Assembly (NCBI GenBank): GCA_947454235.1
Contig: CANGIY010000001.1
Location: 62,001 to 126,000 of the forward strand
Direction of reading: 5' to 3'
DNA from: Chitinophagaceae bacterium
Lineage (GTDB): Bacteria; Bacteroidota; Bacteroidia; Chitinophagales; Chitinophagaceae
DNA length: 64,000 nucleotides
The position numbers were made by a program, and so were the translations under genes. Positions 1 through 64,000 of the stretch are shown here, piece after piece (within the stretch, counting starts at the first letter, position 1; every line of letters begins with the position of its first letter). The notes below the pieces were generated by a model. That model saw nothing but the letters and a program-made list of their open reading frames with translations. It was not told the origin of the DNA and made no database searches.

Positions 1-2
1 TT

Positions 3-284
3 AAAGATGAAACAAAATACAACCCTACAGACCCTGATTGCGTTGAATACAACGGTGTATTTTATAAATTCAACGGTGCTGGTCACATAGTAGGCACACA
101 CCGCATGGGCTCGAGTCCTAAAGATTCGGTAGTTGACCCTGACATGCGCTGCTGGGATCATAAAAACCTATTCCTTGCCGGTTGTGGTAACATGCCAACA
201 CTAGGCACTTCTAATCCAACACTTACTATGGCAGCACTTGCTTTCAAATCGGCGGAAGCTATTCTTAAACAATTAGAATCATAA
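3..284 (+). CDS. GMC family oxidoreductase, C-terminal fragment
   Basis: The gene runs in from the left edge, so only the last 93 residues are visible. They match the C-terminal domain of GMC (glucose-methanol-choline) flavoprotein oxidoreductases: a GAGHIVGTHRMG segment holding the catalytic-type histidine, then VVDPDMR, then NLFLAGCGNMPTLGTSNPTLT, which closes over the FAD and normally carries the second catalytic residue (Asn or His). Such enzymes oxidise alcohols or sugars with FAD. The stop is 4 bases before the next start codon, so it is almost certainly co-transcribed with the ferritin-like gene. Substrate cannot be told from this fragment. Confidence 0.9.
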   Translation, partial: KDETKYNPTDPDCVEYNGVFYKFNGAGHIVGTHRMGSSPKDSVVDPDMRCWDHKNLFLAGCGNMPTLGTSNPTLTMAALAFKSAEAILKQLES

Positions 285-288
285 AACA

Positions 289-1416
289 ATGAATAAACAA
301 TATCTACAGGATACGGACAATAACAAAAAACGTCAGATACTTTTCAATGAAGAGCTACAGGAAGCCGTGTTGCTACAGGCTGACGCTAGTAAATCAGCAG
401 GTGAGCCCATTAGAACGCTCGATGAACTGAAGGAAGCTTTGCAGCAGGCTATAGAGCTAGAACACACTACTATTCCTGCCTACCTTTCAGCATTGTATTC
501 AATTAAAGATGGCACGAATCCCGAATCGATAAAAAATATCCGTGGTGTTGCTGTGGAAGAGATGCTGCACATGGTGTTGGCTGCCAACTTGCTCAATGCA
601 ATTGGTGGTGCTCCGGTTATCAACAAACCGGGCTTTATACCAAAGTACCCATACAAAATGGAGCTTTCAGATGAACCATTCGAAGTAAACTTAGACTATT
701 TCAGTCCTGATTCAATCAGTGTGTTCATGCACATTGAAAAACCACAGCCAACCAATAAACCACCGGCACCGGGCGTTTACCACTCTATCGGGCAATTTTA
801 TACCGCCATATACCGCGCTATGCACAGGCTAGACAAACATACTCCGGGTGGCATTTTTGTGGGCGACCATTCTAAACAAATTACAAGCGAGCATTACTAT
901 GGCAGTGGTGGAAAGCTAATTGGTGTTTACGATATGAAATCAGCCCACATTGCTATACTTGAAATCATAGGTCAGGGTGAGGGTGTAGACGGTTCCATCA
1001 TTGACTCTGATTCTGTACTGTTTGGTGAAGATGTAGAACTCGCGCATTATTTCAGGTTTTCTGAGATTTATTATGAACGGCATTATCGCGAAGACGACAA
1101 CTCGTCTCAGCCACCAACGGGTAAGCCACTACCCGTGAATTGGAGTGCTGTTCAGAAATTTAAGAAGAACATGAAAATGAATGATTATGAGCAAGGTTCG
1201 GCCTTGTGGAGGGCAGCGTTGGATTTCAACATCACTTACAATCAGTTGTTGAACAACATTCACATTGCCTGCAACGGTAATCCTGCTCATATTTCAAAAG
1301 GCATCGGACTTATGTACGACCTAAAGTATAAAGCAGTTGCCTTAATGAACATGCCAATGGGCGATGGCTGGTATGCCGCACCTACCTTTGAATACGTTCC
1401 ACTCGATCAAATCTAA
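289..1416 (+). CDS. Ferritin-like domain protein (VioB/iminophenyl-pyruvate dimer synthase type)
   Basis: 375 residues. Residues about 44-260 resemble the ferritin-like domain found in VioB and other iminophenyl-pyruvate dimer synthases. A first helix carries the E58-H59 pair (AIELEHTTIPAYLSALY) and a second carries VEEMLHMVLAANLLNAIGG, with E91 and H94 in an ExxH arrangement typical of a (di)iron site. Further Glu/His residues follow near LEIIGQGEG and RFSEIYYERHY. No signal peptide is visible. It lies 4 bases behind a GMC oxidoreductase, suggesting a two-component oxidative enzyme pair. Stand-alone proteins with this domain are common in bacteria and mostly uncharacterised, so the tryptophan-dimer chemistry of VioB should not be assumed. 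The gene ends at a strong terminator facing a convergent gene. Confidence 0.8.
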   Translation: MNKQYLQDTDNNKKRQILFNEELQEAVLLQADASKSAGEPIRTLDELKEALQQAIELEHTTIPAYLSALYSIKDGTNPESIKNIRGVAVEEMLHMVLAANLLNAIGGAPVINKPGFIPKYPYKMELSDEPFEVNLDYFSPDSISVFMHIEKPQPTNKPPAPGVYHSIGQFYTAIYRAMHRLDKHTPGGIFVGDHSKQITSEHYYGSGGKLIGVYDMKSAHIAILEIIGQGEGVDGSIIDSDSVLFGEDVELAHYFRFSEIYYERHYREDDNSSQPPTGKPLPVNWSAVQKFKKNMKMNDYEQGSALWRAALDFNITYNQLLNNIHIACNGNPAHISKGIGLMYDLKYKAVALMNMPMGDGWYAAPTFEYVPLDQI

Positions 1417-1426
1417 TAATTTAGCG

Positions 1427-1457
1427 ATGCGCCTGCCGAAAAAGCAGGCGCATTTTT
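1427..1457. terminator. Bidirectional intrinsic terminator
   Basis: A perfect 10-bp stem (ATGCGCCTGC at 1427-1436 with GCAGGCGCAT at 1444-1453) is followed by TTTTATTT. It lies between the convergent ferritin-like gene and the SQD1/PLP fusion gene, whose stop is at 1456, so it probably serves both. Confidence 0.85.
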
Positions 1458-3876
1458 ATTTCAATTCTCCACCCAGAAAATACCTTACTTCATTCACCGC
1501 ATAGGTTATCCTATCTGGGTGTTCGTAGTAGGGAAGCCCTATCCTTACGATGTGGTAAATAGTATCGCCGAATGGCTGGTTTTTAATGCATTTGGTATGA
1601 ATGCCGCATTGGTTGAGGTAGGCATACAATGGGTAAGGGTCGTACTCCGTGAACCCTAATGAAATCATCGGACTATCGCAGTCTTCATTCAAGAATACAT
1701 AGTGGTGCGGGAAAGCGTCCAAAACACCTTTGAGCTGTTGCTGCATCAGTTTCCCGAGGTATTTTGAGCGGTTAAGAATGTTCGCTTTTCCGGTATCTCT
1801 ATAAAGTTTCAATGCCTCGCACATAGATGCGTACATAGAAAAGTCTTGCCCACCGTGTTGTTTGAAAGATCCTATCTGGTCGGTAGTGGCATTTTGCAGC
1901 ACGTCCCAAAAAATACCTTCCAGCCATCGCGCGCACGATTGCCTTATCCACATCAATCCACCTCCATGAGGTCCGTGCAGCCACTTGTGCGCACTGCTCA
2001 CGAAAATATCAGCTTCACAATGAGGCAATTCATGTATACCCAGCGATTGTGCCACATCAATGATGATGATGCAATCGGGTAATGTCTTTCTGATGTTTCG
2101 GCAGATGCGTTCTATATCTATTTTATTGCCCGTATCGTAGCGCACATGAGACAGCAAGCAGATAACAGGGTTATTTTTTTGAAGCGTAGTTGTTAATAAT
2201 TCTGCACTGTTCCATGTACTATCATCGAGGTAGTTTACATGGTATTCGCTTAATAAATGAAAACAGCCAATACCCCCCGAGTGTTCGTGCCGTGTTGTGA
2301 CTACCTGATAAGGAGGTTCGCCTATTTTATAGAACTTACGCAGCAGGTTAATACTAAGCAGATTGACGATTTGAGTGATACTTGGTGTTACTACTACATC
2401 AAACCCCGGCATAGGCCAAATTTCTTCAGCGAGGTGCATCACTTCATCGAGTTTCTGCGAGGCATTTTCGTACACCCCCAGTGGAAAAGCACTTAACTCC
2501 CCATTTTCCTCGGCGTGCCTGCGTGCTTTTTTAACAGGTATCGATAATGTACCAAGAGTTCCGGGGTTTAGGTTTATTCGTTCAGACGGGAAGTATTTTT
2601 TCCTGTATTGTTCCCAATAGTCAGTATTATCAGGGGTTGGCGAATAATCGGTGTTACTGTTTACATGTACCGAAGGGTTTACAGCATCTTTTTTCCAATG
2701 AATATGGGGGTGAAAGTGTTTTGTATCAATCCTTTCAATGTAATTTCGTAATATTTTCAATGTATCGCTTACTGCATCATGAAACGCAGTTGCATTCACA
2801 TTACGGTCAACAAAGTGAGTAAGAATATTGTACGATTTCTTGTGTGTTTCTTGCTCGTCGCGGGGGTTGTGTTTGCGTTCAATGGTTACATTGAGTCCAT
2901 TCTCAGCACCAATCTCCTTAATGGCTTCTGCAAGTTCGTTGATGGTGAAGTTCGTTTCGGTGGCGTGGTTAATCACCTTATGTTCTCCCCTTGCGATATC
3001 CAGATTGGCAAGTTCAGCCAATGAACTGATGGCATCAGTAAGTGGCATCAGTCCGGTGCGCTGCATACCCGTTCCATAAACCGTAAGCGGATGCCCTTTA
3101 ACTGCCTGTGCCATAAATCTATTCACCACTGTTCCAAAACATTCGTCATAGTCGAAACGGGTGAAGAGCTCAGGATGACCGGCTGATTCAGGTGTTGTTA
3201 CACCAAAAATCACGCTTTGCATAATGTCAGTGATGCGCAGTTTCCACTCCCTGCACGCCATCGATACGAAGTTGGTGTCGTTGATTTTGGTAATGTGGTA
3301 CACATCGTTTGCTTCCCTCGGGAAGGGCATTGGCAGGGTCGCTTTTTTGCCATTGTACTCGGGAAAAAAATAGCCTTCCGGAATATCCAGTTCGCTTTTG
3401 GCGTACTGGCCCATAGAGCCCAATTTCACGATGTGGGTTTCGGGCGAATGCAAATGGACAGCCCACAGTAAGCGCAGGTTGCCCGATTCATTGTTTTGTA
3501 ATGTAAATATCGCCTCCTGCACACTTTTCATCGACCACGGTGCCGAAGGTTGTTGGGCCAGGTGGTAGACTACAGCAGGGCGTTCAGTCTGTATCAAATG
3601 ATCGAGTGCATCACTGTTGATGTCCATTTTCCTGTACACAACATTTTGGGTGCCGTGAATAGAGTTAAGCGCATTAAAGCGATGGTCGGCTGCTGCAATG
3701 GGTGTCACAGAGTTACCGCCCGCATTTTGCACAATATCCCGCCGAAGCTCACTGTCCACAGCTATTATATTGCGGTCAGGGAACATAGTTGCAATCTTCA
3801 TGGTGAGCGGCCAGCCTATGTAGCCATCGGCACCAAGAATAATGATTGTGCTGGTTGTGTTGATTTTATTGTTCAA
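1456..3876 (-). CDS. Fusion of SQD1-like NAD-dependent epimerase and class V PLP enzyme
   Basis: 806 residues in two domains. Residues about 8-385 are an extended SDR of the UDP-sulfoquinovose synthase (SQD1) kind: a GADGYIG nucleotide-binding loop (15-21), LGSMGQY with S154 where SQD1 has Thr, and a YHITK catalytic pair (Y193/K197). The stretches DYDECFGTVVNRF and GHPLTVYGTG are SQD1-like. After a linker of about 45 residues, residues about 435-806 are a class V aminotransferase fold: TRHEHSGG, IIDVAQS (D607/Q610, PLP pyridine side) and SSAHKWLHGP with the PLP lysine at K631. The lyase domain looks nearer isopenicillin epimerase or selenocysteine-lyase relatives than true SufS. Start is TTG at 3876: an in-frame stop lies two codons upstream and no ATG precedes the Rossmann loop. 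Role unknown; sulfo- or amino-sugar formation is an inference. Confidence 0.85.
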   Translation of the reverse strand: MNNKINTTSTIIILGADGYIGWPLTMKIATMFPDRNIIAVDSELRRDIVQNAGGNSVTPIAAADHRFNALNSIHGTQNVVYRKMDINSDALDHLIQTERPAVVYHLAQQPSAPWSMKSVQEAIFTLQNNESGNLRLLWAVHLHSPETHIVKLGSMGQYAKSELDIPEGYFFPEYNGKKATLPMPFPREANDVYHITKINDTNFVSMACREWKLRITDIMQSVIFGVTTPESAGHPELFTRFDYDECFGTVVNRFMAQAVKGHPLTVYGTGMQRTGLMPLTDAISSLAELANLDIARGEHKVINHATETNFTINELAEAIKEIGAENGLNVTIERKHNPRDEQETHKKSYNILTHFVDRNVNATAFHDAVSDTLKILRNYIERIDTKHFHPHIHWKKDAVNPSVHVNSNTDYSPTPDNTDYWEQYRKKYFPSERINLNPGTLGTLSIPVKKARRHAEENGELSAFPLGVYENASQKLDEVMHLAEEIWPMPGFDVVVTPSITQIVNLLSINLLRKFYKIGEPPYQVVTTRHEHSGGIGCFHLLSEYHVNYLDDSTWNSAELLTTTLQKNNPVICLLSHVRYDTGNKIDIERICRNIRKTLPDCIIIIDVAQSLGIHELPHCEADIFVSSAHKWLHGPHGGGLMWIRQSCARWLEGIFWDVLQNATTDQIGSFKQHGGQDFSMYASMCEALKLYRDTGKANILNRSKYLGKLMQQQLKGVLDAFPHHYVFLNEDCDSPMISLGFTEYDPYPLYAYLNQCGIHTKCIKNQPFGDTIYHIVRIGLPYYEHPDRITYAVNEVRYFLGGELK

Positions 3877-3955
3877 TAACTAAGCAGGATATTAGTTGCT
3901 GCTAAGTTACAACAAACCATCAGTTTATACTAAGGTTAGTGATGCTGGCCATTTG

Positions 3956-4108
3956 CTAGAAACAACATACCATGTAAAAAAGAAACCCAATAATGCCGAA
4001 AAGAATTGCAAGGAGGAAGACCATACTTATTAAGGCGAGAAAAAATTCGCCAAGTTCAGACAATAGTCTTCTAACCCCAAGTCGGGGGAGTTTTTGTGGA
4101 TGTGCCAT
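3956..4108 (-). CDS. Small membrane protein, 50 residues
   Basis: A short reading frame beginning MAHPQKLPRLGVRRLL and ending FYMVCCF. A basic N-terminal part (three Arg, one Lys) is followed by one long hydrophobic helix (about residues 22-47), the layout of a single-pass inner-membrane miniprotein. It starts 14 bases after the stop of the upstream histidine kinase on the same strand, so it is probably in that transcript. No family is recognised. Its composition is not random for the region, but being so short it could still be a chance frame. Confidence 0.5.
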   Translation of the reverse strand: MAHPQKLPRLGVRRLLSELGEFFLALISMVFLLAILFGIIGFLFYMVCCF

Positions 4109-4122
4109 ATAATTCAGTTTAA

Positions 4123-4878
4123 TTATTCAGTAACCGGAAGGAAGACCGTGCATCGTGTTCCATTGCCGTAGACGTTTTCTATTTCCAAATGCCCACCAAT
4201 AGATTCAAGGAGCTGACGACAAAAGATCAACCCCATACCCGTGCCTTTTTCGCCTTTTGTGCCAATGGTTTTGACATCGGCGTCAGAGAAGAGGTTTTTT
4301 ATTGTTGTTTCTTTCATTCCTATTCCCTCATCAATCACCGAAAGCTCAAGCGTATGTTCATGTATTCCTGCCTGTACCCATATTTTCCCATTGCTCGTTG
4401 AGAATTTGATTGCGTTAGTGAGTAAATTTCTGAGTACAATTTGAAGTGTTTGGCTATCACAGCTCATTTGCATGTCTTTAGCAACATCAGTAAACAGAGA
4501 AATTTGTTTTTCATGAGCCTGACAACTCAATGCTTCCAGCGAATCAGTCACTAACTGAAACAAATTAGCCGGTTTGAGGCAGTGGATAGTGGGTTCTTTC
4601 ATAGAATGTGCAGCCCAGTCGAATACATCGGCAAGCATAGTGTCCAACGGCTTGAGCTTTCTCACCGCTTCGTCCAGCAAAAAGGTGTAATCTTCTTTTT
4701 CTAGTAGCTCTTTTTGCTCGTCAAGAAACACATAAAGCGAATGTACCGGCCCTTTAACATCATGAATGAGCGTTGCAAGCACCTTGTCACGCGCCTTTAA
4801 AGCAGCCTCTAACTCGGCAATTCGGGCATTGATATCCATGTTGTCGGTCATTGGTTTAAAAGTGTTTTCGGAACGCAT
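4123..4878 (-). CDS. Soluble sensor histidine kinase
   Basis: About 251 residues from the ATG at 4878; an upstream TTG at 4932 would add 18. A short coiled-coil (ARIAELEAALKARDK) leads into a HisKA dimerisation helix with the phospho-acceptor histidine in LATLIHDVKGPVHSLY, followed by a HATPase_c domain: N box LLTNAIKFS, G1 VIDEGIGM and G2 GTGMGLIFCRQLL. No transmembrane segment and no recognisable input domain are present, so it probably receives its signal in the cytoplasm through a partner. It is divergent from a LuxR-type response regulator 215 bases away, a plausible phosphotransfer partner, and probably shares a transcript with the 50-residue membrane protein. Confidence 0.85.
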   Translation of the reverse strand: MRSENTFKPMTDNMDINARIAELEAALKARDKVLATLIHDVKGPVHSLYVFLDEQKELLEKEDYTFLLDEAVRKLKPLDTMLADVFDWAAHSMKEPTIHCLKPANLFQLVTDSLEALSCQAHEKQISLFTDVAKDMQMSCDSQTLQIVLRNLLTNAIKFSTSNGKIWVQAGIHEHTLELSVIDEGIGMKETTIKNLFSDADVKTIGTKGEKGTGMGLIFCRQLLESIGGHLEIENVYGNGTRCTVFLPVTE

Positions 4879-5093
4879 TTTTTGGTTATTTGTTGAGGTG
4901 TTATTTAGTGATTCAATCTTCAATTCAAACAAACTGTACTTTTTTAGGGAGCTATTTTTGACAGTGCAAGATTATTACGATAGGCTTAACATCTTTGTAG
5001 AAATATTTCGACTGTAGCATAAGAGGGAATTCACAATCTTTGCCCCATAAATTTTTATTGTTCGGCAAAAACACATTATAGACAAAACAATAA

Positions 5094-5714
5094 ATGTTTG
5101 CACATCCACATATTATCATCGCTGATGACCACAGCATGATACGAAAGGGTATTAAGTTACTCCTCGTTACGCAATTTGGTTACAAAAACATATATGAGGT
5201 GAATAGCTGCAATGAGCTTTTCGTTGAACTGAAAAGAACACCAGCTACCCACCTCGTTCTGGACATCATTTTCGCTGATGGAACTGCGATGGAAGTAATA
5301 GCCACCTTGCGGCAGCTATACCCCGAATTGAAGATCATGATCTTCTCTATGCAATTACCCGAAGTGTATGCTGAGGTTTTCAGGAACCACAGCATACACT
5401 ACTTCCTCGAAAAGTCTACTAATGAAGACAAAACGGTGAGCTACCTCAGGAAATTTTTCAGTGACGAGCCCCCTCCTAATAGAAATCCGTTCTCGACAAC
5501 GTCGAAGAACAATCCATTCACTTTACTCTCTCCCAGGGAACTGGAAATTCTGCACTACATGCTCAACGGGCATAAAACAAATGTAATTGCTCAAAATCTG
5601 AACCTGAGTAACAGCACCGTTTCTACCATTAAACGCCGGATTTTTGAAAAAACCGATACCAATAGTGTCGCACAAGTATTAGAGCTGGCTATGCTTTACA
5701 ACATCAACTACTAA
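5094..5714 (+). CDS. LuxR/NarL-family response regulator
   Basis: 206 residues. The N-terminal receiver domain has the acidic pair D11/D12 (IIIADDHSMIRKG), the phosphorylation site D57 (HLVLDIIFADG) and the conserved lysine K107 (HYFLEKST). The C-terminal LuxR-type helix-turn-helix starts at LSPRELEILHYML and includes the recognition region NLNLSNSTVSTIKRRIFEKT. It is a DNA-binding transcription regulator switched by phosphorylation. Histidine kinases lie on both sides: one divergent, one 66 bases downstream on the same strand. The downstream kinase is the likeliest partner. Confidence 0.92.
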   Translation: MFAHPHIIIADDHSMIRKGIKLLLVTQFGYKNIYEVNSCNELFVELKRTPATHLVLDIIFADGTAMEVIATLRQLYPELKIMIFSMQLPEVYAEVFRNHSIHYFLEKSTNEDKTVSYLRKFFSDEPPPNRNPFSTTSKNNPFTLLSPRELEILHYMLNGHKTNVIAQNLNLSNSTVSTIKRRIFEKTDTNSVAQVLELAMLYNINY

Positions 5715-5780
5715 AACGAAAATCATGTAAACAACCTTGCTCAACTGATACTGAACATCAAACAAAACACACTCTCAACT

Positions 5781-6710
5781 ATGTTTTCTTATTTTAATTA
5801 CTCCCTGTTTAAGTCATGGGGGTTTATTTCTTTCGTATCAATTGTGCTGTACATAATTGCGTACAATGCTTTCAAATACCTGGTACGAAAGCTATTGAAG
5901 CGACAGAAAATTTTTAAGCTGTTGCTTCAACGAAAGACTATTGAAATTCAACGAAAAAACGAGACCCTCGAAAAAAACAATCTCATTCAAACCCGACTCA
6001 TCTCTATCATCAGTCACGATCTGATAAGCCCCTTGAAATTTATTCATATTACGGCAAAAACATTGCTGGAGCGTAATGAACACATGCCACCCGAGTTGTA
6101 CCAGGAAATGCTTACTGAAGTATCAAATTCTTCGAAAGAACTGGAACTTTTATCAACCAACATACTTAACTGGATTAAGTACCAACATGAAAACCGCCGC
6201 CTCGAAAAAGAAGAATTTGACTTACACGAAATGGTCAATCAGTTATTTTTAATCTTTCAAGGACTGGCAAGGCAGAAGAACGTCAATTTTGTGAACGAGG
6301 TACATCAGGAAGTTGTATTATATCAGTTCATGGAACCTGTGAAAATAGTACTATACAACCTTATACTCAATGCCATCAATTTTACCGAACGCGGCAATAT
6401 CACCATCACTGGTGGGCACACCCATAAAGGCATACTCGTGAAAGTGAAAGATGAAGGGCTAGGTATGTCGGAAGAACAGATTAACAATATTATGTCAGAA
6501 CATTTCATTGTTTCATCGGCAACCGTCGACAACCGAAAAGGGAATGGACTGGGCTACCTGATTATCAAAGACATGCTTAAATTCGTTGATGCCCGCTTTG
6601 TGATTAAGAGCATCAAGCACGGAGGTACTGTAGTAAGCATTTTCTTCCCGACCTTTGAAGTGAGGTCTAATCAGCTTCAACACGGCAAACTGGAAACCGC
6701 AGTACTGTAG
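5781..6710 (+). CDS. Membrane-anchored sensor histidine kinase
   Basis: 309 residues. One N-terminal hydrophobic segment (about residues 12-35, WGFISFVSIVLYIIAYNAF) is followed by a basic, coiled-coil-like stretch. A HisKA domain has its histidine in RLISIISHDLISPLKF, and the HATPase_c domain shows N box LILNAINFTE, G1 VKDEGLGM and G2 GNGLGYLIIKDML. With almost no periplasmic part, the sensing domain is either the membrane helix itself or a partner protein. It follows the LuxR-type regulator by 66 bases. Its last 44 bases overlap the 3' end of the convergent M14 peptidase gene. Confidence 0.9.
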   Translation: MFSYFNYSLFKSWGFISFVSIVLYIIAYNAFKYLVRKLLKRQKIFKLLLQRKTIEIQRKNETLEKNNLIQTRLISIISHDLISPLKFIHITAKTLLERNEHMPPELYQEMLTEVSNSSKELELLSTNILNWIKYQHENRRLEKEEFDLHEMVNQLFLIFQGLARQKNVNFVNEVHQEVVLYQFMEPVKIVLYNLILNAINFTERGNITITGGHTHKGILVKVKDEGLGMSEEQINNIMSEHFIVSSATVDNRKGNGLGYLIIKDMLKFVDARFVIKSIKHGGTVVSIFFPTFEVRSNQLQHGKLETAVL

Positions 6711-8427
6711 GTTCGAAGTATTTCGAATGCCTGTAAACAAAGTCAAGCTGAGCACCGGCGTTTTTAGCAAATGCTGAATCAGATTTTTGTTTTTCCTCCA
6801 AGGCTTTTTTGAGGGCTGGGTCATTTTGTACAATTTCAGCTGCCAAATCTTCAAAGACATAATCACCGAAATATTCCTTTTGCTGTAGGATGCCGTCAAA
6901 GAAATTCCATGCAAGAAAGCCATCAGGTGCTGCTGGTTCCAGTGTTTCAACAATGTATCTGTTGGCGGGCTGATTTACATTTATCCATACGTCACCTTTA
7001 TGAAAACCAATAGTTGCAGTTTCAGGCGTTACTTTAATATTCCTGTGCAGGTAATGTTTTTCGTAGGGCTGATTGCCTGACTCGTAGCGGTCAATATGGT
7101 ACGCTGTTACATTAAAAGTCGTGTCTCGTTCTAAAGTGTGCATTTGTATACCATTGCGTTTGAGCCTGCTTATAACACCTTTCCATGCTGCCGGCACAAT
7201 GTATGCTACCGGCGCTTTAACCGTTTCTTTCGGGTTGTAATGGTCGTAGAAAGGTACTTTACGGGTGAATGGTTTCTGATGGTCATAATACAGCCTAGGC
7301 AGCCCTGATACCAGTGAAGGTTTATAGGCCGATTCATAGCCTTTAAACTCCACCCAGTCAAATCGTGTGGTGTCTATTTGCCAGTCAATGGTGTATTGTT
7401 TTTGGTTGATGATGGCGTTGCGGTCGCCGGCACGCACCTCATGAATTTTGGTTGCATTTTGTGCGCTCAACATGATCATGCTGTTCATAATATCGTAAGT
7501 TGCCCACACCCTGTCTTTAAAGGGCTTTAGCATGTGGGTTTCGACAACGTAGCCCATTGTTTGAAACAAGGCTGCATAGCCGCTCGCAAAGCGCGGTGAT
7601 TCGAAGAATTCGCGCCAACCTTTTTCAGGGGTATTATCGAAATTGTTGACATACGGCACCATATCATACCCTTTTTTCTTCATCTCCTTATACACCATTG
7701 GGGTAAAGGTCTCGTACATGTAGCTACCACATTTGCCACCCAATTTGTCGTGCTGGGTAGGGAGCAGGGTCATTACGTGTTGGTAGTCGGCGCCATCACT
7801 CACATGGTTATCAATGAAAATATCTGGGTCAAGGCGAGTGAACTCTGCCTCAAGTGCACGGGTTTCCGATGCATCAGCCTTAATAAAATCTCTATTAAGG
7901 TCAAGATTCTGTGCGTTTCCTCTAAAGCCATAGCTTTCAGGTCCGTTTTGGTTAGCCCTCGATGTCGACGAGCGATTGAGTGCTCCACCCACATTAAAAA
8001 CAGGAATAACTGCCAAAACAACATTGCCGGGTATGGTTATTTTTCCCTGGGCAGCATCACGCAGCAGCATCATACTTGCATCAATGCCATCAGGTTCACC
8101 GGGGTGAATGCCATTATTAATGAACATAATGAGTTTGCCTTCCTTGTGCCAATTGGTGGGCGAAAAGTCGTTGGTTGGAGAATAGTAAACTACGTACAAA
8201 GGATTATTGCCATCAGCTTCACCAATTTTTTTGACTTTGATGGCTTTGCAAGACTGTTGTAGTGCCGTATAAAAATCAATGGATTCGCGGTAGGTGGCTG
8301 TTTGTCGCCCACCCGAACGCTCGAAGGGAGTGATGTAGGTAGAATCGGTATGTGCGTTCGCCTGATGGCTACCAAAAAATGAAGCACCCAAAAGGGCAGT
8401 CAAAGAAAGATTTTTAAGGAATTGCAT
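6667..8427 (-). CDS. Secreted M14-family zinc carboxypeptidase
   Basis: 586 residues from the ATG at 8427; an upstream in-frame TTG adds only three residues. A signal peptide (MQFLKNLSLTALLGASFFGSHQANA) marks export. The peptidase M14 domain supplies zinc ligands in NNGIHPGEPDG (HxxE) and a later His in FIDNHVSDGADYQH. RDFIKADASETRAL holds substrate-binding arginines, and YVVETHMLKPFKDR has the general-base-type glutamate. The long region after about residue 380 contains no recognised domain. It likely trims peptides in the periplasm or outside the cell. The coding 3' end overlaps the opposing histidine kinase gene by 44 bases. Confidence 0.88.
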   Translation of the reverse strand: MQFLKNLSLTALLGASFFGSHQANAHTDSTYITPFERSGGRQTATYRESIDFYTALQQSCKAIKVKKIGEADGNNPLYVVYYSPTNDFSPTNWHKEGKLIMFINNGIHPGEPDGIDASMMLLRDAAQGKITIPGNVVLAVIPVFNVGGALNRSSTSRANQNGPESYGFRGNAQNLDLNRDFIKADASETRALEAEFTRLDPDIFIDNHVSDGADYQHVMTLLPTQHDKLGGKCGSYMYETFTPMVYKEMKKKGYDMVPYVNNFDNTPEKGWREFFESPRFASGYAALFQTMGYVVETHMLKPFKDRVWATYDIMNSMIMLSAQNATKIHEVRAGDRNAIINQKQYTIDWQIDTTRFDWVEFKGYESAYKPSLVSGLPRLYYDHQKPFTRKVPFYDHYNPKETVKAPVAYIVPAAWKGVISRLKRNGIQMHTLERDTTFNVTAYHIDRYESGNQPYEKHYLHRNIKVTPETATIGFHKGDVWINVNQPANRYIVETLEPAAPDGFLAWNFFDGILQQKEYFGDYVFEDLAAEIVQNDPALKKALEEKQKSDSAFAKNAGAQLDFVYRHSKYFEPTVLRFPVCRVEAD

Positions 8428-8505
8428 GATGGACAAAATAACGCAATATTAAAGTCAATCACAATTTTGGTTCATGAAAAAAAGTGTAAATTATACTTAA
8501 TGAAC

Positions 8506-8513
8506 TATTTTTG
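8506..8513 (+). promoter_or_regulatory. Bacteroidota -7 element before the beta-helix gene
   Basis: TATTTTTG matches the TAnnTTTG -7 consensus and lies 17 bases upstream of the ATG at 8531, giving a very short leader. Confidence 0.6.
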
Positions 8514-8530
8514 CATCCAAATTATATCCC

Positions 8531-11500
8531 ATGAAAAGGTTGTTGACAGTATTTTTGTTGGCTTTAATCTGTTTGCCTGCGTTTTCCCAAACAATTTATT
8601 ACGTAAATTCTGCAACTGGCAGCGATGCATATACCGGTGTAAGCTGGACTAGACCTTTTGCTACACTGAACAGGGCACTCTACTGTGCCGATACAAGCAG
8701 TGTTGCCGATGTTCAGGTTTGGGTAGCCCAGGGTGTGTACACTCCTGAAGACGGAGCAATGACAAGCTATTCCGACCATCGTCAGCACTTTTTTCACTTT
8801 TACAGGGGCGAACCGGGACGTAAGCTGCGCGTATTTGGTGGGTTTGCAGGAACTGAGACTTCAACAATAGCACGCGACACTTCTCATACCACTACATTAG
8901 ATGGGGCAGTATCTGGTGGATATAGCTTTCACCTTGGCGTGATTGTAGGTGTGAGTGGCACTGCTGATTCGGTAATTATTGACGGATTTACGTTTTCGAA
9001 CGGAGCTGCCATGTCTACCAGCACTGTAACAGCCTCTTCAACACATTCATCTTCTTCACGCACATTGAGTGGAACAAATGGCGGTGCTCTTTTTATTTCC
9101 GACAATAGTTCATCAAAGATCTTAATCAATAATTGTACTTTTCTTTCTAACTCCTCTTATCCTATTTATGGCAGTCATACACCCGGTAATGGAGGCGCGA
9201 TATTTGTCACAACAACCAATATGTGTCATATTGAGAATTGCAGGTTCAATAACAACTTCAGCAAGGGAAGCGGCTATTCTTATTTTACGGGTACTTATTA
9301 TGCACAAGGAGGTAACGGTGGGGCAATATCAATTATAAACGGTAATGCAGATATAAGAGATTGCACCTTTTCAAATAATTATGCCAATGGGGCTTCTAAT
9401 ACTTCTACATATTCATACGGCGGTAATGGTAGTGGAGGGGCTGTAAGTATTTCCCGTTCTGATTCTACGACAATTAATAGCTGTACTTTCAATGGTAACT
9501 ACACCAAATACGGCACCGGCTCTTCTGCTAATGGATTGGCGTATGGTGGGGGCATTTCAGTCGAATATTCGACTTTAAGAGTTACAGGTTGTTCATTCAC
9601 AGGTTGCTATGTTTCCGACCTTCCCGGCTACTATGGTGCGAAATTTGGCGGTGCCCTATTTAGTAATGGAGGAACGACTATTATTAACGCATGTCATTTC
9701 ATCCACGATTCCGTCCTTTCCGCAGGATATGGTTCAGGATATTCGTTGAACATAGGTGGTGGCGTGTACGGTACCAGAGGAGTTGATTCGATTTTTAATT
9801 GTTCATTCCAGGATTGCTGGGCTATTAATGGATCTGCTTTGTATCTGTATTCACCTTTTGGAAGTAGTTATGTGGAGGGATGCAATATCAGCCACAATGG
9901 ATTTTCAACTGTGTCGGTCGATTCAAATTATGGTGGCGCAATTAGAACTGACGGCAACACTATAATCTCAAATTGCATTATAGACAGCAATCATTCTTCA
10001 GGTATTTGCAACTCAAACGGGCGGCTTATTTTGAAAAATTCAACCATCAGCAATAACGTTGGCGGTATAGTAAGTACTGAAAGTCATCTTGAACTTGATT
10101 CAACATTAATCTTAGGTAACAATGCGCCGAATGGCGGTGGGCTTTTCACAGCCGATAGCAGCCTGATACTTAATAAAACGGTATTTAAAAATAACAGCGC
10201 AACAGGCTCAGGTGGTGCAATTTATGCAGTCAATTCGAGCAGGGCATTTAAGTGTTCAAAGGGTATTTTTGAAGGCAATTCAGCAGCCAGCGGCGGGGCA
10301 ATTTTTATCAACATCAATAGTTCATACAACGATACTCTTTCGAATAATATATTCTACAGAAACGTAGCTACCGGTACAGGAGGCGGGGCTGTTCATTTGA
10401 ATGGGGCAAGGCACTACATTTTGAGCAACACGTTTCTTCGCGATTCTGCTACCGGCAATGGCGGTGCACTTAGAATAGAAGGTACCGGTGGTTTTATGAA
10501 ACTGGTGAATAATGTATTCTCAGAATGTTATTCAGGTACAAGAACCGGTTCAAGTGACACAGCAATTGAAACTTCTTCAGCACTCACTGTACTGGGTAAC
10601 TTGTACAGCACAACCAACCCACAATTCATTGATTCATCAAACCCAATGGGAGGCGACCACTTATGGATGACCGGAGATGATGGGTTGAATTTACGTAGGT
10701 GCAGTCCTGCAGTAAACAGTGGCTTGAATGGCTATGTTACTGCCGATTTGGAAACAGACATTAAAGGCGACCTCAGAATTAATGAGGGTACCGTTGATAT
10801 GGGTGCGTATGAAAGCAGTTCGCTTGGCGGAATACGTGGTGAATCGGTAATATGCAGTGGTGTATCTTATACATACTTCGATTCAACTTCGGGTGGAACC
10901 TGGTCTGTTAGCGATACTTCAATTGCAGTTGTATCTACATCAGGTGTAGTAACAGGGCGTCACTCCGGAACAGTTACTTTGTCTTACACAGCAACAGGAA
11001 CCTGCACTACTTCAAGTTCTACCGATATTAAGAGAATCACTATTGAGTCTCCGGCCGGCAACATTTATGGAACCGACTCTTTTTGCCACTCTATAAGACC
11101 AACCTACACTGATTCTGTAATTGGCGGCACATGGTCGCATACCAATATTGCTATTGGCAGTATTGATTCGGCCGGACAATACACCGGAACAGGAAATGGA
11201 ATTGATACAGTTATTTATACAGTAAGAAATATTTGCGGCACCACCCGGTCCTTTAAAAGGATTGTGGTTGAATGGACCGCTGATGCAATTACCGGACTTG
11301 ACACGGTTTGTCGTGGTGCAACAATTGTACTTACCGACAATACTTTATGGGGGCGTTGGTCAGTTTCTGATACTTCGACTGCAACCATAAATCCAACATC
11401 GGGGGCGTTGACAGGTGTAGCAAGGGGAAGTGTAACAGCTTCTTACACAGTATCTAATCACTGTGGTACCACCACCACCACAAGGTGGTGCCTGGTTGAA

Positions 11501-12700
11501 GCCCCGCCTTCGAGAATAGTGTTGTATTCTGATACGTTGTGTGTAGGTATGGCAGTTTATCCGTTTGACTCTGTACCCGGTGGTGTATGGCATTTGAGTA
11601 ACACGGGCATGGTTACGGGATTCGATTCTTCGACAGGTTTTTTTAATACTACAGCTGCCACGGGCAGAGATACGCTCTCGTATACAATTGCTAATTCATG
11701 TGGTATAAATACAGTGAGCAGAGCCTTAGTTATTGTAAATCTCTCTGTTGGTCCACTTTCAGGTCGCAATACGCTTTGTGTAGGCGATACTGCAACAATT
11801 CATGATTCAACAGGTGTTTGGGGCATGTGGCGAAGCACATCGTTAACTGTTGCATCAGTTGACACCCTAGGGCATGTCACAGCATTGCGGGCGGGAACCA
11901 CTTTCATCGTTCATGCTCGTACTTTTGTTTGTGGAACCATATATGATTCGTTTACCATCAACGTTCTTTCCGTACCAAACGCCATAATAAGCGGTAGTAC
12001 CGATGTGTGCAGAGGTAGCACGATTGCCTTAACTGCAACCCCTTCAGGAGGAAGGTGGTCTGCGGTAAATGTAAATGCCACTGTGACCGCAAGTGGTGTT
12101 GTTACAGGAGTTATTCTAGGCACTGACTCAATAAAATATATTGCTATCAATATGTGTGGTTCCGACACTGCATTTCATCGCATTGTTATTAATGGAGTGC
12201 CGCGAACACCGGTAATAACAGGCCCCGACACGGTTTGCGAGGGAAGCACCATCAATTTGTCGGTTGTCTTAGATACCGGCACCGGAGTTTGGAGTTATGT
12301 TACCGGACATGTAACGGTAACAAGCGCAGGAGCTGTGAGAGGTATATCTCCCGGAGTTGATACCGTTAAGTTTAGAGTTAGTAACAGTTGCGGTACCGTC
12401 GTGGTTATACACCCAATAACAGTGTATAGCGTGCACTATTGCGATTCTGTGAATTCAGTTCCTTCAAATTTTTCTAAAACAGATCAGATTTCAATTGCAC
12501 CTAATCCTACTTCTGAAACCATCACTATTAAGTCGGTATCAGTAGTAGAATCACTTCAGGTCACAGATATTACAGGGCGTATTCTGTACATGTCACAACC
12601 AATGAAAAAGGAGATGGAGGTAGATTTAAGCAGTTTGGCAACAGGTTGCTATTTCGTAAGGGTTAACGGCAATAACGTTTTCAAAATTGAAAAGCAGTAA
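8531..12700 (+). CDS. Large T9SS-exported surface protein: beta-helix plus Ig-like repeats
   Basis: 1389 residues. A signal peptide (MKRLLTVFLLALICLPAFSQ) is followed by a parallel beta-helix domain (about 22-770). That domain is rich in repeated GGA(I/L/V) turns with NNCTF/NSTF-like strands, as in polymorphic outer-membrane or right-handed beta-helix proteins. Seven Ig-like/Big_2-type repeats of roughly 65-85 residues come next. Each begins near G-x-DTVC, has a GGxWS core and an SxGxVTG turn, and ends near a Cys-Gly pair. The last about 75 residues (ISIAPNPTSETITIK to VNGNNVFKIEKQ) are a type A T9SS sorting domain. It is probably an adhesin or other cell-surface protein; the beta-helix could also bind or cleave polysaccharide, but no catalytic motif is visible. 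Confidence 0.88.
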   Translation: MKRLLTVFLLALICLPAFSQTIYYVNSATGSDAYTGVSWTRPFATLNRALYCADTSSVADVQVWVAQGVYTPEDGAMTSYSDHRQHFFHFYRGEPGRKLRVFGGFAGTETSTIARDTSHTTTLDGAVSGGYSFHLGVIVGVSGTADSVIIDGFTFSNGAAMSTSTVTASSTHSSSSRTLSGTNGGALFISDNSSSKILINNCTFLSNSSYPIYGSHTPGNGGAIFVTTTNMCHIENCRFNNNFSKGSGYSYFTGTYYAQGGNGGAISIINGNADIRDCTFSNNYANGASNTSTYSYGGNGSGGAVSISRSDSTTINSCTFNGNYTKYGTGSSANGLAYGGGISVEYSTLRVTGCSFTGCYVSDLPGYYGAKFGGALFSNGGTTIINACHFIHDSVLSAGYGSGYSLNIGGGVYGTRGVDSIFNCSFQDCWAINGSALYLYSPFGSSYVEGCNISHNGFSTVSVDSNYGGAIRTDGNTIISNCIIDSNHSSGICNSNGRLILKNSTISNNVGGIVSTESHLELDSTLILGNNAPNGGGLFTADSSLILNKTVFKNNSATGSGGAIYAVNSSRAFKCSKGIFEGNSAASGGAIFININSSYNDTLSNNIFYRNVATGTGGGAVHLNGARHYILSNTFLRDSATGNGGALRIEGTGGFMKLVNNVFSECYSGTRTGSSDTAIETSSALTVLGNLYSTTNPQFIDSSNPMGGDHLWMTGDDGLNLRRCSPAVNSGLNGYVTADLETDIKGDLRINEGTVDMGAYESSSLGGIRGESVICSGVSYTYFDSTSGGTWSVSDTSIAVVSTSGVVTGRHSGTVTLSYTATGTCTTSSSTDIKRITIESPAGNIYGTDSFCHSIRPTYTDSVIGGTWSHTNIAIGSIDSAGQYTGTGNGIDTVIYTVRNICGTTRSFKRIVVEWTADAITGLDTVCRGATIVLTDNTLWGRWSVSDTSTATINPTSGALTGVARGSVTASYTVSNHCGTTTTTRWCLVEAPPSRIVLYSDTLCVGMAVYPFDSVPGGVWHLSNTGMVTGFDSSTGFFNTTAATGRDTLSYTIANSCGINTVSRALVIVNLSVGPLSGRNTLCVGDTATIHDSTGVWGMWRSTSLTVASVDTLGHVTALRAGTTFIVHARTFVCGTIYDSFTINVLSVPNAIISGSTDVCRGSTIALTATPSGGRWSAVNVNATVTASGVVTGVILGTDSIKYIAINMCGSDTAFHRIVINGVPRTPVITGPDTVCEGSTINLSVVLDTGTGVWSYVTGHVTVTSAGAVRGISPGVDTVKFRVSNSCGTVVVIHPITVYSVHYCDSVNSVPSNFSKTDQISIAPNPTSETITIKSVSVVESLQVTDITGRILYMSQPMKKEMEVDLSSLATGCYFVRVNGNNVFKIEKQ

Positions 12701-12747
12701 TTGAGTAGTTTTAAAAAACCAAGTAGCGCAAAAAATGAAATCGAAGA

Positions 12748-14895
12748 TTACCTCACAAGTGTAATGTCGCCTTTCAAAAACCTTCTTGTGTCGTCGTTAA
12801 ACTGATAAGAAAGTTCATAAAAGAAAACGTTCGCATCTTGCGGAATGTTATTGTGTTTTCCATCCCAACCTTCTGAATAGTCTTCAGTATGGAATACTCT
12901 TTCACCAAATCTGTTATAGATTGAAAGGTAATAATATGTGAGTTGGTTTAAATTTACCCCAATAGCTCTTGCAAAGTCGTTTCTCCCGTCGTCGTTTGGC
13001 GTAAATGCGTTTGGAAATGTGAGATTACAATTATCAAGCACAATCTCGAAAGTATCTAAAGTGGAACAACCGGTTTTATTAGTTACCTTGACAATAATAG
13101 TATCCGGAACTATAACGTTGATGGTTGTTGAACCGCATGTCGTACAATCAAGGGAATTTCTACCCCACCAATTATAGATAAAAGAGCTTGAGTTGGAATC
13201 TTTGGTGTCTATTGAGTAGTACAAATGGGAATGCACACAAGCTAACGTATCGTGCAGTTTTTCAAATTTGGGATCGGGCGCGATATTTACTGAAAAAGTA
13301 TCTGAGTTTGAACATCCAACCGAGTTGTATACCGTTACATAAATTAATCTCGAACTATCGGTAAAAACTGTGGCTGTGTTACAATGCGTACAACTTACTG
13401 CATACAATGGCCCCCACGTAATGTTCGATGAGGTAAAGCTGTCGGGACGAACTACCACTTGTAAAGGTGTGTTTTTGCACAAGGTAATATCTGGTAACAC
13501 GTCTAAAGTAGGGATATCATGAAAATGTAGATTGAAGGTATCGGTAGTTGAACAGCCGCTCAGATTGGAGATTTTGATTGTAACTACTGTTGGAGATCCA
13601 ATAACACTAGTAGTCTTACATGTTGGGCAACTAAAATTCGCTACGGGCTCCCATAGGTATGTGCTGCCTACAGTATCACCGACAGCTTCTGCAGAAAATA
13701 GCAATGAGTCTCCTAGGCAAATAGAGGTATCGGGCATATGAACAAACAAATATGGTCTACTAATTGTGAAAGTGTCAAATTCAAAACACCCAAAATTATC
13801 TCTGGCAGAATAGACAATGGTTAAGCCATTTGTTGCAGTTATATTCGAGATTTTGCAAGTTGGACAAGATACGGCAGATGCTGGGCTCCAGCTGTAACGC
13901 AAATTACTGTCTCGAGAAATTGTTTGAATTGTGTCACTGAAGACTAATCCAGGACAAATAGCAGTATCGTTTTTATGAATCAAATCAAAAACTGAAGAAC
14001 CTTTTTTAATAGTCGTTCGCAACGTGTCTAAACATCCGTAGCCTACGTATGGCACCAAAACAATATTGTATGTTTGAGAGTCGCTTGCCATGCGAACAGA
14101 GGTACTAATGCTATCAGCAAAAATCGTTGACATTGCAGAGTCATACCAATAATAATGTGAGTAGCCGGGAGGTGCAATCATTAACATACTGTCGACACCA
14201 ACACAACGATTTTCAATTACAAAAAGGGTGTCTTTTAAATCGACATATGCATAGCCGAAATGCGCTCCCAATGCACAATCGCCTGTTGAGAAATCAATAT
14301 AGAGTGTTTTTCCCGACAGCCCGGAAAGATTCATTGTCCCATTTGTCCATGGTCTGTAGACGATTACAGATAATCCACTGGTTGAATCGTAAATAAAGCC
14401 CGGCAAACCCGATGATGCCACATAACTGAAATTCAGACAGGTTAAAGGCATGTTAGTCGAAGAGTCAATTACTTTTGCTTCAAATCGAGGCTGTTGGGTA
14501 GAGTCATGATCCGTGGGGTTTTCAAGCACTATTGCATAGCTGTATAACAGGCTATAGTTGACCGTTCCTACAGGTACATGGACTACATACCTTGCTCCTT
14601 CGGCCTCTGAGCCAACTGAGCTATTTCCCAAACGCATAGAGTATCTTCCTCCAAGTGGTGAAACGACCGGAAAATGCCCGTAAGGGTCCAATCCTGTACC
14701 TGTAGTAAGTGTATGCCGATTGTAAATCGGTCCGCTGACCGCAGTCAATGATATAGGGCAACAACGTCCCACCGAATACTTCCAAACCGACAAATTACCT
14801 AATTCAAAATCAATATTTGGATAACGGGTGCTTTGGGCCTTCAAAAATAGAGGGGCGCAAAAAAAGAACGAAAGGGCAAGAATAAAGTGTTTCAA
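12748..14895 (-). CDS. Secreted protein with T9SS type B (CHU_C/gliding) sorting domain
   Basis: About 715 residues. No ATG is available: an in-frame stop lies just upstream, so translation starts at TTG 14895 (giving MKHFILALSFFFCAPLFLKAQ, a good signal peptide) or TTG 14901. The N-terminal region (about 25-210) is a beta-rich domain with no recognised family. Four repeats follow, each with a S/DCxxC pair (SCPTCK, SCPTCK, SCTHCN, DCTTCG) and a closing GCSxxDTF motif. The C-terminus (LTFPNAFTPNDDGRND to GDITLVR) is the gliding-motility-associated CHU_C domain used as the type B T9SS signal. It is a surface or secreted protein, convergent with the other large T9SS substrate. Function is otherwise unknown. 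Confidence 0.85.
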   Translation of the reverse strand: MKHFILALSFFFCAPLFLKAQSTRYPNIDFELGNLSVWKYSVGRCCPISLTAVSGPIYNRHTLTTGTGLDPYGHFPVVSPLGGRYSMRLGNSSVGSEAEGARYVVHVPVGTVNYSLLYSYAIVLENPTDHDSTQQPRFEAKVIDSSTNMPLTCLNFSYVASSGLPGFIYDSTSGLSVIVYRPWTNGTMNLSGLSGKTLYIDFSTGDCALGAHFGYAYVDLKDTLFVIENRCVGVDSMLMIAPPGYSHYYWYDSAMSTIFADSISTSVRMASDSQTYNIVLVPYVGYGCLDTLRTTIKKGSSVFDLIHKNDTAICPGLVFSDTIQTISRDSNLRYSWSPASAVSCPTCKISNITATNGLTIVYSARDNFGCFEFDTFTISRPYLFVHMPDTSICLGDSLLFSAEAVGDTVGSTYLWEPVANFSCPTCKTTSVIGSPTVVTIKISNLSGCSTTDTFNLHFHDIPTLDVLPDITLCKNTPLQVVVRPDSFTSSNITWGPLYAVSCTHCNTATVFTDSSRLIYVTVYNSVGCSNSDTFSVNIAPDPKFEKLHDTLACVHSHLYYSIDTKDSNSSSFIYNWWGRNSLDCTTCGSTTINVIVPDTIIVKVTNKTGCSTLDTFEIVLDNCNLTFPNAFTPNDDGRNDFARAIGVNLNQLTYYYLSIYNRFGERVFHTEDYSEGWDGKHNNIPQDANVFFYELSYQFNDDTRRFLKGDITLVR

Positions 14896-15142
14896 GGGCA
14901 ATCAAAGGTTAAAAGGGTGAATGATTTTTCAATTGTATTACTAAATTAGTAATTGTTTGTGAAACTTCAATGGGTTACGAAATAAAAATTTTCAAACGGA
15001 GATCTATGAATTGCTTCTTTTGTCTATCTACAGCAATAAAATGGGAAGCTGATAGCTCTTTACACAGCCATCTATTACTAAATATTTAATTCACCCTGCT
15101 TTCCTGATTTTTAGGTAATTTTCAGGTTCAAATTTTCAGGTC

Positions 15143-17536
15143 ATGAAAAGGTCTATTCGTAAAGTTGCTGTTTTAGGAAGTGGTGTAATGGGGTCACGTA
15201 TCGCGTGCCATTTTGCCGGGATAGGGGTGCAAGTGCTTTTGCTTGATATTGTACCGCAAGCTCCTGCTGATGCAGGTACCGGTAAACCCGTTGATATCAA
15301 TTCAAAGCAATTCAGGAATAAGATTGCAAACGATGCTTTGGCTGCTACGCTTAAAAGTAAGCCATCTCCGGTGTATCATTCAAAAGTAGCAGGGCTTATA
15401 AAAACAGGCAACTTTACCGATGACATGCCTAAAATTGCAGACTGCGACTGGATAGTTGAAGTGGTGATTGAGCGACTGGATATTAAAAAACAAATTTTCG
15501 ATCAGGTAGAACAATACAGAAAGCCGGGTACGTTTGTTTCAACCAATACTTCCGGTATTCCTATTCATTTAATGTCGGAGGGCAGAAGTGAAGATTTTAA
15601 ACAACATTTTTGTGGCACCCACTTTTTCAATCCGCCGCGCTACCTGCGTTTATTAGAAATAATTCCTAACCCCGATACATTGCCTGCTGTAATAGATTTT
15701 ATGGTCGATTATGGTAGTCGCTTCTTGGGCAAAACAACAGTGGTGTGTAAAGACACGCCTGCATTTATTGCCAACCGCGTTGGTGTTTTTGGATTCATGG
15801 CAGTGTTCAAGGCTATGGCTTCTAATGGGCTCAATGTCGATGAAGTTGATACGCTCACCGGTCCGGTTATGGGTAGACCAAAATCAGCCACCTTCAGAAC
15901 AGGTGATGTGGTAGGGTTAGATACATTGGTGCATGTAGCAAAAGCATTGCCGCTCAATGCGCCTAACGATGAGGCAAAAGACATTTTCGTTTTACCACCG
16001 TTTTTAGAAAAAATGGTTGAAAACAAATGGTTGGGCGATAAAACAGGGCAAGGATTTTATAAGAAGGCAAAGGGCAGCAAGGATATCCAAACGCTGGATT
16101 TGGCGACTATGGAATACGTGCCGAAGCAAAAGCCAAAATTTGCGACCCTCGAAACTGCCAAACCAATTGACGACCTCGGACAACGCATAAAGGCACTTTG
16201 TAAGGGCAGTGATAAAGCGGGCGCATTTTACCGCGAATTCCACTATTTGTTGTTCTCCTATATCTCGCACCGTGTGCCTGAAATTGCCGACGAACTATAT
16301 AAGATCGACGATGCACTTAAAGCGGGCTTTGGCTGGGAAATAGGGGCTTTTGAAACATGGGATGTGCTGGGTGTCGATGATACATTAGCAGCCATGAAAA
16401 CAGGTGGCTATGCCGTAGCGCCATGGGTTGAAGCGATGCTGGCGAAAGGCTGCAAGTCGTTTTACAAAACAGAGAACGGCAAAAAGCTGTTTTATGATGC
16501 CCGTACCGGCAATTATGCATCCATTTCAGGTCTTGATTCATTCATTTTGCTGGAGCACATGGATGAAAAAGTGGTTTGGAAAAACAGTGCTTGCAAACTT
16601 TACGACATTGGCGACGATGTAGTTGCATTGCGTTGGAATACCAAGATGAATAGCATTGGTGGAGAGGTACTTGAGGGTTTGCAAAAAAGCATTGGTATAG
16701 CCGAAGATGAATACAAGGGTTTAGTGATTGCCAATGGCGGTCCTAATTTCAGTGCAGGGGCTAACGTGGGACTTATTTTCATGTTTGCTGCTGAACAGGA
16801 ATACGACGAACTGGATATGGCGATCAGGACATTCCAGAATTCGACAATGCGCATGAGGTATAGCGAAGTGCCGGTAGTAGTGGCACCTCATGGGCTCACC
16901 CTTGGTGGTGGCTGTGAGATGTGCCTGCATGCCGACGCTGTGGTAGCTGCAGCCGAGAGTTATATTGGGTTGGTGGAAGTAGGCGTTGGGCTCATTCCCG
17001 GCGGAGGAGGTACAAAGGAACTGGCTTTAAGGGCCGGCGACCGTAACATTAAGGAAGACATCGAGATGAACTACCTGCAGCAACTTTTCCTGAATATCGG
17101 TACTGCGAAAGTATCTACATCGGCGTACGAGGCATTTGAACAATTCATTTTGCGCCCAGGTTTTGATAGTATTTCAATTAACCCTGACAGAAGGATTGGT
17201 GCTGCAAAATCGAAGGTGTTACAAATGTGGGACAATGGGTACACACAACCCGCGCCACGTATGGATGTTAAGGTGCAAGGACGCCCTGGATTAGGTCCAT
17301 TGCTTTCGGGTATATACGGTATGCGCAAAGGCAACTACATAAGCGACCACGACAAACTAATCGCTGAAAAGCTGGCTTTCGTAATGTGTGGTGGTGATCT
17401 TTCTCAGCCAACCCTTGTCAGCGAGCAATACCTATTAGACCTTGAGCGTGAAGCATTCCTAAGCCTTTGTGGTGAACGCAAAACCTTGGAACGCCTGCAA
17501 AGTATACTTACTACCGGCAAGCCGTTGAGGAATTAG
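15143..17536 (+). CDS. 3-hydroxyacyl-CoA dehydrogenase / enoyl-CoA hydratase fusion
   Basis: 797 residues. The dehydrogenase comes first: an NAD-binding GSGVMGSRIA loop near residue 12, a catalytic GTHFFNPPRYLRLLEI histidine, then the C-terminal HCDH domain (PAFIANRVG, GRPKSATFRTGDVVGLDTL). A crotonase domain follows (about 490-710) with NGGPNFSAGANV and the GLTLGGGCEM and EVGVGLIPGGGGTKE oxyanion/catalytic segments. This domain order is the reverse of E. coli FadB and like that of FadN-type enzymes. It catalyses hydration and oxidation steps of fatty acid beta-oxidation. No thiolase or acyl-CoA dehydrogenase gene adjoins it here; they must lie elsewhere. Confidence 0.93.
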   Translation: MKRSIRKVAVLGSGVMGSRIACHFAGIGVQVLLLDIVPQAPADAGTGKPVDINSKQFRNKIANDALAATLKSKPSPVYHSKVAGLIKTGNFTDDMPKIADCDWIVEVVIERLDIKKQIFDQVEQYRKPGTFVSTNTSGIPIHLMSEGRSEDFKQHFCGTHFFNPPRYLRLLEIIPNPDTLPAVIDFMVDYGSRFLGKTTVVCKDTPAFIANRVGVFGFMAVFKAMASNGLNVDEVDTLTGPVMGRPKSATFRTGDVVGLDTLVHVAKALPLNAPNDEAKDIFVLPPFLEKMVENKWLGDKTGQGFYKKAKGSKDIQTLDLATMEYVPKQKPKFATLETAKPIDDLGQRIKALCKGSDKAGAFYREFHYLLFSYISHRVPEIADELYKIDDALKAGFGWEIGAFETWDVLGVDDTLAAMKTGGYAVAPWVEAMLAKGCKSFYKTENGKKLFYDARTGNYASISGLDSFILLEHMDEKVVWKNSACKLYDIGDDVVALRWNTKMNSIGGEVLEGLQKSIGIAEDEYKGLVIANGGPNFSAGANVGLIFMFAAEQEYDELDMAIRTFQNSTMRMRYSEVPVVVAPHGLTLGGGCEMCLHADAVVAAAESYIGLVEVGVGLIPGGGGTKELALRAGDRNIKEDIEMNYLQQLFLNIGTAKVSTSAYEAFEQFILRPGFDSISINPDRRIGAAKSKVLQMWDNGYTQPAPRMDVKVQGRPGLGPLLSGIYGMRKGNYISDHDKLIAEKLAFVMCGGDLSQPTLVSEQYLLDLEREAFLSLCGERKTLERLQSILTTGKPLRN

Positions 17537-17644
17537 AATGTTGTTTCAACTACCTCAAAACCTTGCTTTGGGCACATATATTGTGCGGGTTACTAAAAAT
17601 CACATAACTTTCAGGGCGAAATTGATTGTACAATAAACATAACC

Positions 17645-18184
17645 ATGCGCATATCAACATATTTTAAAGGCAGGAGCGCCCAATTTAAAAACACCATTGC
17701 AGCAGGCATTGTTGCCTTTGCATTGATTTGCGGCGGGTCGGTAAGTGCCCAGGTGAGCGGCGGTTTCAAGCAAGGCGGGGGAGGAAAGACTATATCTCCT
17801 ATCGGTAACAAGATTCAAAGACCGCCACAAAAAACGCTGGCTGAGCCGACAACTACTTTGTTGAACGACTCAATGTTGAACACCATAGCGAAGGAAATGA
17901 ACGCGAGTTGCCCTGTGAAAATGGGTGAGACCGTTGAAATGATAAGCGTTACAGCATCTCCCGGAAAAAGGTTTGAGTATGCTTACAAATTGGCGGCAGA
18001 AAAAAAGACACTCGATATTGCGGCAGCAAAAAGTAAAACTGAAGAATCGTTGATACCGATGGTTAAAACCAATGAAGCTCTCAAGATTTTCCGCGATTCA
18101 AAAGTAACCATGGTATACATCTATTACGACCAAAATAAAGAACTGATGTTCAAGGTAACTATCACTCCTGATATGTATGAATAG
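17645..18184 (+). CDS. Conserved exported protein of unknown function
   Basis: 179 residues with an N-terminal signal sequence or anchor (TIAAGIVAFALICGGSVSAQ) after a basic stretch and a Gly-rich segment (GGFKQGGGGKT). The C-terminal about 100 residues (MNASCPVKMGETVEMISVTASPGKRFEYAYKL followed by TNEALKIFRDSKVTMVYIYYD and KVTITPDMYE) have the look of a small alpha/beta periplasmic domain common in bacterial hypothetical proteins, with a conserved Cys-Pro and an FRD..VT.vY.Y pattern. No function is known to me. The stop is 26 bases before the DUF2400 gene, so the two are probably co-transcribed. Confidence 0.75.
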   Translation: MRISTYFKGRSAQFKNTIAAGIVAFALICGGSVSAQVSGGFKQGGGGKTISPIGNKIQRPPQKTLAEPTTTLLNDSMLNTIAKEMNASCPVKMGETVEMISVTASPGKRFEYAYKLAAEKKTLDIAAAKSKTEESLIPMVKTNEALKIFRDSKVTMVYIYYDQNKELMFKVTITPDMYE

Positions 18185-18210
18185 GTAGTACATGCGATTA
18201 TCGTTGGTCT

Positions 18211-18981
18211 ATGTACGATTTTGAAACGCTCAAAGCTTTGCTTAATAAGCAAGTATCAGTTTACTACCACAACGGTTTTATACCCGACGACCCGTTAAGC
18301 ATTCCGCACTCGTTTTCGAAGCAGCAGGACATTGAAATAGCAGGCTTTTTTGCATCAATACTGGCGTGGGGCAACCGGAAGAGCATCATCACCAATTGCA
18401 GGAAGCTGATGCAGTTGATGGACGACAGTCCGCATGATTTTGTGTTACACCACTCCGATGCTGATTTGAAGAAAATGCTGGGGTTCGTACATCGTACTTT
18501 CAACGATACCGACCTGTTGTATTTCATTTATTTCCTGAACAAACATTATACTCAACACACATCGCTGGAAGATGCGTTTTTCCCGCAGGTAACCTACCAG
18601 GCCGAAGATACAGGTCCGGCACTGATGCATTTCTACAATTATTTCTTTACCCCCGAACACCCTGTCCGCACCCACAAACACATTGCTAATCCGGCTAAAA
18701 ACTCGGCGTGTAAGCGGCTGAATATGTACTTGCGTTGGATGGTGCGCCCCAGCGACAGGGGTGTTGACTTTGGGTTGTGGCACAAAATAAAGCCAGCCCA
18801 ACTGGTATGCCCTTTTGATATTCATGTGTCGCGCAATGCCAAAAGTCTGGGCTTGATAGATGATGACGCCGCCAACTGGAAGAATGCGCTTACCCTCACC
18901 CAACGCCTGCGCGAGTTCAACCCTAACGACCCGGTCATTTACGATTTTGCATTATTTGGTATGGGTGTAGGCTCAAAATAG
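18211..18981 (+). CDS. DUF2400 / TIGR02757 family protein
   Basis: 256 residues, full length for this family. Recognisable blocks are DPLSIPHSFSKQQDIEIAGFFASILAWGNRK near the N-terminus, KRLNMYLRWMVRPSD..VDFGLW in the middle and the CPFDIHVSRNAKSLGL segment, ending FALFGMGV. The fold has been likened to helix-hairpin-helix DNA glycosylases because of its LRWMVR...D.G.W pattern, but no activity is established. It is cytoplasmic, with no signal peptide. Confidence 0.88.
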   Translation: MYDFETLKALLNKQVSVYYHNGFIPDDPLSIPHSFSKQQDIEIAGFFASILAWGNRKSIITNCRKLMQLMDDSPHDFVLHHSDADLKKMLGFVHRTFNDTDLLYFIYFLNKHYTQHTSLEDAFFPQVTYQAEDTGPALMHFYNYFFTPEHPVRTHKHIANPAKNSACKRLNMYLRWMVRPSDRGVDFGLWHKIKPAQLVCPFDIHVSRNAKSLGLIDDDAANWKNALTLTQRLREFNPNDPVIYDFALFGMGVGSK

Positions 18982-19093
18982 CCAACTATGGTGCACATGA
19001 GGCGTACTCTGATTTTGTAATATTATTTATCTGTCGGGTGCCGACGTATACATCAAACTTTTTTCTTTCTTTTGCACTATATAATCTCCACAC

Positions 19094-19804
19094 ATGTTAC
19101 CTAAATACAGTCGCGTTCTACTTAAGCTTTCCGGCGAGTCACTCATGGGCGACCGCACTTTTGGTTTAGACCCAAAAATGCTGGAACAATACGCTAATGA
19201 AATCAAGGCTATCACCAATGTGGGTGTACAAGTAGCAGTAGTAATTGGCGGTGGCAATATTTACCGTGGCATGAACGAGCACGAAACAGGTATTGAGCGT
19301 GCACAGGGCGATTATATGGGCATGCTGGCAACTGTAATTAATGGCATGGCTTTGCAGGCTGCACTCGAAAAAACGGGTATCAGCACACGCTTGCAGAGTG
19401 CCATTAAAATGGAACAAATTGCTGAGCCATACATCAGGCGCAGGGCTATCAGGCACCTCGAAAAAGGCAGGGTAGTTATTTTTGGAGCAGGTACAGGTAA
19501 CCCTTACTTCACCACCGATACTGCGGGCAGTCTTCGCGCAATTGAAATTAAAGCTGACGTTATTTTAAAGGGCACCCGTGTTGATGGTATTTACACTGCT
19601 GACCCTGAAAAAGACAAAAATGCAGTGCGTTACGAAAACATAAGTTTCGACGACGTTATTAGCAAGAACCTGAAGGTAATGGACATGACAGCCTTCACAT
19701 TGTGCCAGGAAAACAAATTGCCGATTATAGTGTTCGATATCAACAAAAAAGGCAACCTGCTTGATGTTGTTAACGGAAAAAACATAGGTACACTGGTACA
19801 ATAG
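19094..19804 (+). CDS. pyrH: UMP kinase
   Basis: 236 residues, the normal length for bacterial hexameric UMP kinase of the amino acid kinase fold. Diagnostic parts are the N-terminal [13 protein letters not shown], the [11 protein letters not shown] loop, [14 protein letters not shown], the [15 protein letters not shown] stretch that contacts UMP, and the [18 protein letters not shown] loop near the ATP site. It phosphorylates UMP to UDP in pyrimidine nucleotide synthesis and is essential in most bacteria. It is followed after 24 bases by the small DUF1272 gene; frr and tsf are not next to it here. Confidence 0.96.
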
Positions 19805-19828
19805 CCACCTTTAATACAAACTAAAAAC

Positions 19829-20068
19829 ATGCTTGAACTAAGGCCATGTTGCGAAAACTGTGGTAAACTTCTGCCACCCGAAGCAACTGATGCCTTGATA
19901 TGTTCATTTGAATGCACTTTTTGCCAAACGTGCGTAACCACCGTATTGCACAATACCTGCCCCAACTGTGGTGGCGGCTTTGAAAAGCGCCCAATTCGCC
20001 CCGCCAACAAACTCGAAAAATATCCCCCAGCCATGCCGTGCAAGCACAAGCCGGTGGGAGGGGAGTGA
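19829..20068 (+). CDS. DUF1272 small zinc-ribbon-like protein
   Basis: 79 residues. The opening MLELRPCCENCGKLLP and the later ICSFECTFCQTCV and NTCPNCGGGF give at least eight cysteines in paired CxxC arrangements, which suggests two bound zinc ions. This matches the DUF1272 family, whose function is unknown. It begins 24 bases after pyrH and probably shares its transcript. Confidence 0.88.
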   Translation: MLELRPCCENCGKLLPPEATDALICSFECTFCQTCVTTVLHNTCPNCGGGFEKRPIRPANKLEKYPPAMPCKHKPVGGE

Positions 20069-20069
20069 T

Positions 20070-20100
20070 GGCAGTTTAATAAAGAATTGCTGCCTTTTAT
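20070..20100 (+). terminator. Possible weak terminator after DUF1272 gene
   Basis: GGCAG and CTGCC arms about 15 bases apart are followed by TTTTATT. The stem is short and the loop long, so this is only a possibility. Confidence 0.35.
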
Positions 20101-20298
20101 TAATTTTCGATCTTTAACTGTCGCATTTAGTATTGTCTAGTTTTTAGGAAGGATTTCAAAAAATATGTCTTACCTTCTTCATCGAATAGATTTTTAGTTT
20201 TAAAAATAATAAATATTAAAATTTACTTTAGAGCTATCCTGTTTGGAGGTAATTTTATCCAAGTAATTTACGTCCAAATTTTATTGAAATATCAAATT

Positions 20299-21159
20299 AT
20301 GTTGAAGTTTTATTCCTATAGGATGAGTCTAGTAAAGGTAAATACTCTCTTTAATACCAACTCGAAGACAAAGGAGGAATTGTTTGGCGATGTCCTTAAG
20401 AATGTCATAAGTGAAAAAAAAGTTACATTTTTGGGTGATGGAAAGAAGTATTTTATCTACTTTGATAAGGAATTGGAGAAAGGCGTTTTTAGTTATGAGT
20501 TGGCAAAGGAAGAATCAATTAAAATACCAATTGAAGGTTCTGTTACAGTAGAGGAAGATTTAATTACGCGCACTCCATTTGTTTATGTCATAATAGATCA
20601 AAATAGACAAATAATTTTGATTCAAGACAAAGGCACTGTTTTTTCTGACCCTAACATTGCAAGGGGTAAATTAGAATATTTTTTTACTAGAGCCTTGAAA
20701 GATTATTTTATCACAACTTATTTAGAACCAATAACAGACAACAAAGACTTTTGGAAGGAGGTAGAACAAGCAGAATCAATTACAGAACTTGATATTACAT
20801 TTGTTGCGCCTAATATGTTTAGGGGGCGGCATAAAGCTGAAGATTTAGTAAGGGAGGTTTATGAGGATTTCAATATCACTGAATTTGATGTTAAGTTGAA
20901 AAGTAAGACTGGAAACCTTAGACTTATGAAAGAAAATTTGGCTAGCTTCATTAAACTTGTAGCTGATGGTGCTGGAAAATTTAAATTGAAAACAAAAAGA
21001 AAAGGTAGAAAGTCGAAGATTGAAACGTTTCGGAGTGATGTGAATACGCAATCAATGACTTTTGATGGAGACACACCAAGCGATGTTGTTAGTGAAAAAT
21101 TAGGTGAATATTTAGAAAATTTGGATAAACTAAATGAAGAAAACCAAGGAAATATTTAG
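20299..21159 (+). CDS. Unknown protein, first gene of AT-rich two-gene cassette
   Basis: About 286 residues from the ATG at 20299; a TTG at 20284 or an ATG at 20323 are alternatives. I do not recognise the family with confidence. The N-terminal half looks alpha/beta (LKFYSYRMSLVKVNTLF, KKYFIYFDKE, PFVYVIIDQNRQIILIQDK), the middle is helical, and a basic patch (KFKLKTKRKGRKSKIE) is followed by an acidic C-terminal helix. No signal peptide. Base composition is clearly more AT-rich than the flanking genes, suggesting horizontal arrival. The 3' end overlaps the next gene by 26 bases, so the two are translated together. The pairing of a soluble protein with a small membrane protein recalls toxin or defence pairs, but that is inference from layout only. 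Confidence 0.7.
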   Translation: MLKFYSYRMSLVKVNTLFNTNSKTKEELFGDVLKNVISEKKVTFLGDGKKYFIYFDKELEKGVFSYELAKEESIKIPIEGSVTVEEDLITRTPFVYVIIDQNRQIILIQDKGTVFSDPNIARGKLEYFFTRALKDYFITTYLEPITDNKDFWKEVEQAESITELDITFVAPNMFRGRHKAEDLVREVYEDFNITEFDVKLKSKTGNLRLMKENLASFIKLVADGAGKFKLKTKRKGRKSKIETFRSDVNTQSMTFDGDTPSDVVSEKLGEYLENLDKLNEENQGNI

Positions 21160-21664
21160 ACTTTTCTTGATAGTTGTAGTAGTTTTTGCAACGTGCAATA
21201 TTCTGTTGTACCGTTTTCAGTTTTCCGTAGGCAAAATTGAAGATTTCGAATTTTTATTCAATTTTTTAGGAATCCTATTAGGGTTCGCTCTTACAATTTT
21301 TTCATTTATAATTTCAATGATTGATAAAATCAGGGAAAGGCTTGAAAACAGCGAACAAACAACTTCAAAAACTGCTAAGCAATTCAAGGAAAATTCAGAC
21401 AGTGTCAATAGCGAGATTAAGCATAATATTTTCTTTATCTTTTTTTCGCTAATCGCTATTTTGGCGGTATATATTTCTGGCGAATTTAAAATGCCTTCTT
21501 ATCACATTTATAAAGAATTTTACGTCAATAAAGTAATGTTTGTTCGTTCGTTTAAGCTTACTTTATTTATGTTGAATGTTTATGCCATTTATGATTTAAT
21601 TATCCTTTCTTTTAGGATTTCGGACATAACTGGAATGGTTTTGTTAAAAAAAAAGGAGAAGTAA
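21134..21664 (+). CDS. Four-helix membrane protein, second gene of AT-rich cassette
   Basis: 176 residues with four predicted membrane helices: about 8-27 (FRLFLIVVVVFATCNILLY), 40-63 (FLFNFLGILLGFALTIFSFI), 97-115 (NIFFIFFSLIAILAVYI) and 134-158 (SFKLTLFMLNVYAIYDLIIL). A charged, coiled-coil-like cytoplasmic segment (KIRERLENSEQTTSKTAKQF) lies between helices 2 and 3. No family is recognised. It overlaps the preceding unknown gene by 26 bases and shares its AT-rich composition. It could be a membrane effector, an anchor for the soluble partner, or a small channel; nothing in the sequence decides this. Confidence 0.7.
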   Translation: MKKTKEIFRLFLIVVVVFATCNILLYRFQFSVGKIEDFEFLFNFLGILLGFALTIFSFIISMIDKIRERLENSEQTTSKTAKQFKENSDSVNSEIKHNIFFIFFSLIAILAVYISGEFKMPSYHIYKEFYVNKVMFVRSFKLTLFMLNVYAIYDLIILSFRISDITGMVLLKKKEK

Positions 21665-21728
21665 TCAATTGATACTTTTTCGAAATCGAAAAAATGGGCT
21701 TAATTTCTAAACTTTCAATTCTGAAAAT

Positions 21729-21945
21729 CTTGATTCAGACGACATCGGAAGTACATGCTTCCTGAACACCGGGACTAAGGAAATCCTTAAACAGAGAGAA
21801 TGCCTTTCACTCTAATCTGCACCCACCATCGACATCAGTTAAAGTAAATCCTTCTTTTCCTTTAATCCTTTTATCTTGATTCAGACGACAGCGGAAGCGC
21901 ATGCTTCCTGAATACCTGGTCTAAGGAAATCCTTAGACCAGAAGG
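21729..21945 (+). repeat. Palindromic repeat cluster, copies A and B
   Basis: Copy A (21729-21795) and copy B (21820-21945) share the order: CTTGATTCAGAC lead, a GGAAGC..GCTTCC palindrome (21747-21762 and the perfect 16-mer 21893-21908), then a second hairpin. In B that hairpin is a near-perfect 22-base palindrome beginning GGTCTAAGG (21918-21939); in A it is decayed. B is preceded by a conserved lead beginning CACCCACCATCGACATCAG that recurs at 24 kb. The structure is REP/BIME-like: extragenic, hairpin-forming, with no protein-coding sense. Confidence 0.85.
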
Positions 21946-22046
21946 ACGGTTCACTTTCCTAAACACAGGAGCGCTACACTAACTCCTGCGCCAGAATTCA
22001 AATGTTTTTTCTGAAAATTCTGTAATTCAGGAAATCCTGATTCAAA

Positions 22047-23696
22047 CTACCCCCTTTCCCCACACAAAACTCCACTGCGTGCAATGGCTGCATCAAGGGT
22101 GGGAACGACATTCGATTTGCCGATTTTAAAGAGAATACGCGCCTTGCGAAGCTCTTCCATAACGTCGCTGTTGGAGATCTCTGAGAGAATCAACTTGGTG
22201 TTGCGCTGGTGGCATGCCTTTTCCACTTCTTCAAGTGTGTGGATGCCCGTGGCATCAATCATGGGTACATTCCGCATTCTTACAATCAACACCTTGGGGG
22301 CATCTTCAATTATTTTAATAGAGTCTTTGAACTTGTAGGCAGCACCAAAAAACAATGGTCCGGTAATCTCAAACACCATAACCCCCTCGGGTATGCTGTA
22401 GTTCGCGAGCGGATTTTCGCCTTCATCCCCCACTTGTCGCACATTGCTGTACTTCACAAATTTCGCCATGAAAAGAAAGGAAGCGAGCACCATGCCAACT
22501 TCAATAGCCACCGTTAAATCGACCAATACAGTAAGCAGAAACGTAACCCACAATATGGCAGCATCGCTGCGTGGGCCCGATGATATGGATACGAAATTGC
22601 GCCATTCACTCATGTTATACGATACCACCACCAGTATGCCTGCCAGTGTTGCCATAGGTATCAGGGCAGCCCATTTACCTACAAACAAAACAATGATTAG
22701 TAAAGTAATGGCGTGTATAATGCCTGCAACCGGGGTATTACCGCCATTTTTGATATTGGTGGCGGTTCGGGCAATAGCACCCGTTGCCGGAATACCCCCA
22801 AACAACGAGGAAGCCATGTTGGCGATGCCCTGTGCAATCAGCTCTATATTGGAACGGTGGTTGCCGCCTGTCATACCATCGGCTACCACTGCCGAAAGCA
22901 ACGATTCGATACCCCCTAGCAAGGCTATGGTAAACGCAGGACCAATGAGTTTTTTAAGCGTTTCTATATCAAGGTGTGGCACCACAGGCGATGGAAACCC
23001 GGCATGGATAGCACCAAATTTTTTACCAATAGTCTCTACAGGCAAGTTGAATATCTGCACAATGGCTGTGGTAGCGACAATAGCTACCAACGAACCGGGT
23101 ATTTTGCGCGACACCCTGGGCCATAACTGATTAATGGCAACAGTGGAAATACACAGCAATACAGCCATGTAATTGAATGAGCCTAAGTTGTGGGAATACG
23201 ACTCCCATTTACCCAGAAAGTCGGCAGGCACAGCCCCCATCTTTAACCCAAAAAAGTCCTTGATTTGCGACGAGAAAATGATGACTGCAATCCCTGTAGT
23301 AAACCCAACTATCAACGGGTGGGGTATAAACTTAATTACCGACCCCATCTTAAAAACACCCATCAGAACTAGCATGATGCCGGCAATAAAAGTGGCTATG
23401 ATAAGTCCGTTTACCCCAAACTGCTGTACAATGCCGTAAACAATAACAATGAAGGCACCCGTAGGACCTCCAATTTGTACCATGCTACCCCCTAATGCAC
23501 TGATGATAAATCCGGCGATGATGGCGGTGAACAGGCCTTTTTCAGGCGTTACACCCGAGGCAATACCAAAGGCAATAGCGAGCGGAAGTGCCACAATACC
23601 AACGATGATGCCCGACATCAGGTCTTTGATAAAGCGTTCTTTGTTGTAAGATTTTAGTGCTGTTGCGAGTTTGGGAGTGAATGCCTGCGATAACAT
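22047..23696 (-). CDS. SulP-family inorganic anion transporter with STAS domain
   Basis: 549 residues. The membrane domain (about 1-400) shows the SulP signatures: DLMSGIIVGIVALPLAIAFGIASG after the N-terminal amphipathic part, GPTGAFIVIV, and the later GGIESLLSAVVADGMTGGNHRSN and GGIPATGAIARTATN segments. The cytoplasmic C-terminus is a STAS domain (VMVFEITGPLFFGAAYKF to MIDATGIHTLEEV). Such proteins move sulfate, bicarbonate or other anions across the inner membrane, and the substrate cannot be told. No carbonic anhydrase or sulfur-assimilation gene is adjacent. The gene is bracketed by palindromic repeat pairs on both sides. Confidence 0.93.
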   Translation of the reverse strand: MLSQAFTPKLATALKSYNKERFIKDLMSGIIVGIVALPLAIAFGIASGVTPEKGLFTAIIAGFIISALGGSMVQIGGPTGAFIVIVYGIVQQFGVNGLIIATFIAGIMLVLMGVFKMGSVIKFIPHPLIVGFTTGIAVIIFSSQIKDFFGLKMGAVPADFLGKWESYSHNLGSFNYMAVLLCISTVAINQLWPRVSRKIPGSLVAIVATTAIVQIFNLPVETIGKKFGAIHAGFPSPVVPHLDIETLKKLIGPAFTIALLGGIESLLSAVVADGMTGGNHRSNIELIAQGIANMASSLFGGIPATGAIARTATNIKNGGNTPVAGIIHAITLLIIVLFVGKWAALIPMATLAGILVVVSYNMSEWRNFVSISSGPRSDAAILWVTFLLTVLVDLTVAIEVGMVLASFLFMAKFVKYSNVRQVGDEGENPLANYSIPEGVMVFEITGPLFFGAAYKFKDSIKIIEDAPKVLIVRMRNVPMIDATGIHTLEEVEKACHQRNTKLILSEISNSDVMEELRKARILFKIGKSNVVPTLDAAIARSGVLCGERG

Positions 23697-23718
23697 TGGT
23701 ACGATTAAAAGCCTATAT

Positions 23719-23726
23719 CAAAGTTA
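23719..23726 (-). promoter_or_regulatory. -7 element for the SulP gene
   Basis: On the minus strand TAACTTTG fits TAnnTTTG and lies 22 bases upstream of the ATG at 23696. Confidence 0.6.
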
Positions 23727-23957
23727 GAGCTCATTGCAATGCAAGAACGTTATTTTTATAGGTATGAGAATATGACAAGTTTAGTGTGTAGATAACCAAC
23801 TTAAAGAGTGTATAAAAAAACCTAAACATGATTAAAATCATGTTTTTGGGTAGATTTTTAATTGGGGAGAATGGATTTCGTTGCTATGATATTACATTAT
23901 AAAATAGCTAGTCAAAAATAATCCCAGCGTAGGGCCGAATGGCATTCGCCCTAACTC

Positions 23958-24250
23958 ACACCCACAATCGACATCAGTTAAAGTAAATCCTTCTTTTCCT
24001 CTAATCCTTTTATCTTGATTTAGACAAATGAACAACAAAATGGTAAACGGAAGCAGATGTTTCCTGTAGGGTCTAAGGAAATCCTTGGACCAGAAGGTGT
24101 AGCAATCCAATACCCACCATCGACATCAGTTAAAGTAAATCCTTCTTTTCCTTTAATCCATTTATCTGGATTCAGATAAATGCGGTATCAATGGTAACCG
24201 GAAGCACATGCTTCCTGAATGCAGGGTCCAAGGAAATCCTTGGACCAAAA
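23958..24250 (+). repeat. Palindromic repeat cluster, copies C and D
   Basis: Two tandem copies of a unit of about 140 bp (23958-24097 and 24112-24250). Each has a conserved lead of about 55 bp (CACCATCGACATCAG then AAATCCTTCTTTTCC), a GGAAGC..TTCC palindrome (24049-24064; 24200-24215) and a 22-base hairpin of GGTC(C/T)AAGGAAATCCTTGGACC type (24070-24091; 24225-24246). They match copies A and B on the other side of the SulP gene, in the same orientation. The rest of the interval 23727-24333 shows no gene; a 72-codon minus frame across copy C is only the repeat being read through. Confidence 0.87.
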
Positions 24251-24333
24251 GTCTAAAGGGCGTTATGTAAAGTAAATTAACGTTTTACAGGTTATTTTAT
24301 TAAATATTCAATTTCCTGTGAAATATTTTCTGC

Positions 24334-24371
24334 AATACCTAAGTTTCTTATGTATCTTTGTCTTAGGTATT
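24334..24371 (+). promoter_or_regulatory. Promoter with PadR-type operator
   Basis: A perfect 10-bp inverted repeat, AATACCTAAG (24334-24343) and CTTAGGTATT (24362-24371), flanks a -7 element TATCTTTG (24353-24360) 24 bases before the PadR start codon. A dimeric winged-helix repressor binding both arms would cover the promoter, which is the usual arrangement for PadR autoregulation. Confidence 0.75.
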
Positions 24372-24384
24372 CAACAACAAAGCT

Positions 24385-24726
24385 ATGATTTATTCATCAG
24401 AACTCATTAAAGGCACACTCAAAACCATAGTACTCAAGCTGCTCGAAGACAATGGCAGAATGTACGGTTACGAGATAACTCAAAAAGTAAAAGACCTCAC
24501 CGGCGATCGCATTCAGATAACCGAGGGTGCATTGTACCCAACATTGCATGTGTTGGAAGAAGATGGCTTGCTGGTGACTGATGTTGAATACATAGGTAAA
24601 AGAGTGAGAAAATACTACAGGCTGAGCAACGAAGGCAAAGCTAAAACCAACGAAAAAGTAAGCGAACTCCGTGATTTTATTGGCACCATTCAGTTTCTAT
24701 TAGACCTGAAGCCTCAAAACTCGTAG
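24385..24726 (+). CDS. PadR-family transcriptional regulator
   Basis: 113 residues, a small PadR subfamily member. The winged helix is visible in GTLKTIVLKLLEDNGRMYGYEITQKV, the recognition helix and strand ITEGALYPTLHVLEEDGLL, and the wing GKRVRKYYRLSNEGK. A C-terminal helix provides the dimer contact. The gene starts just after a promoter overlapped by a perfect inverted repeat, so it probably represses itself and the next gene, whose start is 3 bases after its stop. Small PadR proteins paired with a membrane protein bearing a HAAS-like N-terminus are a known genomic pattern. Confidence 0.93.
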   Translation: MIYSSELIKGTLKTIVLKLLEDNGRMYGYEITQKVKDLTGDRIQITEGALYPTLHVLEEDGLLVTDVEYIGKRVRKYYRLSNEGKAKTNEKVSELRDFIGTIQFLLDLKPQNS

Positions 24727-24729
24727 CCT

Positions 24730-25839
24730 ATGATTTCAATTAATGACGAACAGTTTGATTTCATACTCAATGACCTTAGCGCGCAAGGCATTGATACTGA
24801 AAGCGTAAGGATGAACCTGGCGGATCATATTTGCTGCATTCTGGAACAGGAGTGGAGCAATGACACCGACTTTAAAACCCAATACCAAGCTGTACTCAGG
24901 CGGTTTTACCGAAAACACCTGAATGAAATTGAAGAAGAAACCCACCATTTATTAACCAACAAAAACTATTATGTTATGAAGAAGTTCATGATTATCAGCG
25001 GTATAGTAGCAAGCGTGCTGCTCACGTTAGGAGTAACTTTAAAATATTTGCACTTTCCGGGTGCTGCAGTTTGTATCACCTTGGGTACAGTTATCACATC
25101 TTTGTTGTTTCTGCCATTATTTGCAACCCTGAAACTGCGCGAGCAAAGCAAGATAAAAACCAAAATATTGGTAATAATAGGCACTTTAGCCTCAATATTA
25201 TTGACACTGGCTATTCTGTTTAAGATACAACATTGGCCTGGTGCCAATGCAATGGGAGGGCTTGTATTTGTGATTGTTGCCTTTGTTTACCTGCCGCTGT
25301 ATTTCTTCAGTTATTTCCGCGACCCTGAAACACGGGTGAATACCATTATCACTTCAATCATCATCGTTTTATCGTGTGGGCTATTCATGAGCCTTACTTT
25401 AACTCCGTCAACTGAAAGATACTTGCAGGAAAGGAAAAACGCTTCTTTTCAGCTCACAGAGCAACTGGTCCAAAATGAATTGAAGTTCGCCCAAAGCAAG
25501 CAAGATGTTATTACCGACAATGCGAAACTGGTATTCAATGCTGCTGAGATACTTAAAAAGCAACTCGTGGAACTAGGCAAGGGCGGGCAATTGCTCATTG
25601 AAGATTTTCAGGCATACGATGCCATCATGAACCATAAAGCGGCAAATGAGGCATGGACAGCATTAATAAAAAATGTGTTGGCTTACAATCAGTCGGTGGG
25701 CGAAAAACCTGAATTAGTCATCCCAACCACACTCAATATATTGGCTAAAAATGAGCCACATGCCGGGTCGAAGGCATTTGAAACACTTAACGATTTGCAA
25801 CAAATACAGTTGAAGGTACTTCAGCAATCGATTAAGTAA
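24730..25839 (+). CDS. Membrane protein paired with PadR regulator
   Basis: 369 residues. The N-terminal about 70 residues (DEQFDFILNDLSAQGID, NLADHICCILEQEW) form a helical domain like the HAAS domains that accompany PadR regulators. Six hydrophobic helices follow in pairs. Two internal repeats end in related motifs, LKYLHFPGA and FKIQHWPGA; the second is the KIxHWPGA signature seen at the membrane turn of GldL-like proteins. After residue about 230 a soluble, helical, probably extracytoplasmic domain continues to the end. The gene is translationally close to padR. Function unknown; the likely role is a membrane component controlled by PadR, perhaps in envelope stress. Confidence 0.8.
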   Translation: MISINDEQFDFILNDLSAQGIDTESVRMNLADHICCILEQEWSNDTDFKTQYQAVLRRFYRKHLNEIEEETHHLLTNKNYYVMKKFMIISGIVASVLLTLGVTLKYLHFPGAAVCITLGTVITSLLFLPLFATLKLREQSKIKTKILVIIGTLASILLTLAILFKIQHWPGANAMGGLVFVIVAFVYLPLYFFSYFRDPETRVNTIITSIIIVLSCGLFMSLTLTPSTERYLQERKNASFQLTEQLVQNELKFAQSKQDVITDNAKLVFNAAEILKKQLVELGKGGQLLIEDFQAYDAIMNHKAANEAWTALIKNVLAYNQSVGEKPELVIPTTLNILAKNEPHAGSKAFETLNDLQQIQLKVLQQSIK

Positions 25840-25845
25840 TAAAGA

Positions 25846-25880
25846 AACGGGGTTGGCAAATGTCCAACCCCGTTTTCATT
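25846..25880. terminator. Bidirectional intrinsic terminator
   Basis: A perfect 11-bp stem, AACGGGGTTGG (25846-25856) with CCAACCCCGTT (25864-25874), lies between the PadR-linked membrane gene and the convergent pheS. T-rich sequence follows on the plus side (TTTTCATTTT). Confidence 0.85.
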
Positions 25881-25883
25881 TTA

Positions 25884-26912
25884 TCAATAAATCCCCTGAA
25901 ACTGTCGGAGGAATCGAACATCGTTTTGAGAATACAACCTGAGGTCATTCACCTGATACTTGATTTGAGTGATACGCTCAACACCCATACCAAATGCAAA
26001 ACCGGTATAAATTTCAGGGTCAATGCCAAAGTTTTTAAGCATGTTAGGGTGTACCATACCGCAACCTAAAATTTCAACCCAGCCTGAGTGTTTACAAAGG
26101 TTGCAACCCTTACCGCCACATACGGTACATGAAATATCCATCTCAGCACTTGGCTCAGTGAATGGGAAGTATGAAGGCCTGAAGCGCACCTTGGTATTTT
26201 CGCCAAACATCTCGGTTACGAAATAGTATAAGGTTTGTTTAAGATCAGCGAAAGAAACATTTTTATCAATATACAAGCCTTCGCACTGGTGGAAGAAACA
26301 GTGTGCACGAGCCGAGATAGTCTCATTTCTATACACCCTGCCCGGACAAATTACCCTGATAGGCAATTCCTGGGTTTCCATTACCCTTGCTTGCGTAGAA
26401 CTGGTGTGAGTGCGCAATACCCAATCAGGGTTTTGAGCCACATAGAAAGTATCTTGCATGTCGCGCGCAGTGTGGTCGGGCGGCATATTCAGCGAAGTAA
26501 AGTTATGCCAGTCATCTTCGATTTCAGGGCCTGTAGCTACCGAAAACCCGATTTTCTCAAATATTGAAACAATCTGATTTTCCACTACCCTCAATGGGTG
26601 GCGGGTACCAATGCTGGTTGGTGTGCCCGGTAAAGAGAGGTCTATTTTATTGGCTGAAGCATCGGCACCAGCAAACTCATTTTGTAGCGCTTCATATTTC
26701 GCTTCAGCGGTTTGTTTGAAAGCATTAAGCATTTGGCCTGCTTCCTTTTTTTGGTCTACCGGCACATTTTTCATTTCACCCAAAAGCGACTTCACAAGGC
26801 CCTTAGTACCCAGGAACTTAATTCTGAAATCTTCAAGTTCAGCAGCGTTTTGCGGAACGAAAGCATTGATTTCGGCAGTTAATACCTGAATTTGTTCATT
26901 TAAGGTTGACAT
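25884..26912 (-). CDS. pheS: Phenylalanine--tRNA ligase alpha subunit
   Basis: 342 residues from the ATG at 26912. An ATG at 26970-26972 is also in frame, but it lies upstream of a consensus -7 promoter and is therefore rejected. The N-terminal coiled-coil tRNA-binding region (TLNEQIQVLTAEINAF) and the class II catalytic core are complete: GTRHPLRVVENQIVSIFEKIGF, DTFYVAQNPDWVLRTHTSSTQAR (motif 2 region), YFPFTEPSAEMDISC, the four-Cys insertion (CTVCGGKGCNLC) and the motif 3 GFAFGMGVERITQIKY. It charges tRNA-Phe together with the beta subunit PheT, which is not encoded next to it in this window. Confidence 0.95.
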   Translation of the reverse strand: MSTLNEQIQVLTAEINAFVPQNAAELEDFRIKFLGTKGLVKSLLGEMKNVPVDQKKEAGQMLNAFKQTAEAKYEALQNEFAGADASANKIDLSLPGTPTSIGTRHPLRVVENQIVSIFEKIGFSVATGPEIEDDWHNFTSLNMPPDHTARDMQDTFYVAQNPDWVLRTHTSSTQARVMETQELPIRVICPGRVYRNETISARAHCFFHQCEGLYIDKNVSFADLKQTLYYFVTEMFGENTKVRFRPSYFPFTEPSAEMDISCTVCGGKGCNLCKHSGWVEILGCGMVHPNMLKNFGIDPEIYTGFAFGMGVERITQIKYQVNDLRLYSQNDVRFLRQFQGIY

Positions 26913-26916
26913 GGCG

Positions 26917-26924
26917 CAAAGATA
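26917..26924 (-). promoter_or_regulatory. -7 element for pheS
   Basis: TATCTTTG on the minus strand, only 4 bases before the ATG at 26912. Transcription would start at or near the start codon, which decides the start choice. Confidence 0.65.
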
Positions 26925-27031
26925 AAATGATTGTTGCGATTTGTTGTGCAAATAATTAATGGAACAGAGCATTGATTTTACCGGTAGTCACAGGCAAATA
27001 AAATGCTCTATTTTAAGGCATCTACATTAAT

Positions 27032-27075
27032 TTGACATTTGTCAATCTTTAGTAATATTCTGTCACCTACTTTTG
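27032..27075 (+). promoter_or_regulatory. Promoter region of the hydroxylase/KASIII operon
   Basis: A -7 element TACTTTTG (27068-27075) lies 19 bases before the ATG at 27095. Upstream, TTGACA-TT-TGTCAA (27032-27045) is a 6-bp inverted repeat that could bind a regulator. It is short enough to arise by chance. Confidence 0.5.
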
Positions 27076-27094
27076 ACACTTATTCCAGAGATAA

Positions 27095-27820
27095 ATGATT
27101 GAACGTTTGTTCATGCAAATACCTTGGTACTATATGTATCTAATAACGGTATTGTACTTTACGATAGCATACTTTTCAGTGGCTGGTTTGGCGGTATTGT
27201 TGCTGAAAAGACTTCTTGTTGCAAAAAGCGCAAACAAGATTTCTGCAAAAGGTGCATCCCAGACACAAGTAAGACTTGAAATTAAAAGGTCGTTCATTTC
27301 AATATTGGTATTCGGCTTTTTTGGCGTTGTGCCTCAACAAGCGTACTTGCACCATTGGGTAGATATTAACTGGGCTATCAGCCCTTACATTTTGCCCTTA
27401 GAATTACTTGCGATTTTTGTGTGGAACGATGTTCATTTTTATATCTGTCACAGGCTTTTGCATGTAAAATGGCTGTTTAAACATGTTCATTACACACATC
27501 ACGAAGCGCATGTGCCTACTCCATGGTCAGCATATAGCTTCCACTGGTTCGAAGCTACTTTGCTAAGTACTGTTATGATTTCAGCGATGTTAATACATTC
27601 ATTTTGCTACGTATCCTTACTATTTCTACCAATGATAAGTCTGATATTAAATGTACTAGGGCACTGGGATTATGACTTATACCCTCAAAAGTCGCACGAT
27701 TTTTTATTCCGATTCAGCTACCGCCATTCATTACATCATCGTAGGGTAAAAGGAAATTATGGTTTCTTCCTGCCTTTTCTCGATAACATTTTCAATACAA
27801 CGCTTTCATCAAACAAATAA
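27095..27820 (+). CDS. Membrane fatty acid hydroxylase / sterol desaturase family protein
   Basis: 241 residues. About four hydrophobic helices carry the histidine boxes of the FA_hydroxylase superfamily: HFYICHRLLH (HxxxH type), FKHVHYTHHE (HxxHH type), GHWDYDL and a final HSLHHRRVKGNYG. These histidines bind a diiron centre that hydroxylates or desaturates a lipid or carotenoid chain at the membrane. It is the first gene of an operon whose next gene starts 26 bases on and encodes a KASIII/diiron oxidase fusion, so the substrate is probably the fatty chain made or used by that enzyme. Confidence 0.87.
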   Translation: MIERLFMQIPWYYMYLITVLYFTIAYFSVAGLAVLLLKRLLVAKSANKISAKGASQTQVRLEIKRSFISILVFGFFGVVPQQAYLHHWVDINWAISPYILPLELLAIFVWNDVHFYICHRLLHVKWLFKHVHYTHHEAHVPTPWSAYSFHWFEATLLSTVMISAMLIHSFCYVSLLFLPMISLILNVLGHWDYDLYPQKSHDFLFRFSYRHSLHHRRVKGNYGFFLPFLDNIFNTTLSSNK

Positions 27821-27846
27821 ACATTAACTACTAATAAAAACTTTAT

Positions 27847-29724
27847 ATGTTCAATAGAGTCTTCATTACCAGTGCAGGAAAATACTTACCAGGTGAGCCA
27901 GTCAACAACGATGATATAGAAAAACGCCTTGGATTAATTTGTAATCGCCCTTCCCGAACTCGTGTGAAAATGCTTCAACAAAATGGAATATTGACCCGTT
28001 ATTATGCCCTCGACGAAAACCAACAGCCAACCAATACTGCTAGTAACATGGCTGCCCTTGCAATTCGGGAATGCATCATGAATGCTGGTATCGACAAAAA
28101 AGATGTGGACTTGCTAGCTGCAGCAACAACACAAGGCGACTTGCCAATTCCGGGCTTTGCGAGTATGGTGCACGCCGATAGCGGCATTGATATATGTGAA
28201 ATAGTAACGTTGCACGGTGTTTGTGGCAGTTCGATGATGGCTATTAAAAACGCTTACATGCAAGTACGTGGCGAAGGGAAACAACATGCAATTGCTTGCG
28301 CAGGTGAAATGCCTAGCAGAATTTTCAAAGCTAGCCACTTTGCGCAACAGGAAAAAGTTATCGCAGATGGGGATATTATGCTGGAAACTGATTTTTTGAG
28401 GTGGATGCTTTCAGACGGGGCAGGAGCATTGTTGATGCAACCGAGGCCGCACCCTTCAAGAATTTCACTGCAAGTAGAGTGGATTGATATAAAATCGTAT
28501 GCACACCTTTTCGATGTGTGTATGTATGCAGGAACAAATAAAACACGCGATGGCAGGCTGTGTAAGAACTGGTTGGAGTATGATAATTTCAGTGATGCTG
28601 ACAAAGATGGAGCCACAAACCTGAAACAAGACATTAAACTGGTAAAAAATATTGTAAAATTGGGGGTTGACGGTTTTTTTGAACTGATGAACACAGGTAA
28701 AATCAAAGGTGACGATATCGACTACTTAGTTTGCCACTACTCTTCTCACTACTTCAAAGGTGAAATTTTAAAGCTAATGGAGCAGGGAGGGTTTGTAATA
28801 CCTGAAGATAAGTGGTTTACAAATCTTTATACTAAGGGTAACACGGGCGCTGCTTCAATATTCATTATGCTGGAAGAGCTGATGAATGAAAAAGAACTCA
28901 AGCCGGGACAAAAAATTCTCTGCATGGTGCCTGAAAGCGGTCGTTTCCTTACATCATTTATGTTGCTGACAGTAGTAGCTCCGATGAATCAAGGTAGTCA
29001 ATTCAAGTCGGAACTACGGGAGATCAAAGCCCCTCAAATTGAATTAACCAACAGTGAGACCCAGCAATGGCTCGTAAGGCAACTAACGCAAATTTGGATA
29101 GACTTTGAAAACAGACTGAACAATGTGCCAATTGTTGATAAAATAAACCGAGGAAACCTGACAGTAGAAGAATATAAAGAACTCTTGTACAACCTGCGGC
29201 AGCAGGTAATTGACGGTTCGCAATGGATTGCACGAGCGGCCTCAAATGTTAGTATTGAGTTCTTCGACGCAAGGTCATCATTTATTTCTCACGCTCGTGA
29301 CGAACACCGTGATTATCAGATTCTGGAAAGAAACTACGTTGCACTGGGAGGTACAATGGAAGAAATAAGAAGCGGGCAGAAAAATATAGGCAGTGAAGCA
29401 CTTTCATCATTCATGTTTCACAGGGCCAGCCAGCCTAATCCGTTCGATTTACTGGGAGGGATGTTTATTATTGAGGGGTTAGGTAACCGGATGGCAGGCC
29501 ATTGGGGTAGGGCTATTCAACAACAATTAAACCTCAACGACGAGCAAGTTTCTTTTCTAATATACCATGAAACAAGCGATAGCAACGATAATCACTTTGA
29601 GCGTTTCGAAAAAGCCATCCAATCGGATTTGCTCACAATTGATATTGCACGAAAAATTGCAAAAACAGCTCGAGTAACTGCGTCTTTATATTTAATGCAG
29701 CTAAGTGAAATTGGTAATTTTTAA
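27847..29724 (+). CDS. KASIII-like ketosynthase fused to heme-oxygenase-like diiron oxidase
   Basis: 625 residues in two domains. Residues about 1-380 are a beta-ketoacyl-ACP synthase III fold with a full Cys-His-Asn triad: C126 in LHGVCGSSMMA, H297 in LVCHYSSH and N332 in TKGNTGAAS. Residues about 395-620 are all-helical and match the heme-oxygenase-like/TenA-like iron-containing redox enzymes, with candidate metal ligands in SHARDEHRDYQILERN (H482, E486, H487, E494) and YHETSDSNDNHFERF (H574, D578, H583). The fused oxidase could act on the acyl product while still bound to its carrier. Heme-oxygenase-like diiron oxidases such as UndA cleave or oxidise fatty chains. The product is not predictable from sequence. 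The next gene follows after 11 bases. Confidence 0.82.
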   Translation: MFNRVFITSAGKYLPGEPVNNDDIEKRLGLICNRPSRTRVKMLQQNGILTRYYALDENQQPTNTASNMAALAIRECIMNAGIDKKDVDLLAAATTQGDLPIPGFASMVHADSGIDICEIVTLHGVCGSSMMAIKNAYMQVRGEGKQHAIACAGEMPSRIFKASHFAQQEKVIADGDIMLETDFLRWMLSDGAGALLMQPRPHPSRISLQVEWIDIKSYAHLFDVCMYAGTNKTRDGRLCKNWLEYDNFSDADKDGATNLKQDIKLVKNIVKLGVDGFFELMNTGKIKGDDIDYLVCHYSSHYFKGEILKLMEQGGFVIPEDKWFTNLYTKGNTGAASIFIMLEELMNEKELKPGQKILCMVPESGRFLTSFMLLTVVAPMNQGSQFKSELREIKAPQIELTNSETQQWLVRQLTQIWIDFENRLNNVPIVDKINRGNLTVEEYKELLYNLRQQVIDGSQWIARAASNVSIEFFDARSSFISHARDEHRDYQILERNYVALGGTMEEIRSGQKNIGSEALSSFMFHRASQPNPFDLLGGMFIIEGLGNRMAGHWGRAIQQQLNLNDEQVSFLIYHETSDSNDNHFERFEKAIQSDLLTIDIARKIAKTARVTASLYLMQLSEIGNF

Positions 29725-29735
29725 CTTTATACTCT

Positions 29736-30650
29736 ATGGCGAAGCAAAACATCATTGACCCGGTTGCATATTTTGAGCAACTGCCGCATGACCCCAATGA
29801 CCCTAATCCCTGGCAGGCACTTTTTTTCGATAAGAGTACACCGTTTGATGATACCGCAAAGGCAGCATTTCTTTTCGATCAAGGTTCGCGGTCTCGCCAA
29901 TTTATATTACCCATAGTGCGTCCATTCGCTCGGCTCTTTATCATCATCATCCAGGTAATAAAGATATTCACACCTAAGAACCTCTCATCTCCAAAGTTGC
30001 TGCACAAGCTGTTGTTCTATGCCATGAAGTACTTTATTACACCCGAGGCTAACTATCTGATATTTAGGCATTTTAACTTGGGGTCAGAAATATTGCAGGT
30101 CATTCGCGATAATATTGAAGGTGTAGATATTCCTTTAAATCCGCTAAAACCAAAACGCTTTGCCGATGTAAGAGATAATTTGTTTCTTCAACACGACCTG
30201 AATTTATTCAACTTCATTATCAGGCTGAATAAAGATTTGGGTGAAAAAAATATTGCTATTAAACCTGTTCCTTACAACCATCTTAAATTAGATTGTGTTA
30301 CCACTAATGGTTTTGAGTTTCAGAAATTCAGAAACGGGTGGACTAATGTTTTAGACCTTTCATCAGCCATTGAAATTTTCACACCTGTATATCAGTTTTT
30401 TCTGACTGACAACGATTTCTGGCGCGCTTCCAATTCACTTCAATTCGATGAAACAATAGGAATTTACCTTGCCAAAATCCTTAATACACCTGAAAATCTC
30501 TTGATTGTTAACAACAAACACCCCATGATTCCAATGACCACACTGCGTGCGGGATATAGGCTCACATTACATGGTCTGTCAACGGAAATTGCACATGGGC
30601 TACTAGTGAAAATTAAATTGAATCAATTGAAGAACTCCAGTGCTCACTAA
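29736..30650 (+). CDS. Unknown protein, third gene of KASIII/oxidase operon
   Basis: 304 residues; no family recognised. After a Pro/Asp-rich N-terminus (QLPHDPNDPNPWQAL) there is one strongly hydrophobic helix (about 62-78, PFARLFIIIIQVIKIF). Next come several helices with acidic and histidine residues: TPEANYLIFRHFNLGSEIL, NLFLQHDLNLFNFI, QFDETIGIYLAKIL. These could form a helical bundle, possibly metal-binding, attached to the membrane; this is inference. It starts 11 bases after the fusion gene and ends the operon. Its place beside two diiron enzymes suggests it helps make or handle the same lipid product. Confidence 0.75.
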   Translation: MAKQNIIDPVAYFEQLPHDPNDPNPWQALFFDKSTPFDDTAKAAFLFDQGSRSRQFILPIVRPFARLFIIIIQVIKIFTPKNLSSPKLLHKLLFYAMKYFITPEANYLIFRHFNLGSEILQVIRDNIEGVDIPLNPLKPKRFADVRDNLFLQHDLNLFNFIIRLNKDLGEKNIAIKPVPYNHLKLDCVTTNGFEFQKFRNGWTNVLDLSSAIEIFTPVYQFFLTDNDFWRASNSLQFDETIGIYLAKILNTPENLLIVNNKHPMIPMTTLRAGYRLTLHGLSTEIAHGLLVKIKLNQLKNSSAH

Positions 30651-30723
30651 TTTTAATTGTCTTTCTGGATAATAAATAAAACACTCGACAATATAGATTA
30701 TCAGTTAAGATCTGAATAATATT

Positions 30724-31202
30724 TCAACGCTCAGTGTATTTACCGATAAGGATATCACGTTCTGACAGTTCAAAATCATTGAAATCAAACCTGGGAGATA
30801 CTGTGCAACCGCAAAGAACAAAAGAATCTTGTTCTTCCACCCTGCAACCGAGCCAATTCCTGGCTTTAACGGTGATCATTAGTTTCCTCCCTAAGTCACG
30901 GCGTTTTCCCAACAATTGCCTTTTCAATAGGGCCCTCCTGGTTAATTTCACAAATGCATAAAGTTGCCCCTTCGTAGTGATGTCATGTTTCATCAGAAGC
31001 AATCCTTTGAAATGCTGAACATACTCCAGACATATGAAAGTAATATATTGATGTACAAACAGCCCGGTCACCTTTGTGATTAGATCTTAAATTAGATTTC
31101 GACAGAGTTAGTTGTGACCTGTAAATTTCTCTGTATGCCCCTCCTTCCAAATGGGCAAAAAAAGTCTAATTCCTTAATCCAGTCCTGTGTAGTGTATTTC
31201 AT
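30724..31202 (-). pseudogene. Broken cupin_5 (DUF985) family gene
   Basis: Reading the minus strand from the ATG at 31202 gives MKYTTQDWIKELDFF. A shift at a run of seven A/T (31157-31163) is then needed to continue with AHLEGGAYREIYRSQLTL and RAVCTSIYYFHMSGV, ending SDET. A TGA stop (30983-30985) replaces the expected Trp of the family's WHHYEG motif. A second frameshift near 30900-30915 leads to the C-terminal signature GCTVSPRFDFNDFELSERD. The order of blocks matches cupin_5 proteins throughout, so this was one gene and is now inactive. Three separate lesions argue against a single sequencing error. Confidence 0.85.
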
Positions 31203-31387
31203 AAATAATAAAAAAACAACTTTAAAAATACATTAGTAAACTCAAGATTCATACAAACTTAAGCTGAATGATGAAATATAGTTACCGATTTCTAACTAGG
31301 AAAGCGTTTGCCACGACTTAACAATTACGTAATAATCAGTTAATAAACAGATAACTGCCAGTTTATTTTAGTTCAGTATGACACATT

Positions 31388-31395
31388 TACTTTTG
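31388..31395 (+). promoter_or_regulatory. -7 element before the porin gene
   Basis: TACTTTTG fits TAnnTTTG, 19 bases upstream of the ATG at 31415. The 212 bases between the pseudogene start and the porin hold no other feature I can see. Confidence 0.6.
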
Positions 31396-31414
31396 TGCTC
31401 AATATTAAGAATGT

Positions 31415-32605
31415 ATGAAAAAATTGTTACTAGTAGTCTTTGCTTTTGCATCAACGAGTGTTTCGGCGCAGCATTCCGACACCGCTAAAAAATCAAATTG
31501 GTACGATAAAATTTCATTGAGGGGTTACTTGCAGGTGAGGTATAATCGACTTGCTGAAACAAACGAGAAACTGAAAAATGAACAGGGCGACAAATCATGG
31601 GGTGAAAACGGTGGTATTTTTATCAGGCGCATGAGGGTTGTTTTTTCTGGGCAACTCAGTGAGCGTGTGTACTTTTATATTCAGCCCGACTTTGCCAGCT
31701 CAGCTTCTTCTACTGCGCTCAATTTTGCACAACTGAGAGATGCGTATTTAGACTTTGGAATTGACAAGAAAAGTGAATTCAGGTTGCGTATCGGACAAAG
31801 TAAAATTCCCTACGGTTTTGAGAATATGCAATCGAGCCAAAACCGGTTACCACTCGATAGGAACGATGCATTGAACAGTGCAGTTGCAAATGAGCGCGAT
31901 TTAGCTGCGTTTTTCTATTGGGCGCCCTCTTCTGTGAGAAAACTATATAGTCACTTAGTGAGCGATGGGTTGAAGGGTTCAGGTGACTATGGTGTGTTCG
32001 GATTCGGTGTGTATAATGGGCAAACAGCCAACAAACCTGATTTGAATAATGAATTACACGTTGTTGCCAGGGCAACTTACCCTTTCCACATAGGAAAGCA
32101 AATTATTGAACCGGGTTTACAAGCCTATACAGGGCGCTTTGTGATTCCAACTGACCAGTTAACAGCAGGTGTAAAGACTACTAAAGACAGGAATTATTTA
32201 GACCAACGTGCTGCTGCAACATTTGTTTTATATCCTCAACCGTTTGGTATTCAGGCTGAATACAATATAGGTAGGGGTCCGGAATTTGACAAAAACTCTG
32301 ATTCGATTGAAACAAAGAACTTAAGCGGAGGTTATATTACTATGTGCTATCTGATGAAGATGAAGAGTCAGGTCGTGATTCCATTTTGCAGAATGCACAT
32401 GTACCAGGGAGGTAAGAAGCATGAACTAGATGCGCGTAGTTACGATGTAAAGGAGTTTGAAGCAGGTATTGAGTGGCAACCAATGAAAAACTTTGAGCTC
32501 ACGGCTATGTATACCATCAGTGAAAGAAGGTTTGAAGACTACAAGTTACAGGAGAATCCGCAAAAAGGAAACCTGTTAAGGCTTCAGGCGCAACTTAACT
32601 TTTAA
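31415..32605 (+). CDS. Phosphate-selective porin O/P-like outer membrane protein
   Basis: 396 residues. A signal peptide (MKKLLLVVFAFASTSVSAQ) is followed by alternating amphipathic strands typical of a 16-strand OprP/OprO-type barrel: SLRGYLQVRYN, FIRRMRVVFSGQLSERVYFYIQPDF, LRDAYLDFGID, RLRIGQSKIPYGFENMQSS, QAEYNIGRGPEF, and a terminal strand NLLRLQAQLNF ending in Phe. It is likely to pass anions, possibly phosphate or pyrophosphate. No phosphate transport genes are adjacent, so substrate is uncertain. A good terminator follows. Confidence 0.88.
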   Translation: MKKLLLVVFAFASTSVSAQHSDTAKKSNWYDKISLRGYLQVRYNRLAETNEKLKNEQGDKSWGENGGIFIRRMRVVFSGQLSERVYFYIQPDFASSASSTALNFAQLRDAYLDFGIDKKSEFRLRIGQSKIPYGFENMQSSQNRLPLDRNDALNSAVANERDLAAFFYWAPSSVRKLYSHLVSDGLKGSGDYGVFGFGVYNGQTANKPDLNNELHVVARATYPFHIGKQIIEPGLQAYTGRFVIPTDQLTAGVKTTKDRNYLDQRAAATFVLYPQPFGIQAEYNIGRGPEFDKNSDSIETKNLSGGYITMCYLMKMKSQVVIPFCRMHMYQGGKKHELDARSYDVKEFEAGIEWQPMKNFELTAMYTISERRFEDYKLQENPQKGNLLRLQAQLNF

Positions 32606-32630
32606 CCAACTAAAGAAATTAATTCAAAAG

Positions 32631-32656
32631 GCTCTGCATGATTGCGGAGCTTTTTT
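32631..32656 (+). terminator. Intrinsic terminator after porin gene
   Basis: GCTCTGCA and TGCGGAGC form an 8-bp stem (one G:U) with a short loop, followed by six T. Confidence 0.8.
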
Positions 32657-32707
32657 GTTGCAATTCATTGATAGGACTTTCATGGTTCACGTTGATTGAT
32701 TTCAAAC

Positions 32708-34642
32708 TTAACAGTCGCATTTAATCAAGTTGCTCTGGTAGATAGCTCCGTTTTTTCCCTGATATTTTTGTACCAGATTTTTCGTGTACAGGTTTTCAAG
32801 TATGGTTGTCGCTTCTTCCTTTGAAACATTTGCCAGAAATGAAAACTCCTTAATAGTCATAGAAGGAAACTCCTGGAATAGGCTATACGGATTGGTGTCG
32901 ATACGCTCTTTGGTAATAGTTGGAATCAAATCTTTGAGCACTTCCTCAAACTTTTCATATTGTTGGAAGCCTTTGATTACGAATTTCTTCTCAGAACAAT
33001 TGGTAAAGAACAACGTTGGGAAACCTGTAACACCTAATTCACGAGCCATACTTATGTCTTCTGAGAATTTTTCTTTGGCTTGCCCTTCAATATCTCGTTT
33101 CAACCTAGCAACATCAAGCCCGGAATAGAGTGCTGCTTTTTCCAAAAACTCCCACCGAATGATGTTTTTCTTTTCTACAAACACCATCTCCTTCATTCTG
33201 CGCAGGAACTGAATTGCTTTTTCCTGGTCTTGAAGTTGAGCGGCTTTGAATGCGATTGAAGGTGGGTATGAAGAAGACAATGGATCTTCTTTCCAAATAT
33301 CGCCGTCAAGTGGCATTTCCGATTGTTCGCAAACCTCCTCCCAATGCTTGGCTGCATCGTCGGGTGATTTAATTTTCGAACTACTATAGCCTTCCCACGA
33401 TGGTAAAAGTCCACCCATGCGGTATTCAATATTCACAAATTTGCCATATTCTAGCTGCATACGCCTCAACATGGGTTGAATGATCCAGCAGGTAGAACAT
33501 ATTGGATCGGTGAAATATAGAATGTTGATGAGCTTTTTCTCTTCGGTTTGTTCCTTTTCTCCCATATTAATCAGCGGAACCGGAATTTCTTCTGTCTGCG
33601 TTTCGGGTTTCAGGAATATTTTTTTGAGTTGGCGCCCTAGCTGAACGTGTTCAGAAACATCTTTTTTCCTTAGGTCGTAATATTTGGTGAAGGCTGTTTC
33701 CACATCTATGGTTTCATCCATGCATTTTACCAAAGTTTGTGCATCTACAATTGCATTGGTTGTTCCCGCGCTTGTGAATGGCAAAGCTAAGTGTGCTGCA
33801 TCACCTATCAATACTACATTACCCTTGTGGAAAGAAGGAAGTAAATCGAAATCGCGAGTGTGCCAAGTATATGTATTATTAAAGTCGGTTGCCTGTAAAG
33901 TGTCTTTTACAGCCTGAGGATAGTCCCTCAGCAGGTTATAACAAAATGAATAAGTTTCTTCGGCAGTACTGTTCGTAAGGTCGGCAATTGTAGGGTCAAA
34001 TTGCATGAACCAAACAAAGTCGGTAGCTGAAGTAGGGATAAGACCGAATGCAATGCCACTTTCTTTGTCCTGAAACTTTTTGAAAGTACCTTTTGGTTTT
34101 TTGGCCGTTGCCTTGCGGCTGCAAACTCCAATGATTTCTTTTACTTCAACCGGAGTGTACTTTGTTCTGCCAAACAAGTATTCACGCACGAGCGAGTTAC
34201 CACCATCGGCACCTATGAATACATCGCCATATTCTACATCACCATTAAGAAAAACAGCAGCTATTACTTTACCTTCTTCATATACGAAATGCGAGAAATT
34301 GCGTTGGTCTTTAATTTTTTCGGCAGGCATCAGTGCGTACAGAAAACCTATTAAGCTCTTCCGTTTTACGCAGTACCAGCCATCAAGTTTCAGGTGTTTC
34401 ACCCTTTCTCCTTCCGGGGTATGCATCATGTATTCGTCAATCATTTGGGCTTTCAAAGAGATGTCTACACCTTTTTTTAGCTCGTTTAATGACTCAACGC
34501 CATCAGAGTGCATAAGGAAAGCGTGACCTTTGTTGGGTAATCCATTGGCGCGTTCACAAATAACGATATCATAGTTTCTTTGGTGGAGCATTATGCCCAT
34601 AGCAAGCCCGGCTACGCCACCTCCAATAATCACTACTTTCAT
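32708..34642 (-). CDS. Fusion: FAD monooxygenase, DsbA-like thioredoxin fold, winged helix
   Basis: 644 residues with three parts. Residues 1 to about 345 are a PHBH-type FAD-dependent monooxygenase: dinucleotide loop IIGGGVAGLA (5-14), a middle FIGADGGNS (DG motif) and the GNVVLIGDAAHLALPFTSAG FAD-ribityl motif (D281). Residues about 370-575 are a DsbA/FrnE-like thioredoxin fold with the CxxC pair C382-S-T-C385 in FTDPICSTCW and the cis-proline TGFPTLFF. Residues about 580-644 look like a small winged helix (TIKEFSFLANVSKEEATTILENL) ending KCDC. The gene overlaps the end of a PLP aminotransferase gene by ATGA. Joining a flavin hydroxylase to a disulfide-type domain is unusual. A role in oxidising or detoxifying a sulfur-containing or aromatic compound is only a guess. 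Confidence 0.82.
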   Translation of the reverse strand: MKVVIIGGGVAGLAMGIMLHQRNYDIVICERANGLPNKGHAFLMHSDGVESLNELKKGVDISLKAQMIDEYMMHTPEGERVKHLKLDGWYCVKRKSLIGFLYALMPAEKIKDQRNFSHFVYEEGKVIAAVFLNGDVEYGDVFIGADGGNSLVREYLFGRTKYTPVEVKEIIGVCSRKATAKKPKGTFKKFQDKESGIAFGLIPTSATDFVWFMQFDPTIADLTNSTAEETYSFCYNLLRDYPQAVKDTLQATDFNNTYTWHTRDFDLLPSFHKGNVVLIGDAAHLALPFTSAGTTNAIVDAQTLVKCMDETIDVETAFTKYYDLRKKDVSEHVQLGRQLKKIFLKPETQTEEIPVPLINMGEKEQTEEKKLINILYFTDPICSTCWIIQPMLRRMQLEYGKFVNIEYRMGGLLPSWEGYSSSKIKSPDDAAKHWEEVCEQSEMPLDGDIWKEDPLSSSYPPSIAFKAAQLQDQEKAIQFLRRMKEMVFVEKKNIIRWEFLEKAALYSGLDVARLKRDIEGQAKEKFSEDISMARELGVTGFPTLFFTNCSEKKFVIKGFQQYEKFEEVLKDLIPTITKERIDTNPYSLFQEFPSMTIKEFSFLANVSKEEATTILENLYTKNLVQKYQGKNGAIYQSNLIKCDC

Positions 34643-35802
34643 TCAAAACAGTTTTTAATTCTTAATAATGCATCTGAAAGTATCGCTTCAGAAGTTGCGA
34701 AACTGAGCCTTATATAACCTTCAGCTTTTTCCCCAAACCATTGTTTGAGTCCCGGCACAATAGCTACTTTGCCCTCTTTTCTTATTCTCTCAGCAACTTC
34801 AGTTGACGAAAGTCCCGTACCTGTAATGTTTGCGAAAGCCACATAACAACCCTGAGGAGGTATACATTTAAAGCCTTTGATAGTATTTAATTCAGAAGTG
34901 CAGATGTCGCGCATTTTTTGCAGATGTATTATAAACGCTGCAAGCCAGTCCTGCGCTCCAGAGAGAGCAGCCGTAGCTGCAATTTGTCCGGCAGTATTGA
35001 TGCCGTGCACTGTACTTTGATGTAAAGAAGCAGCGAAAAGCTTACTGAACATAGCATCGCTAGGTGCATGAAGTGCACCAATGCGCAGCCCCGCAAGTCC
35101 GTACGATTTGCTGAAGCCGGTTACTGTAATAGTTAGTTGGGCTACTGCGTGGTCAAGCGATGCAATTGAAGTATAGACATGTGGTTTAAAAACGATATCA
35201 CTCCAAATTTCGTCAGATAGTATAGTTAGGTTATGCTTAACGGCTATATCAGCCAGTTGTGTGAGTTCACTTTCAGTAAAAACCTTGCCTGTAGGGTTCA
35301 AAGGATTGCACAGACAAATTAATCGAGTCCGTGGTGTTATTTTAGCTTCCAGTCCTTCCCATGTTTCGGTCTCAGTGCCCGCTGGAATTGGATATGTTAC
35401 TGCAGTTGCACCCACTGTTTCAATTGAGTATCTGAATAAGAAATCTACGGGGTCAAATATGATAGCTTCATCACCTGCCGTGAGCAATGTCTTGCATACT
35501 AGGTAAATGCCATAGGCTGCACTATCTACTGCAAGTACTCGAGATTCTACGGCAGCTATTCCTCTTTTTTCATCAAAGAAGCGCGCCATTTGCACCCTGA
35601 AGTCGGGTAGCCCTTCGGGAGGTCCGTAACAGAAATAACTGTCTTTGGCCCATTTTTGAACAGCCTCTGAAATTTGAGGGGCACAAGGAAAATCAGGATC
35701 GGCAGCAGTAAGGGGTATCGTGCCGCTTTCTACTGCAGCCCAACGCAAATTGTAGGCATAACGCTCCAATATGCCATGGTTCACCGATTGGTTCTCAAAC
35801 AT
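34639..35802 (-). CDS. PLP-dependent aminotransferase, MalY/PatB-like
   Basis: 387 residues of class I/II aminotransferase fold. Visible are PLTAADPDFPCAP at the N-terminus, SYFCYGPPEGLPDFR, FDPVDFLFRYSIE, the LICLCNPLNPTGKVF asparagine loop, LSDEIWSDIVF (Asp and Tyr-side PLP contacts) and the PLP lysine in TVTGFSKSYGLAGLRIGAL. The AADPDFP opening and DEIWSD are features of MalY/PatB cystathionine beta-lyase-like enzymes, so C-S lyase activity is as likely as transamination. It is translationally coupled (4-base overlap) to the downstream FAD monooxygenase-DsbA fusion, which suggests a shared substrate. Confidence 0.87.
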   Translation of the reverse strand: MFENQSVNHGILERYAYNLRWAAVESGTIPLTAADPDFPCAPQISEAVQKWAKDSYFCYGPPEGLPDFRVQMARFFDEKRGIAAVESRVLAVDSAAYGIYLVCKTLLTAGDEAIIFDPVDFLFRYSIETVGATAVTYPIPAGTETETWEGLEAKITPRTRLICLCNPLNPTGKVFTESELTQLADIAVKHNLTILSDEIWSDIVFKPHVYTSIASLDHAVAQLTITVTGFSKSYGLAGLRIGALHAPSDAMFSKLFAASLHQSTVHGINTAGQIAATAALSGAQDWLAAFIIHLQKMRDICTSELNTIKGFKCIPPQGCYVAFANITGTGLSSTEVAERIRKEGKVAIVPGLKQWFGEKAEGYIRLSFATSEAILSDALLRIKNCFE

Positions 35803-35983
35803 TTTCCCCTAATGAATTTCTTTAACTTACGAATTTACTAAAAAACAGAACTAGTAGAGATATAACATCCTTAAAAGCAAGGGGGTAATCACGGTATTTT
35901 CAGGGAATCAACATCATATACACAACTGAAATGAGTTTAATATTTGTTTTGCTTCGGAAAAGGCTGAAAATCGAAGAAAAAGG

Positions 35984-36014
35984 CACAAAAAAGGGCGAGT
36001 TTATTAACTCGCCC
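35984..36014 (-). terminator. Intrinsic terminator after lipoprotein gene
   Basis: A 9-bp stem GGGCGAGTT/AACTCGCCC (35993-36001 and 36006-36014) with a 4-base loop is followed on the minus strand by TTTTTTG. It serves the minus-strand lipoprotein gene ending at 36038. The rest of 35803-36037 shows no gene. Confidence 0.85.
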
Positions 36015-36037
36015 GTAATATTTAAAAATGTCAAATG

Positions 36038-36598
36038 TTAATAAACAAACTTCACATGCACCGCACTACTGTCAGCTACCGCCGGCATGAATGTTCCGTC
36101 AAACATGTAAAAGCGTGTTGGGGCACCCATGTACAGTTTGAAAGTGTCAGCAATAAACTCGTTATGGAATGGAAATGAAGGCTTAATGGTAGACAAAGAA
36201 CCGAATGTATCTAATGCTACAGTGTCTGGTCTTGGCGAATACCTGATAGCGATATAACCTTGTGTTGAAACGTAGTTAACAGGGTCAGGTTGCTGATACC
36301 AGCAAGTAGTGTTAGTGTTTGAATATTCCAAGCTATCTACGTAATGATACCCACCTGAAGCATCCCTGTAATGGCGGTATTCTGTGAAATCAGTAGAACT
36401 GCGGAATTTCATGCTATAACCCGAGTCGATATGACCAAGGCGGGTAATAACCATGTGATAAATATGGTTTTGCTCAATGTTGCAACTGTCCCATGCGTCA
36501 GCGAAATTCATAGATACACCAGAAATTACATTTGGCACATCTTTATTGCATGAATACATGAAGAGGGCGGCTAGGGCTACGAACAAAAGTTTTTTCAT
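36038..36598 (-). CDS. Predicted lipoprotein of unknown function
   Basis: 186 residues from the ATG at 36598, which gives a clean lipoprotein signal: MKKLLFVALAALFMYSCNKD with the lipidated Cys. In-frame extension upstream has an implausible second hydrophobic segment. The mature part is beta-rich. The VITRLGHIDSGY motif and the C-terminal ADSSAVHVKFVY resemble VSRNGVVDSGY and ADSTAAMWGAIFY in the lipoprotein at 41.0 kb, so the two may be distant paralogues. It lies 74 bases after obg on the same strand and ends at its own terminator. Confidence 0.75.
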   Translation of the reverse strand: MKKLLFVALAALFMYSCNKDVPNVISGVSMNFADAWDSCNIEQNHIYHMVITRLGHIDSGYSMKFRSSTDFTEYRHYRDASGGYHYVDSLEYSNTNTTCWYQQPDPVNYVSTQGYIAIRYSPRPDTVALDTFGSLSTIKPSFPFHNEFIADTFKLYMGAPTRFYMFDGTFMPAVADSSAVHVKFVY

Positions 36599-36671
36599 CT
36601 GAAACAGAATTTGTGTAAAAGTAAAAATAAAAAGTAATACTAAAAAAACGAGAATTTCCTGCCTCAAAAAA

Positions 36672-37670
36672 TTAAGCTTCTGCTTGAAGTATGTCCCATA
36701 GCTGGTCTTTCAGTTCGTTTAATCCCATATTAGCAACAGATGATATAAAAACATGTGGAATTTCAGCCGGTAGTGTAGATGCAATTTCCGCTTTCAATTC
36801 ATCGTCGAGCATATCGCTTTTGCTTACTGCAATCACCATTTTTTTATCCAGCAGTTCAGGGTTGTACTGTTCCAGTTCATTTACCAAAATGTCAAATTCT
36901 TTTGCGTGGTCAGCACTATCAGCAGGTATCAGGAAAAGCAGTACAGAATTGCGTTCAATGTGGCGTAAGAACCTGTGTCCAAGTCCTTTACCTTCTGCCG
37001 CTCCTTCAATAATACCCGGTAGGTCTGCCATACAAAACGACTTACCATCGCGATAAGATACAATACCCAACTGAGGGGTAAGTGTAGTAAATGCGTAATT
37101 GGCAATCTTAGGTTTTGCAGCACTTACAACTGAAAGAAGTGTTGACTTACCGGCATTCGGAAAACCAACCAATCCTACATCGGCAAGTATTTTTAGTTCC
37201 AGCACCTTCCAACCTTCGCTGCCCATTTCGCCGGGCTGCGCGTATTCAGGTGCCTGATTGGTCGCTGTCGCAAAGTTGTAGTTACCCAACCCGCCACGAC
37301 CACCTGGTAACCAAATTACCTCCTGTCCGTCTTCGAGAATTTCAATCTCCATTTCCTCCGATTCTTCATCGTAGGCGACGGTACCCAGCGGCACCTCAAG
37401 AATTATATCATCTCCATCGTGACCGGTACATTTGTTTTTGCTGCCGTTTTGGCCATCTTTAGCAACAATGTTTTTCCGATAGCGTAAGTGCAGCAAAGTC
37501 CATAATTGCCGGTTTCCCCTCAATATAATATGACCTCCCCTGCCACCGTCGCCACCATCGGGGCCGGCTTGCGGGTTGAATTTGGTACGTGCGAAATGCG
37601 AGCTGCCTGCGCCACCTTTCCCCGAATGGGCAAACACCCTGATTCGGTCAACAAAGTTGCCTTTTTCCAC
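36672..37670 (-). CDS. obg: Obg-family GTPase
   Basis: 332 residues. The Gly-rich OBG domain ([46 protein letters not shown]) covers about 1-158. A G domain follows with P-loop GFPNAGKST, switch region [12 protein letters not shown]3 DLPGIIEGA and G4 SKSD. Translation starts at GTG (37668-37670), overlapping the adk stop by one base (TAGTG), so the two are coupled. The protein is a ribosome-associated GTPase needed for large-subunit maturation and growth control. The variable C-terminal extension of some Obg proteins is absent. Confidence 0.95.
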
Positions 37671-38254
37671 TATTCGGCTGGTAAAATGTATTTATTGATG
37701 TGCTTACACAACATTTTGAAAGTTTCCTCGATTGCATGGTTACCTGCAATGCCTTCCAATTTGCCGTGGTTTTTATAGTATCCTGCAACAGGTTCAGTTT
37801 TTGAGCGGTATTCTTTAATACGCTTCACAATCACTTCTTCAGTATCATCACTGCGTCCTGAAGTTTGTCCCCTGCCTACAAGGCGTTTAATCAATTCTTC
37901 TTCAGTTACTTCTAATGAAAGAACCAAAGTGATGCTTGTATTTTTGAATTCCAGCAATTTGTCCAACGCTTCAGCCTGAGCACGTGTGCGCGGGAAACCA
38001 TCAAAAATGAAACCGCGGGCTTCCGGGTTTTCATCAATTTTGCTGCTGATCATGCCAATAACTACCTCGTCAGGCACCAATAAACCTTGATCCATGAATT
38101 TCCTGGCTTCAATCCCCAACGGAGTTTGACGTGCCACTTCATCCCTCAACAAGTCGCCTGTTGAGATGTGAATCAGGTTATAAGTTTGCAATATGTTGGC
38201 TGACTGGGTTCCTTTTCCACTGCCCGGAGGGCCAAACAAAACGAGGTTGAACAT
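37670..38254 (-). CDS. adk: Adenylate kinase
   Basis: 194 residues from the ATG at 38254; an upstream in-frame TTG falls inside the -7 promoter element and is excluded. P-loop [10 protein letters not shown], the AMP-binding [11 protein letters not shown] and [14 protein letters not shown], and the LID region [16 protein letters not shown] are present. The LID is the short form without the Cys-rich zinc insertion, matching the short length. It balances AMP, ADP and ATP. Coupled to obg through overlapping stop and start codons. Confidence 0.95.
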
Positions 38255-38278
38255 GATTTTATCTATTGATAGTCGGCA

Positions 38279-38286
38279 CAAAAATA
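38279..38286 (-). promoter_or_regulatory. -7 element for adk-obg
   Basis: TATTTTTG on the minus strand, 24 bases upstream of the adk ATG. Confidence 0.6.
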
Positions 38287-38402
38287 GCCATTGTTACCAT
38301 AACAAAGGTAAAATTGTGTATAAATTGATGTTATTTATCGCTGAAGCTCTGCAACAAGGGTCTTATTGCATTCATTTTCATCGAGGCTTACAACCTAAAT
38401 TA

Positions 38403-39044
38403 TCAGGCATTTAAATACGGATTATACTTCTTTTCAGTATCAATGCGCGTTGGTGTGCCATGTCCCGAAAGTACTTGTGTTTTATCGGGGAGTGGCAACA
38501 AATGAGTGCGAATACTATTAATAAGAGTATCAAAGTTGCCGCCCGGCAGGTCGGTTCTGCCTATGCTGCCTGAAAAAAGCACATCACCACTTATTACCCA
38601 TGCACCCGGCTCGTAATAAAAAGATATACTTCCCGGTGAATGACCAGGCGTAAGCATCACTTTTACTTCATCGTCACCAAGCTTCAATGGTTCTTTCTCA
38701 CTGATGAAAAAATCGGGAGTAGGCACTACCATCCCATCGAAACCAAACATCGCTGCTGAATTGGGTGCCATTTTCAACACAGGTTCTTCATCTTTATGAA
38801 CGCCAAAAGGAATTTTATAAAAATCTTTCAGTGCCTGTACACCAAAAATATGGTCAAGGTGGGCGTGTGTATTAATAATGGCAACCGGAGTGAGTTGTTT
38901 TTCTTCAATATGCTGACGGAATATATTCACCTCGTCGTTGTGGTACATGCCGGGGTCAACAATCCAGCAACGTTTGGCGCTGTCGGAGATGAGATAAGTA
39001 TTTTCCTGAAAAGCGTTAAAAGTAAAGTAGGAAACTTGTAACAT
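38403..39044 (-). CDS. MBL-fold metallo-hydrolase, glyoxalase II-like
   Basis: 213 residues from the ATG at 39044. Metallo-beta-lactamase fold with the metal motif THAHLDHIFG (HxHxDH), a later histidine in LTPGHSPGS, an aspartate in ISGDVLFSGSIGRTD and a final histidine in VLSGHGTPT. The pattern is that of small hydroxyacylglutathione-hydrolase-like proteins (YcbL type), which hydrolyse thioesters. It is cytoplasmic. Physiological substrate is unknown. Confidence 0.9.
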   Translation of the reverse strand: MLQVSYFTFNAFQENTYLISDSAKRCWIVDPGMYHNDEVNIFRQHIEEKQLTPVAIINTHAHLDHIFGVQALKDFYKIPFGVHKDEEPVLKMAPNSAAMFGFDGMVVPTPDFFISEKEPLKLGDDEVKVMLTPGHSPGSISFYYEPGAWVISGDVLFSGSIGRTDLPGGNFDTLINSIRTHLLPLPDKTQVLSGHGTPTRIDTEKKYNPYLNA

Positions 39045-39163
39045 AAAAAATGGCTGTTTTATAGTCCTGGGCAATCAAAAGGACAGCAAAATTGTATAAA
39101 AACCTTCAACCTGAAACTGATTTTAATTGGTTACACTGTATTTTTATGAGTAATTTAGTAATC

Positions 39164-39586
39164 ATGAGCCATAAATATTACTCTCGTACCGACAAAACAC
39201 CGGTTGAAATAAGCGATGCAGAATGGAAAGAAATTCTAAGTCCTGAGGTTTTTAGAATTGCCCGCCAAAAGGGCACCGAGTGGGCTTTTTCAGGTAAATA
39301 CTGGCGTACCGATACCAAGGGGCAGTACTACTGCGCAGCCTGTGGCAACCACTTATTTACTTCCGATGCAAAATTTGCCAGTTCTTGCGGCTGGCCCAGC
39401 TTTTTCGAGCCTTCAACTCCTGAGGCAATGAAGTATGTGCCCGACCACACCCATGGCATGGAACGTGTCGAAGTTTTGTGTGGCAGGTGTAATGGTCACC
39501 TTGGGCATATTTTTGACGACGGTCCGGCACCTACTCACATGCGCTACTGTATGAATTCGCTGATGCTGGACTTTGAGCCGGAATGA
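39164..39586 (+). CDS. msrB: Peptide-methionine (R)-S-oxide reductase
   Basis: 140 residues from the ATG at 39164, the usual length; upstream in-frame ATG (39146) and TTG (39092) codons are less likely. Two zinc CxxC pairs (CAACG, CGRC), the SCGWPSFF motif and the catalytic cysteine in HMRYCMNS are all present. It reduces the R-form of methionine sulfoxide in oxidised proteins, using thioredoxin. No signal peptide with this start, so cytoplasmic. Confidence 0.93.
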   Translation: MSHKYYSRTDKTPVEISDAEWKEILSPEVFRIARQKGTEWAFSGKYWRTDTKGQYYCAACGNHLFTSDAKFASSCGWPSFFEPSTPEAMKYVPDHTHGMERVEVLCGRCNGHLGHIFDDGPAPTHMRYCMNSLMLDFEPE

Positions 39587-39678
39587 AGCGTGATAAAAAT
39601 GCTCAGAAATCTGATGCCGAAGTGACTTCATACGAAGAAAGAATGACTTTTGTTTTTTCTTTTTGTTCAGTTTTCTGC

Positions 39679-39686
39679 TAATTTTG
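39679..39686 (+). promoter_or_regulatory. -7 element for icd
   Basis: TAATTTTG, 25 bases before the ATG at 39712. Confidence 0.55.
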
Positions 39687-39711
39687 AGGTACGACAAAAA
39701 AAATTCCTACT

Positions 39712-40938
39712 ATGGCAAAGATTAAAGTGGCGAATCCGGTTGTTGAGCTGGATGGCGATGAGATGACCCGAATCATTTGGAAATACATTAAAGACAAACT
39801 GATTCTCCCTTACCTCGATGTAGATATTAAGTACTATGACCTTGGTGTAGAATACAGAGATCAGACCAATGACCAGGTAACAATTGATGCCGCTAATGCT
39901 ATTAAGCAATACGGAGTAGGTATTAAGTGTGCTACTATTACGCCCGATGAAGCGCGTGTAAAAGAGTTCAATCTCAAGCAAATGTGGAAGAGCCCGAACG
40001 GAACTATCAGAAACATACTCGATGGTACCGTATTTCGTGAACCAATTGTAATGAGCAATGTACCGCGTTTAGTGCCAAACTGGACAGCACCAATTTGTAT
40101 CGGTCGTCACGCATTTGGTGACCAGTACAGGGCTACCGACTTTGTAGTAAAAGGAAAAGGAAAACTAACTATTAAGTTCGAAGGAGAAAACGGTGAAACT
40201 ATAGAGCACGAGGTATATAATTTTAAAGGAGACGGCGTTGCATTGGCAATGTACAATACCGATGAATCTATCATGGGTTTTGCAAGAGCATGCTTCAACC
40301 TCGCTCTTTCAAAAAAATGGCCTTTGTACCTTTCAACTAAAAATACGATCCTGAAAAAATACGACGGCAGGTTTAAAGATATCTTCGAAGCTATTTATCA
40401 GGAAGAGTTTAAAGCTGAATTTGACAAACAAGGCTTAGTGTACGAACACAGGTTGATTGATGACATGGTAGCAAGTGCACTTAAATGGAATGGTAATTTC
40501 GTTTGGGCTTGTAAAAACTACGATGGCGACGTACAAAGCGATACTGTGGCTCAGGGCTTCGGCTCACTGGGGCTTATGACTTCGGTACTTGTTACGCCTG
40601 ATGGCAAAACAATGGAAGCAGAAGCTGCGCATGGTACAGTAACACGTCACTACCGCGATTACCAAAAAGGTAAGCCAACATCAACTAATCCTATTGCGTC
40701 AATTTTTGCGTGGACACGTGGTTTGGCATTCAGGGGTAAACTCGACGGCAATCAGGAACTTATCAAATTTGCAGAAGCACTCGAAAGCGTTTGTATTGAA
40801 ACAGTTGAAAGTGGCAAAATGACCAAGGACCTTGCTGTTTGTATACATGGTAATAAAGTTTCGCATGGCGAACATTATCTGTACACTGAAGAGTTTTTGG
40901 ATGCTTTGAATGAAAATTTGAAGGCAAAACTGGCTTAA
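39712..40938 (+). CDS. icd: NADP-dependent isocitrate dehydrogenase, eukaryotic-like type
   Basis: 408 residues. The N-terminal [20 protein letters not shown] and [17 protein letters not shown], the isocitrate loop [21 protein letters not shown], the metal-binding [12 protein letters not shown] and [17 protein letters not shown], and the NADP-binding [16 protein letters not shown] make a complete enzyme of the mitochondrial/cytosolic eukaryotic kind (subfamily II), as is common in Bacteroidota. It oxidises isocitrate to 2-oxoglutarate in the TCA cycle and supplies NADPH. It is a single-gene unit with its own promoter. Confidence 0.95.
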
Positions 40939-40996
40939 GCTGTCCTAGTTTTTACGAAACTAACGTTGCAGGGTATAAATATTAAAAAAGTGTGCC

Positions 40997-41004
40997 TATT
41001 TTTG
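40997..41004 (+). promoter_or_regulatory. -7 element before lipoprotein gene
   Basis: TATTTTTG, 24 bases before the ATG at 41029. Confidence 0.55.
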
Positions 41005-41028
41005 GCTGAGTTTGAAAAATAACATTCA

Positions 41029-41529
41029 ATGCGAAATATTCTATTAATCATCTTAAGTGTTGCGGTATTTGCTTCTTGTACTAAAAAAGACGACACCCGA
41101 CCTACTTCCAGCTATGCGCAAGGAGTATCAGGAATGGGCTACAAATACAATAAAGGACTTCTGTTCAGGGTGTCACGTAACGGGGTTGTTGATTCAGGTT
41201 ACATTATATTCCATACCAATGGAACAGTAACTGAGGTATCGGGTAAATTTGATTCTTCTTCTTACACATTCCCTGACTCATTGACTTATACGCTCAACAC
41301 AAGTTATGATGGTAGCATAGTATGGCAGAACATTCCTTCAGGTAATGTATTTTGCATGTATCCTACTTACGATACAAGTACATACGGCAAACATTTTATT
41401 CTGCACGAGTATTTAAGAGACGAAGTAGTGATTGCGACAAAAGCAGGTTCGTTTAACTATACCGCTCTTCAGTTTACACCAACTAAGGCTGATTCTACTG
41501 CAGCTATGTGGGGTGCTATTTTCTACTAG
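41029..41529 (+). CDS. Predicted lipoprotein of unknown function
   Basis: 166 residues. Signal peptide II with lipobox in MRNILLIILSVAVFASCTKKD. The mature part is beta-rich with no recognised domain. Similar in plan, and in two short motifs (VDSGYIIF; ADSTAAMWGAIFY at the C-terminus), to the lipoprotein at 36.0-36.6 kb. It likely sits on the periplasmic or outer face of the envelope. It ends at a strong bidirectional terminator shared with the convergent small lipoprotein gene. Confidence 0.78.
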   Translation: MRNILLIILSVAVFASCTKKDDTRPTSSYAQGVSGMGYKYNKGLLFRVSRNGVVDSGYIIFHTNGTVTEVSGKFDSSSYTFPDSLTYTLNTSYDGSIVWQNIPSGNVFCMYPTYDTSTYGKHFILHEYLRDEVVIATKAGSFNYTALQFTPTKADSTAAMWGAIFY

Positions 41530-41551
41530 AAAAATTGAATTTTATAAAAGC

Positions 41552-41586
41552 AAAATGCCGCTTGGGATGTCCTGAGCGGCATTTTT
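41552..41586. terminator. Bidirectional intrinsic terminator
   Basis: A perfect 11-bp stem AAAATGCCGCT/AGCGGCATTTT (41552-41562 and 41575-41585) lies between two convergent lipoprotein genes. The A and T tracts serve both directions. Confidence 0.9.
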
Positions 41587-41587
41587 A

Positions 41588-41989
41588 TTAGAAGCTGTAA
41601 GTTGGTAAAAAAACTTGTAGCGAATCGGCGGTGCTGTTAATGGTAACTGGCACGCCACCTTTTAGACCGGGAGGGGTATAACCCACATGCGTGCCTTGAG
41701 CATATAAGTAATAATTCCCCCGAATGAGGTTGTGAAAAATAGCCTTAGGAACACCATTCATCATAACCGGGCTGGCTGAATCATCATACAGATTGTTGGC
41801 CGGAGCGTCAAGTACACCGTATTTAATGTACACCTTACACGTACTTATCAACGAGTCGGCGTGCTCGGGTGTAACGGAAAGTGTGTTGTTGCCGCCCTTA
41901 CCCCCACCACTTATGGCGTCATCGGGGTGTTGGCAACCGACAGCAACTATCAATGCTCCGGCAGTAAGAATTTGAAAAAGCTGTTTCAT
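41588..41989 (-). CDS. Small predicted lipoprotein
   Basis: 133 residues from the ATG at 41989, giving MKQLFQILTAGALIVAVGCQHPDD with a lipobox Cys. A Gly-rich spacer (ISGGGKGGNN) follows. The remainder (KVYIKYGVLDAPANNLYDDSA, GNYYLYAQGTHVG, VPVTINSTADSLQVFLP) looks like a single beta-sandwich, perhaps a carboxypeptidase-regulatory-like fold. Unknown function. Confidence 0.7.
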   Translation of the reverse strand: MKQLFQILTAGALIVAVGCQHPDDAISGGGKGGNNTLSVTPEHADSLISTCKVYIKYGVLDAPANNLYDDSASPVMMNGVPKAIFHNLIRGNYYLYAQGTHVGYTPPGLKGGVPVTINSTADSLQVFLPTYSF

Positions 41990-42078
41990 AAATAGGATTT
42001 TGATACGTAAAAATAGGGCATTAAGAAATGTCAATGCTATTTTTTTAGCTGAATCATACTTTTATCGGAGAACTCAAT

Positions 42079-42086
42079 TAATTTTG
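42079..42086 (+). promoter_or_regulatory. -7 element for nuoH
   Basis: TAATTTTG, 6 bases before the ATG at 42093. Transcription would begin at about the start codon, which excludes the in-frame TTG at 42000. Confidence 0.65.
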
Positions 42087-42092
42087 TGGACT

Positions 42093-43163
42093 ATGTTATT
42101 GTTGCAAATTGACACAGCGTTCATCATCCAGAAAATCATACTGATTTCTGTTATTTTGGGTGGTTCGTTAGGTGTGGCTATGTATGCTACCTGGGCAGAG
42201 CGTAAAGTAGCTGCTGTAATGCAGGACAGGATAGGCCCTAACAGGGCCGGACCATTTGGTTTACTGCAACCGCTTGCCGATGGTTTGAAGCTTTTCTTCA
42301 AAGAAGAGATTATTCCGAACCGTTCAACTCAGGTTATTTTCATCCTTGGTCCGTGCCTGGCTATGCTTACCGCACTTATGACCAGTGCTGTTGTGCCTTG
42401 GGGTCCTGACTTTAAGTTTGGCGAACACAATGTGTCGTTACAGGTAGCTGATATCAATATTGGTATGCTCTTTGTATTTGGTGCTGTGAGTGTGGGAGTA
42501 TATGGTGTAATGCTTGGTGGCTGGGCATCAAACAACAAGTTTTCTCTTTTAAGTAGTATTCGTGCGGCTTCTCAGGCTATTTCTTACGAACTGGCGATGG
42601 GATTAAGTCTGATTGCTTTGTTGATGATGACAGGTTCATTGAGTTTAAGAACCATCGTTGAACAACAACACGGCTTTTGGCAAAACGGATATTTTTCATG
42701 GAACATTTTCAAGCAACCATTAGGCTTTATCATTTTCTTTGTTTGCTCGCTTGCAGAATTGAACAGAGCACCTTTTGACTTACCTGAGTGCGAAAGCGAA
42801 TTGAACATGGGTTACCATCAGGAGTATTCTTCAATGAAACTCGGTTTCTATCTGTTTGCTGAATACATTAACCTGTTTGTTAGCTCTGCTATCCTTTCAA
42901 CTTTGTTCCTGGGTGGTTATAACTTCCCTGGTATGGATGCGGTACAACACTCTGTAAGTTCTGGTTTGTTCAGCCTTATTTGTGTGGGTGTATTGATTAG
43001 TAAGGTGGTATTCATGATTTTGTTGATTATGGCTATCAGGTGGACACTTCCTAGGTTCCGTTACGATCAGTTAATGCGCCTGGGCTGGAAATCGCTTATA
43101 CCTTTTGCATTGGTAAACATGGTAGCTACAGGAGCAGCTATCTTGTGGATATTCAACAAGTAA
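42093..43163 (+). CDS. nuoH: NADH-quinone oxidoreductase subunit H
   Basis: 356 residues. About eight to nine membrane helices and the conserved quinone-site loops are present: WAERKVAAVMQDRIGPNRAGP, LLQPLADGLKLFFKEE, and LAELNRAPFDLPECESELNMGYHQEYSS followed by FAEYINLFVSSA. This is the complex I membrane subunit at the junction with the peripheral arm, where quinone binds. The gene has its own promoter and terminator, and no other nuo gene lies nearby. In most bacteria nuoH is between nuoG and nuoI, so here complex I genes must be dispersed or this is a separate copy. Confidence 0.94.
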   Translation: MLLLQIDTAFIIQKIILISVILGGSLGVAMYATWAERKVAAVMQDRIGPNRAGPFGLLQPLADGLKLFFKEEIIPNRSTQVIFILGPCLAMLTALMTSAVVPWGPDFKFGEHNVSLQVADINIGMLFVFGAVSVGVYGVMLGGWASNNKFSLLSSIRAASQAISYELAMGLSLIALLMMTGSLSLRTIVEQQHGFWQNGYFSWNIFKQPLGFIIFFVCSLAELNRAPFDLPECESELNMGYHQEYSSMKLGFYLFAEYINLFVSSAILSTLFLGGYNFPGMDAVQHSVSSGLFSLICVGVLISKVVFMILLIMAIRWTLPRFRYDQLMRLGWKSLIPFALVNMVATGAAILWIFNK

Positions 43164-43189
43164 ACAATGTTTGAGTCATAAAAATATTG

Positions 43190-43220
43190 AGACTGTCCTG
43201 TTGATGGGCAGTCTTTTTAT
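43190..43220 (+). terminator. Intrinsic terminator after nuoH
   Basis: GACTGTCC (43191-43198) pairs with GGGCAGTC (43206-43213) with one G:U, followed by TTTTTATT. Confidence 0.75.
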
Positions 43221-43275
43221 TATAGCTCCATTCAAACCTTTTAATTGTACACCCGCCCAAAAAAAACAATAGAAC

Positions 43276-43992
43276 ATGCTACCCGCCTGGCAAACAGCAA
43301 CCGTTATTAAGATTGAACAAGTGACGCACGACACGCGCCGTTTTTGGTTGCGTGTACACGGTGTTGAGCGGTTTGAATTCAAGCCGGGGCAGTTTGTTAC
43401 GCTCGATTTGCCTATATCAGAGCAACGCAACAAGCGCTGGCGCAGCTACAGCATTGCATCTCCACCCGACGAGAGCAATGTGATAGAATTAATTATTGTT
43501 GAACTGGAACAAGGCGTAGGGTCGAGGTATATTTTTCAGGAGGTGATAGAAGGAAGCGAAGTGAAGTTCAGGGGCCCGCAAGGGGTGTTTTTACTGCCCG
43601 ACATCAGCAATCGCGACCTGTTTATGATTTGTACGGGTACAGGTATTGCACCCTTCCGCAGCATGCTCAGGCATATATTAAACTCGGGTATGCCACATAG
43701 GCAAATACACCTCGTGTTTGGCACCAATACGGCTGAAGAAACGTTGTATCTGGCAGAAATGCAGCAGTTGGAAAAAGAGCTGGAGGGCTTCAAGTTTCAC
43801 TACATCTTTTCATGTGACGGCTCTTATGGCGAAACAGGTTATGTACACAAACTCTACGTGCCGCTTTGCCTAGATAACCCTGAAGCGCAGTTTATGATTT
43901 GCGGCTGGCGCACCATGATTGACGATGCCCGCACCACCCTCCGCGATCTTGGCTTCGATTCAAAAGCAATACACGTCGAAATTTACGGGTAA
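43276..43992 (+). CDS. FAD-binding oxidoreductase, ferredoxin-NADP reductase-like
   Basis: 238 residues. FNR-type beta-barrel with the FAD motif RWRSYSIASPP (RxYS), then LIIVELEQGVGSRYIF, and an NAD(P) domain with MICTGTGIAPFRSML, VFGTNTAEETLYL, the FSCDG stretch, and FMICGWRTMIDDARTTL. It lacks a 2Fe-2S domain, so it transfers electrons between NAD(P)H and a separate ferredoxin, flavodoxin or quinone partner. It is next to nuoH but separated by a terminator, so co-function is not implied. Confidence 0.87.
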   Translation: MLPAWQTATVIKIEQVTHDTRRFWLRVHGVERFEFKPGQFVTLDLPISEQRNKRWRSYSIASPPDESNVIELIIVELEQGVGSRYIFQEVIEGSEVKFRGPQGVFLLPDISNRDLFMICTGTGIAPFRSMLRHILNSGMPHRQIHLVFGTNTAEETLYLAEMQQLEKELEGFKFHYIFSCDGSYGETGYVHKLYVPLCLDNPEAQFMICGWRTMIDDARTTLRDLGFDSKAIHVEIYG

Positions 43993-44086
43993 GGGTAATC
44001 ATTATCTCCTCTAAACAACTAGAACAATAGAGGTTCAGGTGAGTACTTTTAAAGAGCGGCTGGGTAACGTTTTTGTGCAAATAAAT

Positions 44087-44094
44087 TAGTTTTG
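44087..44094 (+). promoter_or_regulatory. -7 element for MFS gene
   Basis: TAGTTTTG. The in-frame TTG at 44092 falls within it, so translation must begin at GTG 44101 or ATG 44122. Confidence 0.55.
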
Positions 44095-44121
44095 TATTCA
44101 GTGGGTCAACAACAAACAAAG

Positions 44122-45312
44122 ATGGATGCAGGCGGATGGATGCTTGTTTTAACGGTAGCCCTGGGCTATTGTGTCGATGCGTATGACCTGTTGGTGTTTA
44201 GTGCAGTAAGAAACAGCAGTCTTGCCTCAATTGGTGTGGCGAAAGAAGCCATGGCGGGCGTGGGTATATCGCTCATGAACTGGCAACTTACCGGGCTGGT
44301 TTTGGGCGGATTTTTATGGGGTATACTGGCTGATAAATTGGGGCGAAAGTCAACGTTATTTTATTCCATTGGGCTGTATTCCCTCGCCAATATTGCCAAT
44401 GCACTGGTAACCGATGTAAACACCTATACATTATTGCGCTTTCTGGCTGGTATCGGGTTGGCGGGAGAACTTGGGGTAGGTGTAAGTCTGATAACCGAAG
44501 CAGTACCCAGCAACAAACGAACATTGGCAACCCACTCTGTAGGTATTCTCGGTGTGTTGGGTGCGGTCTTGGGTGGAGTAGCTGCATTTTCACTTCCCTG
44601 GAAAGCTTGTTACATTATTGGTGGTGCGGCTGGTTTATTGCTGCTTACACTCAGGGTGAAGCTCCATGAAAGCGATCAATTCAATCAACTGAAAGCTACC
44701 AATGCAGAGCGCGGCAGTCTAATTACCTATATCAGGGAGCCACGCCTTTTGTTGACGCTTTTATCGTGCACCATTGCAGGTAGTGCCACGTTTGTTTGTG
44801 TATTGCTATTCATACAAGGTGCCCCCGATTTAGGTAAAATATGGCATTTACAGCCCGAGGGGTCAGTAGCAGTAATAGCTTTTTATTTGGGAACAGTGCC
44901 CGCCATTGTACTTGCCGGTACTATGAGCAAGAAGATGAAAAGCCGCAAAAAGCCCATGTTGTTTTCTTACTTGTTACTGGCATTGGCAATACTGTATTTC
45001 ATCTACACCCCCACCGACACGAACCAAGCGTTTTATGTAAAGTGCTTTTTGCTGGGTGCAGGAACAGGCTACTGGCCATTGCTTATCACAGCGTCAGCGG
45101 AATTATTTCCTACACACATAAGGGCTACATCAGCCACCAGCGTACCCAACATAGCCCGTGCCTGGTCAATACCATTCACCATCATTTTCAAATCCATTCA
45201 TACACCCGATAACTTCATCTTTGTAGTCCTGACACTGGCGTTGGTAGCAGTAGGCATTTCACTCACCGCCTCCCTTTTTCTCCGGGAAACCTTCGAAAAC
45301 GCTGCAGAGTAG
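44122..45312 (+). CDS. MFS transporter
   Basis: 396 residues with 12 hydrophobic helices. The major facilitator loop 2-3 motif appears as GILADKLGRKSTLF, the N-terminal helix has the GYCVDAYDLLVFS pattern seen in sugar- and aromatic-acid-porter families (an Asp in helix 1), and the loop after helix 4 has the LAGIGLAGELGVGVSL motif. A second half-motif GTMSKKMKSRKKPM is present. Substrate unknown, probably a sugar acid or other carboxylate. A GTG start at 44101 would add 7 residues. Confidence 0.88.
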   Translation: MDAGGWMLVLTVALGYCVDAYDLLVFSAVRNSSLASIGVAKEAMAGVGISLMNWQLTGLVLGGFLWGILADKLGRKSTLFYSIGLYSLANIANALVTDVNTYTLLRFLAGIGLAGELGVGVSLITEAVPSNKRTLATHSVGILGVLGAVLGGVAAFSLPWKACYIIGGAAGLLLLTLRVKLHESDQFNQLKATNAERGSLITYIREPRLLLTLLSCTIAGSATFVCVLLFIQGAPDLGKIWHLQPEGSVAVIAFYLGTVPAIVLAGTMSKKMKSRKKPMLFSYLLLALAILYFIYTPTDTNQAFYVKCFLLGAGTGYWPLLITASAELFPTHIRATSATSVPNIARAWSIPFTIIFKSIHTPDNFIFVVLTLALVAVGISLTASLFLRETFENAAE

Positions 45313-45338
45313 AAAACAAATTGCATTGGCTCGCCTCT

Positions 45339-45512
45339 GGTCCAAGGATTCCCTTGGACCTCACATTCAGGAAGCATCTGCTTCCGAGCGTGCCAGTTTA
45401 CCCATTAGCGCAAGAGTTTTTTTCTCTTGTGCCCAAAATGCCGGCAGCCTTTTCGACTGCCGAACAGGCTATTTCTGAAAATATTGATTTTGGCAGCGGT
45501 CAAAAGACCGCT
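45339..45512 (+). repeat. Palindromic mosaic repeat, copy E
   Basis: A string of hairpins in 375 gene-free bases (45313-45687). They are a 22-base palindrome of the GGTCCAAGG family (45339-45360), the GGAAGCATCTGCTTCC palindrome (45370-45385), GCGCAAGAG/CTCTTGTGC arms (45408-45432), CGGCAG/CTGCCG (45442-45462) and AGCGGTC/GACCGCT (45495-45512). The first two are the same palindromes as at 21.9 and 24.2 kb but in opposite order, so the element is inverted. A short plus-strand frame across it is not a gene. Confidence 0.85.
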
Positions 45513-45687
45513 ATCATGCGAATAAAACCTTCGATAACTTAGGACATTATTTAAGTATCGAGTTGTCAGTATTTTCAGAATAGTAGTTTAACAATACACC
45601 CCGCATATATTGTTAGCTAAACAAAAGGAACTAAGTAAAGCACCCAATGAACTTGTAAGCGAGATAAAATTGAATTGGAAAATATAG

Positions 45688-46164
45688 TTATCTTTTAATA
45701 GCCATGCCTTTATGTATTGTACGTTCTTCGCTGTTGCTAGTATTATAAAACATGGTATCCCCTTTGAATCTTACTACAACGCGATAGTCTCGCAGATAAC
45801 CATAACTAGGAGGTGTATTTCTGGTATAATATTCATACGAAGTGCTTACAGTGTCCCAATTATAAAATTGCGAATCATAAACGACATCATCAGCTAAAAT
45901 ACTATCGAATTTAATCATGCATGAGCCTTTAGCTGACACGTTTAAAATTAAGGTTTGATAACTGGTATCAAATACATTAAATGGATATCCATTATTCTTG
46001 AACATCGTATCTGTGGCTAAATAGGTGCCAATAACTCGGTCTATTTTGTAGTCGGGAGCACTTTCCGTAGTAAAAGTGGATTTACGGCATGCACAGAATA
46101 ATAATGACAAGATTGCAAGGGTTAATACCAGGCTTGATTTAGAGATTGAATGTTGGGTTAACAT
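45688..46164 (-). CDS. Predicted lipoprotein of unknown function
   Basis: 158 residues. Hydrophobic signal with lipobox LSLLFCACRKS near residue 26. The mature part is beta-rich (RVIGTYLATDTMF, YQTLILNVSAKGSCMIKF, YRVVVRFKGDTMFYNTSNS), a lipocalin-like or small barrel look, but no family is recognised. It is flanked on both sides by direct copies of a palindromic mosaic repeat (45339-45512 and 46485-46650), an isolated arrangement that may reflect insertion or shuffling of this segment. Confidence 0.7.
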   Translation of the reverse strand: MLTQHSISKSSLVLTLAILSLLFCACRKSTFTTESAPDYKIDRVIGTYLATDTMFKNNGYPFNVFDTSYQTLILNVSAKGSCMIKFDSILADDVVYDSQFYNWDTVSTSYEYYTRNTPPSYGYLRDYRVVVRFKGDTMFYNTSNSEERTIHKGMAIKR

Positions 46165-46484
46165 TGTTCAAAATTTTGGGTTTTAAATAAAAAATTAAAT
46201 GATAGCAGTGATTTGAACTTTAAAACGATGCGTTTATGTAATTCTCTATAGTACTGATGTTAGTTTGCTAAAGTTTTATATTGCTATTTTTTCAGGGAAA
46301 TTACAATCACTTTGAAAAGCCCCCCATTTTCAAGGTTGAAAAGAGTTCTCTATTCTTTGATTTTCTTTTGAATTTAAACCCGATTTCTTTTCTAAAATTA
46401 AAGAAAAAATTGAATATAGCGCGTAAATGACGCTGTTGTTTTTAAAAAATAGTTCGGTACAGAGTATACGAAACTCCTATATCT

Positions 46485-46650
46485 GGTCCAAGGATTCCCT
46501 TGGACCCTCCACATTGAGGAAGCATTTGCATTCGTAGGGGCAGGGGCGAGCCTTACCCCTATGAATAAGGCGATATTGATAATAATCCTCTCTATTGGCG
46601 CAAGAGTTTTTCCTTGTGCTCAAAATGAAAGCAGTCTTTTCGACTGCCGC
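46485..46650 (+). repeat. Palindromic mosaic repeat, copy F
   Basis: Same order and orientation as copy E: a 22-base GGTCCAAGG-type palindrome (46485-46506), a decayed GGAAGC palindrome (46518-46533), a GGCGCAAGAG hairpin (46597-46620) and GCAGTCTTTTCGACTGC (46631-46647). F has about 40 extra bases after the second palindrome, including a GGGGCAGGGG/CCTTACCCC hairpin. The preceding stretch 46165-46480 is AT-rich and holds no feature I can identify. Confidence 0.83.
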
Positions 46651-46655
46651 CATAA

Positions 46656-48350
46656 CTAATCAAATAATTCTTCTTTTGTTTTTGGGCGTTTGGCGTCGAG
46701 CCATTTGAAGCGGGAGAGGCGCATGTTGGGTAGGTCGGCTTTTTCGAGCGGAGTGAGTGTTTGTTTGACGTCTACTTCCAGCTTTATTTTCTTCATTTCG
46801 CGGTTATTGAAGAACACCGACATTTTTTCTGATGAAGCCTGACTCACACCCAGGTATCTGCCGCTGTCGTCCTTGGGGTAGTAGATAGCCTCAGCTTCCG
46901 GCATAACTATCAGGTGGGTGATATCGTTGTTTTTGAAAAAGGCTTTCAGGGTTTTGCCCTGTACCTGATTATATAATTCGGCTTTTACAGGTGCAGCTAA
47001 CGATACCACAAAGGCATTATTAGGTACATAAACGTACTTCACCTTGTTGCTGTCGAGCAGTATACACACAGTGTCGCCTGTAACCTGACTTTTCCCCGAC
47101 CATAAAATTGGTTTCCCAATCATGCGTATGGTGGAATCGCTTTGCGTGTACACAATACTGTCGCACACCCCCTGCATAGAATCAGAGAAGATGCGCACAT
47201 TATGAAACCCCGTAAAAAACAAAGGTGCTGTAGTATCAGCCCAGCCAGTATCAACCACCGCAACAGGTGCCACAACAGGTGGTTTGTTGCCCTTGGCTTT
47301 TGCTGTTTTTTGTTCTTTTTTGCGAGCCTCTTTTTTTACAATCGTCACCGATTTTATCACCGAAGTATCAGCAAGCTTAACCGTATCGGGTATCGGCATT
47401 GGCGCGCTGTAAAAGGTATCGGCACGCATGTAGGTGGTGTCCTTGTCCTTCACGGTTTGCAGTATGGGTTTTTCCCATGCCCACATAATGCGCTTCTTGC
47501 GGTTGTAGGTGGTTTTCCCACAAAACATTTTGCTTTGGTGGGCGGTGTCCATACCTACTACATTGCCGTACACGTAGCCGTAGCCCGTTTGCTTGTTGTA
47601 ATGGAGGGTGTCACCTTCAATGTAGTATCCGTCGTACCAAATAGAGCTGTGCGTATCAAAAGCCGCCAGCCCGAGTTTGCTGTCGTACATGCCTCCTGTA
47701 GTCTGTATGATGGTTCTGCCACTGTCGCCGGTCACCACCGATTGCGCATAAAAATGAGTCAGCTTACTTTCAGTATTGTAGCCCATATCTTCCGAAGAAG
47801 TATAATAGCCTGGGTCAGCTACCACCACATTGCCCGTGAAACGTGCGTCCTTGGTGTTTACATTATAAATGCCTTTCTGGCTTTTCACGAACGTTGAATC
47901 GGCAGTGAGTGTGCCATTGTTTTCATATACACCCACCTTGGTGCCCAGGTTATAGGTAAGCTCTTCACACCACAATTTGTTCTTGCCGTCGGTGAGGTGT
48001 ACATCACCCGTCATCAGTGCCAGTTTTGTTTGCGAAGCGTATTTGAGAAAGTCGCAGGTGCCTTGTGTGCCGCCTGCCTGTGCCACTTTTACGTGTCCGT
48101 AAGCACTGAGTATGTTCGTTGTTTTATTCTGTATCAGGCTGTCGCAATAAAGGGTATCGGTGCCTTGCTGCATAATTACGTCGCCTATAAACCTGAAGTA
48201 TTCGCCAGAATCGGTCTTGGTGAAGGTGAGCACCCTGTTATTCAGGATATGGATAATCATTTTATCAGAGGTGTCTTTTTGTGCCATCAATAAAGAAGGC
48301 AACAGCAGACAAATCAATAAAACCAATGTCCTTGGGAACAGTCTAACCAT
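46656..48350 (-). CDS. OstA/LptA-like organic solvent tolerance protein
   Basis: 564 residues. Signal peptide (RTLVLLICLLLPSLLMAQ) then several OstA-like beta-jellyroll repeats, each with a FxGDVxxxQGxDTLYCDSLI or GDVHLTDGKNKLWCEEL pattern: one at about 45-120, one at 120-175, and others to about 300. A Lys/Ala-rich low-complexity linker (KKEARKKEQKTAKAKGNK) precedes a further repeat near 390-440. In Bacteroidota these proteins are taken to take part in LPS transport, like LptA. It starts 18 bases after the mlaD-like gene and both probably belong to one envelope-lipid operon. Confidence 0.87.
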   Translation of the reverse strand: MVRLFPRTLVLLICLLLPSLLMAQKDTSDKMIIHILNNRVLTFTKTDSGEYFRFIGDVIMQQGTDTLYCDSLIQNKTTNILSAYGHVKVAQAGGTQGTCDFLKYASQTKLALMTGDVHLTDGKNKLWCEELTYNLGTKVGVYENNGTLTADSTFVKSQKGIYNVNTKDARFTGNVVVADPGYYTSSEDMGYNTESKLTHFYAQSVVTGDSGRTIIQTTGGMYDSKLGLAAFDTHSSIWYDGYYIEGDTLHYNKQTGYGYVYGNVVGMDTAHQSKMFCGKTTYNRKKRIMWAWEKPILQTVKDKDTTYMRADTFYSAPMPIPDTVKLADTSVIKSVTIVKKEARKKEQKTAKAKGNKPPVVAPVAVVDTGWADTTAPLFFTGFHNVRIFSDSMQGVCDSIVYTQSDSTIRMIGKPILWSGKSQVTGDTVCILLDSNKVKYVYVPNNAFVVSLAAPVKAELYNQVQGKTLKAFFKNNDITHLIVMPEAEAIYYPKDDSGRYLGVSQASSEKMSVFFNNREMKKIKLEVDVKQTLTPLEKADLPNMRLSRFKWLDAKRPKTKEELFD

Positions 48351-48368
48351 GATGAATGAATGGTGGTA

Positions 48369-49313
48369 CTAGCTCTTTTTCCTGCCAATGAGGTTAATGT
48401 TAACGTACTTGTGTGGATGAGCGTTAATATCCGCCATCAGTTTTTCGAGCGCGTTGAGTGTAGTATTCAGGTTTTTGTACAAGTTCTTGTCATTCACCAA
48501 TTGCCCCATCGAACCATCGCCACGGTCAATTTTACCCATAATGCTCTTCATCTGAGAAGCCATTTGCTCCAGTTCGTCAACCGTCTTTTTGATTGGCGAA
48601 TTAGCGAGCTGGCGTGTTACCGCATTCATGTTGCTCAATACCTTGGTAATGGTATCGTTACTGCGGGCAACATTGGCAGTAATGGAGTTGGCATTGTGTA
48701 TCACCTGGCCCATCTCACCTGATTCTTTGCTCAGTTCAGCAGCAATTGTCTCTATACTCGCAGTAGCGTTTTTAATGCTGCGCAAAGCCTCAGTGATAGC
48801 GGTGCGGTTTTCGACGCCGGCTACCACGTTAATGCCTGCAATTACGGTATCTAGTGCAATTACGGTTTGAGTTAAGCCCGTAATCAGGGGTGTGATTTGA
48901 CCTGAAACATTATCAACTACTCCTTGTTCATACCCTGTAGGTATCGACCCACCCGGCGGAATCAATCCAGGTCCGTTGCCCAAATCGAGCCTTATAATGC
49001 TATTGCCTAAAAGTCCGTTGCTGGAAACAACAGCTTTAGTGCCTTGCATCACCTTCACGTTTTTCTTGATCTGTATGGTAACCTTAATCTTTTTTGATTC
49101 ATCGAGCTCGAAAGAAAGGATATGACCTACAATAAGCCCCTTTACTTCAACTACCGATGAAGCTACAACGCCGTTGATGTTGTCGTAATAACATACATAC
49201 TCGCTTTCATCGGAGAAAACATCCGAGTTTTTCAAAAAATAGTAGCCTAGAAAAAAAACAACGAGTGAAACGGAGAACAGTGCACCAATTTTCACTTCTT
49301 TAGATATTTTCAT
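48369..49313 (-). CDS. MlaD/MCE-family lipid transport protein
   Basis: 314 residues. One N-terminal membrane helix (KIGALFSVSLVVFFLGYYFL) anchors an MCE domain (about 37-117) with the pattern CYYDNINGVVASSVVEVKGLIVGHI and LGNSIIRLDLGNGPG. A long helical region (about 130-300) predicted to form coiled coil follows. It is the periplasmic substrate-binding part of a phospholipid transport system of the Mla type. No mlaE/mlaF ABC genes are in the window. It is co-oriented with the OstA-like gene. Confidence 0.9.
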   Translation of the reverse strand: MKISKEVKIGALFSVSLVVFFLGYYFLKNSDVFSDESEYVCYYDNINGVVASSVVEVKGLIVGHILSFELDESKKIKVTIQIKKNVKVMQGTKAVVSSNGLLGNSIIRLDLGNGPGLIPPGGSIPTGYEQGVVDNVSGQITPLITGLTQTVIALDTVIAGINVVAGVENRTAITEALRSIKNATASIETIAAELSKESGEMGQVIHNANSITANVARSNDTITKVLSNMNAVTRQLANSPIKKTVDELEQMASQMKSIMGKIDRGDGSMGQLVNDKNLYKNLNTTLNALEKLMADINAHPHKYVNINLIGRKKS

Positions 49314-49332
49314 GTATTCCGGAAAACAGCGA

Positions 49333-49340
49333 CAAAAATA
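49333..49340 (-). promoter_or_regulatory. -7 element for the MlaD-OstA operon
   Basis: TATTTTTG on the minus strand, 19 bases upstream of the ATG at 49313. Confidence 0.6.
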
Positions 49341-49464
49341 CAGCCAATAACTTTATAAAAAGGCGCGAGTAGCAAAAACCGTTTAATATATTGTTAAAGA
49401 TGGAGTATTGACCGACTTAAAAGCTTTTCGGGAATATAAAGTGCTCGAAAACAAACCATATATG

Positions 49465-49472
49465 TAATTTTG
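49465..49472 (+). promoter_or_regulatory. -7 element before SGNH/PKD gene
   Basis: TAATTTTG, 34 bases upstream of the ATG at 49507. Confidence 0.55.
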
Positions 49473-49506
49473 CAGGTCTATTAGCACAAACAATCAAAAA
49501 AGAAGA

Positions 49507-50763
49507 ATGAAGAAACTATTTATCCTGGCCTTGTTGATGTCTTTAGGACTCTATTCTCATGCGTTTAAACGCAAGGTATTGTACATTGGTAACAGCTATA
49601 CATTCACCAACAATATGCCTGCAATTGTCGATTCTATATGTCATGCGTTCGGCGATACAGTAGAATGGGAGATGTACGCACCGGGTGGTTACACCTTCCG
49701 TCAGCACTCAACTGACGCAACAACATTGGCAAAAATAGCCTTGCAACCATGGGATGTTGTCATTCTTCAGGAGCAAAGCCAGATGCCGTCTTTTCCGCCT
49801 TCACAGGTTGAAACTGATGTGTACCCTTACGCTCATGCACTCGATAGCATCATCAGAGCCAATGACTCTTGTACTCAAACAATGTTCATGATGACATGGG
49901 GGCACGCTAATGGCGACCCGGGCAACTGCCCTTCTTATCCGGTAATTTGCACCTTTGATGGTATGCAAATGCGCCTTAGGGAAAGTTACCTTCAAATGGG
50001 GCAAGACAACCATGCCTGTGTCATCCCGGTGGGCTCAGCATTCAGAATTATGTATGATAGTTCGTATGTGCCTTGGTTGTTCAGTGCTGATAGTTCACAC
50101 CCTATTTTTTCAGGTTCTTACCTTGAAGCTTGTGTGGTGTATGCATCTATTTTTCATAAAAGCCCATACAATTGCAGCTACATAGGTTCATTGCCAATGC
50201 CTGATGCAAATTTATTACAACGCATTACCAACAAAGTTGTGTTTGACAGTATTTTCCAGTGGCAACGTTATGGTCATTACCCTTATGCCGGTTTCACCAA
50301 AACTTTGACGGGTGGAGATACACTACATGTTACTGATATCGTTCCGGTTGGTGCCAACCATCGCTGGACGTTTGGCGACGGCACAGGGCTCGATACAAAT
50401 ACCAGCCCAACCCATGTATTTGCTACTTCAGGAACATATACAATCACTAATCGCGTTTCTACCGATTGCTTTAGTGAATACCATACCGATACTGTGCATG
50501 TCACAGTTACACCGGGTAGTGTTGACAGGGTGCATAGCGACGAGGGGTTGACCGTTTGTCAGGCAGGCAACGGTAATATCACCTTTAAATTTGACGCCAA
50601 TAAGTTTGAGTCGTTTGAGCTATACAACATCAATGGTTCGTTGGTGGCAAAACACAATCATCCGTCGGGCGACTTACATTTTGAGCTTGTCAAAGGATTT
50701 TATACCTACCGCTGTACAACCAGTGAAGGGGCGGTATTTACAGGTAAATCGGCGGTTTATTAG
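49507..50763 (+). CDS. Secreted SGNH-type (DUF4886) hydrolase with PKD domain
   Basis: 418 residues. Signal peptide (MKKLFILALLMSLGLYSHA). The DUF4886/SGNH-like domain (about 22-245) has the first block VLYIGNSYTFTNNMP with the nucleophile-position Ser, the VVILQEQSQ block, MMTWGHANGD and a final DSSHPIFSGSYLEA with the Asp/His pair. A PKD domain (about 265-335) shows HRWTFGDGTGLDTNTSP and SPTHVFATSGTYTI. The last 70 residues (FELYNINGSLVAKH to TGKSAVY) resemble a short T9SS type A sorting domain. It is likely an exported esterase or acetyl-hydrolase acting on polysaccharide. Confidence 0.85.
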   Translation: MKKLFILALLMSLGLYSHAFKRKVLYIGNSYTFTNNMPAIVDSICHAFGDTVEWEMYAPGGYTFRQHSTDATTLAKIALQPWDVVILQEQSQMPSFPPSQVETDVYPYAHALDSIIRANDSCTQTMFMMTWGHANGDPGNCPSYPVICTFDGMQMRLRESYLQMGQDNHACVIPVGSAFRIMYDSSYVPWLFSADSSHPIFSGSYLEACVVYASIFHKSPYNCSYIGSLPMPDANLLQRITNKVVFDSIFQWQRYGHYPYAGFTKTLTGGDTLHVTDIVPVGANHRWTFGDGTGLDTNTSPTHVFATSGTYTITNRVSTDCFSEYHTDTVHVTVTPGSVDRVHSDEGLTVCQAGNGNITFKFDANKFESFELYNINGSLVAKHNHPSGDLHFELVKGFYTYRCTTSEGAVFTGKSAVY

Positions 50764-50857
50764 TCGCTTTTTCCTGAAAAATTGTGATTCCTTTCTCGCA
50801 ATCAGTGGGCAACAATTGGATTCTTTCCAATAAAATCGTTTATTATTGCAGATTGAT

Positions 50858-52024
50858 ATGAAGCGAATAGCCATTTTAGGTTCCACAGGCTCTATAGGAA
50901 CTCAAGCCCTTGAAGTAATTGCTGCCAACCCCGATAAGTTTGAGGTTGAAGTACTTACTGCAAATAGTAATGCTACTTTACTTATAGAGCAAGCCAAAAA
51001 ATTCAAGCCAAATGCCGTAGTTATTGCTGATGAAAAAAAGCATCAGGATGTAAAAACAGCATTGAGTTCGCTTCCTATTAAGGTGTTTACAGGTAATGCT
51101 TCACTCAACGAAGTAGTACAATGGAGCACCGTAGATATTGTACTTGGAGCATTGGTTGGCTATGCCGGGCTTCATTCCATTGTTGCGGCTATTGATGCCG
51201 GTAAACGAATTGCACTGGCGAACAAAGAAACGCTGGTTGTTGCCGGTGAGTTGGTAATGCAGAAAGCCAAACAAAAAGGCGTCCCTGTTATCCCGGTTGA
51301 TAGTGAACATTCGGCTATTTTCCAGTGTTTAGAGGGTGAGGGGACCAAGTATATTGAAAAAGTAATTCTTACTGCTTCCGGTGGTCCGTTCCTGGGTAAG
51401 AAACCTAATTATCTGGTGAATGTAAAAGCGTCTCATGCGTTGCAACATCCTAACTGGGTAATGGGTGCTAAAATTACCATCGATAGTGCCACGCTCATGA
51501 ACAAAGGGCTGGAAATGATTGAAGCTAAATGGTTGTTTGATTTGAAAAACGACCAGATAGATGTGGTGATTCATCCGCAGTCCATCATACACAGCATGGT
51601 TGAGTTTATTGATGGCTCGGTGAAGTCGCAGATGGGCATTCCCGACATGAAATTACCTATTCAGTATGCTCTTTCTTACCCTGAAAGAATCAAGAGTAAT
51701 TTCAAACGTCTGGACTTTAAAGAACATTCAAAGCTCACCTTCGAAATGCCTGATTATAAAACATTCAGGAACTTACAACTGGCGAAGGATGCCATGGAAA
51801 AAGGCGGTAACCACCCTTGTATCATGAATGCAGCCAACGAAGTAGTTGTAGCGTCGTTCCTGAGCAACAGGGTAGGTTTTATGGAAATGAGCGATATGAT
51901 TGAAAAGACAATGGCGGCTGTAAGTTACATTCAGCACCCTACGTTAGAAGATTACGTTCAAACAGATAAAGAAGCACGCATTAAAGTGGCAGAGTTTTTA
52001 AAACACAGCCAGCTTTCATCATAA
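50858..52024 (+). CDS. dxr: 1-deoxy-D-xylulose 5-phosphate reductoisomerase
   Basis: 388 residues from the ATG at 50858; an upstream in-frame TTG (50846) overlaps a near-consensus -7 element. NADPH loop ILGSTGSIGTQAL, ALANKETLVVAGEL, catalytic VDSEHSAIFQCL and the flexible-loop/active-site stretch ASGGPFLG, MGAKITIDSATLMNKGLEMIEA are complete. It commits DXP to the non-mevalonate isoprenoid pathway. The rseP-type protease gene follows after about 100 bases, as in many Bacteroidota. Confidence 0.96.
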   Translation: MKRIAILGSTGSIGTQALEVIAANPDKFEVEVLTANSNATLLIEQAKKFKPNAVVIADEKKHQDVKTALSSLPIKVFTGNASLNEVVQWSTVDIVLGALVGYAGLHSIVAAIDAGKRIALANKETLVVAGELVMQKAKQKGVPVIPVDSEHSAIFQCLEGEGTKYIEKVILTASGGPFLGKKPNYLVNVKASHALQHPNWVMGAKITIDSATLMNKGLEMIEAKWLFDLKNDQIDVVIHPQSIIHSMVEFIDGSVKSQMGIPDMKLPIQYALSYPERIKSNFKRLDFKEHSKLTFEMPDYKTFRNLQLAKDAMEKGGNHPCIMNAANEVVVASFLSNRVGFMEMSDMIEKTMAAVSYIQHPTLEDYVQTDKEARIKVAEFLKHSQLSS

Positions 52025-52095
52025 ATTTTACGTTTAATTTAATATAATTAAGGGGTTCAGCCCGAATTCAGTCCTTTTTTTGAATTTGGATTGTT

Positions 52096-52103
52096 TACTT
52101 TTG
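52096..52103 (+). promoter_or_regulatory. -7 element for rseP
   Basis: TACTTTTG, 27 bases before the ATG at 52131. It lies downstream of the in-frame TTG at 52080, so it supports the ATG start. Confidence 0.6.
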
Positions 52104-52130
52104 AGGCCTGAATCACTTTCCCGACTTATT

Positions 52131-53516
52131 ATGTCGAATATACAATTGTTATTAATGTCGAGCGGGGTGAGCCGATTGCTCCAATTGTTAGCCGGCCTCT
52201 CGTTCCTAGTAGTACTCCATGAATTCGGTCATTATTTCTTTGCGCGTTTGTTCAAAACCCGTGTTGAGAAATTCTATCTCTTTTTCGACTTCATGTTTCC
52301 TTTTTCAGGACTATTGAATTTCTCGCTTTTTAAAATCAAGAAAGGCGATTGCGAATACGGTATCGGATGGTTCCCGCTCGGGGGCTATGTGAAAATTGCC
52401 GGGATGATTGATGAGAGCATGGATAAAGATGCACTCGCTGCACCTCCTGAACCATGGGAATACCGCTCTAAAAAGCCATACCAACGCCTCTTCATTATGT
52501 TGGGTGGTATCATTATGAATATCATTGTAGCTATTGTGCTCTATGGTTTCATTTTCTCTAAGTGGGGCGAACAATACCTGTCGTTGAATAAAATGCCTTA
52601 TGGTGTTGCGGTTGATAGCATTGGTCAGTCAATAGGTTTAAAAAGTGGTGACCGCATTCGTGGCGTTGATGGCAAAAAACTGGATAGATTCGAGCAAATA
52701 CCTCTAGCACTTATCTTACATAATGAGAATGGTACGGTAGAAATTACGCGCAACGGTAAGGATACTGTAATCTCAATTCCACACGGTATTGTAGATAAAA
52801 TCATCAAGAAAAAGCGTGCTGATTTAATGATACCTCGCCTATTTGCTGTGGTTGATTCAGTGGGTGCGGTATCTATTGCCAATACTGCAGGTATGAAGAA
52901 AAATGACAGCATCATTGCTGTTAACGGTCAGCCTGTGCAATTCTGGGACCAGGTTTCGGTGATGATTAAGGGTAACTATGGCAAACCGCTTACATTTACC
53001 TTTGTAAGAAATGGCGCTATTGACTCTGTAACAGCAACCATTCCTAAAGACAGTACATTCGGTACTTATTACCCACCACGCAGCAGGTATTATACCGATG
53101 ATTCTATCAGGTATGGTCTGTTCGACGGTATGGCACGTGGGTTCACATATTCATGGGATCAATTCATCGTGTATGTATCGCAGTTCAAGTTGTTCTTCAA
53201 TAAAGAAGTGAATGTAAACGACAGCTTGGGTGGTTTCGGTTCAATGGCGAAAATGTATGCTCCTGTATTCGATTGGAAGGCATTCCTGCTGATGACTGCA
53301 TTCATTTCTATTGCACTTGCATTCATGAACTTGTTGCCTATTCCGGGCTTGGATGGTGGCTATGTACTTTTCCTATTGTTTGAGATGATCTCAGGGCGTA
53401 AGGTAAGCGAGCGTGTCATGGAGATATCGACAACCGTCGGGCTGGTACTACTGCTCGCCATGATGGTGTACTTCAACGGTCTCGATGTGCTCCGCTGGTT
53501 ACACCTAAAACACTAA
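52131..53516 (+). CDS. rseP: RIP metalloprotease (site-2 protease, RseP-like)
   Basis: 461 residues. Zinc-binding HEFGH (residues 30-34) lies in the first membrane helix, with the second metal motif LLPIPGLDGGYV near the C-terminus. Between them is the MIMNIIVA-type helix (GGIIMNIIVAIVLYGF) and two PDZ domains (VDSIGQSIGLKSGDRIRGVDG and NTAGMKKNDSIIAVNGQPV). It cleaves membrane-bound anti-sigma factors or signal peptides inside the membrane. The gene ends at an exceptionally long perfect terminator hairpin. Confidence 0.94.
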   Translation: MSNIQLLLMSSGVSRLLQLLAGLSFLVVLHEFGHYFFARLFKTRVEKFYLFFDFMFPFSGLLNFSLFKIKKGDCEYGIGWFPLGGYVKIAGMIDESMDKDALAAPPEPWEYRSKKPYQRLFIMLGGIIMNIIVAIVLYGFIFSKWGEQYLSLNKMPYGVAVDSIGQSIGLKSGDRIRGVDGKKLDRFEQIPLALILHNENGTVEITRNGKDTVISIPHGIVDKIIKKKRADLMIPRLFAVVDSVGAVSIANTAGMKKNDSIIAVNGQPVQFWDQVSVMIKGNYGKPLTFTFVRNGAIDSVTATIPKDSTFGTYYPPRSRYYTDDSIRYGLFDGMARGFTYSWDQFIVYVSQFKLFFNKEVNVNDSLGGFGSMAKMYAPVFDWKAFLLMTAFISIALAFMNLLPIPGLDGGYVLFLLFEMISGRKVSERVMEISTTVGLVLLLAMMVYFNGLDVLRWLHLKH

Positions 53517-53532
53517 ACAACAATCAATTTTC

Positions 53533-53575
53533 ATATAAGACATAGGGCGCAATTTTTGCGCCCTATGTCTTATAT
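53533..53575. terminator. Very long perfect terminator hairpin
   Basis: Two exact 20-base arms (53533-53552 and 53556-53575) separated by TTT. The core is GACATAGGGCGCAA paired with TTGCGCCCTATGTC. It lies 17 bases after the rseP stop. It lacks a clean T tract on the plus side beyond TTATAT, but the stem is far stronger than usual. Confidence 0.8.
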
Positions 53576-53858
53576 GCCGCCTGTATTAGATGTTTAGGAA
53601 AAGCATGCCAGCGCATGTTTTGGGCAGGAGCGTTGTGCGTTGCTTAGACTGCTTCAGCCAGCAGTTGATACAGAAAATAATCCACAATTAGCCCAGGAGG
53701 TAGTGCACCACCGTGTGTAGGAAAGTGAGCAGCCTGTCCTGCGTCAGACCATATCAAAACACAACACCGTGAGAATTTCAAGTGCGATTAATTCGTACAG
53801 GTTAGGGTAGATTTCATTCCCCTGGCAACACCCACATTTATACCACTAAATCAAATAC
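53576..53858. other. Gene-free interval after rseP
   Basis: About 280 bases with no supported gene. The GC content is near coding level and on the minus strand a frame-shifted reading contains protein-like stretches (for example AHFPTHGGALPPGLIVDY) interrupted by stops. It may be a decayed gene or an extragenic repeat; no family is recognised. Confidence 0.4.
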
Positions 53859-54956
53859 CTACCCCTCAGTTGAGCTTTCTTTTTCGCTCATGAGGTAGGC
53901 TTTGATAAAATCGTCAATTTCGCCATCCATTACCGGACCCACATTACCTACTTCATAGTCGGTGCGGTGGTCTTTAATCATTTTATAAGGGTGGAACACA
54001 TAGCTTCTGATTTGTGACCCCCATTCAATTTTCTTTTTATTGGCATTGCTAGCGTTCAGTAACTCCTGGCGCTTACGCAACTCTTCTTCATAGAGTCGGC
54101 TTTTCAGCATGGTCATTGCCTTTTCGCGGTTTTCACCCTGTGTACGTGCCACTTGACACTCCACAATAATGCCCGTGGGAATGTGTTTCAAACGCACCGC
54201 TGTTTCAACCTTGTTTACGTTCTGTCCACCCGAGCCGCCTGAACGGAAGAAAGCCCATTCAACATCAGCAGGGCTTACTTGTATTTCAATGGTATCATCA
54301 ATCAATGGGTACACAAACACCGATGCGAATGAAGTATGTCTGCGTGCATTTGAGTCAAATGGTGAGATCCTCACCAGCCTATGTACACCGCTTTCAGCCT
54401 TCAGTAAACCGTAAGCGAATTCCCCCTGAAACTCAAGGGTAGCCTGTTTAATGCCGGCACCATCGCCATATTGTATATCTACCTCTGTCACCGACCAGCC
54501 TTGTTTTTCGCCATACATGCGGTACATACGCAGCAACATTTCAGCCCAGTCCTGGCTCTCAGTTCCACCTGCGCCGCTGTTGATTACCATCATGGCTGGC
54601 ATGGCGTCTTCAGGCTTGTCGAGGGTGCTCTTGAATTCGAGGGTGTCTATTTCTTTGATGGCATTGTTGTATGCTTCATCCACCTCTTCTTCTGTCGATT
54701 CGCCTTCTTTCCAGAAGTCAAACAGCACCGCCGCATCTTCTACTGAGTTAGATGTGTTTTTAAACAAATCAGCCCAGTAAGTATCAATTTTAATTTCTTT
54801 GAGTATGCCTGTAGCGCGCGTATTGTCGTCCCAAAAGCCGGGTGCGAGCGTGAGCTGTCTATCGTTCTCAATCTTCATCAAACGGTCTTCGATGCGCAGA
54901 AAACGGTGCAGATTCGCCAGTCTTTCTCTAAGGTCTTTTAATTGTTCAATTGTCAT
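53859..54956 (-). CDS. prfB: Peptide chain release factor 2
   Basis: 365 residues, full length. It has the tripeptide anticodon SPF ([17 protein letters not shown]) and the GGQ catalytic loop ([26 protein letters not shown]), so it reads UGA and UAA stop codons. The site where many bacterial prfB genes have an in-frame UGA with a programmed +1 frameshift (after the N-terminal R-x-L, here [10 protein letters not shown]) reads straight through with CTG CGC and no UGA. Autoregulation by frameshifting is therefore absent. The pcm gene lies 27 bases upstream on the same strand. Confidence 0.95.
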
Positions 54957-54983
54957 GAGCCACGCAAAGGTAAGCCGTTAATA

Positions 54984-55652
54984 CTATTTTATGTTTTTGC
55001 CTTGCAGCATAGGCACAAACGAGAAATCGCCCATCACTTCCTGATTGATGTTGCCTGATGCATCCTTGGTTATTTTAATCATTTTTTGTGCACCGCCATC
55101 GCCCACAGGCACCATCATTATGCCATTGGGTTTTAGTTGTTCTACCAGCTTGGGTGGTATGAATGGTGCACCTGCCGTAATAATAATTTTATCGAAAGGG
55201 GCGTATGTGGGAAGTCCTTCAAAGCCATCGCCGTAAAACCTTTTGATATTAGGGTAGCGCTTCATGACGAAGAATTTGCCTACAAAATCGAACAGTTCTT
55301 TTTGGCGCTCAATGGTAAATAACTGAATGCCCATCTCTGCCAAGATACATGCCTGGTAAGCACTACCGGTACCTATTTCCAATACCTTTTCAAATTTCTT
55401 CAGTTGCAATGCCTGAGTCATGAACGCTACCGTATATGGGTGCGAAATAGTTTGATCGGCATTAATGGGAAATGCCCTGTCTTCGTAGGCTTGTCGCTCG
55501 AATGCGGGGTCAAGGAAAAAGTGCCGTGGCACCTTGTCAATGGCAGCCAACACTTTTTCGTCAGTAATCTTTTTATTGCGCAACAACTCTATGAGTTTCA
55601 ATCTCAACCCCTTGTGCAGGTAGGTGTCCTCACGCTCAATACTCTGTAACAT
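54984..55652 (-). CDS. pcm: Protein-L-isoaspartate O-methyltransferase
   Basis: 222 residues. Contains the family blocks VPRHFFLDPAFERQAYEDRAFPI, ADQTISHPYTVAFMTQAL, the SAM-binding LEIGTGSAYQACILAEMG and the later FDKIIITAGAPFIPPKLVEQLKPNG and MMVPVGDG. It methylates isoaspartyl residues to start repair of aged proteins. It lies 27 bases before prfB and 53 bases after the arylsulfotransferase-like gene, all on one strand, and could form a single transcript. Confidence 0.95.
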   Translation of the reverse strand: MLQSIEREDTYLHKGLRLKLIELLRNKKITDEKVLAAIDKVPRHFFLDPAFERQAYEDRAFPINADQTISHPYTVAFMTQALQLKKFEKVLEIGTGSAYQACILAEMGIQLFTIERQKELFDFVGKFFVMKRYPNIKRFYGDGFEGLPTYAPFDKIIITAGAPFIPPKLVEQLKPNGIMMVPVGDGGAQKMIKITKDASGNINQEVMGDFSFVPMLQGKNIK

Positions 55653-55705
55653 CTTTAGTTTTAAGTTCTGCTAATGAGCAAATCGCTCATTTTATTATTC
55701 TGCTT

Positions 55706-56989
55706 TTAAGGTTTACCGCCAACAAACACATTATTGGCTTTGCTAGACTTGGTGAAATGTTTTTCCAATCCATACAAGCTATCAACTTTATAAGCCCTGT
55801 AGTTAAGTTGGCTCAGGAACATTTCAAATTTCTTTTTACGAGTGTTTTTATCCAGTTTCAAAACAAATTTACCCGAGCCACCAGCCACCAGATAATCATC
55901 GTTTTCTTTGAACACAGAGCCCATGAACCACGCCTGTGTATCTGGGTCAACGGTGTACCGGTGAGAAAGAATTTTACGATTTGTTTCATCAATTTGCATT
56001 TCCATAAAACGTGAAGATCTCCGTTTAATCGTATCTCCATTGTCAAGCATCATGTACGTTTTTCCACTGTCAACAAGTGTAACGTGGTGCATGCGGTAAA
56101 AATATTGGTCGTCGGTCAATGGGAAATCAGAGTTTTTGCCACCCAATCTCCAAATGATATGCCCGTCTTTTCTGTCAATTTTAATGAACTGGTTCAGGCA
56201 CCTGAACGAAACAATCAGGTTGTTGTCTTTTGGGTCAATGAACATTGAGTTTACGTGCATGAAGTCGTGAGTTACACTACTGTCAGCAAAGTTGTTTTTC
56301 TCGGTACTTACGCCATAAAACTCGGGGAACTTTGTTGCATCCCAGTGAAAAACCAGTTTACCGTCTTTTATTTCCTGAATGATGATCGCGCCTACTTTCA
56401 CATTTTTGCAAGGGTGCAGGCTATCTGGGATATTGTCAACATGTTTTTCGTAGCAGGCACAAGTAATATAGTGGTTGGTGTCAAGCAAAATAAAATCATG
56501 TGGGTCAAGGTCTTCGTGGCGGTTGGTAGTGATATCGTCGTGAGGAATCAGGTGTACGGTTTTAATGACATTAAGCCCCGTGTCGCATATAACGGCATGC
56601 CCTGCGTATAAGTGTATTTTATTGATGTGGTAGGCAGTGGTGTCGTCGACCATGTATGTGTAATAGACGTTCTTGCCTATTTTCCATTGCCTGAAACCAT
56701 AAATCGTTTGGTCAATGCGTTTTTCAAAAACAATGTTGCCCTGCATATCCATTATCATCAGCTTGCCTTCGTTTTTCACCAAAGGCTTGTATGGGGCAAG
56801 TAGTAAATATCCTTTTTCGTTGCTGTCACAAACAGTGACATTATAGGTGAATGGCAGTGGTGGGCGATGTGCCAGCCTAAGCAATTCCAGCTTTTTGTGG
56901 TAGTTATATTTTCTATAACCTTCATAGCCACCGGCTACAATAAAAAGCAGGAGGGTCGGGAGCCACCATTTGTTCATGAGTCGCTTCAT
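55706..56989 (-). CDS. Arylsulfotransferase (ASST)-like beta-propeller protein
   Basis: 427 residues. An N-terminal membrane anchor (WWLPTLLLFIVAGGYEGY) places it at the periplasmic side. The rest is a six-bladed propeller of the arylsulfotransferase superfamily: HEDLDPHDFILLDTNHYI, DFMHVNSMFIDPKDNNLIVSFR, the FIKIDRKDGHIIWRLGGKNSDF blade motif and MHHVTLVDSGKTYMMLDNG. ASST enzymes move sulfate between phenols through a histidine. The conserved histidines seen here (DPHD, MHVNS, MHHV) are suitable, but activity is not certain. The start overlaps the mutS-like stop by one base (TGATG), so translation is coupled. Confidence 0.83.
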   Translation of the reverse strand: MKRLMNKWWLPTLLLFIVAGGYEGYRKYNYHKKLELLRLAHRPPLPFTYNVTVCDSNEKGYLLLAPYKPLVKNEGKLMIMDMQGNIVFEKRIDQTIYGFRQWKIGKNVYYTYMVDDTTAYHINKIHLYAGHAVICDTGLNVIKTVHLIPHDDITTNRHEDLDPHDFILLDTNHYITCACYEKHVDNIPDSLHPCKNVKVGAIIIQEIKDGKLVFHWDATKFPEFYGVSTEKNNFADSSVTHDFMHVNSMFIDPKDNNLIVSFRCLNQFIKIDRKDGHIIWRLGGKNSDFPLTDDQYFYRMHHVTLVDSGKTYMMLDNGDTIKRRSSRFMEMQIDETNRKILSHRYTVDPDTQAWFMGSVFKENDDYLVAGGSGKFVLKLDKNTRKKKFEMFLSQLNYRAYKVDSLYGLEKHFTKSSKANNVFVGGKP

Positions 56990-58323
56990 CAGAGGTTGTT
57001 TTTGGGTTGAGTAAGTAGGTCTATTACGCCTTCTTTCTGCAAGATACGATAACCTATTCTATCGTTGGAGATACCTTTTTTCAACACATAGGTGAATTCA
57101 AACATTCCCTGTTCGCTGGAACGGATCTGGAAGTAGTAAAAACACAGCGACGGATGCGTTTCAAACTGGTGTGCTACCTCGTACAAGTGCGTTGAAAGCA
57201 CCTTTATATGGTTGTTGAATTTTATAAGCCCTTCTACTACAGCCTTGGTACATTCGTGGGCGTCGTGCACATTAGTGCCTTTAAAGAGTTCGTCCATCAG
57301 CACAAGACGTGGGCGTTTGTCCAGAATTTTCTCAACGGTATCCTTCATTCGCTTTACTTCTGCCAGAAAGTAACTTTCTCCTTTTAGTATATTGTCTTCA
57401 ACATGCATATTGGTGATAATGCCGTGAAAGAATCCGGTTTCAAAGCTTGCAGCCGGTACACCCATGCCAATATGCGCCAGTAGGGTAGCGACACCTATGC
57501 TGCGTAAATATGTCGTTTTGCCCGACATGTTGGCGCCCGTTAACACCATGAAATTGCTGGTTTCATCCATTTCCACATCGTAGGCAACAGCGTCACTCAC
57601 AAGCGGGTGATAAAGCCCTTTCACTCTGAGTTGCACTTTGTCGGTTGTGTCTATTACCGGGAATGTCCAATTTCGCTCAGTGGTGGCACGCGCCATTGAT
57701 ATCCATGCATCAAGGCGGGCATATATTTCCATGAGTCCTACAAACGTTCGTTCATTTCTAAAACGCACCTTGCGTTGCAGGTTTGCCAGTTGCCTGTAAC
57801 GGGTTTTATCGTCGATGGCTAAGATTTCTTCGATTTCAGGGGTTTCAAGGTATTCCGTGATTAATGCGAAACACTGTTGTAAGCTATCGGGTTTTTCCTC
57901 GTCTTTGCCAATTTTTGTTATCTGCCGGCAACCAATCAAAAAGTCTTTAAGGTGATTGAGGGAAAATTTCGTAAGAAAAAACTCGCGACGGTTGAAGATG
58001 CGTTGTATAAAATCAGAGCTGATCACTGCTACACCTACATTTCCGGTTGTGGCAGGTTCGGCAGAATCGAAGAATTTCTCAAGCATCAATACTGTGCCAT
58101 TTGAAATAATGGTCGGCCAATCATTGAGGTGTCGGGTGAAAAACTGTACCACTTTTTGGGTTTCCCTTAAGTCGCTGCATTTAGTAGGCGGTGTCACAAA
58201 CATTTTGCGTAGCGCTTTTCTGCCAATCGAAGTCGTGGTTTTATCAATCAGAGAAAACACATCTTCGGTTTGATTTTTCGAGAAAATTGAAAGATCGGTT
58301 AATGTGATGAAGTCAATTTGCAT
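56989..58323 (-). CDS. Short MutS-family ATPase
   Basis: 444 residues, about half the size of MutS. It has only the lever/clamp (domain III-like, SIGRKALRKMFVTPPTKCSDL) and the ATPase domain: Walker A LTGANMSGKTTYLR, the Q/ST region DNILKGESYFLAEVKRM, Walker B RLVLMDELFKGTN and the switch LSTHLYEVAHQF. No mismatch-recognition domain and no Smr nuclease are present. Such short MutS relatives are frequent in Bacteroidota and have no settled function. It is translationally coupled to the arylsulfotransferase-like gene. Confidence 0.9.
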   Translation of the reverse strand: MQIDFITLTDLSIFSKNQTEDVFSLIDKTTTSIGRKALRKMFVTPPTKCSDLRETQKVVQFFTRHLNDWPTIISNGTVLMLEKFFDSAEPATTGNVGVAVISSDFIQRIFNRREFFLTKFSLNHLKDFLIGCRQITKIGKDEEKPDSLQQCFALITEYLETPEIEEILAIDDKTRYRQLANLQRKVRFRNERTFVGLMEIYARLDAWISMARATTERNWTFPVIDTTDKVQLRVKGLYHPLVSDAVAYDVEMDETSNFMVLTGANMSGKTTYLRSIGVATLLAHIGMGVPAASFETGFFHGIITNMHVEDNILKGESYFLAEVKRMKDTVEKILDKRPRLVLMDELFKGTNVHDAHECTKAVVEGLIKFNNHIKVLSTHLYEVAHQFETHPSLCFYYFQIRSSEQGMFEFTYVLKKGISNDRIGYRILQKEGVIDLLTQPKNNL

Positions 58324-58568
58324 ATACGATCAAGAATGGAACAATGTTACAGAATAAAAGCCCAGTATAAAACCTATAAAGCCATCTTTTATTACTTGGA
58401 ATCGTAAATGGTTGGTTAATTGTCTCAATATGACAAATAATTTATTCATAATCAGTGTATTGATTGCATCGCAAAACATGTATTTTGCTAAAAATTTCAT
58501 AATTCTGTAATCACATTAGTCGTACATTTATGGTAGTGCCATAGCTGTATTTACAATAATGAAACAAC

Positions 58569-60491
58569 ATGAGGTATTTTTCTGACACCAATGCCAGATT
58601 TGAGCGTTTGCTGCAAGCGACGCTTGATATTTCAGGCTGTGAAGGCGTTTTTTTAGCGCTGGGTGGATGGTTTTATGCCGCAATTACTGATGTTGTTAGA
58701 GAGGAGTCGGTGCGTGATTTTCAGAAATTTTATCTGCTTAATCACCTGAACTTTCCGACTGAACAGAATACGTTCAAGAGTTTTCAAAGCAAAGATTTAC
58801 AATTTTACAATTCCGCAGAAACACCCGAACTGGTGTTGAATGTTTTCCCGATTTGTACTGATGATGGCACATGTGCCGGGCATTTGGTGTTGGGTGGGCA
58901 ATGCGAAAAGTCAACCTCTTCCACAGCCGCGATTTTTAATATTGGTGCCCTGATTGCCGAAACAGAAAAAATGCAGGCACGAATAACCAATTTCGAAAAA
59001 GCGGAGGAAGAAGCCAAAGGTACCGAGGTGTTAATGAATACCATATTCAACAATGCCGTTGATGCCGTGGTAATTGTTGATGAAAATAATTACATACTCC
59101 AATGGAATCCGCAGGCTGAAGTTGTTTTTGGCTGGAATGAGCCGGAAGTGATGGGGCACAGGTTGCATGAGCTTATTTTGCCACAATCAGAATGGGGAGC
59201 ATTTTGTCAATGGGTTGAGCATACCGATTATTTCACGGTGCAACCTGAATCACACACACACGAGTTTGCAGGTGTAAGGAAAAACGGCGATGAATTATAT
59301 ATCGCATTCGGTATTTCTCCTGCCCAAATCAATGGCAAGAAGTATTTTTTCTGTTTCCTGCATGATATTACCGAACGGAAGCAAGCCACTCAGTTACTCG
59401 ATAACCAAAAGAAATTCTACGAGAATATCTTAAACGCATTGCCAAGTGATATTGCAGTATTTGATACAGAGCATCGCTATCTTTTTGTGAACCCGCTAGG
59501 TATTAAAGATGCTGAATTGCGTAAGTACATTATTGGCAAAGACGATTTTGAATATTGCGAGTATCGGAACAGAGATAAATCAGTGGCTGAGTTGCGAAGG
59601 GCTATGTTCTTGCAGGTAAAGGAAACCAGAGAAGAAATAAGGTGGGAAGATACAGTTTATGACCCTCAGGGCAACCCTAAAACCAGCTTAAGAAGGATTT
59701 TCCCTGTGTTTGATGACAATGGTGATCTTTCAATGGTAATTGGTTTCGGGCTTGATATCACAGATAGAAAGCTCATGGAAGAGAAACAGGCCTTGATGCT
59801 CAAGCAGCTTTCAGTTCAGAACGGACAATTGACTGATTTCTGCAACATCGTTTCTCATAATTTGAGAGCACCGTTGGTGAACATGTCAATGTTGGTTGAC
59901 TACATTCAGGAAAGTGAGACTGAAGATGAGAAAAATGATCTCATCATGCGCCTGAATCCTGTAATTGAAAACCTACACCTCACTTTTAACGAGCTGGTTG
60001 AATCGTTGCAAGTAAAACAAAATGCTGATATTGAGCGTGAACCTATTCAGGTTGAACAGTTTTTACTTAGGGTATTGAAAGAACATGACCTTGAAATTGA
60101 GAAGTGTGGAGCAAAAGTTGAGTATGATTTTTCAAGTGCGCCAACGATTCAGTACCCTTCCAGTTATTTCTATAGCATTCTACAAAACTTAGTGAGCAAT
60201 GCGTTGAAATACCGTTCACCGGCAAGGCCACCACGGATAAAAGTGACAACCGAAGATTTGCCTAATGAAGTCATGTTGACTGTTGGAGACAATGGTTTGG
60301 GCATTGATTTGGAAAAGCATAAAGAAAATTTCTTCAAAATAGGAAAGGTTTTTCACAGGCACCCGAATGCCAAGGGATTCGGCTTGTTTATGACCAAAAC
60401 CCAGATAGAAGCTATGGATGGTACTATAAGGGTAGAAAGTACACCTGACGTAGGAACTACTTTTTTCATTACTATCCCCAAAAAGCGGTAA
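58569..60491 (+). CDS. PAS-domain sensor histidine kinase
   Basis: 640 residues and no transmembrane segment. An N-terminal GAF-like region (about 1-130) is followed by two PAS domains. The first is about 145-270 with NAVDAVVIVDENNYILQWNPQAEVVFG and the PAC end FCFLHDITERK. The second is about 280-405, NALPSDIAVFDTEHRYLFVN. Then come HisKA with its histidine in CNIVSHNLRAPLVNM near residue 435 and a HATPase_c domain (LVSNALKYRSP, DNGLGIDLEK, GFGLFMTKTQIEAM). It senses a cytoplasmic or redox/ligand signal. The gene for a single-domain response regulator starts 10 bases after it, a clear partner. Confidence 0.93.
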   Translation: MRYFSDTNARFERLLQATLDISGCEGVFLALGGWFYAAITDVVREESVRDFQKFYLLNHLNFPTEQNTFKSFQSKDLQFYNSAETPELVLNVFPICTDDGTCAGHLVLGGQCEKSTSSTAAIFNIGALIAETEKMQARITNFEKAEEEAKGTEVLMNTIFNNAVDAVVIVDENNYILQWNPQAEVVFGWNEPEVMGHRLHELILPQSEWGAFCQWVEHTDYFTVQPESHTHEFAGVRKNGDELYIAFGISPAQINGKKYFFCFLHDITERKQATQLLDNQKKFYENILNALPSDIAVFDTEHRYLFVNPLGIKDAELRKYIIGKDDFEYCEYRNRDKSVAELRRAMFLQVKETREEIRWEDTVYDPQGNPKTSLRRIFPVFDDNGDLSMVIGFGLDITDRKLMEEKQALMLKQLSVQNGQLTDFCNIVSHNLRAPLVNMSMLVDYIQESETEDEKNDLIMRLNPVIENLHLTFNELVESLQVKQNADIEREPIQVEQFLLRVLKEHDLEIEKCGAKVEYDFSSAPTIQYPSSYFYSILQNLVSNALKYRSPARPPRIKVTTEDLPNEVMLTVGDNGLGIDLEKHKENFFKIGKVFHRHPNAKGFGLFMTKTQIEAMDGTIRVESTPDVGTTFFITIPKKR

Positions 60492-60500
60492 ATTGCAGTT

Positions 60501-60893
60501 ATGAAGGTGTTTTTAGTTGACGACGATAAGCTTTTTGTTTTCTTGACAAAGAAAACGATACTTTCTACGCGTCTGGCTACCGGTATCACCGAGTTCAATG
60601 ATGGCGAGAATGCAATTGAATTCATCAAAGAACACGCTGGCAAACCGGACGAGTTGCCGGATGTCATTTTTCTGGATTTGAGCATGCCTATTATGGATGG
60701 CTGGACTTTTCTAAAAGAGTTTGAAGCTGTGAAGGATTTGATGAGCAAAAAAATCATCATCTATGTGTTTACATCTTCTATTTCACCCCACGATCTTGAA
60801 CGCGCCAAGGGTATTCCGCATGTTGCCGACTTTTTAATAAAACCGCTTGAACGTGACCAGTTTGTGCAGTTATTGAGCGATAAAGTGGCATAA
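60501..60893 (+). CDS. Single-domain response regulator (receiver only)
   Basis: 130 residues. Acidic residues D7-D9 (FLVDDDKLF), phosphorylation site D59 (VIFLDLSMPIMDGW), Thr/Ser switch (VFTSS) and the conserved lysine K114 (DFLIKPLE) are complete. There is no output domain, so it acts by protein contact or relays phosphate. It follows the PAS kinase by 10 bases. Confidence 0.93.
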   Translation: MKVFLVDDDKLFVFLTKKTILSTRLATGITEFNDGENAIEFIKEHAGKPDELPDVIFLDLSMPIMDGWTFLKEFEAVKDLMSKKIIIYVFTSSISPHDLERAKGIPHVADFLIKPLERDQFVQLLSDKVA

Positions 60894-61025
60894 CTTTTCA
60901 CAAGATAGTGCCGGGAAACCGAAGATATTAATTTGTATTTAAGATAGTGGTGAAAACCATTTTTTGGTGTTTTTACACAATATTCAAGCGTTGTTTGCGT
61001 TTAAATTCCAAACAAACCAACCTAA

Positions 61026-61202
61026 ATGCAAAAAACTTTACTTCCTAAAATGACATCGCGGGCAATACAACAAACCGGCAAAAAAACGGTGGGTCCGCAT
61101 ATAGGCAAAGAAGCCGACCTCATGCGTGAGCTTTCAAAAGACATGCTGAGCCCAAGACCTGAAGCAGTGAACAGGTTGCTGGAACTTTCAAGGACACTTT
61201 AA
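61026..61202 (+). CDS. Small hypothetical protein, 58 residues
   Basis: An open frame from ATG 61026, beginning MQKTLLPKMTSRAIQQTG and ending NRLLELSRTL. It is rich in Lys/Arg and Leu with a helical look in the second half. It stands alone, 132 bases after the response regulator and 8 bases before the convergent ruvB stop. No family is recognised, so it may be a real small protein or a chance frame. Confidence 0.4.
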   Translation: MQKTLLPKMTSRAIQQTGKKTVGPHIGKEADLMRELSKDMLSPRPEAVNRLLELSRTL

Positions 61203-61209
61203 TAATTTC

Positions 61210-62235
61210 TTATTCGAATAAAAAGCCTGTTGAGGTACTTTTCTTACGCCCGAGGTGTCGGTATGCTTTTTCAGTAGCTTCCCTGCCGCGTGGTGTACGT
61301 ACAATATAACCTTCCTGAATCAGGAATGGTTCGTACACCTCTTCAATAGTTCCGGCTTCTTCGCCCACAGCAGTAGCAATATTGTTTATGCCCGTTGGGC
61401 CGCCTTTAAACTTATCAATAAGGGTAGAAAGGATTTTATTATCCATATCATCCAGCCCGCTTTCATCGACATTGAGGGCACGTAAACCGTGTTCAACAAT
61501 ACCTAAGTCTATAACGCCATTTCCCAGTACCTGGGCAAAGTCACGCATCCTGCGCAACAAGCCATTGGCAATCCTTGGGGTGCCACGGCTTCTCTTTGCA
61601 ATTTCAAGTGCTGCATCCGATGTAATGCGCACATCCAGCACCTTTGCTGCTCTAATAAGAATCATCTGCAACACCTCGGCGGTATAGTACTCAAGCCTTG
61701 ATTTGATGCCAAATCTCGATAGTAAAGGCGATGTCAGCAAGCCGCTACGGGTTGTTGCCCCCACCAGCGTAAAGGGACTCAATGAAATTTGTACTGTACG
61801 TGCTGAAGGACCTGAATCAATCATGATATCGATTCTGAAGTCTTCCATTGCTGAATACAGGTATTCTTCCACTACGTTGCTCAACCTGTGTATTTCATCA
61901 ATAAACAGTACATCTCTTGGTTCTAAGCTGGTGAGCAAACCCGCCAGGTCGGCTGGTTTTTCAATTACCGGTCCACTTGTTTCTTTGATGTTTACGCCCA
62001 GTTCGTTAGCAACAATGCGCGATAGAGTGGTTTTACCCAAGCCGGGAGGACCATGAAACAACACGTGGTCAAGTGCCTCACCCCGCATATTGGCTGCCTT
62101 GATGAAGATTTTGATGTTTTCGACTAGCCCGGGTTGACCCGAGAAGTCGTCAATCAGTTGAGGTCTGATTTTGTTTTCAAATTCTCTTTCCTGCCTTGTG
62201 AGGTCGGTAGTTGGCCGTATGTTGTTGTTTGACAT
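61210..62235 (-). CDS. ruvB: Holliday junction branch migration helicase RuvB
   Basis: 341 residues. Complete AAA+ motor: Walker [15 protein letters not shown], Walker [12 protein letters not shown], sensor 1 LVGATTRSG, arginine finger [12 protein letters not shown], sensor 2 [15 protein letters not shown], and a winged-helix DNA domain at the end ([21 protein letters not shown]). It drives branch migration with RuvA during recombinational repair. ruvA is not adjacent. Confidence 0.97.
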
Positions 62236-62285
62236 TGCGTTGTACCCGGCTACAAACCTGTGGTGGTTTGTACTTCAATTTGAAT

Positions 62286-62293
62286 CAAAAATA
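62286..62293 (-). promoter_or_regulatory. -7 element for ruvB
   Basis: TATTTTTG on the minus strand, 50 bases upstream of the ATG at 62235. Confidence 0.55.
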
Positions 62294-62321
62294 AGGTTTT
62301 TCCTTTTGAAAATGGTGCAGA

Positions 62322-63734
62322 CTATTTCGCTCTGCCAATCCATTGCTCTGGGTTCAACTTGGAGCTGCCTTTTTTATCGGCTCTCCATACCTGGAATTTC
62401 ATTTGAGGTTCTCCCTCGAAATTCTCACCCACAACACCAATTGTTTGCAGGGTTTTTACGTGGTCGCCTTTTTGAACTGATGTTGAAGAAAGGTTGTTAT
62501 ACACAGTAAAGTAGTTACCATGCTCTACCATCACAATTTTCATACCCTCTACAACAATTACTGAACTTACAGTGCCTTCAAATACAGCTCTAACTGCGGC
62601 TTTTGGTGGCGTTTGAATAACAATGCCGTCCATGTCTTCTTCCACCTTAGTACCCGGAATCTGGTGCACACCAAAGTGATCGACGATAAAACCTTGTGCT
62701 ACAGGCCAGTACAATTTGCCTTTATTGCCGGCAAAATTGTTGGCAAGTTCAACATCGGTAGGTGTCATGAGCATTGGCACATCTTCTGTTGTTTTCTTAG
62801 CCTTGGTTTCACCCTTGGTGTTGGTATAAACATTCGGGTTTTTGCCACCGTTATCTGTTTTAGCAGGTTCGGTTTTGCCGTTTGTTTTTGTGTCTTTTGT
62901 TGTTTGTTGTTTTGTTGCTTCAGCTGCTCTGCGTTTTTTCTCTTCGTCTTCAGCACGTTTTCTGGCAGCCGCCATTTCTTTTTCAATAATAGCGTTAATT
63001 GCCTTGTTGATGCGGGCTGCTACTTTTTTGTTTTCTTCTGCTTTCTTAGTGAGTTCGGCTTCTTTGCCTTTCAAACTTTGAATTACGTTGTTGGTTTCAG
63101 AAACGTCTGTTTTAAGCGCATCGCTTTGTTGTTTCTGAGAATTCAATAATTGGTCTTTTTCAAGTTTTTCTTTGTTGAGGTCGCCAATCTTGTGCTCAAT
63201 TTGTACCTGAGTTTGTGTAATTTGGTCAACTTGTTGCTTGCGGTATTCCCTGAATTTCTTCAGGTACTTCATGCGTCTTACGGCATCATTAAAACTTGAT
63301 GACGAGAACAAAAACGCAAGCATATCGTAGGAGCTGCGGGTAGAGTAGGAATACCGAATGCTTTGCGCATAGCGCGTTTTCAGTATTTCTAATTTCTGCT
63401 GTAGGCTTACAACTTCTTTTGAAGATTCATTAATGGAAACATCAATGCCTTCAAGTTCATCGTTAATGTTTTTAATCAATGTTTGGCGTTGTGCCAGCTT
63501 GTATTGAAGTACTCGAAGCTGACTTACTGTAGCGTTCTTATTCTTTTTAATTTCATCGAGCTGGCGTTCAGTTTCCTGTATTGCATCCTGAATTTTTTTC
63601 TTCTCAGCTTCGAGTTGCGATTTGGTAGGCGGCGTGTAGTTGTTTGCATATTTTACACGTTCTCCGTTTTGCTGTGCTATTGCTAGTCCAACAATCATTA
63701 AGAATGCTAATATGCCTCCGATACGCTTTTGCAT
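62322..63734 (-). CDS. EnvC-like murein hydrolase activator with degenerate LytM domain
   Basis: 470 residues from the ATG at 63734. A signal peptide (IGGILAFLMIVGLAIAQ) is followed by a long coiled coil (about 35-270, many KxxLExx heptads) and a Lys/Thr/Gly-rich linker. A C-terminal LytM/M23 domain covers about 345-465. In that domain the first zinc segment is DHFGVHQIPGTKVEEDMDG and the terminal one EHGNYFTVYNNLSS. The second histidine of the usual YxHL is replaced by Asn, and LHF by MKF, so it is probably inactive, as in EnvC. It would activate cell-wall amidases at division. Confidence 0.88.
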   Translation of the reverse strand: MQKRIGGILAFLMIVGLAIAQQNGERVKYANNYTPPTKSQLEAEKKKIQDAIQETERQLDEIKKNKNATVSQLRVLQYKLAQRQTLIKNINDELEGIDVSINESSKEVVSLQQKLEILKTRYAQSIRYSYSTRSSYDMLAFLFSSSSFNDAVRRMKYLKKFREYRKQQVDQITQTQVQIEHKIGDLNKEKLEKDQLLNSQKQQSDALKTDVSETNNVIQSLKGKEAELTKKAEENKKVAARINKAINAIIEKEMAAARKRAEDEEKKRRAAEATKQQTTKDTKTNGKTEPAKTDNGGKNPNVYTNTKGETKAKKTTEDVPMLMTPTDVELANNFAGNKGKLYWPVAQGFIVDHFGVHQIPGTKVEEDMDGIVIQTPPKAAVRAVFEGTVSSVIVVEGMKIVMVEHGNYFTVYNNLSSTSVQKGDHVKTLQTIGVVGENFEGEPQMKFQVWRADKKGSSKLNPEQWIGRAK

Positions 63735-63754
63735 CAACGTTTTAGTGGTGGAAA

Positions 63755-63762
63755 CAAATATA
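63755..63762 (-). promoter_or_regulatory. -7 element for the EnvC-like gene
   Basis: TATATTTG on the minus strand, 20 bases upstream of the ATG at 63734. Confidence 0.6.
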
Positions 63763-63874
63763 CCTCAAAACCCCTGAAATGCAGAAGTATGTGGTGTTTT
63801 TGGGATAAATTTATAAAATACCAATAGCAGAAATCGTGAATCAACCGTAACAGGCTATTCGCGTATGTCTGCTT

Positions 63875-64000
63875 TTACTTAAATGCCAGTTCCTTTTCGT
63901 CGGCATCCATCATGTCTTTTAAAGTGTTCCTTGTTTGTTCATATTCCGTTACCGAAATATTGCCTTTAAGGTGTTTTACTGTGCGAGTAGCATACACTTT
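63875..64000 (-). CDS. Unknown protein, C-terminal fragment
   Basis: The last 41 codons of a gene entering from the right edge, ending TRNTLKDMMDADEKELAFK. Charged and helical. Too short to assign. It lies upstream of the EnvC-like gene on the same strand but has a separate promoter between them. Confidence 0.55.
   Translation of the reverse strand, partial: KVYATRTVKHLKGNISVTEYEQTRNTLKDMMDADEKELAFK

Follow-up and report, generated by a model that had tools for sequence, protein, structure and literature searches.

Several known enzymes resemble those encoded at the locus reported here. On the ketosynthase side these are DarB (dialkylresorcinol cyclase) and StlD (stilbene ketosynthase, solved as 5gk0). 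DarB-type enzymes couple a β-ketoacyl thioester with an unsaturated acyl thioester (PMC4578411), and DarB has an aromatase partner, DarA. Flexirubin, a product tied to the DarAB dialkylresorcinol pathway, is produced by Chitinophaga pinensis (PMC3992019). On the oxidase side there is the superfamily of heme-oxygenase-like dimetal oxidases (HDOs), which includes UndA, CADD, SznF and the unassigned structure 3dde. Reactions have been established for about a dozen HDOs, mostly with fatty or amino acids as substrates (PMC13108848, section 4), and the words 'fused', 'fusion' and 'ketosynthase' do not occur in that review.

Organization of the locus

The window analysed (the whole stretch of Chitinophagaceae DNA, 64 kb) contains three consecutive genes at 27095-30650, separated by 26 bases (genes A and B) and 11 bases (genes B and C):

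27068..27075, + strand: candidate operon promoter, Bacteroidota-type -7 motif TACTTTTG (pattern scan)
27095-27820, + strand: gene A, PF04116-type membrane protein, 241 aa (ORF and Pfam)
27847-29724, + strand: gene B, ketosynthase-HDO fusion, 625 aa (ORF)
27847..28977, + strand: gene B residues 1-377, ketosynthase nearest in sequence to DarB/StlD (NF005293, 5gk0, residue alignment)
28996..29721, + strand: gene B residues 384-625, predicted HDO-fold oxidase domain (model, Foldseek, alignments, conservation)
29736-30650, + strand: gene C, DUF6999, 304 aa (PF22523, alignments, neighbourhoods)

An earlier note, made from the sequence alone, had placed the three genes behind one promoter. In a pattern scan of positions 26001-31500, the motif TAnnTTTG, which we take to be the Bacteroidota-type -7 promoter motif, occurs on the + strand only at 27068 (before gene A) and at 31388 (before the downstream porin gene); a + strand scan showed no TTG 17-22 bases 5' of either. 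The single promoter is therefore weakly supported, by a candidate -7 motif that is not preceded by TTG. Neither a carrier protein nor a redox partner is encoded within the three-gene unit. As to signs of a mobile island, genes A-C have a GC content of 38-42%, where the window as a whole has 42%, and the 64 kb yielded no tRNA.

Gene A matched the Pfam family FA_hydroxylase (PF04116) with 76.5 bits (E 3.3e-21; cut-off 31) and contains three His clusters, HFYICH (114-119), HVHYTHH (130-136) and HSLHH (211-215), in agreement with the membrane hydroxylase predicted as first gene. It is thus a membrane-type relative of the fatty acid hydroxylase/sterol desaturase superfamily, but differs in being exchangeable in the setting of the fusion: a PF04116 hydroxylase gene immediately precedes the fusion in 18 of the 34 full-length loci; at the others it is replaced or was not seen. 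Alternative neighbours are a PF00487 protein, a P450 and a UGT. Gene A is, then, an exchangeable tailoring gene; like the PF04116 hydroxylase, these neighbours would modify the chain or add a sugar.

A recurrent fusion

Gene B is a real gene fusion. A comparison of 43 unbroken copies, drawn from Bacteroidota, Fidelibacterota and Cyanobacteriota, confirms the contiguity of the two domains in homologues; an assembly joint was rejected because the fusion is present in many genomes, and its recurrence in three phyla indicates more than chance. Locus L031, whose ketosynthase frame is broken in its contig, was left out of the fused alignment, the tree and the residue counts, and L068, from the same genome as L028, out of the tree and counts; G813, whose DUF6999 match falls below the cut-off, was left out. 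On a Pseudoalteromonas plasmid, the same order of ketosynthase, HDO and DUF6999 occurs as three separate genes, which supports a functional link between the parts. Named cultured carriers of the unit are strains of Pedobacter, Chitinophaga and Niastella.

The ketosynthase half

Residues 1-377 of gene B are, in sequence, nearest to the two-chain DarB/StlD enzymes, with E 1.5e-123 against NF005293 (StlD/DarB-type) and E 2e-81 against StlD (5gk0); standalone DarB-type proteins share 36-45% identity with this half. The curated NCBIfam cut-offs for DarB are missed, with 412.6 against 450 bits for NF005293 and 374.6 against 550 bits for NF053539. FabH models scored far below StlD/DarB, and a FabH-type KASIII was rejected. 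The earlier note had described a KASIII with an intact Cys-His-Asn triad. The triad (C126, H297, N332) stands, being present in 43/43 fused rows and 12/12 DarB/StlD rows; the enzyme class has to be changed from FabH-like to one nearest DarB/StlD.

With the triad, E363-S364 is common to all the rows compared. Two positions set the groups apart. Position 104 is Phe in 43/43 fused rows and His in 11/12 DarB/StlD rows, and position 296, beside the catalytic H297, is Cys in 41/43 fused rows and Pro in 12/12 DarB/StlD rows; it should be noted that His104/Pro296 is a near-invariant pair among the 12 rows compared, not a published criterion. Given these replacements, a cyclohexanedione may not form at all in the fused enzymes.

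Phylogenetically, the DarB/StlD rows were split from the fused rows by a long branch (0.81) with full support (100/100). The best tree placed the seven cyanobacterial fusions beside DarB/StlD (90/83), and an AU test run with L073 left out did not reject a single clade of fusions (p 0.117). A DarB-type ketosynthase is present in 47 family genomes, and of these only the nine with a locus (L039-L047) were taken into the tree and the DarA test below.

Absence of DarA from the fused loci

A match to the presumed DarA was found at 11/11 standalone DarB loci, two of which had supplied the queries. In contrast, no fused locus showed one in the flanks covered (at most some 8 kb, and less at several loci). 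Genome-wide, six of the nine fusion genomes searched gave no match and the other three have DarA elsewhere; the positive controls (4/4 genomes) all came from the window's family, and in the cyanobacterium and the Fidelibacterota genome DarA may have diverged too far from the query to be recognized. The window's genome showed neither a standalone DarB nor a DarA match.

These data bear on whether the fusion unit could simply be a form of the known DarAB/flexirubin pathway. The shared ketosynthase superfamily, the several hosts that are Chitinophaga, the genus of the flexirubin producer C. pinensis (PMC3992019), and the three fusion genomes that also hold DarA speak for it. Nevertheless, we consider this very improbable, given the long branch between DarB/StlD and the fused rows, the lack of a DarA match at any fused locus, and a window genome in which neither a standalone DarB nor a DarA match was found; moreover, the part of the Azoarcus dar gene list that was covered, which includes hypothetical proteins, names no HDO. 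Gene B thus differs from DarB/StlD in its HDO domain, in F104/C296 and in its sub-cut-off NCBIfam scores, as well as in having no DarA at its locus.

The oxidase half

No Pfam family matched residues 384-625 of the window protein; a cyanobacterial homologue fell slightly below the cut-off of PF14518 (E 2.6e-6, 27.8 against 28.9 bits). The AlphaFold2 model of this region (pLDDT 87.8) has an HDO fold: the top Foldseek matches were 3dde and CtCADD, followed by TenA, UndA and heme oxygenases, with E 6.1e-7 and TM 0.77-0.80 for 3dde, and UndA was within the best ten. Profiles also matched 3dde, with E 1.9e-4 when built from 34 close relatives and E 1.7e-7 when built from seven diverse members. The HDO/TenA-like character that the earlier note had assigned to the C-terminal half is thereby borne out.

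The predicted metal ligands are E486, D489, E543, H574, D578 and H583, all found in 44/44 rows apart from D489 (43/44). Five of the six positions of the 3-His/3-carboxylate HDO set are kept, including the ExxH Glu, the central Glu and the His-Asp-His run; the ExxH His is replaced by Asp (D489) in three alignments, while one earlier profile, its register shifted by one residue, put a Tyr there. The metal site looked for in this half is thus predicted in part: fold and conserved carboxylates and histidines agree with HDOs such as UndA, CADD, SznF and 3dde, whereas the Asp makes the set nonstandard and the tethered ketosynthase is a further difference. Because the canonical His is Asp, O2 activation is not assured. 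The invariant H482, on the same helix as E486/D489, might supply a third His. In the consensus of the 34 fused rows, D578 and H583 are set apart by two additional residues, which L026, L028 and L053 lack; in L053 the HDO domain occurs as a separate protein.

The closeness to UndA, a fatty acid decarboxylase, raises the alternative that no ring is formed: the ketosynthase would make a linear β-keto acid or β-diketone, which an UndA-like oxidative cleavage or decarboxylation would convert into an alkene, ketone or shortened acid, hydroxylated by gene A. F104 and C296 in place of His and Pro are consistent with this, as is the fact that the substrates of the characterized HDOs are mainly fatty and amino acids, according to the HDO review (PMC13108848, section 4). 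We nonetheless regard it as unlikely, since StlD is a far better match to the ketosynthase (E 2e-81) than are 3row/3s20 (E 0.17), presumably the OleA entries, so that an OleA/PpyS-type enzyme is disfavoured. Otherwise only residue spacing bears on that enzyme type: by spacing alone, their glutamate would fall on P102, and E118, the sole Glu within residues 90-125 of the window protein, is present in StlD too.

DUF6999

Gene C is a full-length member of DUF6999 (PF22523; 389.9 bits, E 6.4e-117, cut-off 27), a family to which the Pfam entry gives no function; the earlier note had listed the third gene as an unknown helical protein. Its invariant residues are R111-H112, H153-D154, D238, H279 and E284. 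The H...HD...D order resembles that of HD-domain metalloenzymes, an identity not claimed here as the fold search gave it no support: there was no PDB match (best E 0.74) or viral match (best E 0.11), and no credible solved sequence relative (best E 0.07).

Among the DUF6999 matches above cut-off in three phylum samples, 12/13 adjoin a ketosynthase-HDO fusion (9/10 without the three genomes that served as centres of the samples); the thirteenth, a weak match, adjoins a related ketosynthase without an oxidase. Caulobacter vibrioides, the control of the search, carries DUF6999. One fused locus, L003, has no DUF6999 there or genome-wide, in a MAG of unknown completeness. The conserved element is accordingly a rare two-gene unit, fusion plus DUF6999, and not the three-gene operon, because the hydroxylase is directly upstream in little more than half of the 34 loci.

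At L073, a diverged DUF6999-like gene overlaps a DarB-like ketosynthase gene, which is followed by an FMO-like monooxygenase gene, and no HDO was seen. Another oxidase may therefore stand in for the HDO, although the connection of this locus with DUF6999 is weak (32.2 bits, but interrupted by a stop; 24.7 bits for the open part, below cut-off) and profile A2 did not find the gene. L073 also fits the idea that the HDO-like domain is no longer an active oxidase and instead functions in binding, as a scaffold or as a chaperone for the ketosynthase, with DUF6999, which has its own invariant His/Asp/Glu set, doing the chemistry; the Asp in place of the usual metal-binding His points the same way. 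This appears decidedly unlikely, because the near-complete conservation of the six predicted ligands would be needless in a pure scaffold, and because the domain stands as a separate protein in L053.

Proposed chemistry

The best reading, in our inference, is that the protein condenses and then oxidizes on the same polypeptide. C126 would be loaded with one fatty thioester and condense it with a second, probably a β-ketoacyl thioester as in DarB, and the product would be handed to the HDO domain. This domain would activate O2 at a two-metal site formed by the six predicted ligands, perhaps with H482, and perform the oxidative step of DarA, either desaturation/aromatization or hydroxylation of the ring or β-dicarbonyl. 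The same intermediate would be a substrate of DUF6999, which may be a metal enzyme, and an alkyl chain would then be modified by the product of the exchangeable gene upstream, in the window the membrane fatty acid hydroxylase. The outcome would be a resorcinol-like or other oxidized two-chain lipid, formed without DarA.

The scheme as a whole, i.e. two-chain condensation with the tethered HDO oxidizing instead of DarA, is put forward tentatively, as somewhat short of an even chance from the sequence comparisons. Its most specific form is possible but doubtful: a dimetal HDO with an Asp-for-His ligand set, paired with the ketosynthase on its own chain, would take the place of DarA as an aromatase or ring oxygenase that uses O2, DUF6999 would be a further metal enzyme, and the result would be a two-chain lipid, hitherto undescribed, formed in scattered members of the Bacteroidota, in cyanobacteria and, through separate proteins, in a marine Pseudoalteromonas. 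The product is probably a fatty-acid-derived compound not yet described; in titles and abstract openings of the open-licence literature, we found no product already assigned to this family, in line with the earlier note.

The product question is directly testable, because Pedobacter, Chitinophaga and Niastella all include named strains in culture that have the unit. DUF6999, a family without a function, gains a firm, testable context. An HDO family coupled physically to an enzyme that forms C-C bonds, and with a changed metal site, would reveal its substrate through its partner and widen the range of reactions possible on the HDO fold.

Organization of the locus

The ketosynthase-HDO fusion (HDO, heme-oxygenase-like dimetal oxidase) is the second of three genes lying on the same strand:

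27095-27820, + strand: gene A, membrane fatty-acid-hydroxylase-like protein (FA_hydroxylase, PF04116 match)
27847-29724, + strand: gene B, ketosynthase-HDO fusion, 625 residues (profile matches and model)
29736-30650, + strand: gene C, DUF6999 protein (PF22523, Pfam match)

The spacings of 26 and 11 bases, reported in an earlier note that proposed a three-gene lipid-type operon, were confirmed. In the 4.17 Mb genome, the window belongs to contig C1, and the stretch is present in a single copy. According to Pfam searches, A is preceded by a divergent gene encoding a PheS-like phenylalanyl-tRNA synthetase, and C is immediately followed by a gene for a Porin_O_P protein. A membrane protein with two GldL_N-like stretches (24730-25839, +) directly follows a PadR-type regulator gene, and a 644-residue protein (32708-34642, -) combines FAD_binding_3 monooxygenase-like and Thioredoxin_5/DsbA parts with a weak MarR-like tail (E 0.036, below cut-off). 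About 10 kb upstream, a fatty acid beta-oxidation protein (3HCDH and enoyl-CoA hydratase; 15143-17536, +) could, judging from its domains, be a source of beta-ketoacyl or enoyl thioesters.

Distribution of the fusion

Gene B, already read as a fusion in the earlier note, is a real one, since full-length copies recur across genomes of three phyla. A scan of genome contigs returned 36 loci, namely 33 full-length fusions (34 aligned with that of the window), one frame-broken fusion (L031) and two standalone ketosynthases (L035 and L036). More fusions were reached via DUF6999, and the tree was built on 43 fused rows, from Bacteroidota, Fidelibacterota (n = 1) and Cyanobacteriota (n = 7). The closest relative of B in the scan (79%) belongs to a Flavipsychrobacter MAG. 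Among the 147 genomes of the family sample, the full fusion was present only in the genome of the window, while 47 contained a DarB-type ketosynthase (E 2.2e-48 or better) ending before the HDO part; the fusion is therefore rare and patchy. On plasmid pTHAF3_a of Pseudoalteromonas sp. THAF3, the order is kept as three separate genes (identities: ketosynthase 46%, HDO 43%, DUF6999 28%).

The broken frame of L031 (a Taibaiella MAG) and the DUF6999 gene in two pieces of L034 (Chitinophaga pinensis YS-16) may reflect either sequencing error or decay. In the ketosynthase tree, the fusion of Flavobacterium tegetincola (L021:7995-9863) is nested in the Pedobacter group, which suggests horizontal transfer.

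The ketosynthase half

Residues 1-377 of B are closest to StlD/DarB, ketosynthases joining two acyl chains (model NF005293, E 1.5e-123, with 412.6 bits below the cut-off of 450; solved StlD, E 2e-81). C126, H297, N332, E363 and S364 are present in every row compared, whether fused (43) or DarB/StlD (12). F104 occurs in 43/43 fused rows, the DarB/StlD rows having His in 11/12; C296, which sits beside the catalytic H297, occurs in 41/43, and is Pro in 12/12 DarB/StlD rows. The split Pseudoalteromonas ketosynthase likewise has F and C at these two positions. In the tree, the DarB/StlD rows stand on a branch of 0.81 (100/100), the Bacteroidota-Fidelibacterota fusions form one group (99/94), and the cyanobacterial fusions are grouped with DarB/StlD (90/83); a single clade for all fusions was not rejected (p 0.117).

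The HDO half and its predicted metal site

Residues 384-625 of the window protein gave no match in a Pfam search; a cyanobacterial homologue matched Haem_oxygenas_2 (E 2.6e-6) with 27.8 bits, slightly below the cut-off of 28.9. The AlphaFold2 model of this half (34 sequences, pLDDT 87.8) had as top Foldseek matches the HDO-fold entry 3dde (E 6.1e-7) and CtCADD, followed by TenA, UndA and heme oxygenases.

Across the 43 fused rows plus the split protein, 44 in total, H482, E486, E543, H574, D578 and H583 are invariant, D489 is found in 43/44 and H487 in 42/44. When compared with 3dde and three standalone HDOs, D489 aligns with the His of the metal-binding motif ExxH (MAFFT, hhalign and profile alignment to 3dde). 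With a profile of close relatives only, the register is off by one and Y490 takes that position, which is not His in any alignment. HDO ligand sets named in the literature include 3H/3C, 3H/4C and a mononuclear form (PMC13108848). From the conserved residues, the fused HDO would have a 2H/4C set, which binding by H482 would extend to 3H/4C; judged from helix spacing, H482 would face the predicted site.

A distant standalone HDO was observed on Vibrio, Salinivibrio and Pantoea plasmids (L074, L075 and L076, around 2820-7100) in a conserved run of a gene annotated 'thermostable hemolysin', AMP-binding protein, HDO, SDR oxidoreductase and TPR protein, which looks like another uncharacterised HDO pathway.

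DUF6999 and the upstream gene

An intact DUF6999 gene lies directly 3' of the fusion in 32 of the 34 full-length loci. The other two are L034 and L003, which has a thiolase in its place; a search of the L003 genome (a MAG of unknown completeness) gave no DUF6999 match. DUF6999 was detected in 5/395 Bacteroidota genomes (all over cut-off, one weak), in 8/292 cyanobacteria (7 over cut-off) and in 1/149 of the Fidelibacterota sample; the Caulobacter vibrioides control genome also gave a match over cut-off. Twelve of the 13 above-cut-off matches adjoin a fusion (L065 judged by coordinates), or 9/10 without the three sample-centre genomes known beforehand (the window genome, Microcoleus and a Fidelibacterota MAG).

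The exception, locus L073 of genome G359, comprises two features:

3320-5201, - strand: diverged DUF6999-like gene together with a DarB-like ketosynthase gene, whose start it overlaps
1404-2972, - strand: next gene, FMO-like flavoprotein (flavin monooxygenase)

Its DUF6999-like match (32.2 bits) has an internal stop, the open part scoring 24.7 bits, and was missed by profile A2. No HDO was seen at this locus, and from its gene content the oxidase module is possibly swapped.

The DUF6999 model (pLDDT 83.2) found no significant match in PDB and viral structure searches. R111, H112, H153, D154, D238, N260, P263, H279 and E284 are among the residues invariant in nine divergent members, one of them the weak L073, a pattern that would suit a metal enzyme, and stretch 54-79 is sufficiently hydrophobic for membrane contact.

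The upstream gene is exchangeable. Gene A is directly 5' of the fusion in 18/34 full-length loci (in L020 as a 97-residue piece). L003 has a PF00487 protein, read as AlkB-like, 157 bases away, and L026 a P450 at 14 bases. At 5-111 bases lies a UDP-glycosyltransferase gene, identified by search in L014 and by membership of the same cluster in L019, L027 and L034. By eye, no such same-strand gene was recognised up to 400 bases away in the other ten loci, in one of which (L018) the upstream gene resembles ribosomal protein S1.

No match to presumed DarA at the fused loci

For a classical cluster, that of Azoarcus, a gene table lists DarB as cyclase and DarA as aromatase (PMC3949708). The genes adjoining DarB in L035 and L036 served as DarA queries. 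From their position, we presume them to be DarA; a family search gave only a weak flavodoxin match (E 6.9e-6), and another nearby L035 gene is DarH. Presumed DarA was matched at 11/11 standalone DarB loci (two being the queries' own, and L044 partial at the locus end), and at no fused locus (76 loci searched, flanks up to about 8 kb). Genome-wide, 6/9 fusion genomes gave no match at E 0.001, and three had one on another contig; the positive controls, all from the family of the window, matched in 4/4 genomes. The window's genome had no match to the L035 query at E 1 either, in a run without control.

Proposed pathway

The open-licence literature yielded no paper on DUF6999, and no title or abstract start concerned a ketosynthase-HDO fusion in literature mostly without subscription journals, where a described product could be missed. 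Sequence comparison demonstrates the domain identities, the fusion, the gene association and the lack of a DarA match at the fused loci, while all the chemical steps are what we infer. The ketosynthase would probably join two fatty thioesters, and the tethered HDO would oxidise the condensation product using O2, standing in for DarA; DUF6999 is a near-constant partner, and the upstream gene would modify a chain.
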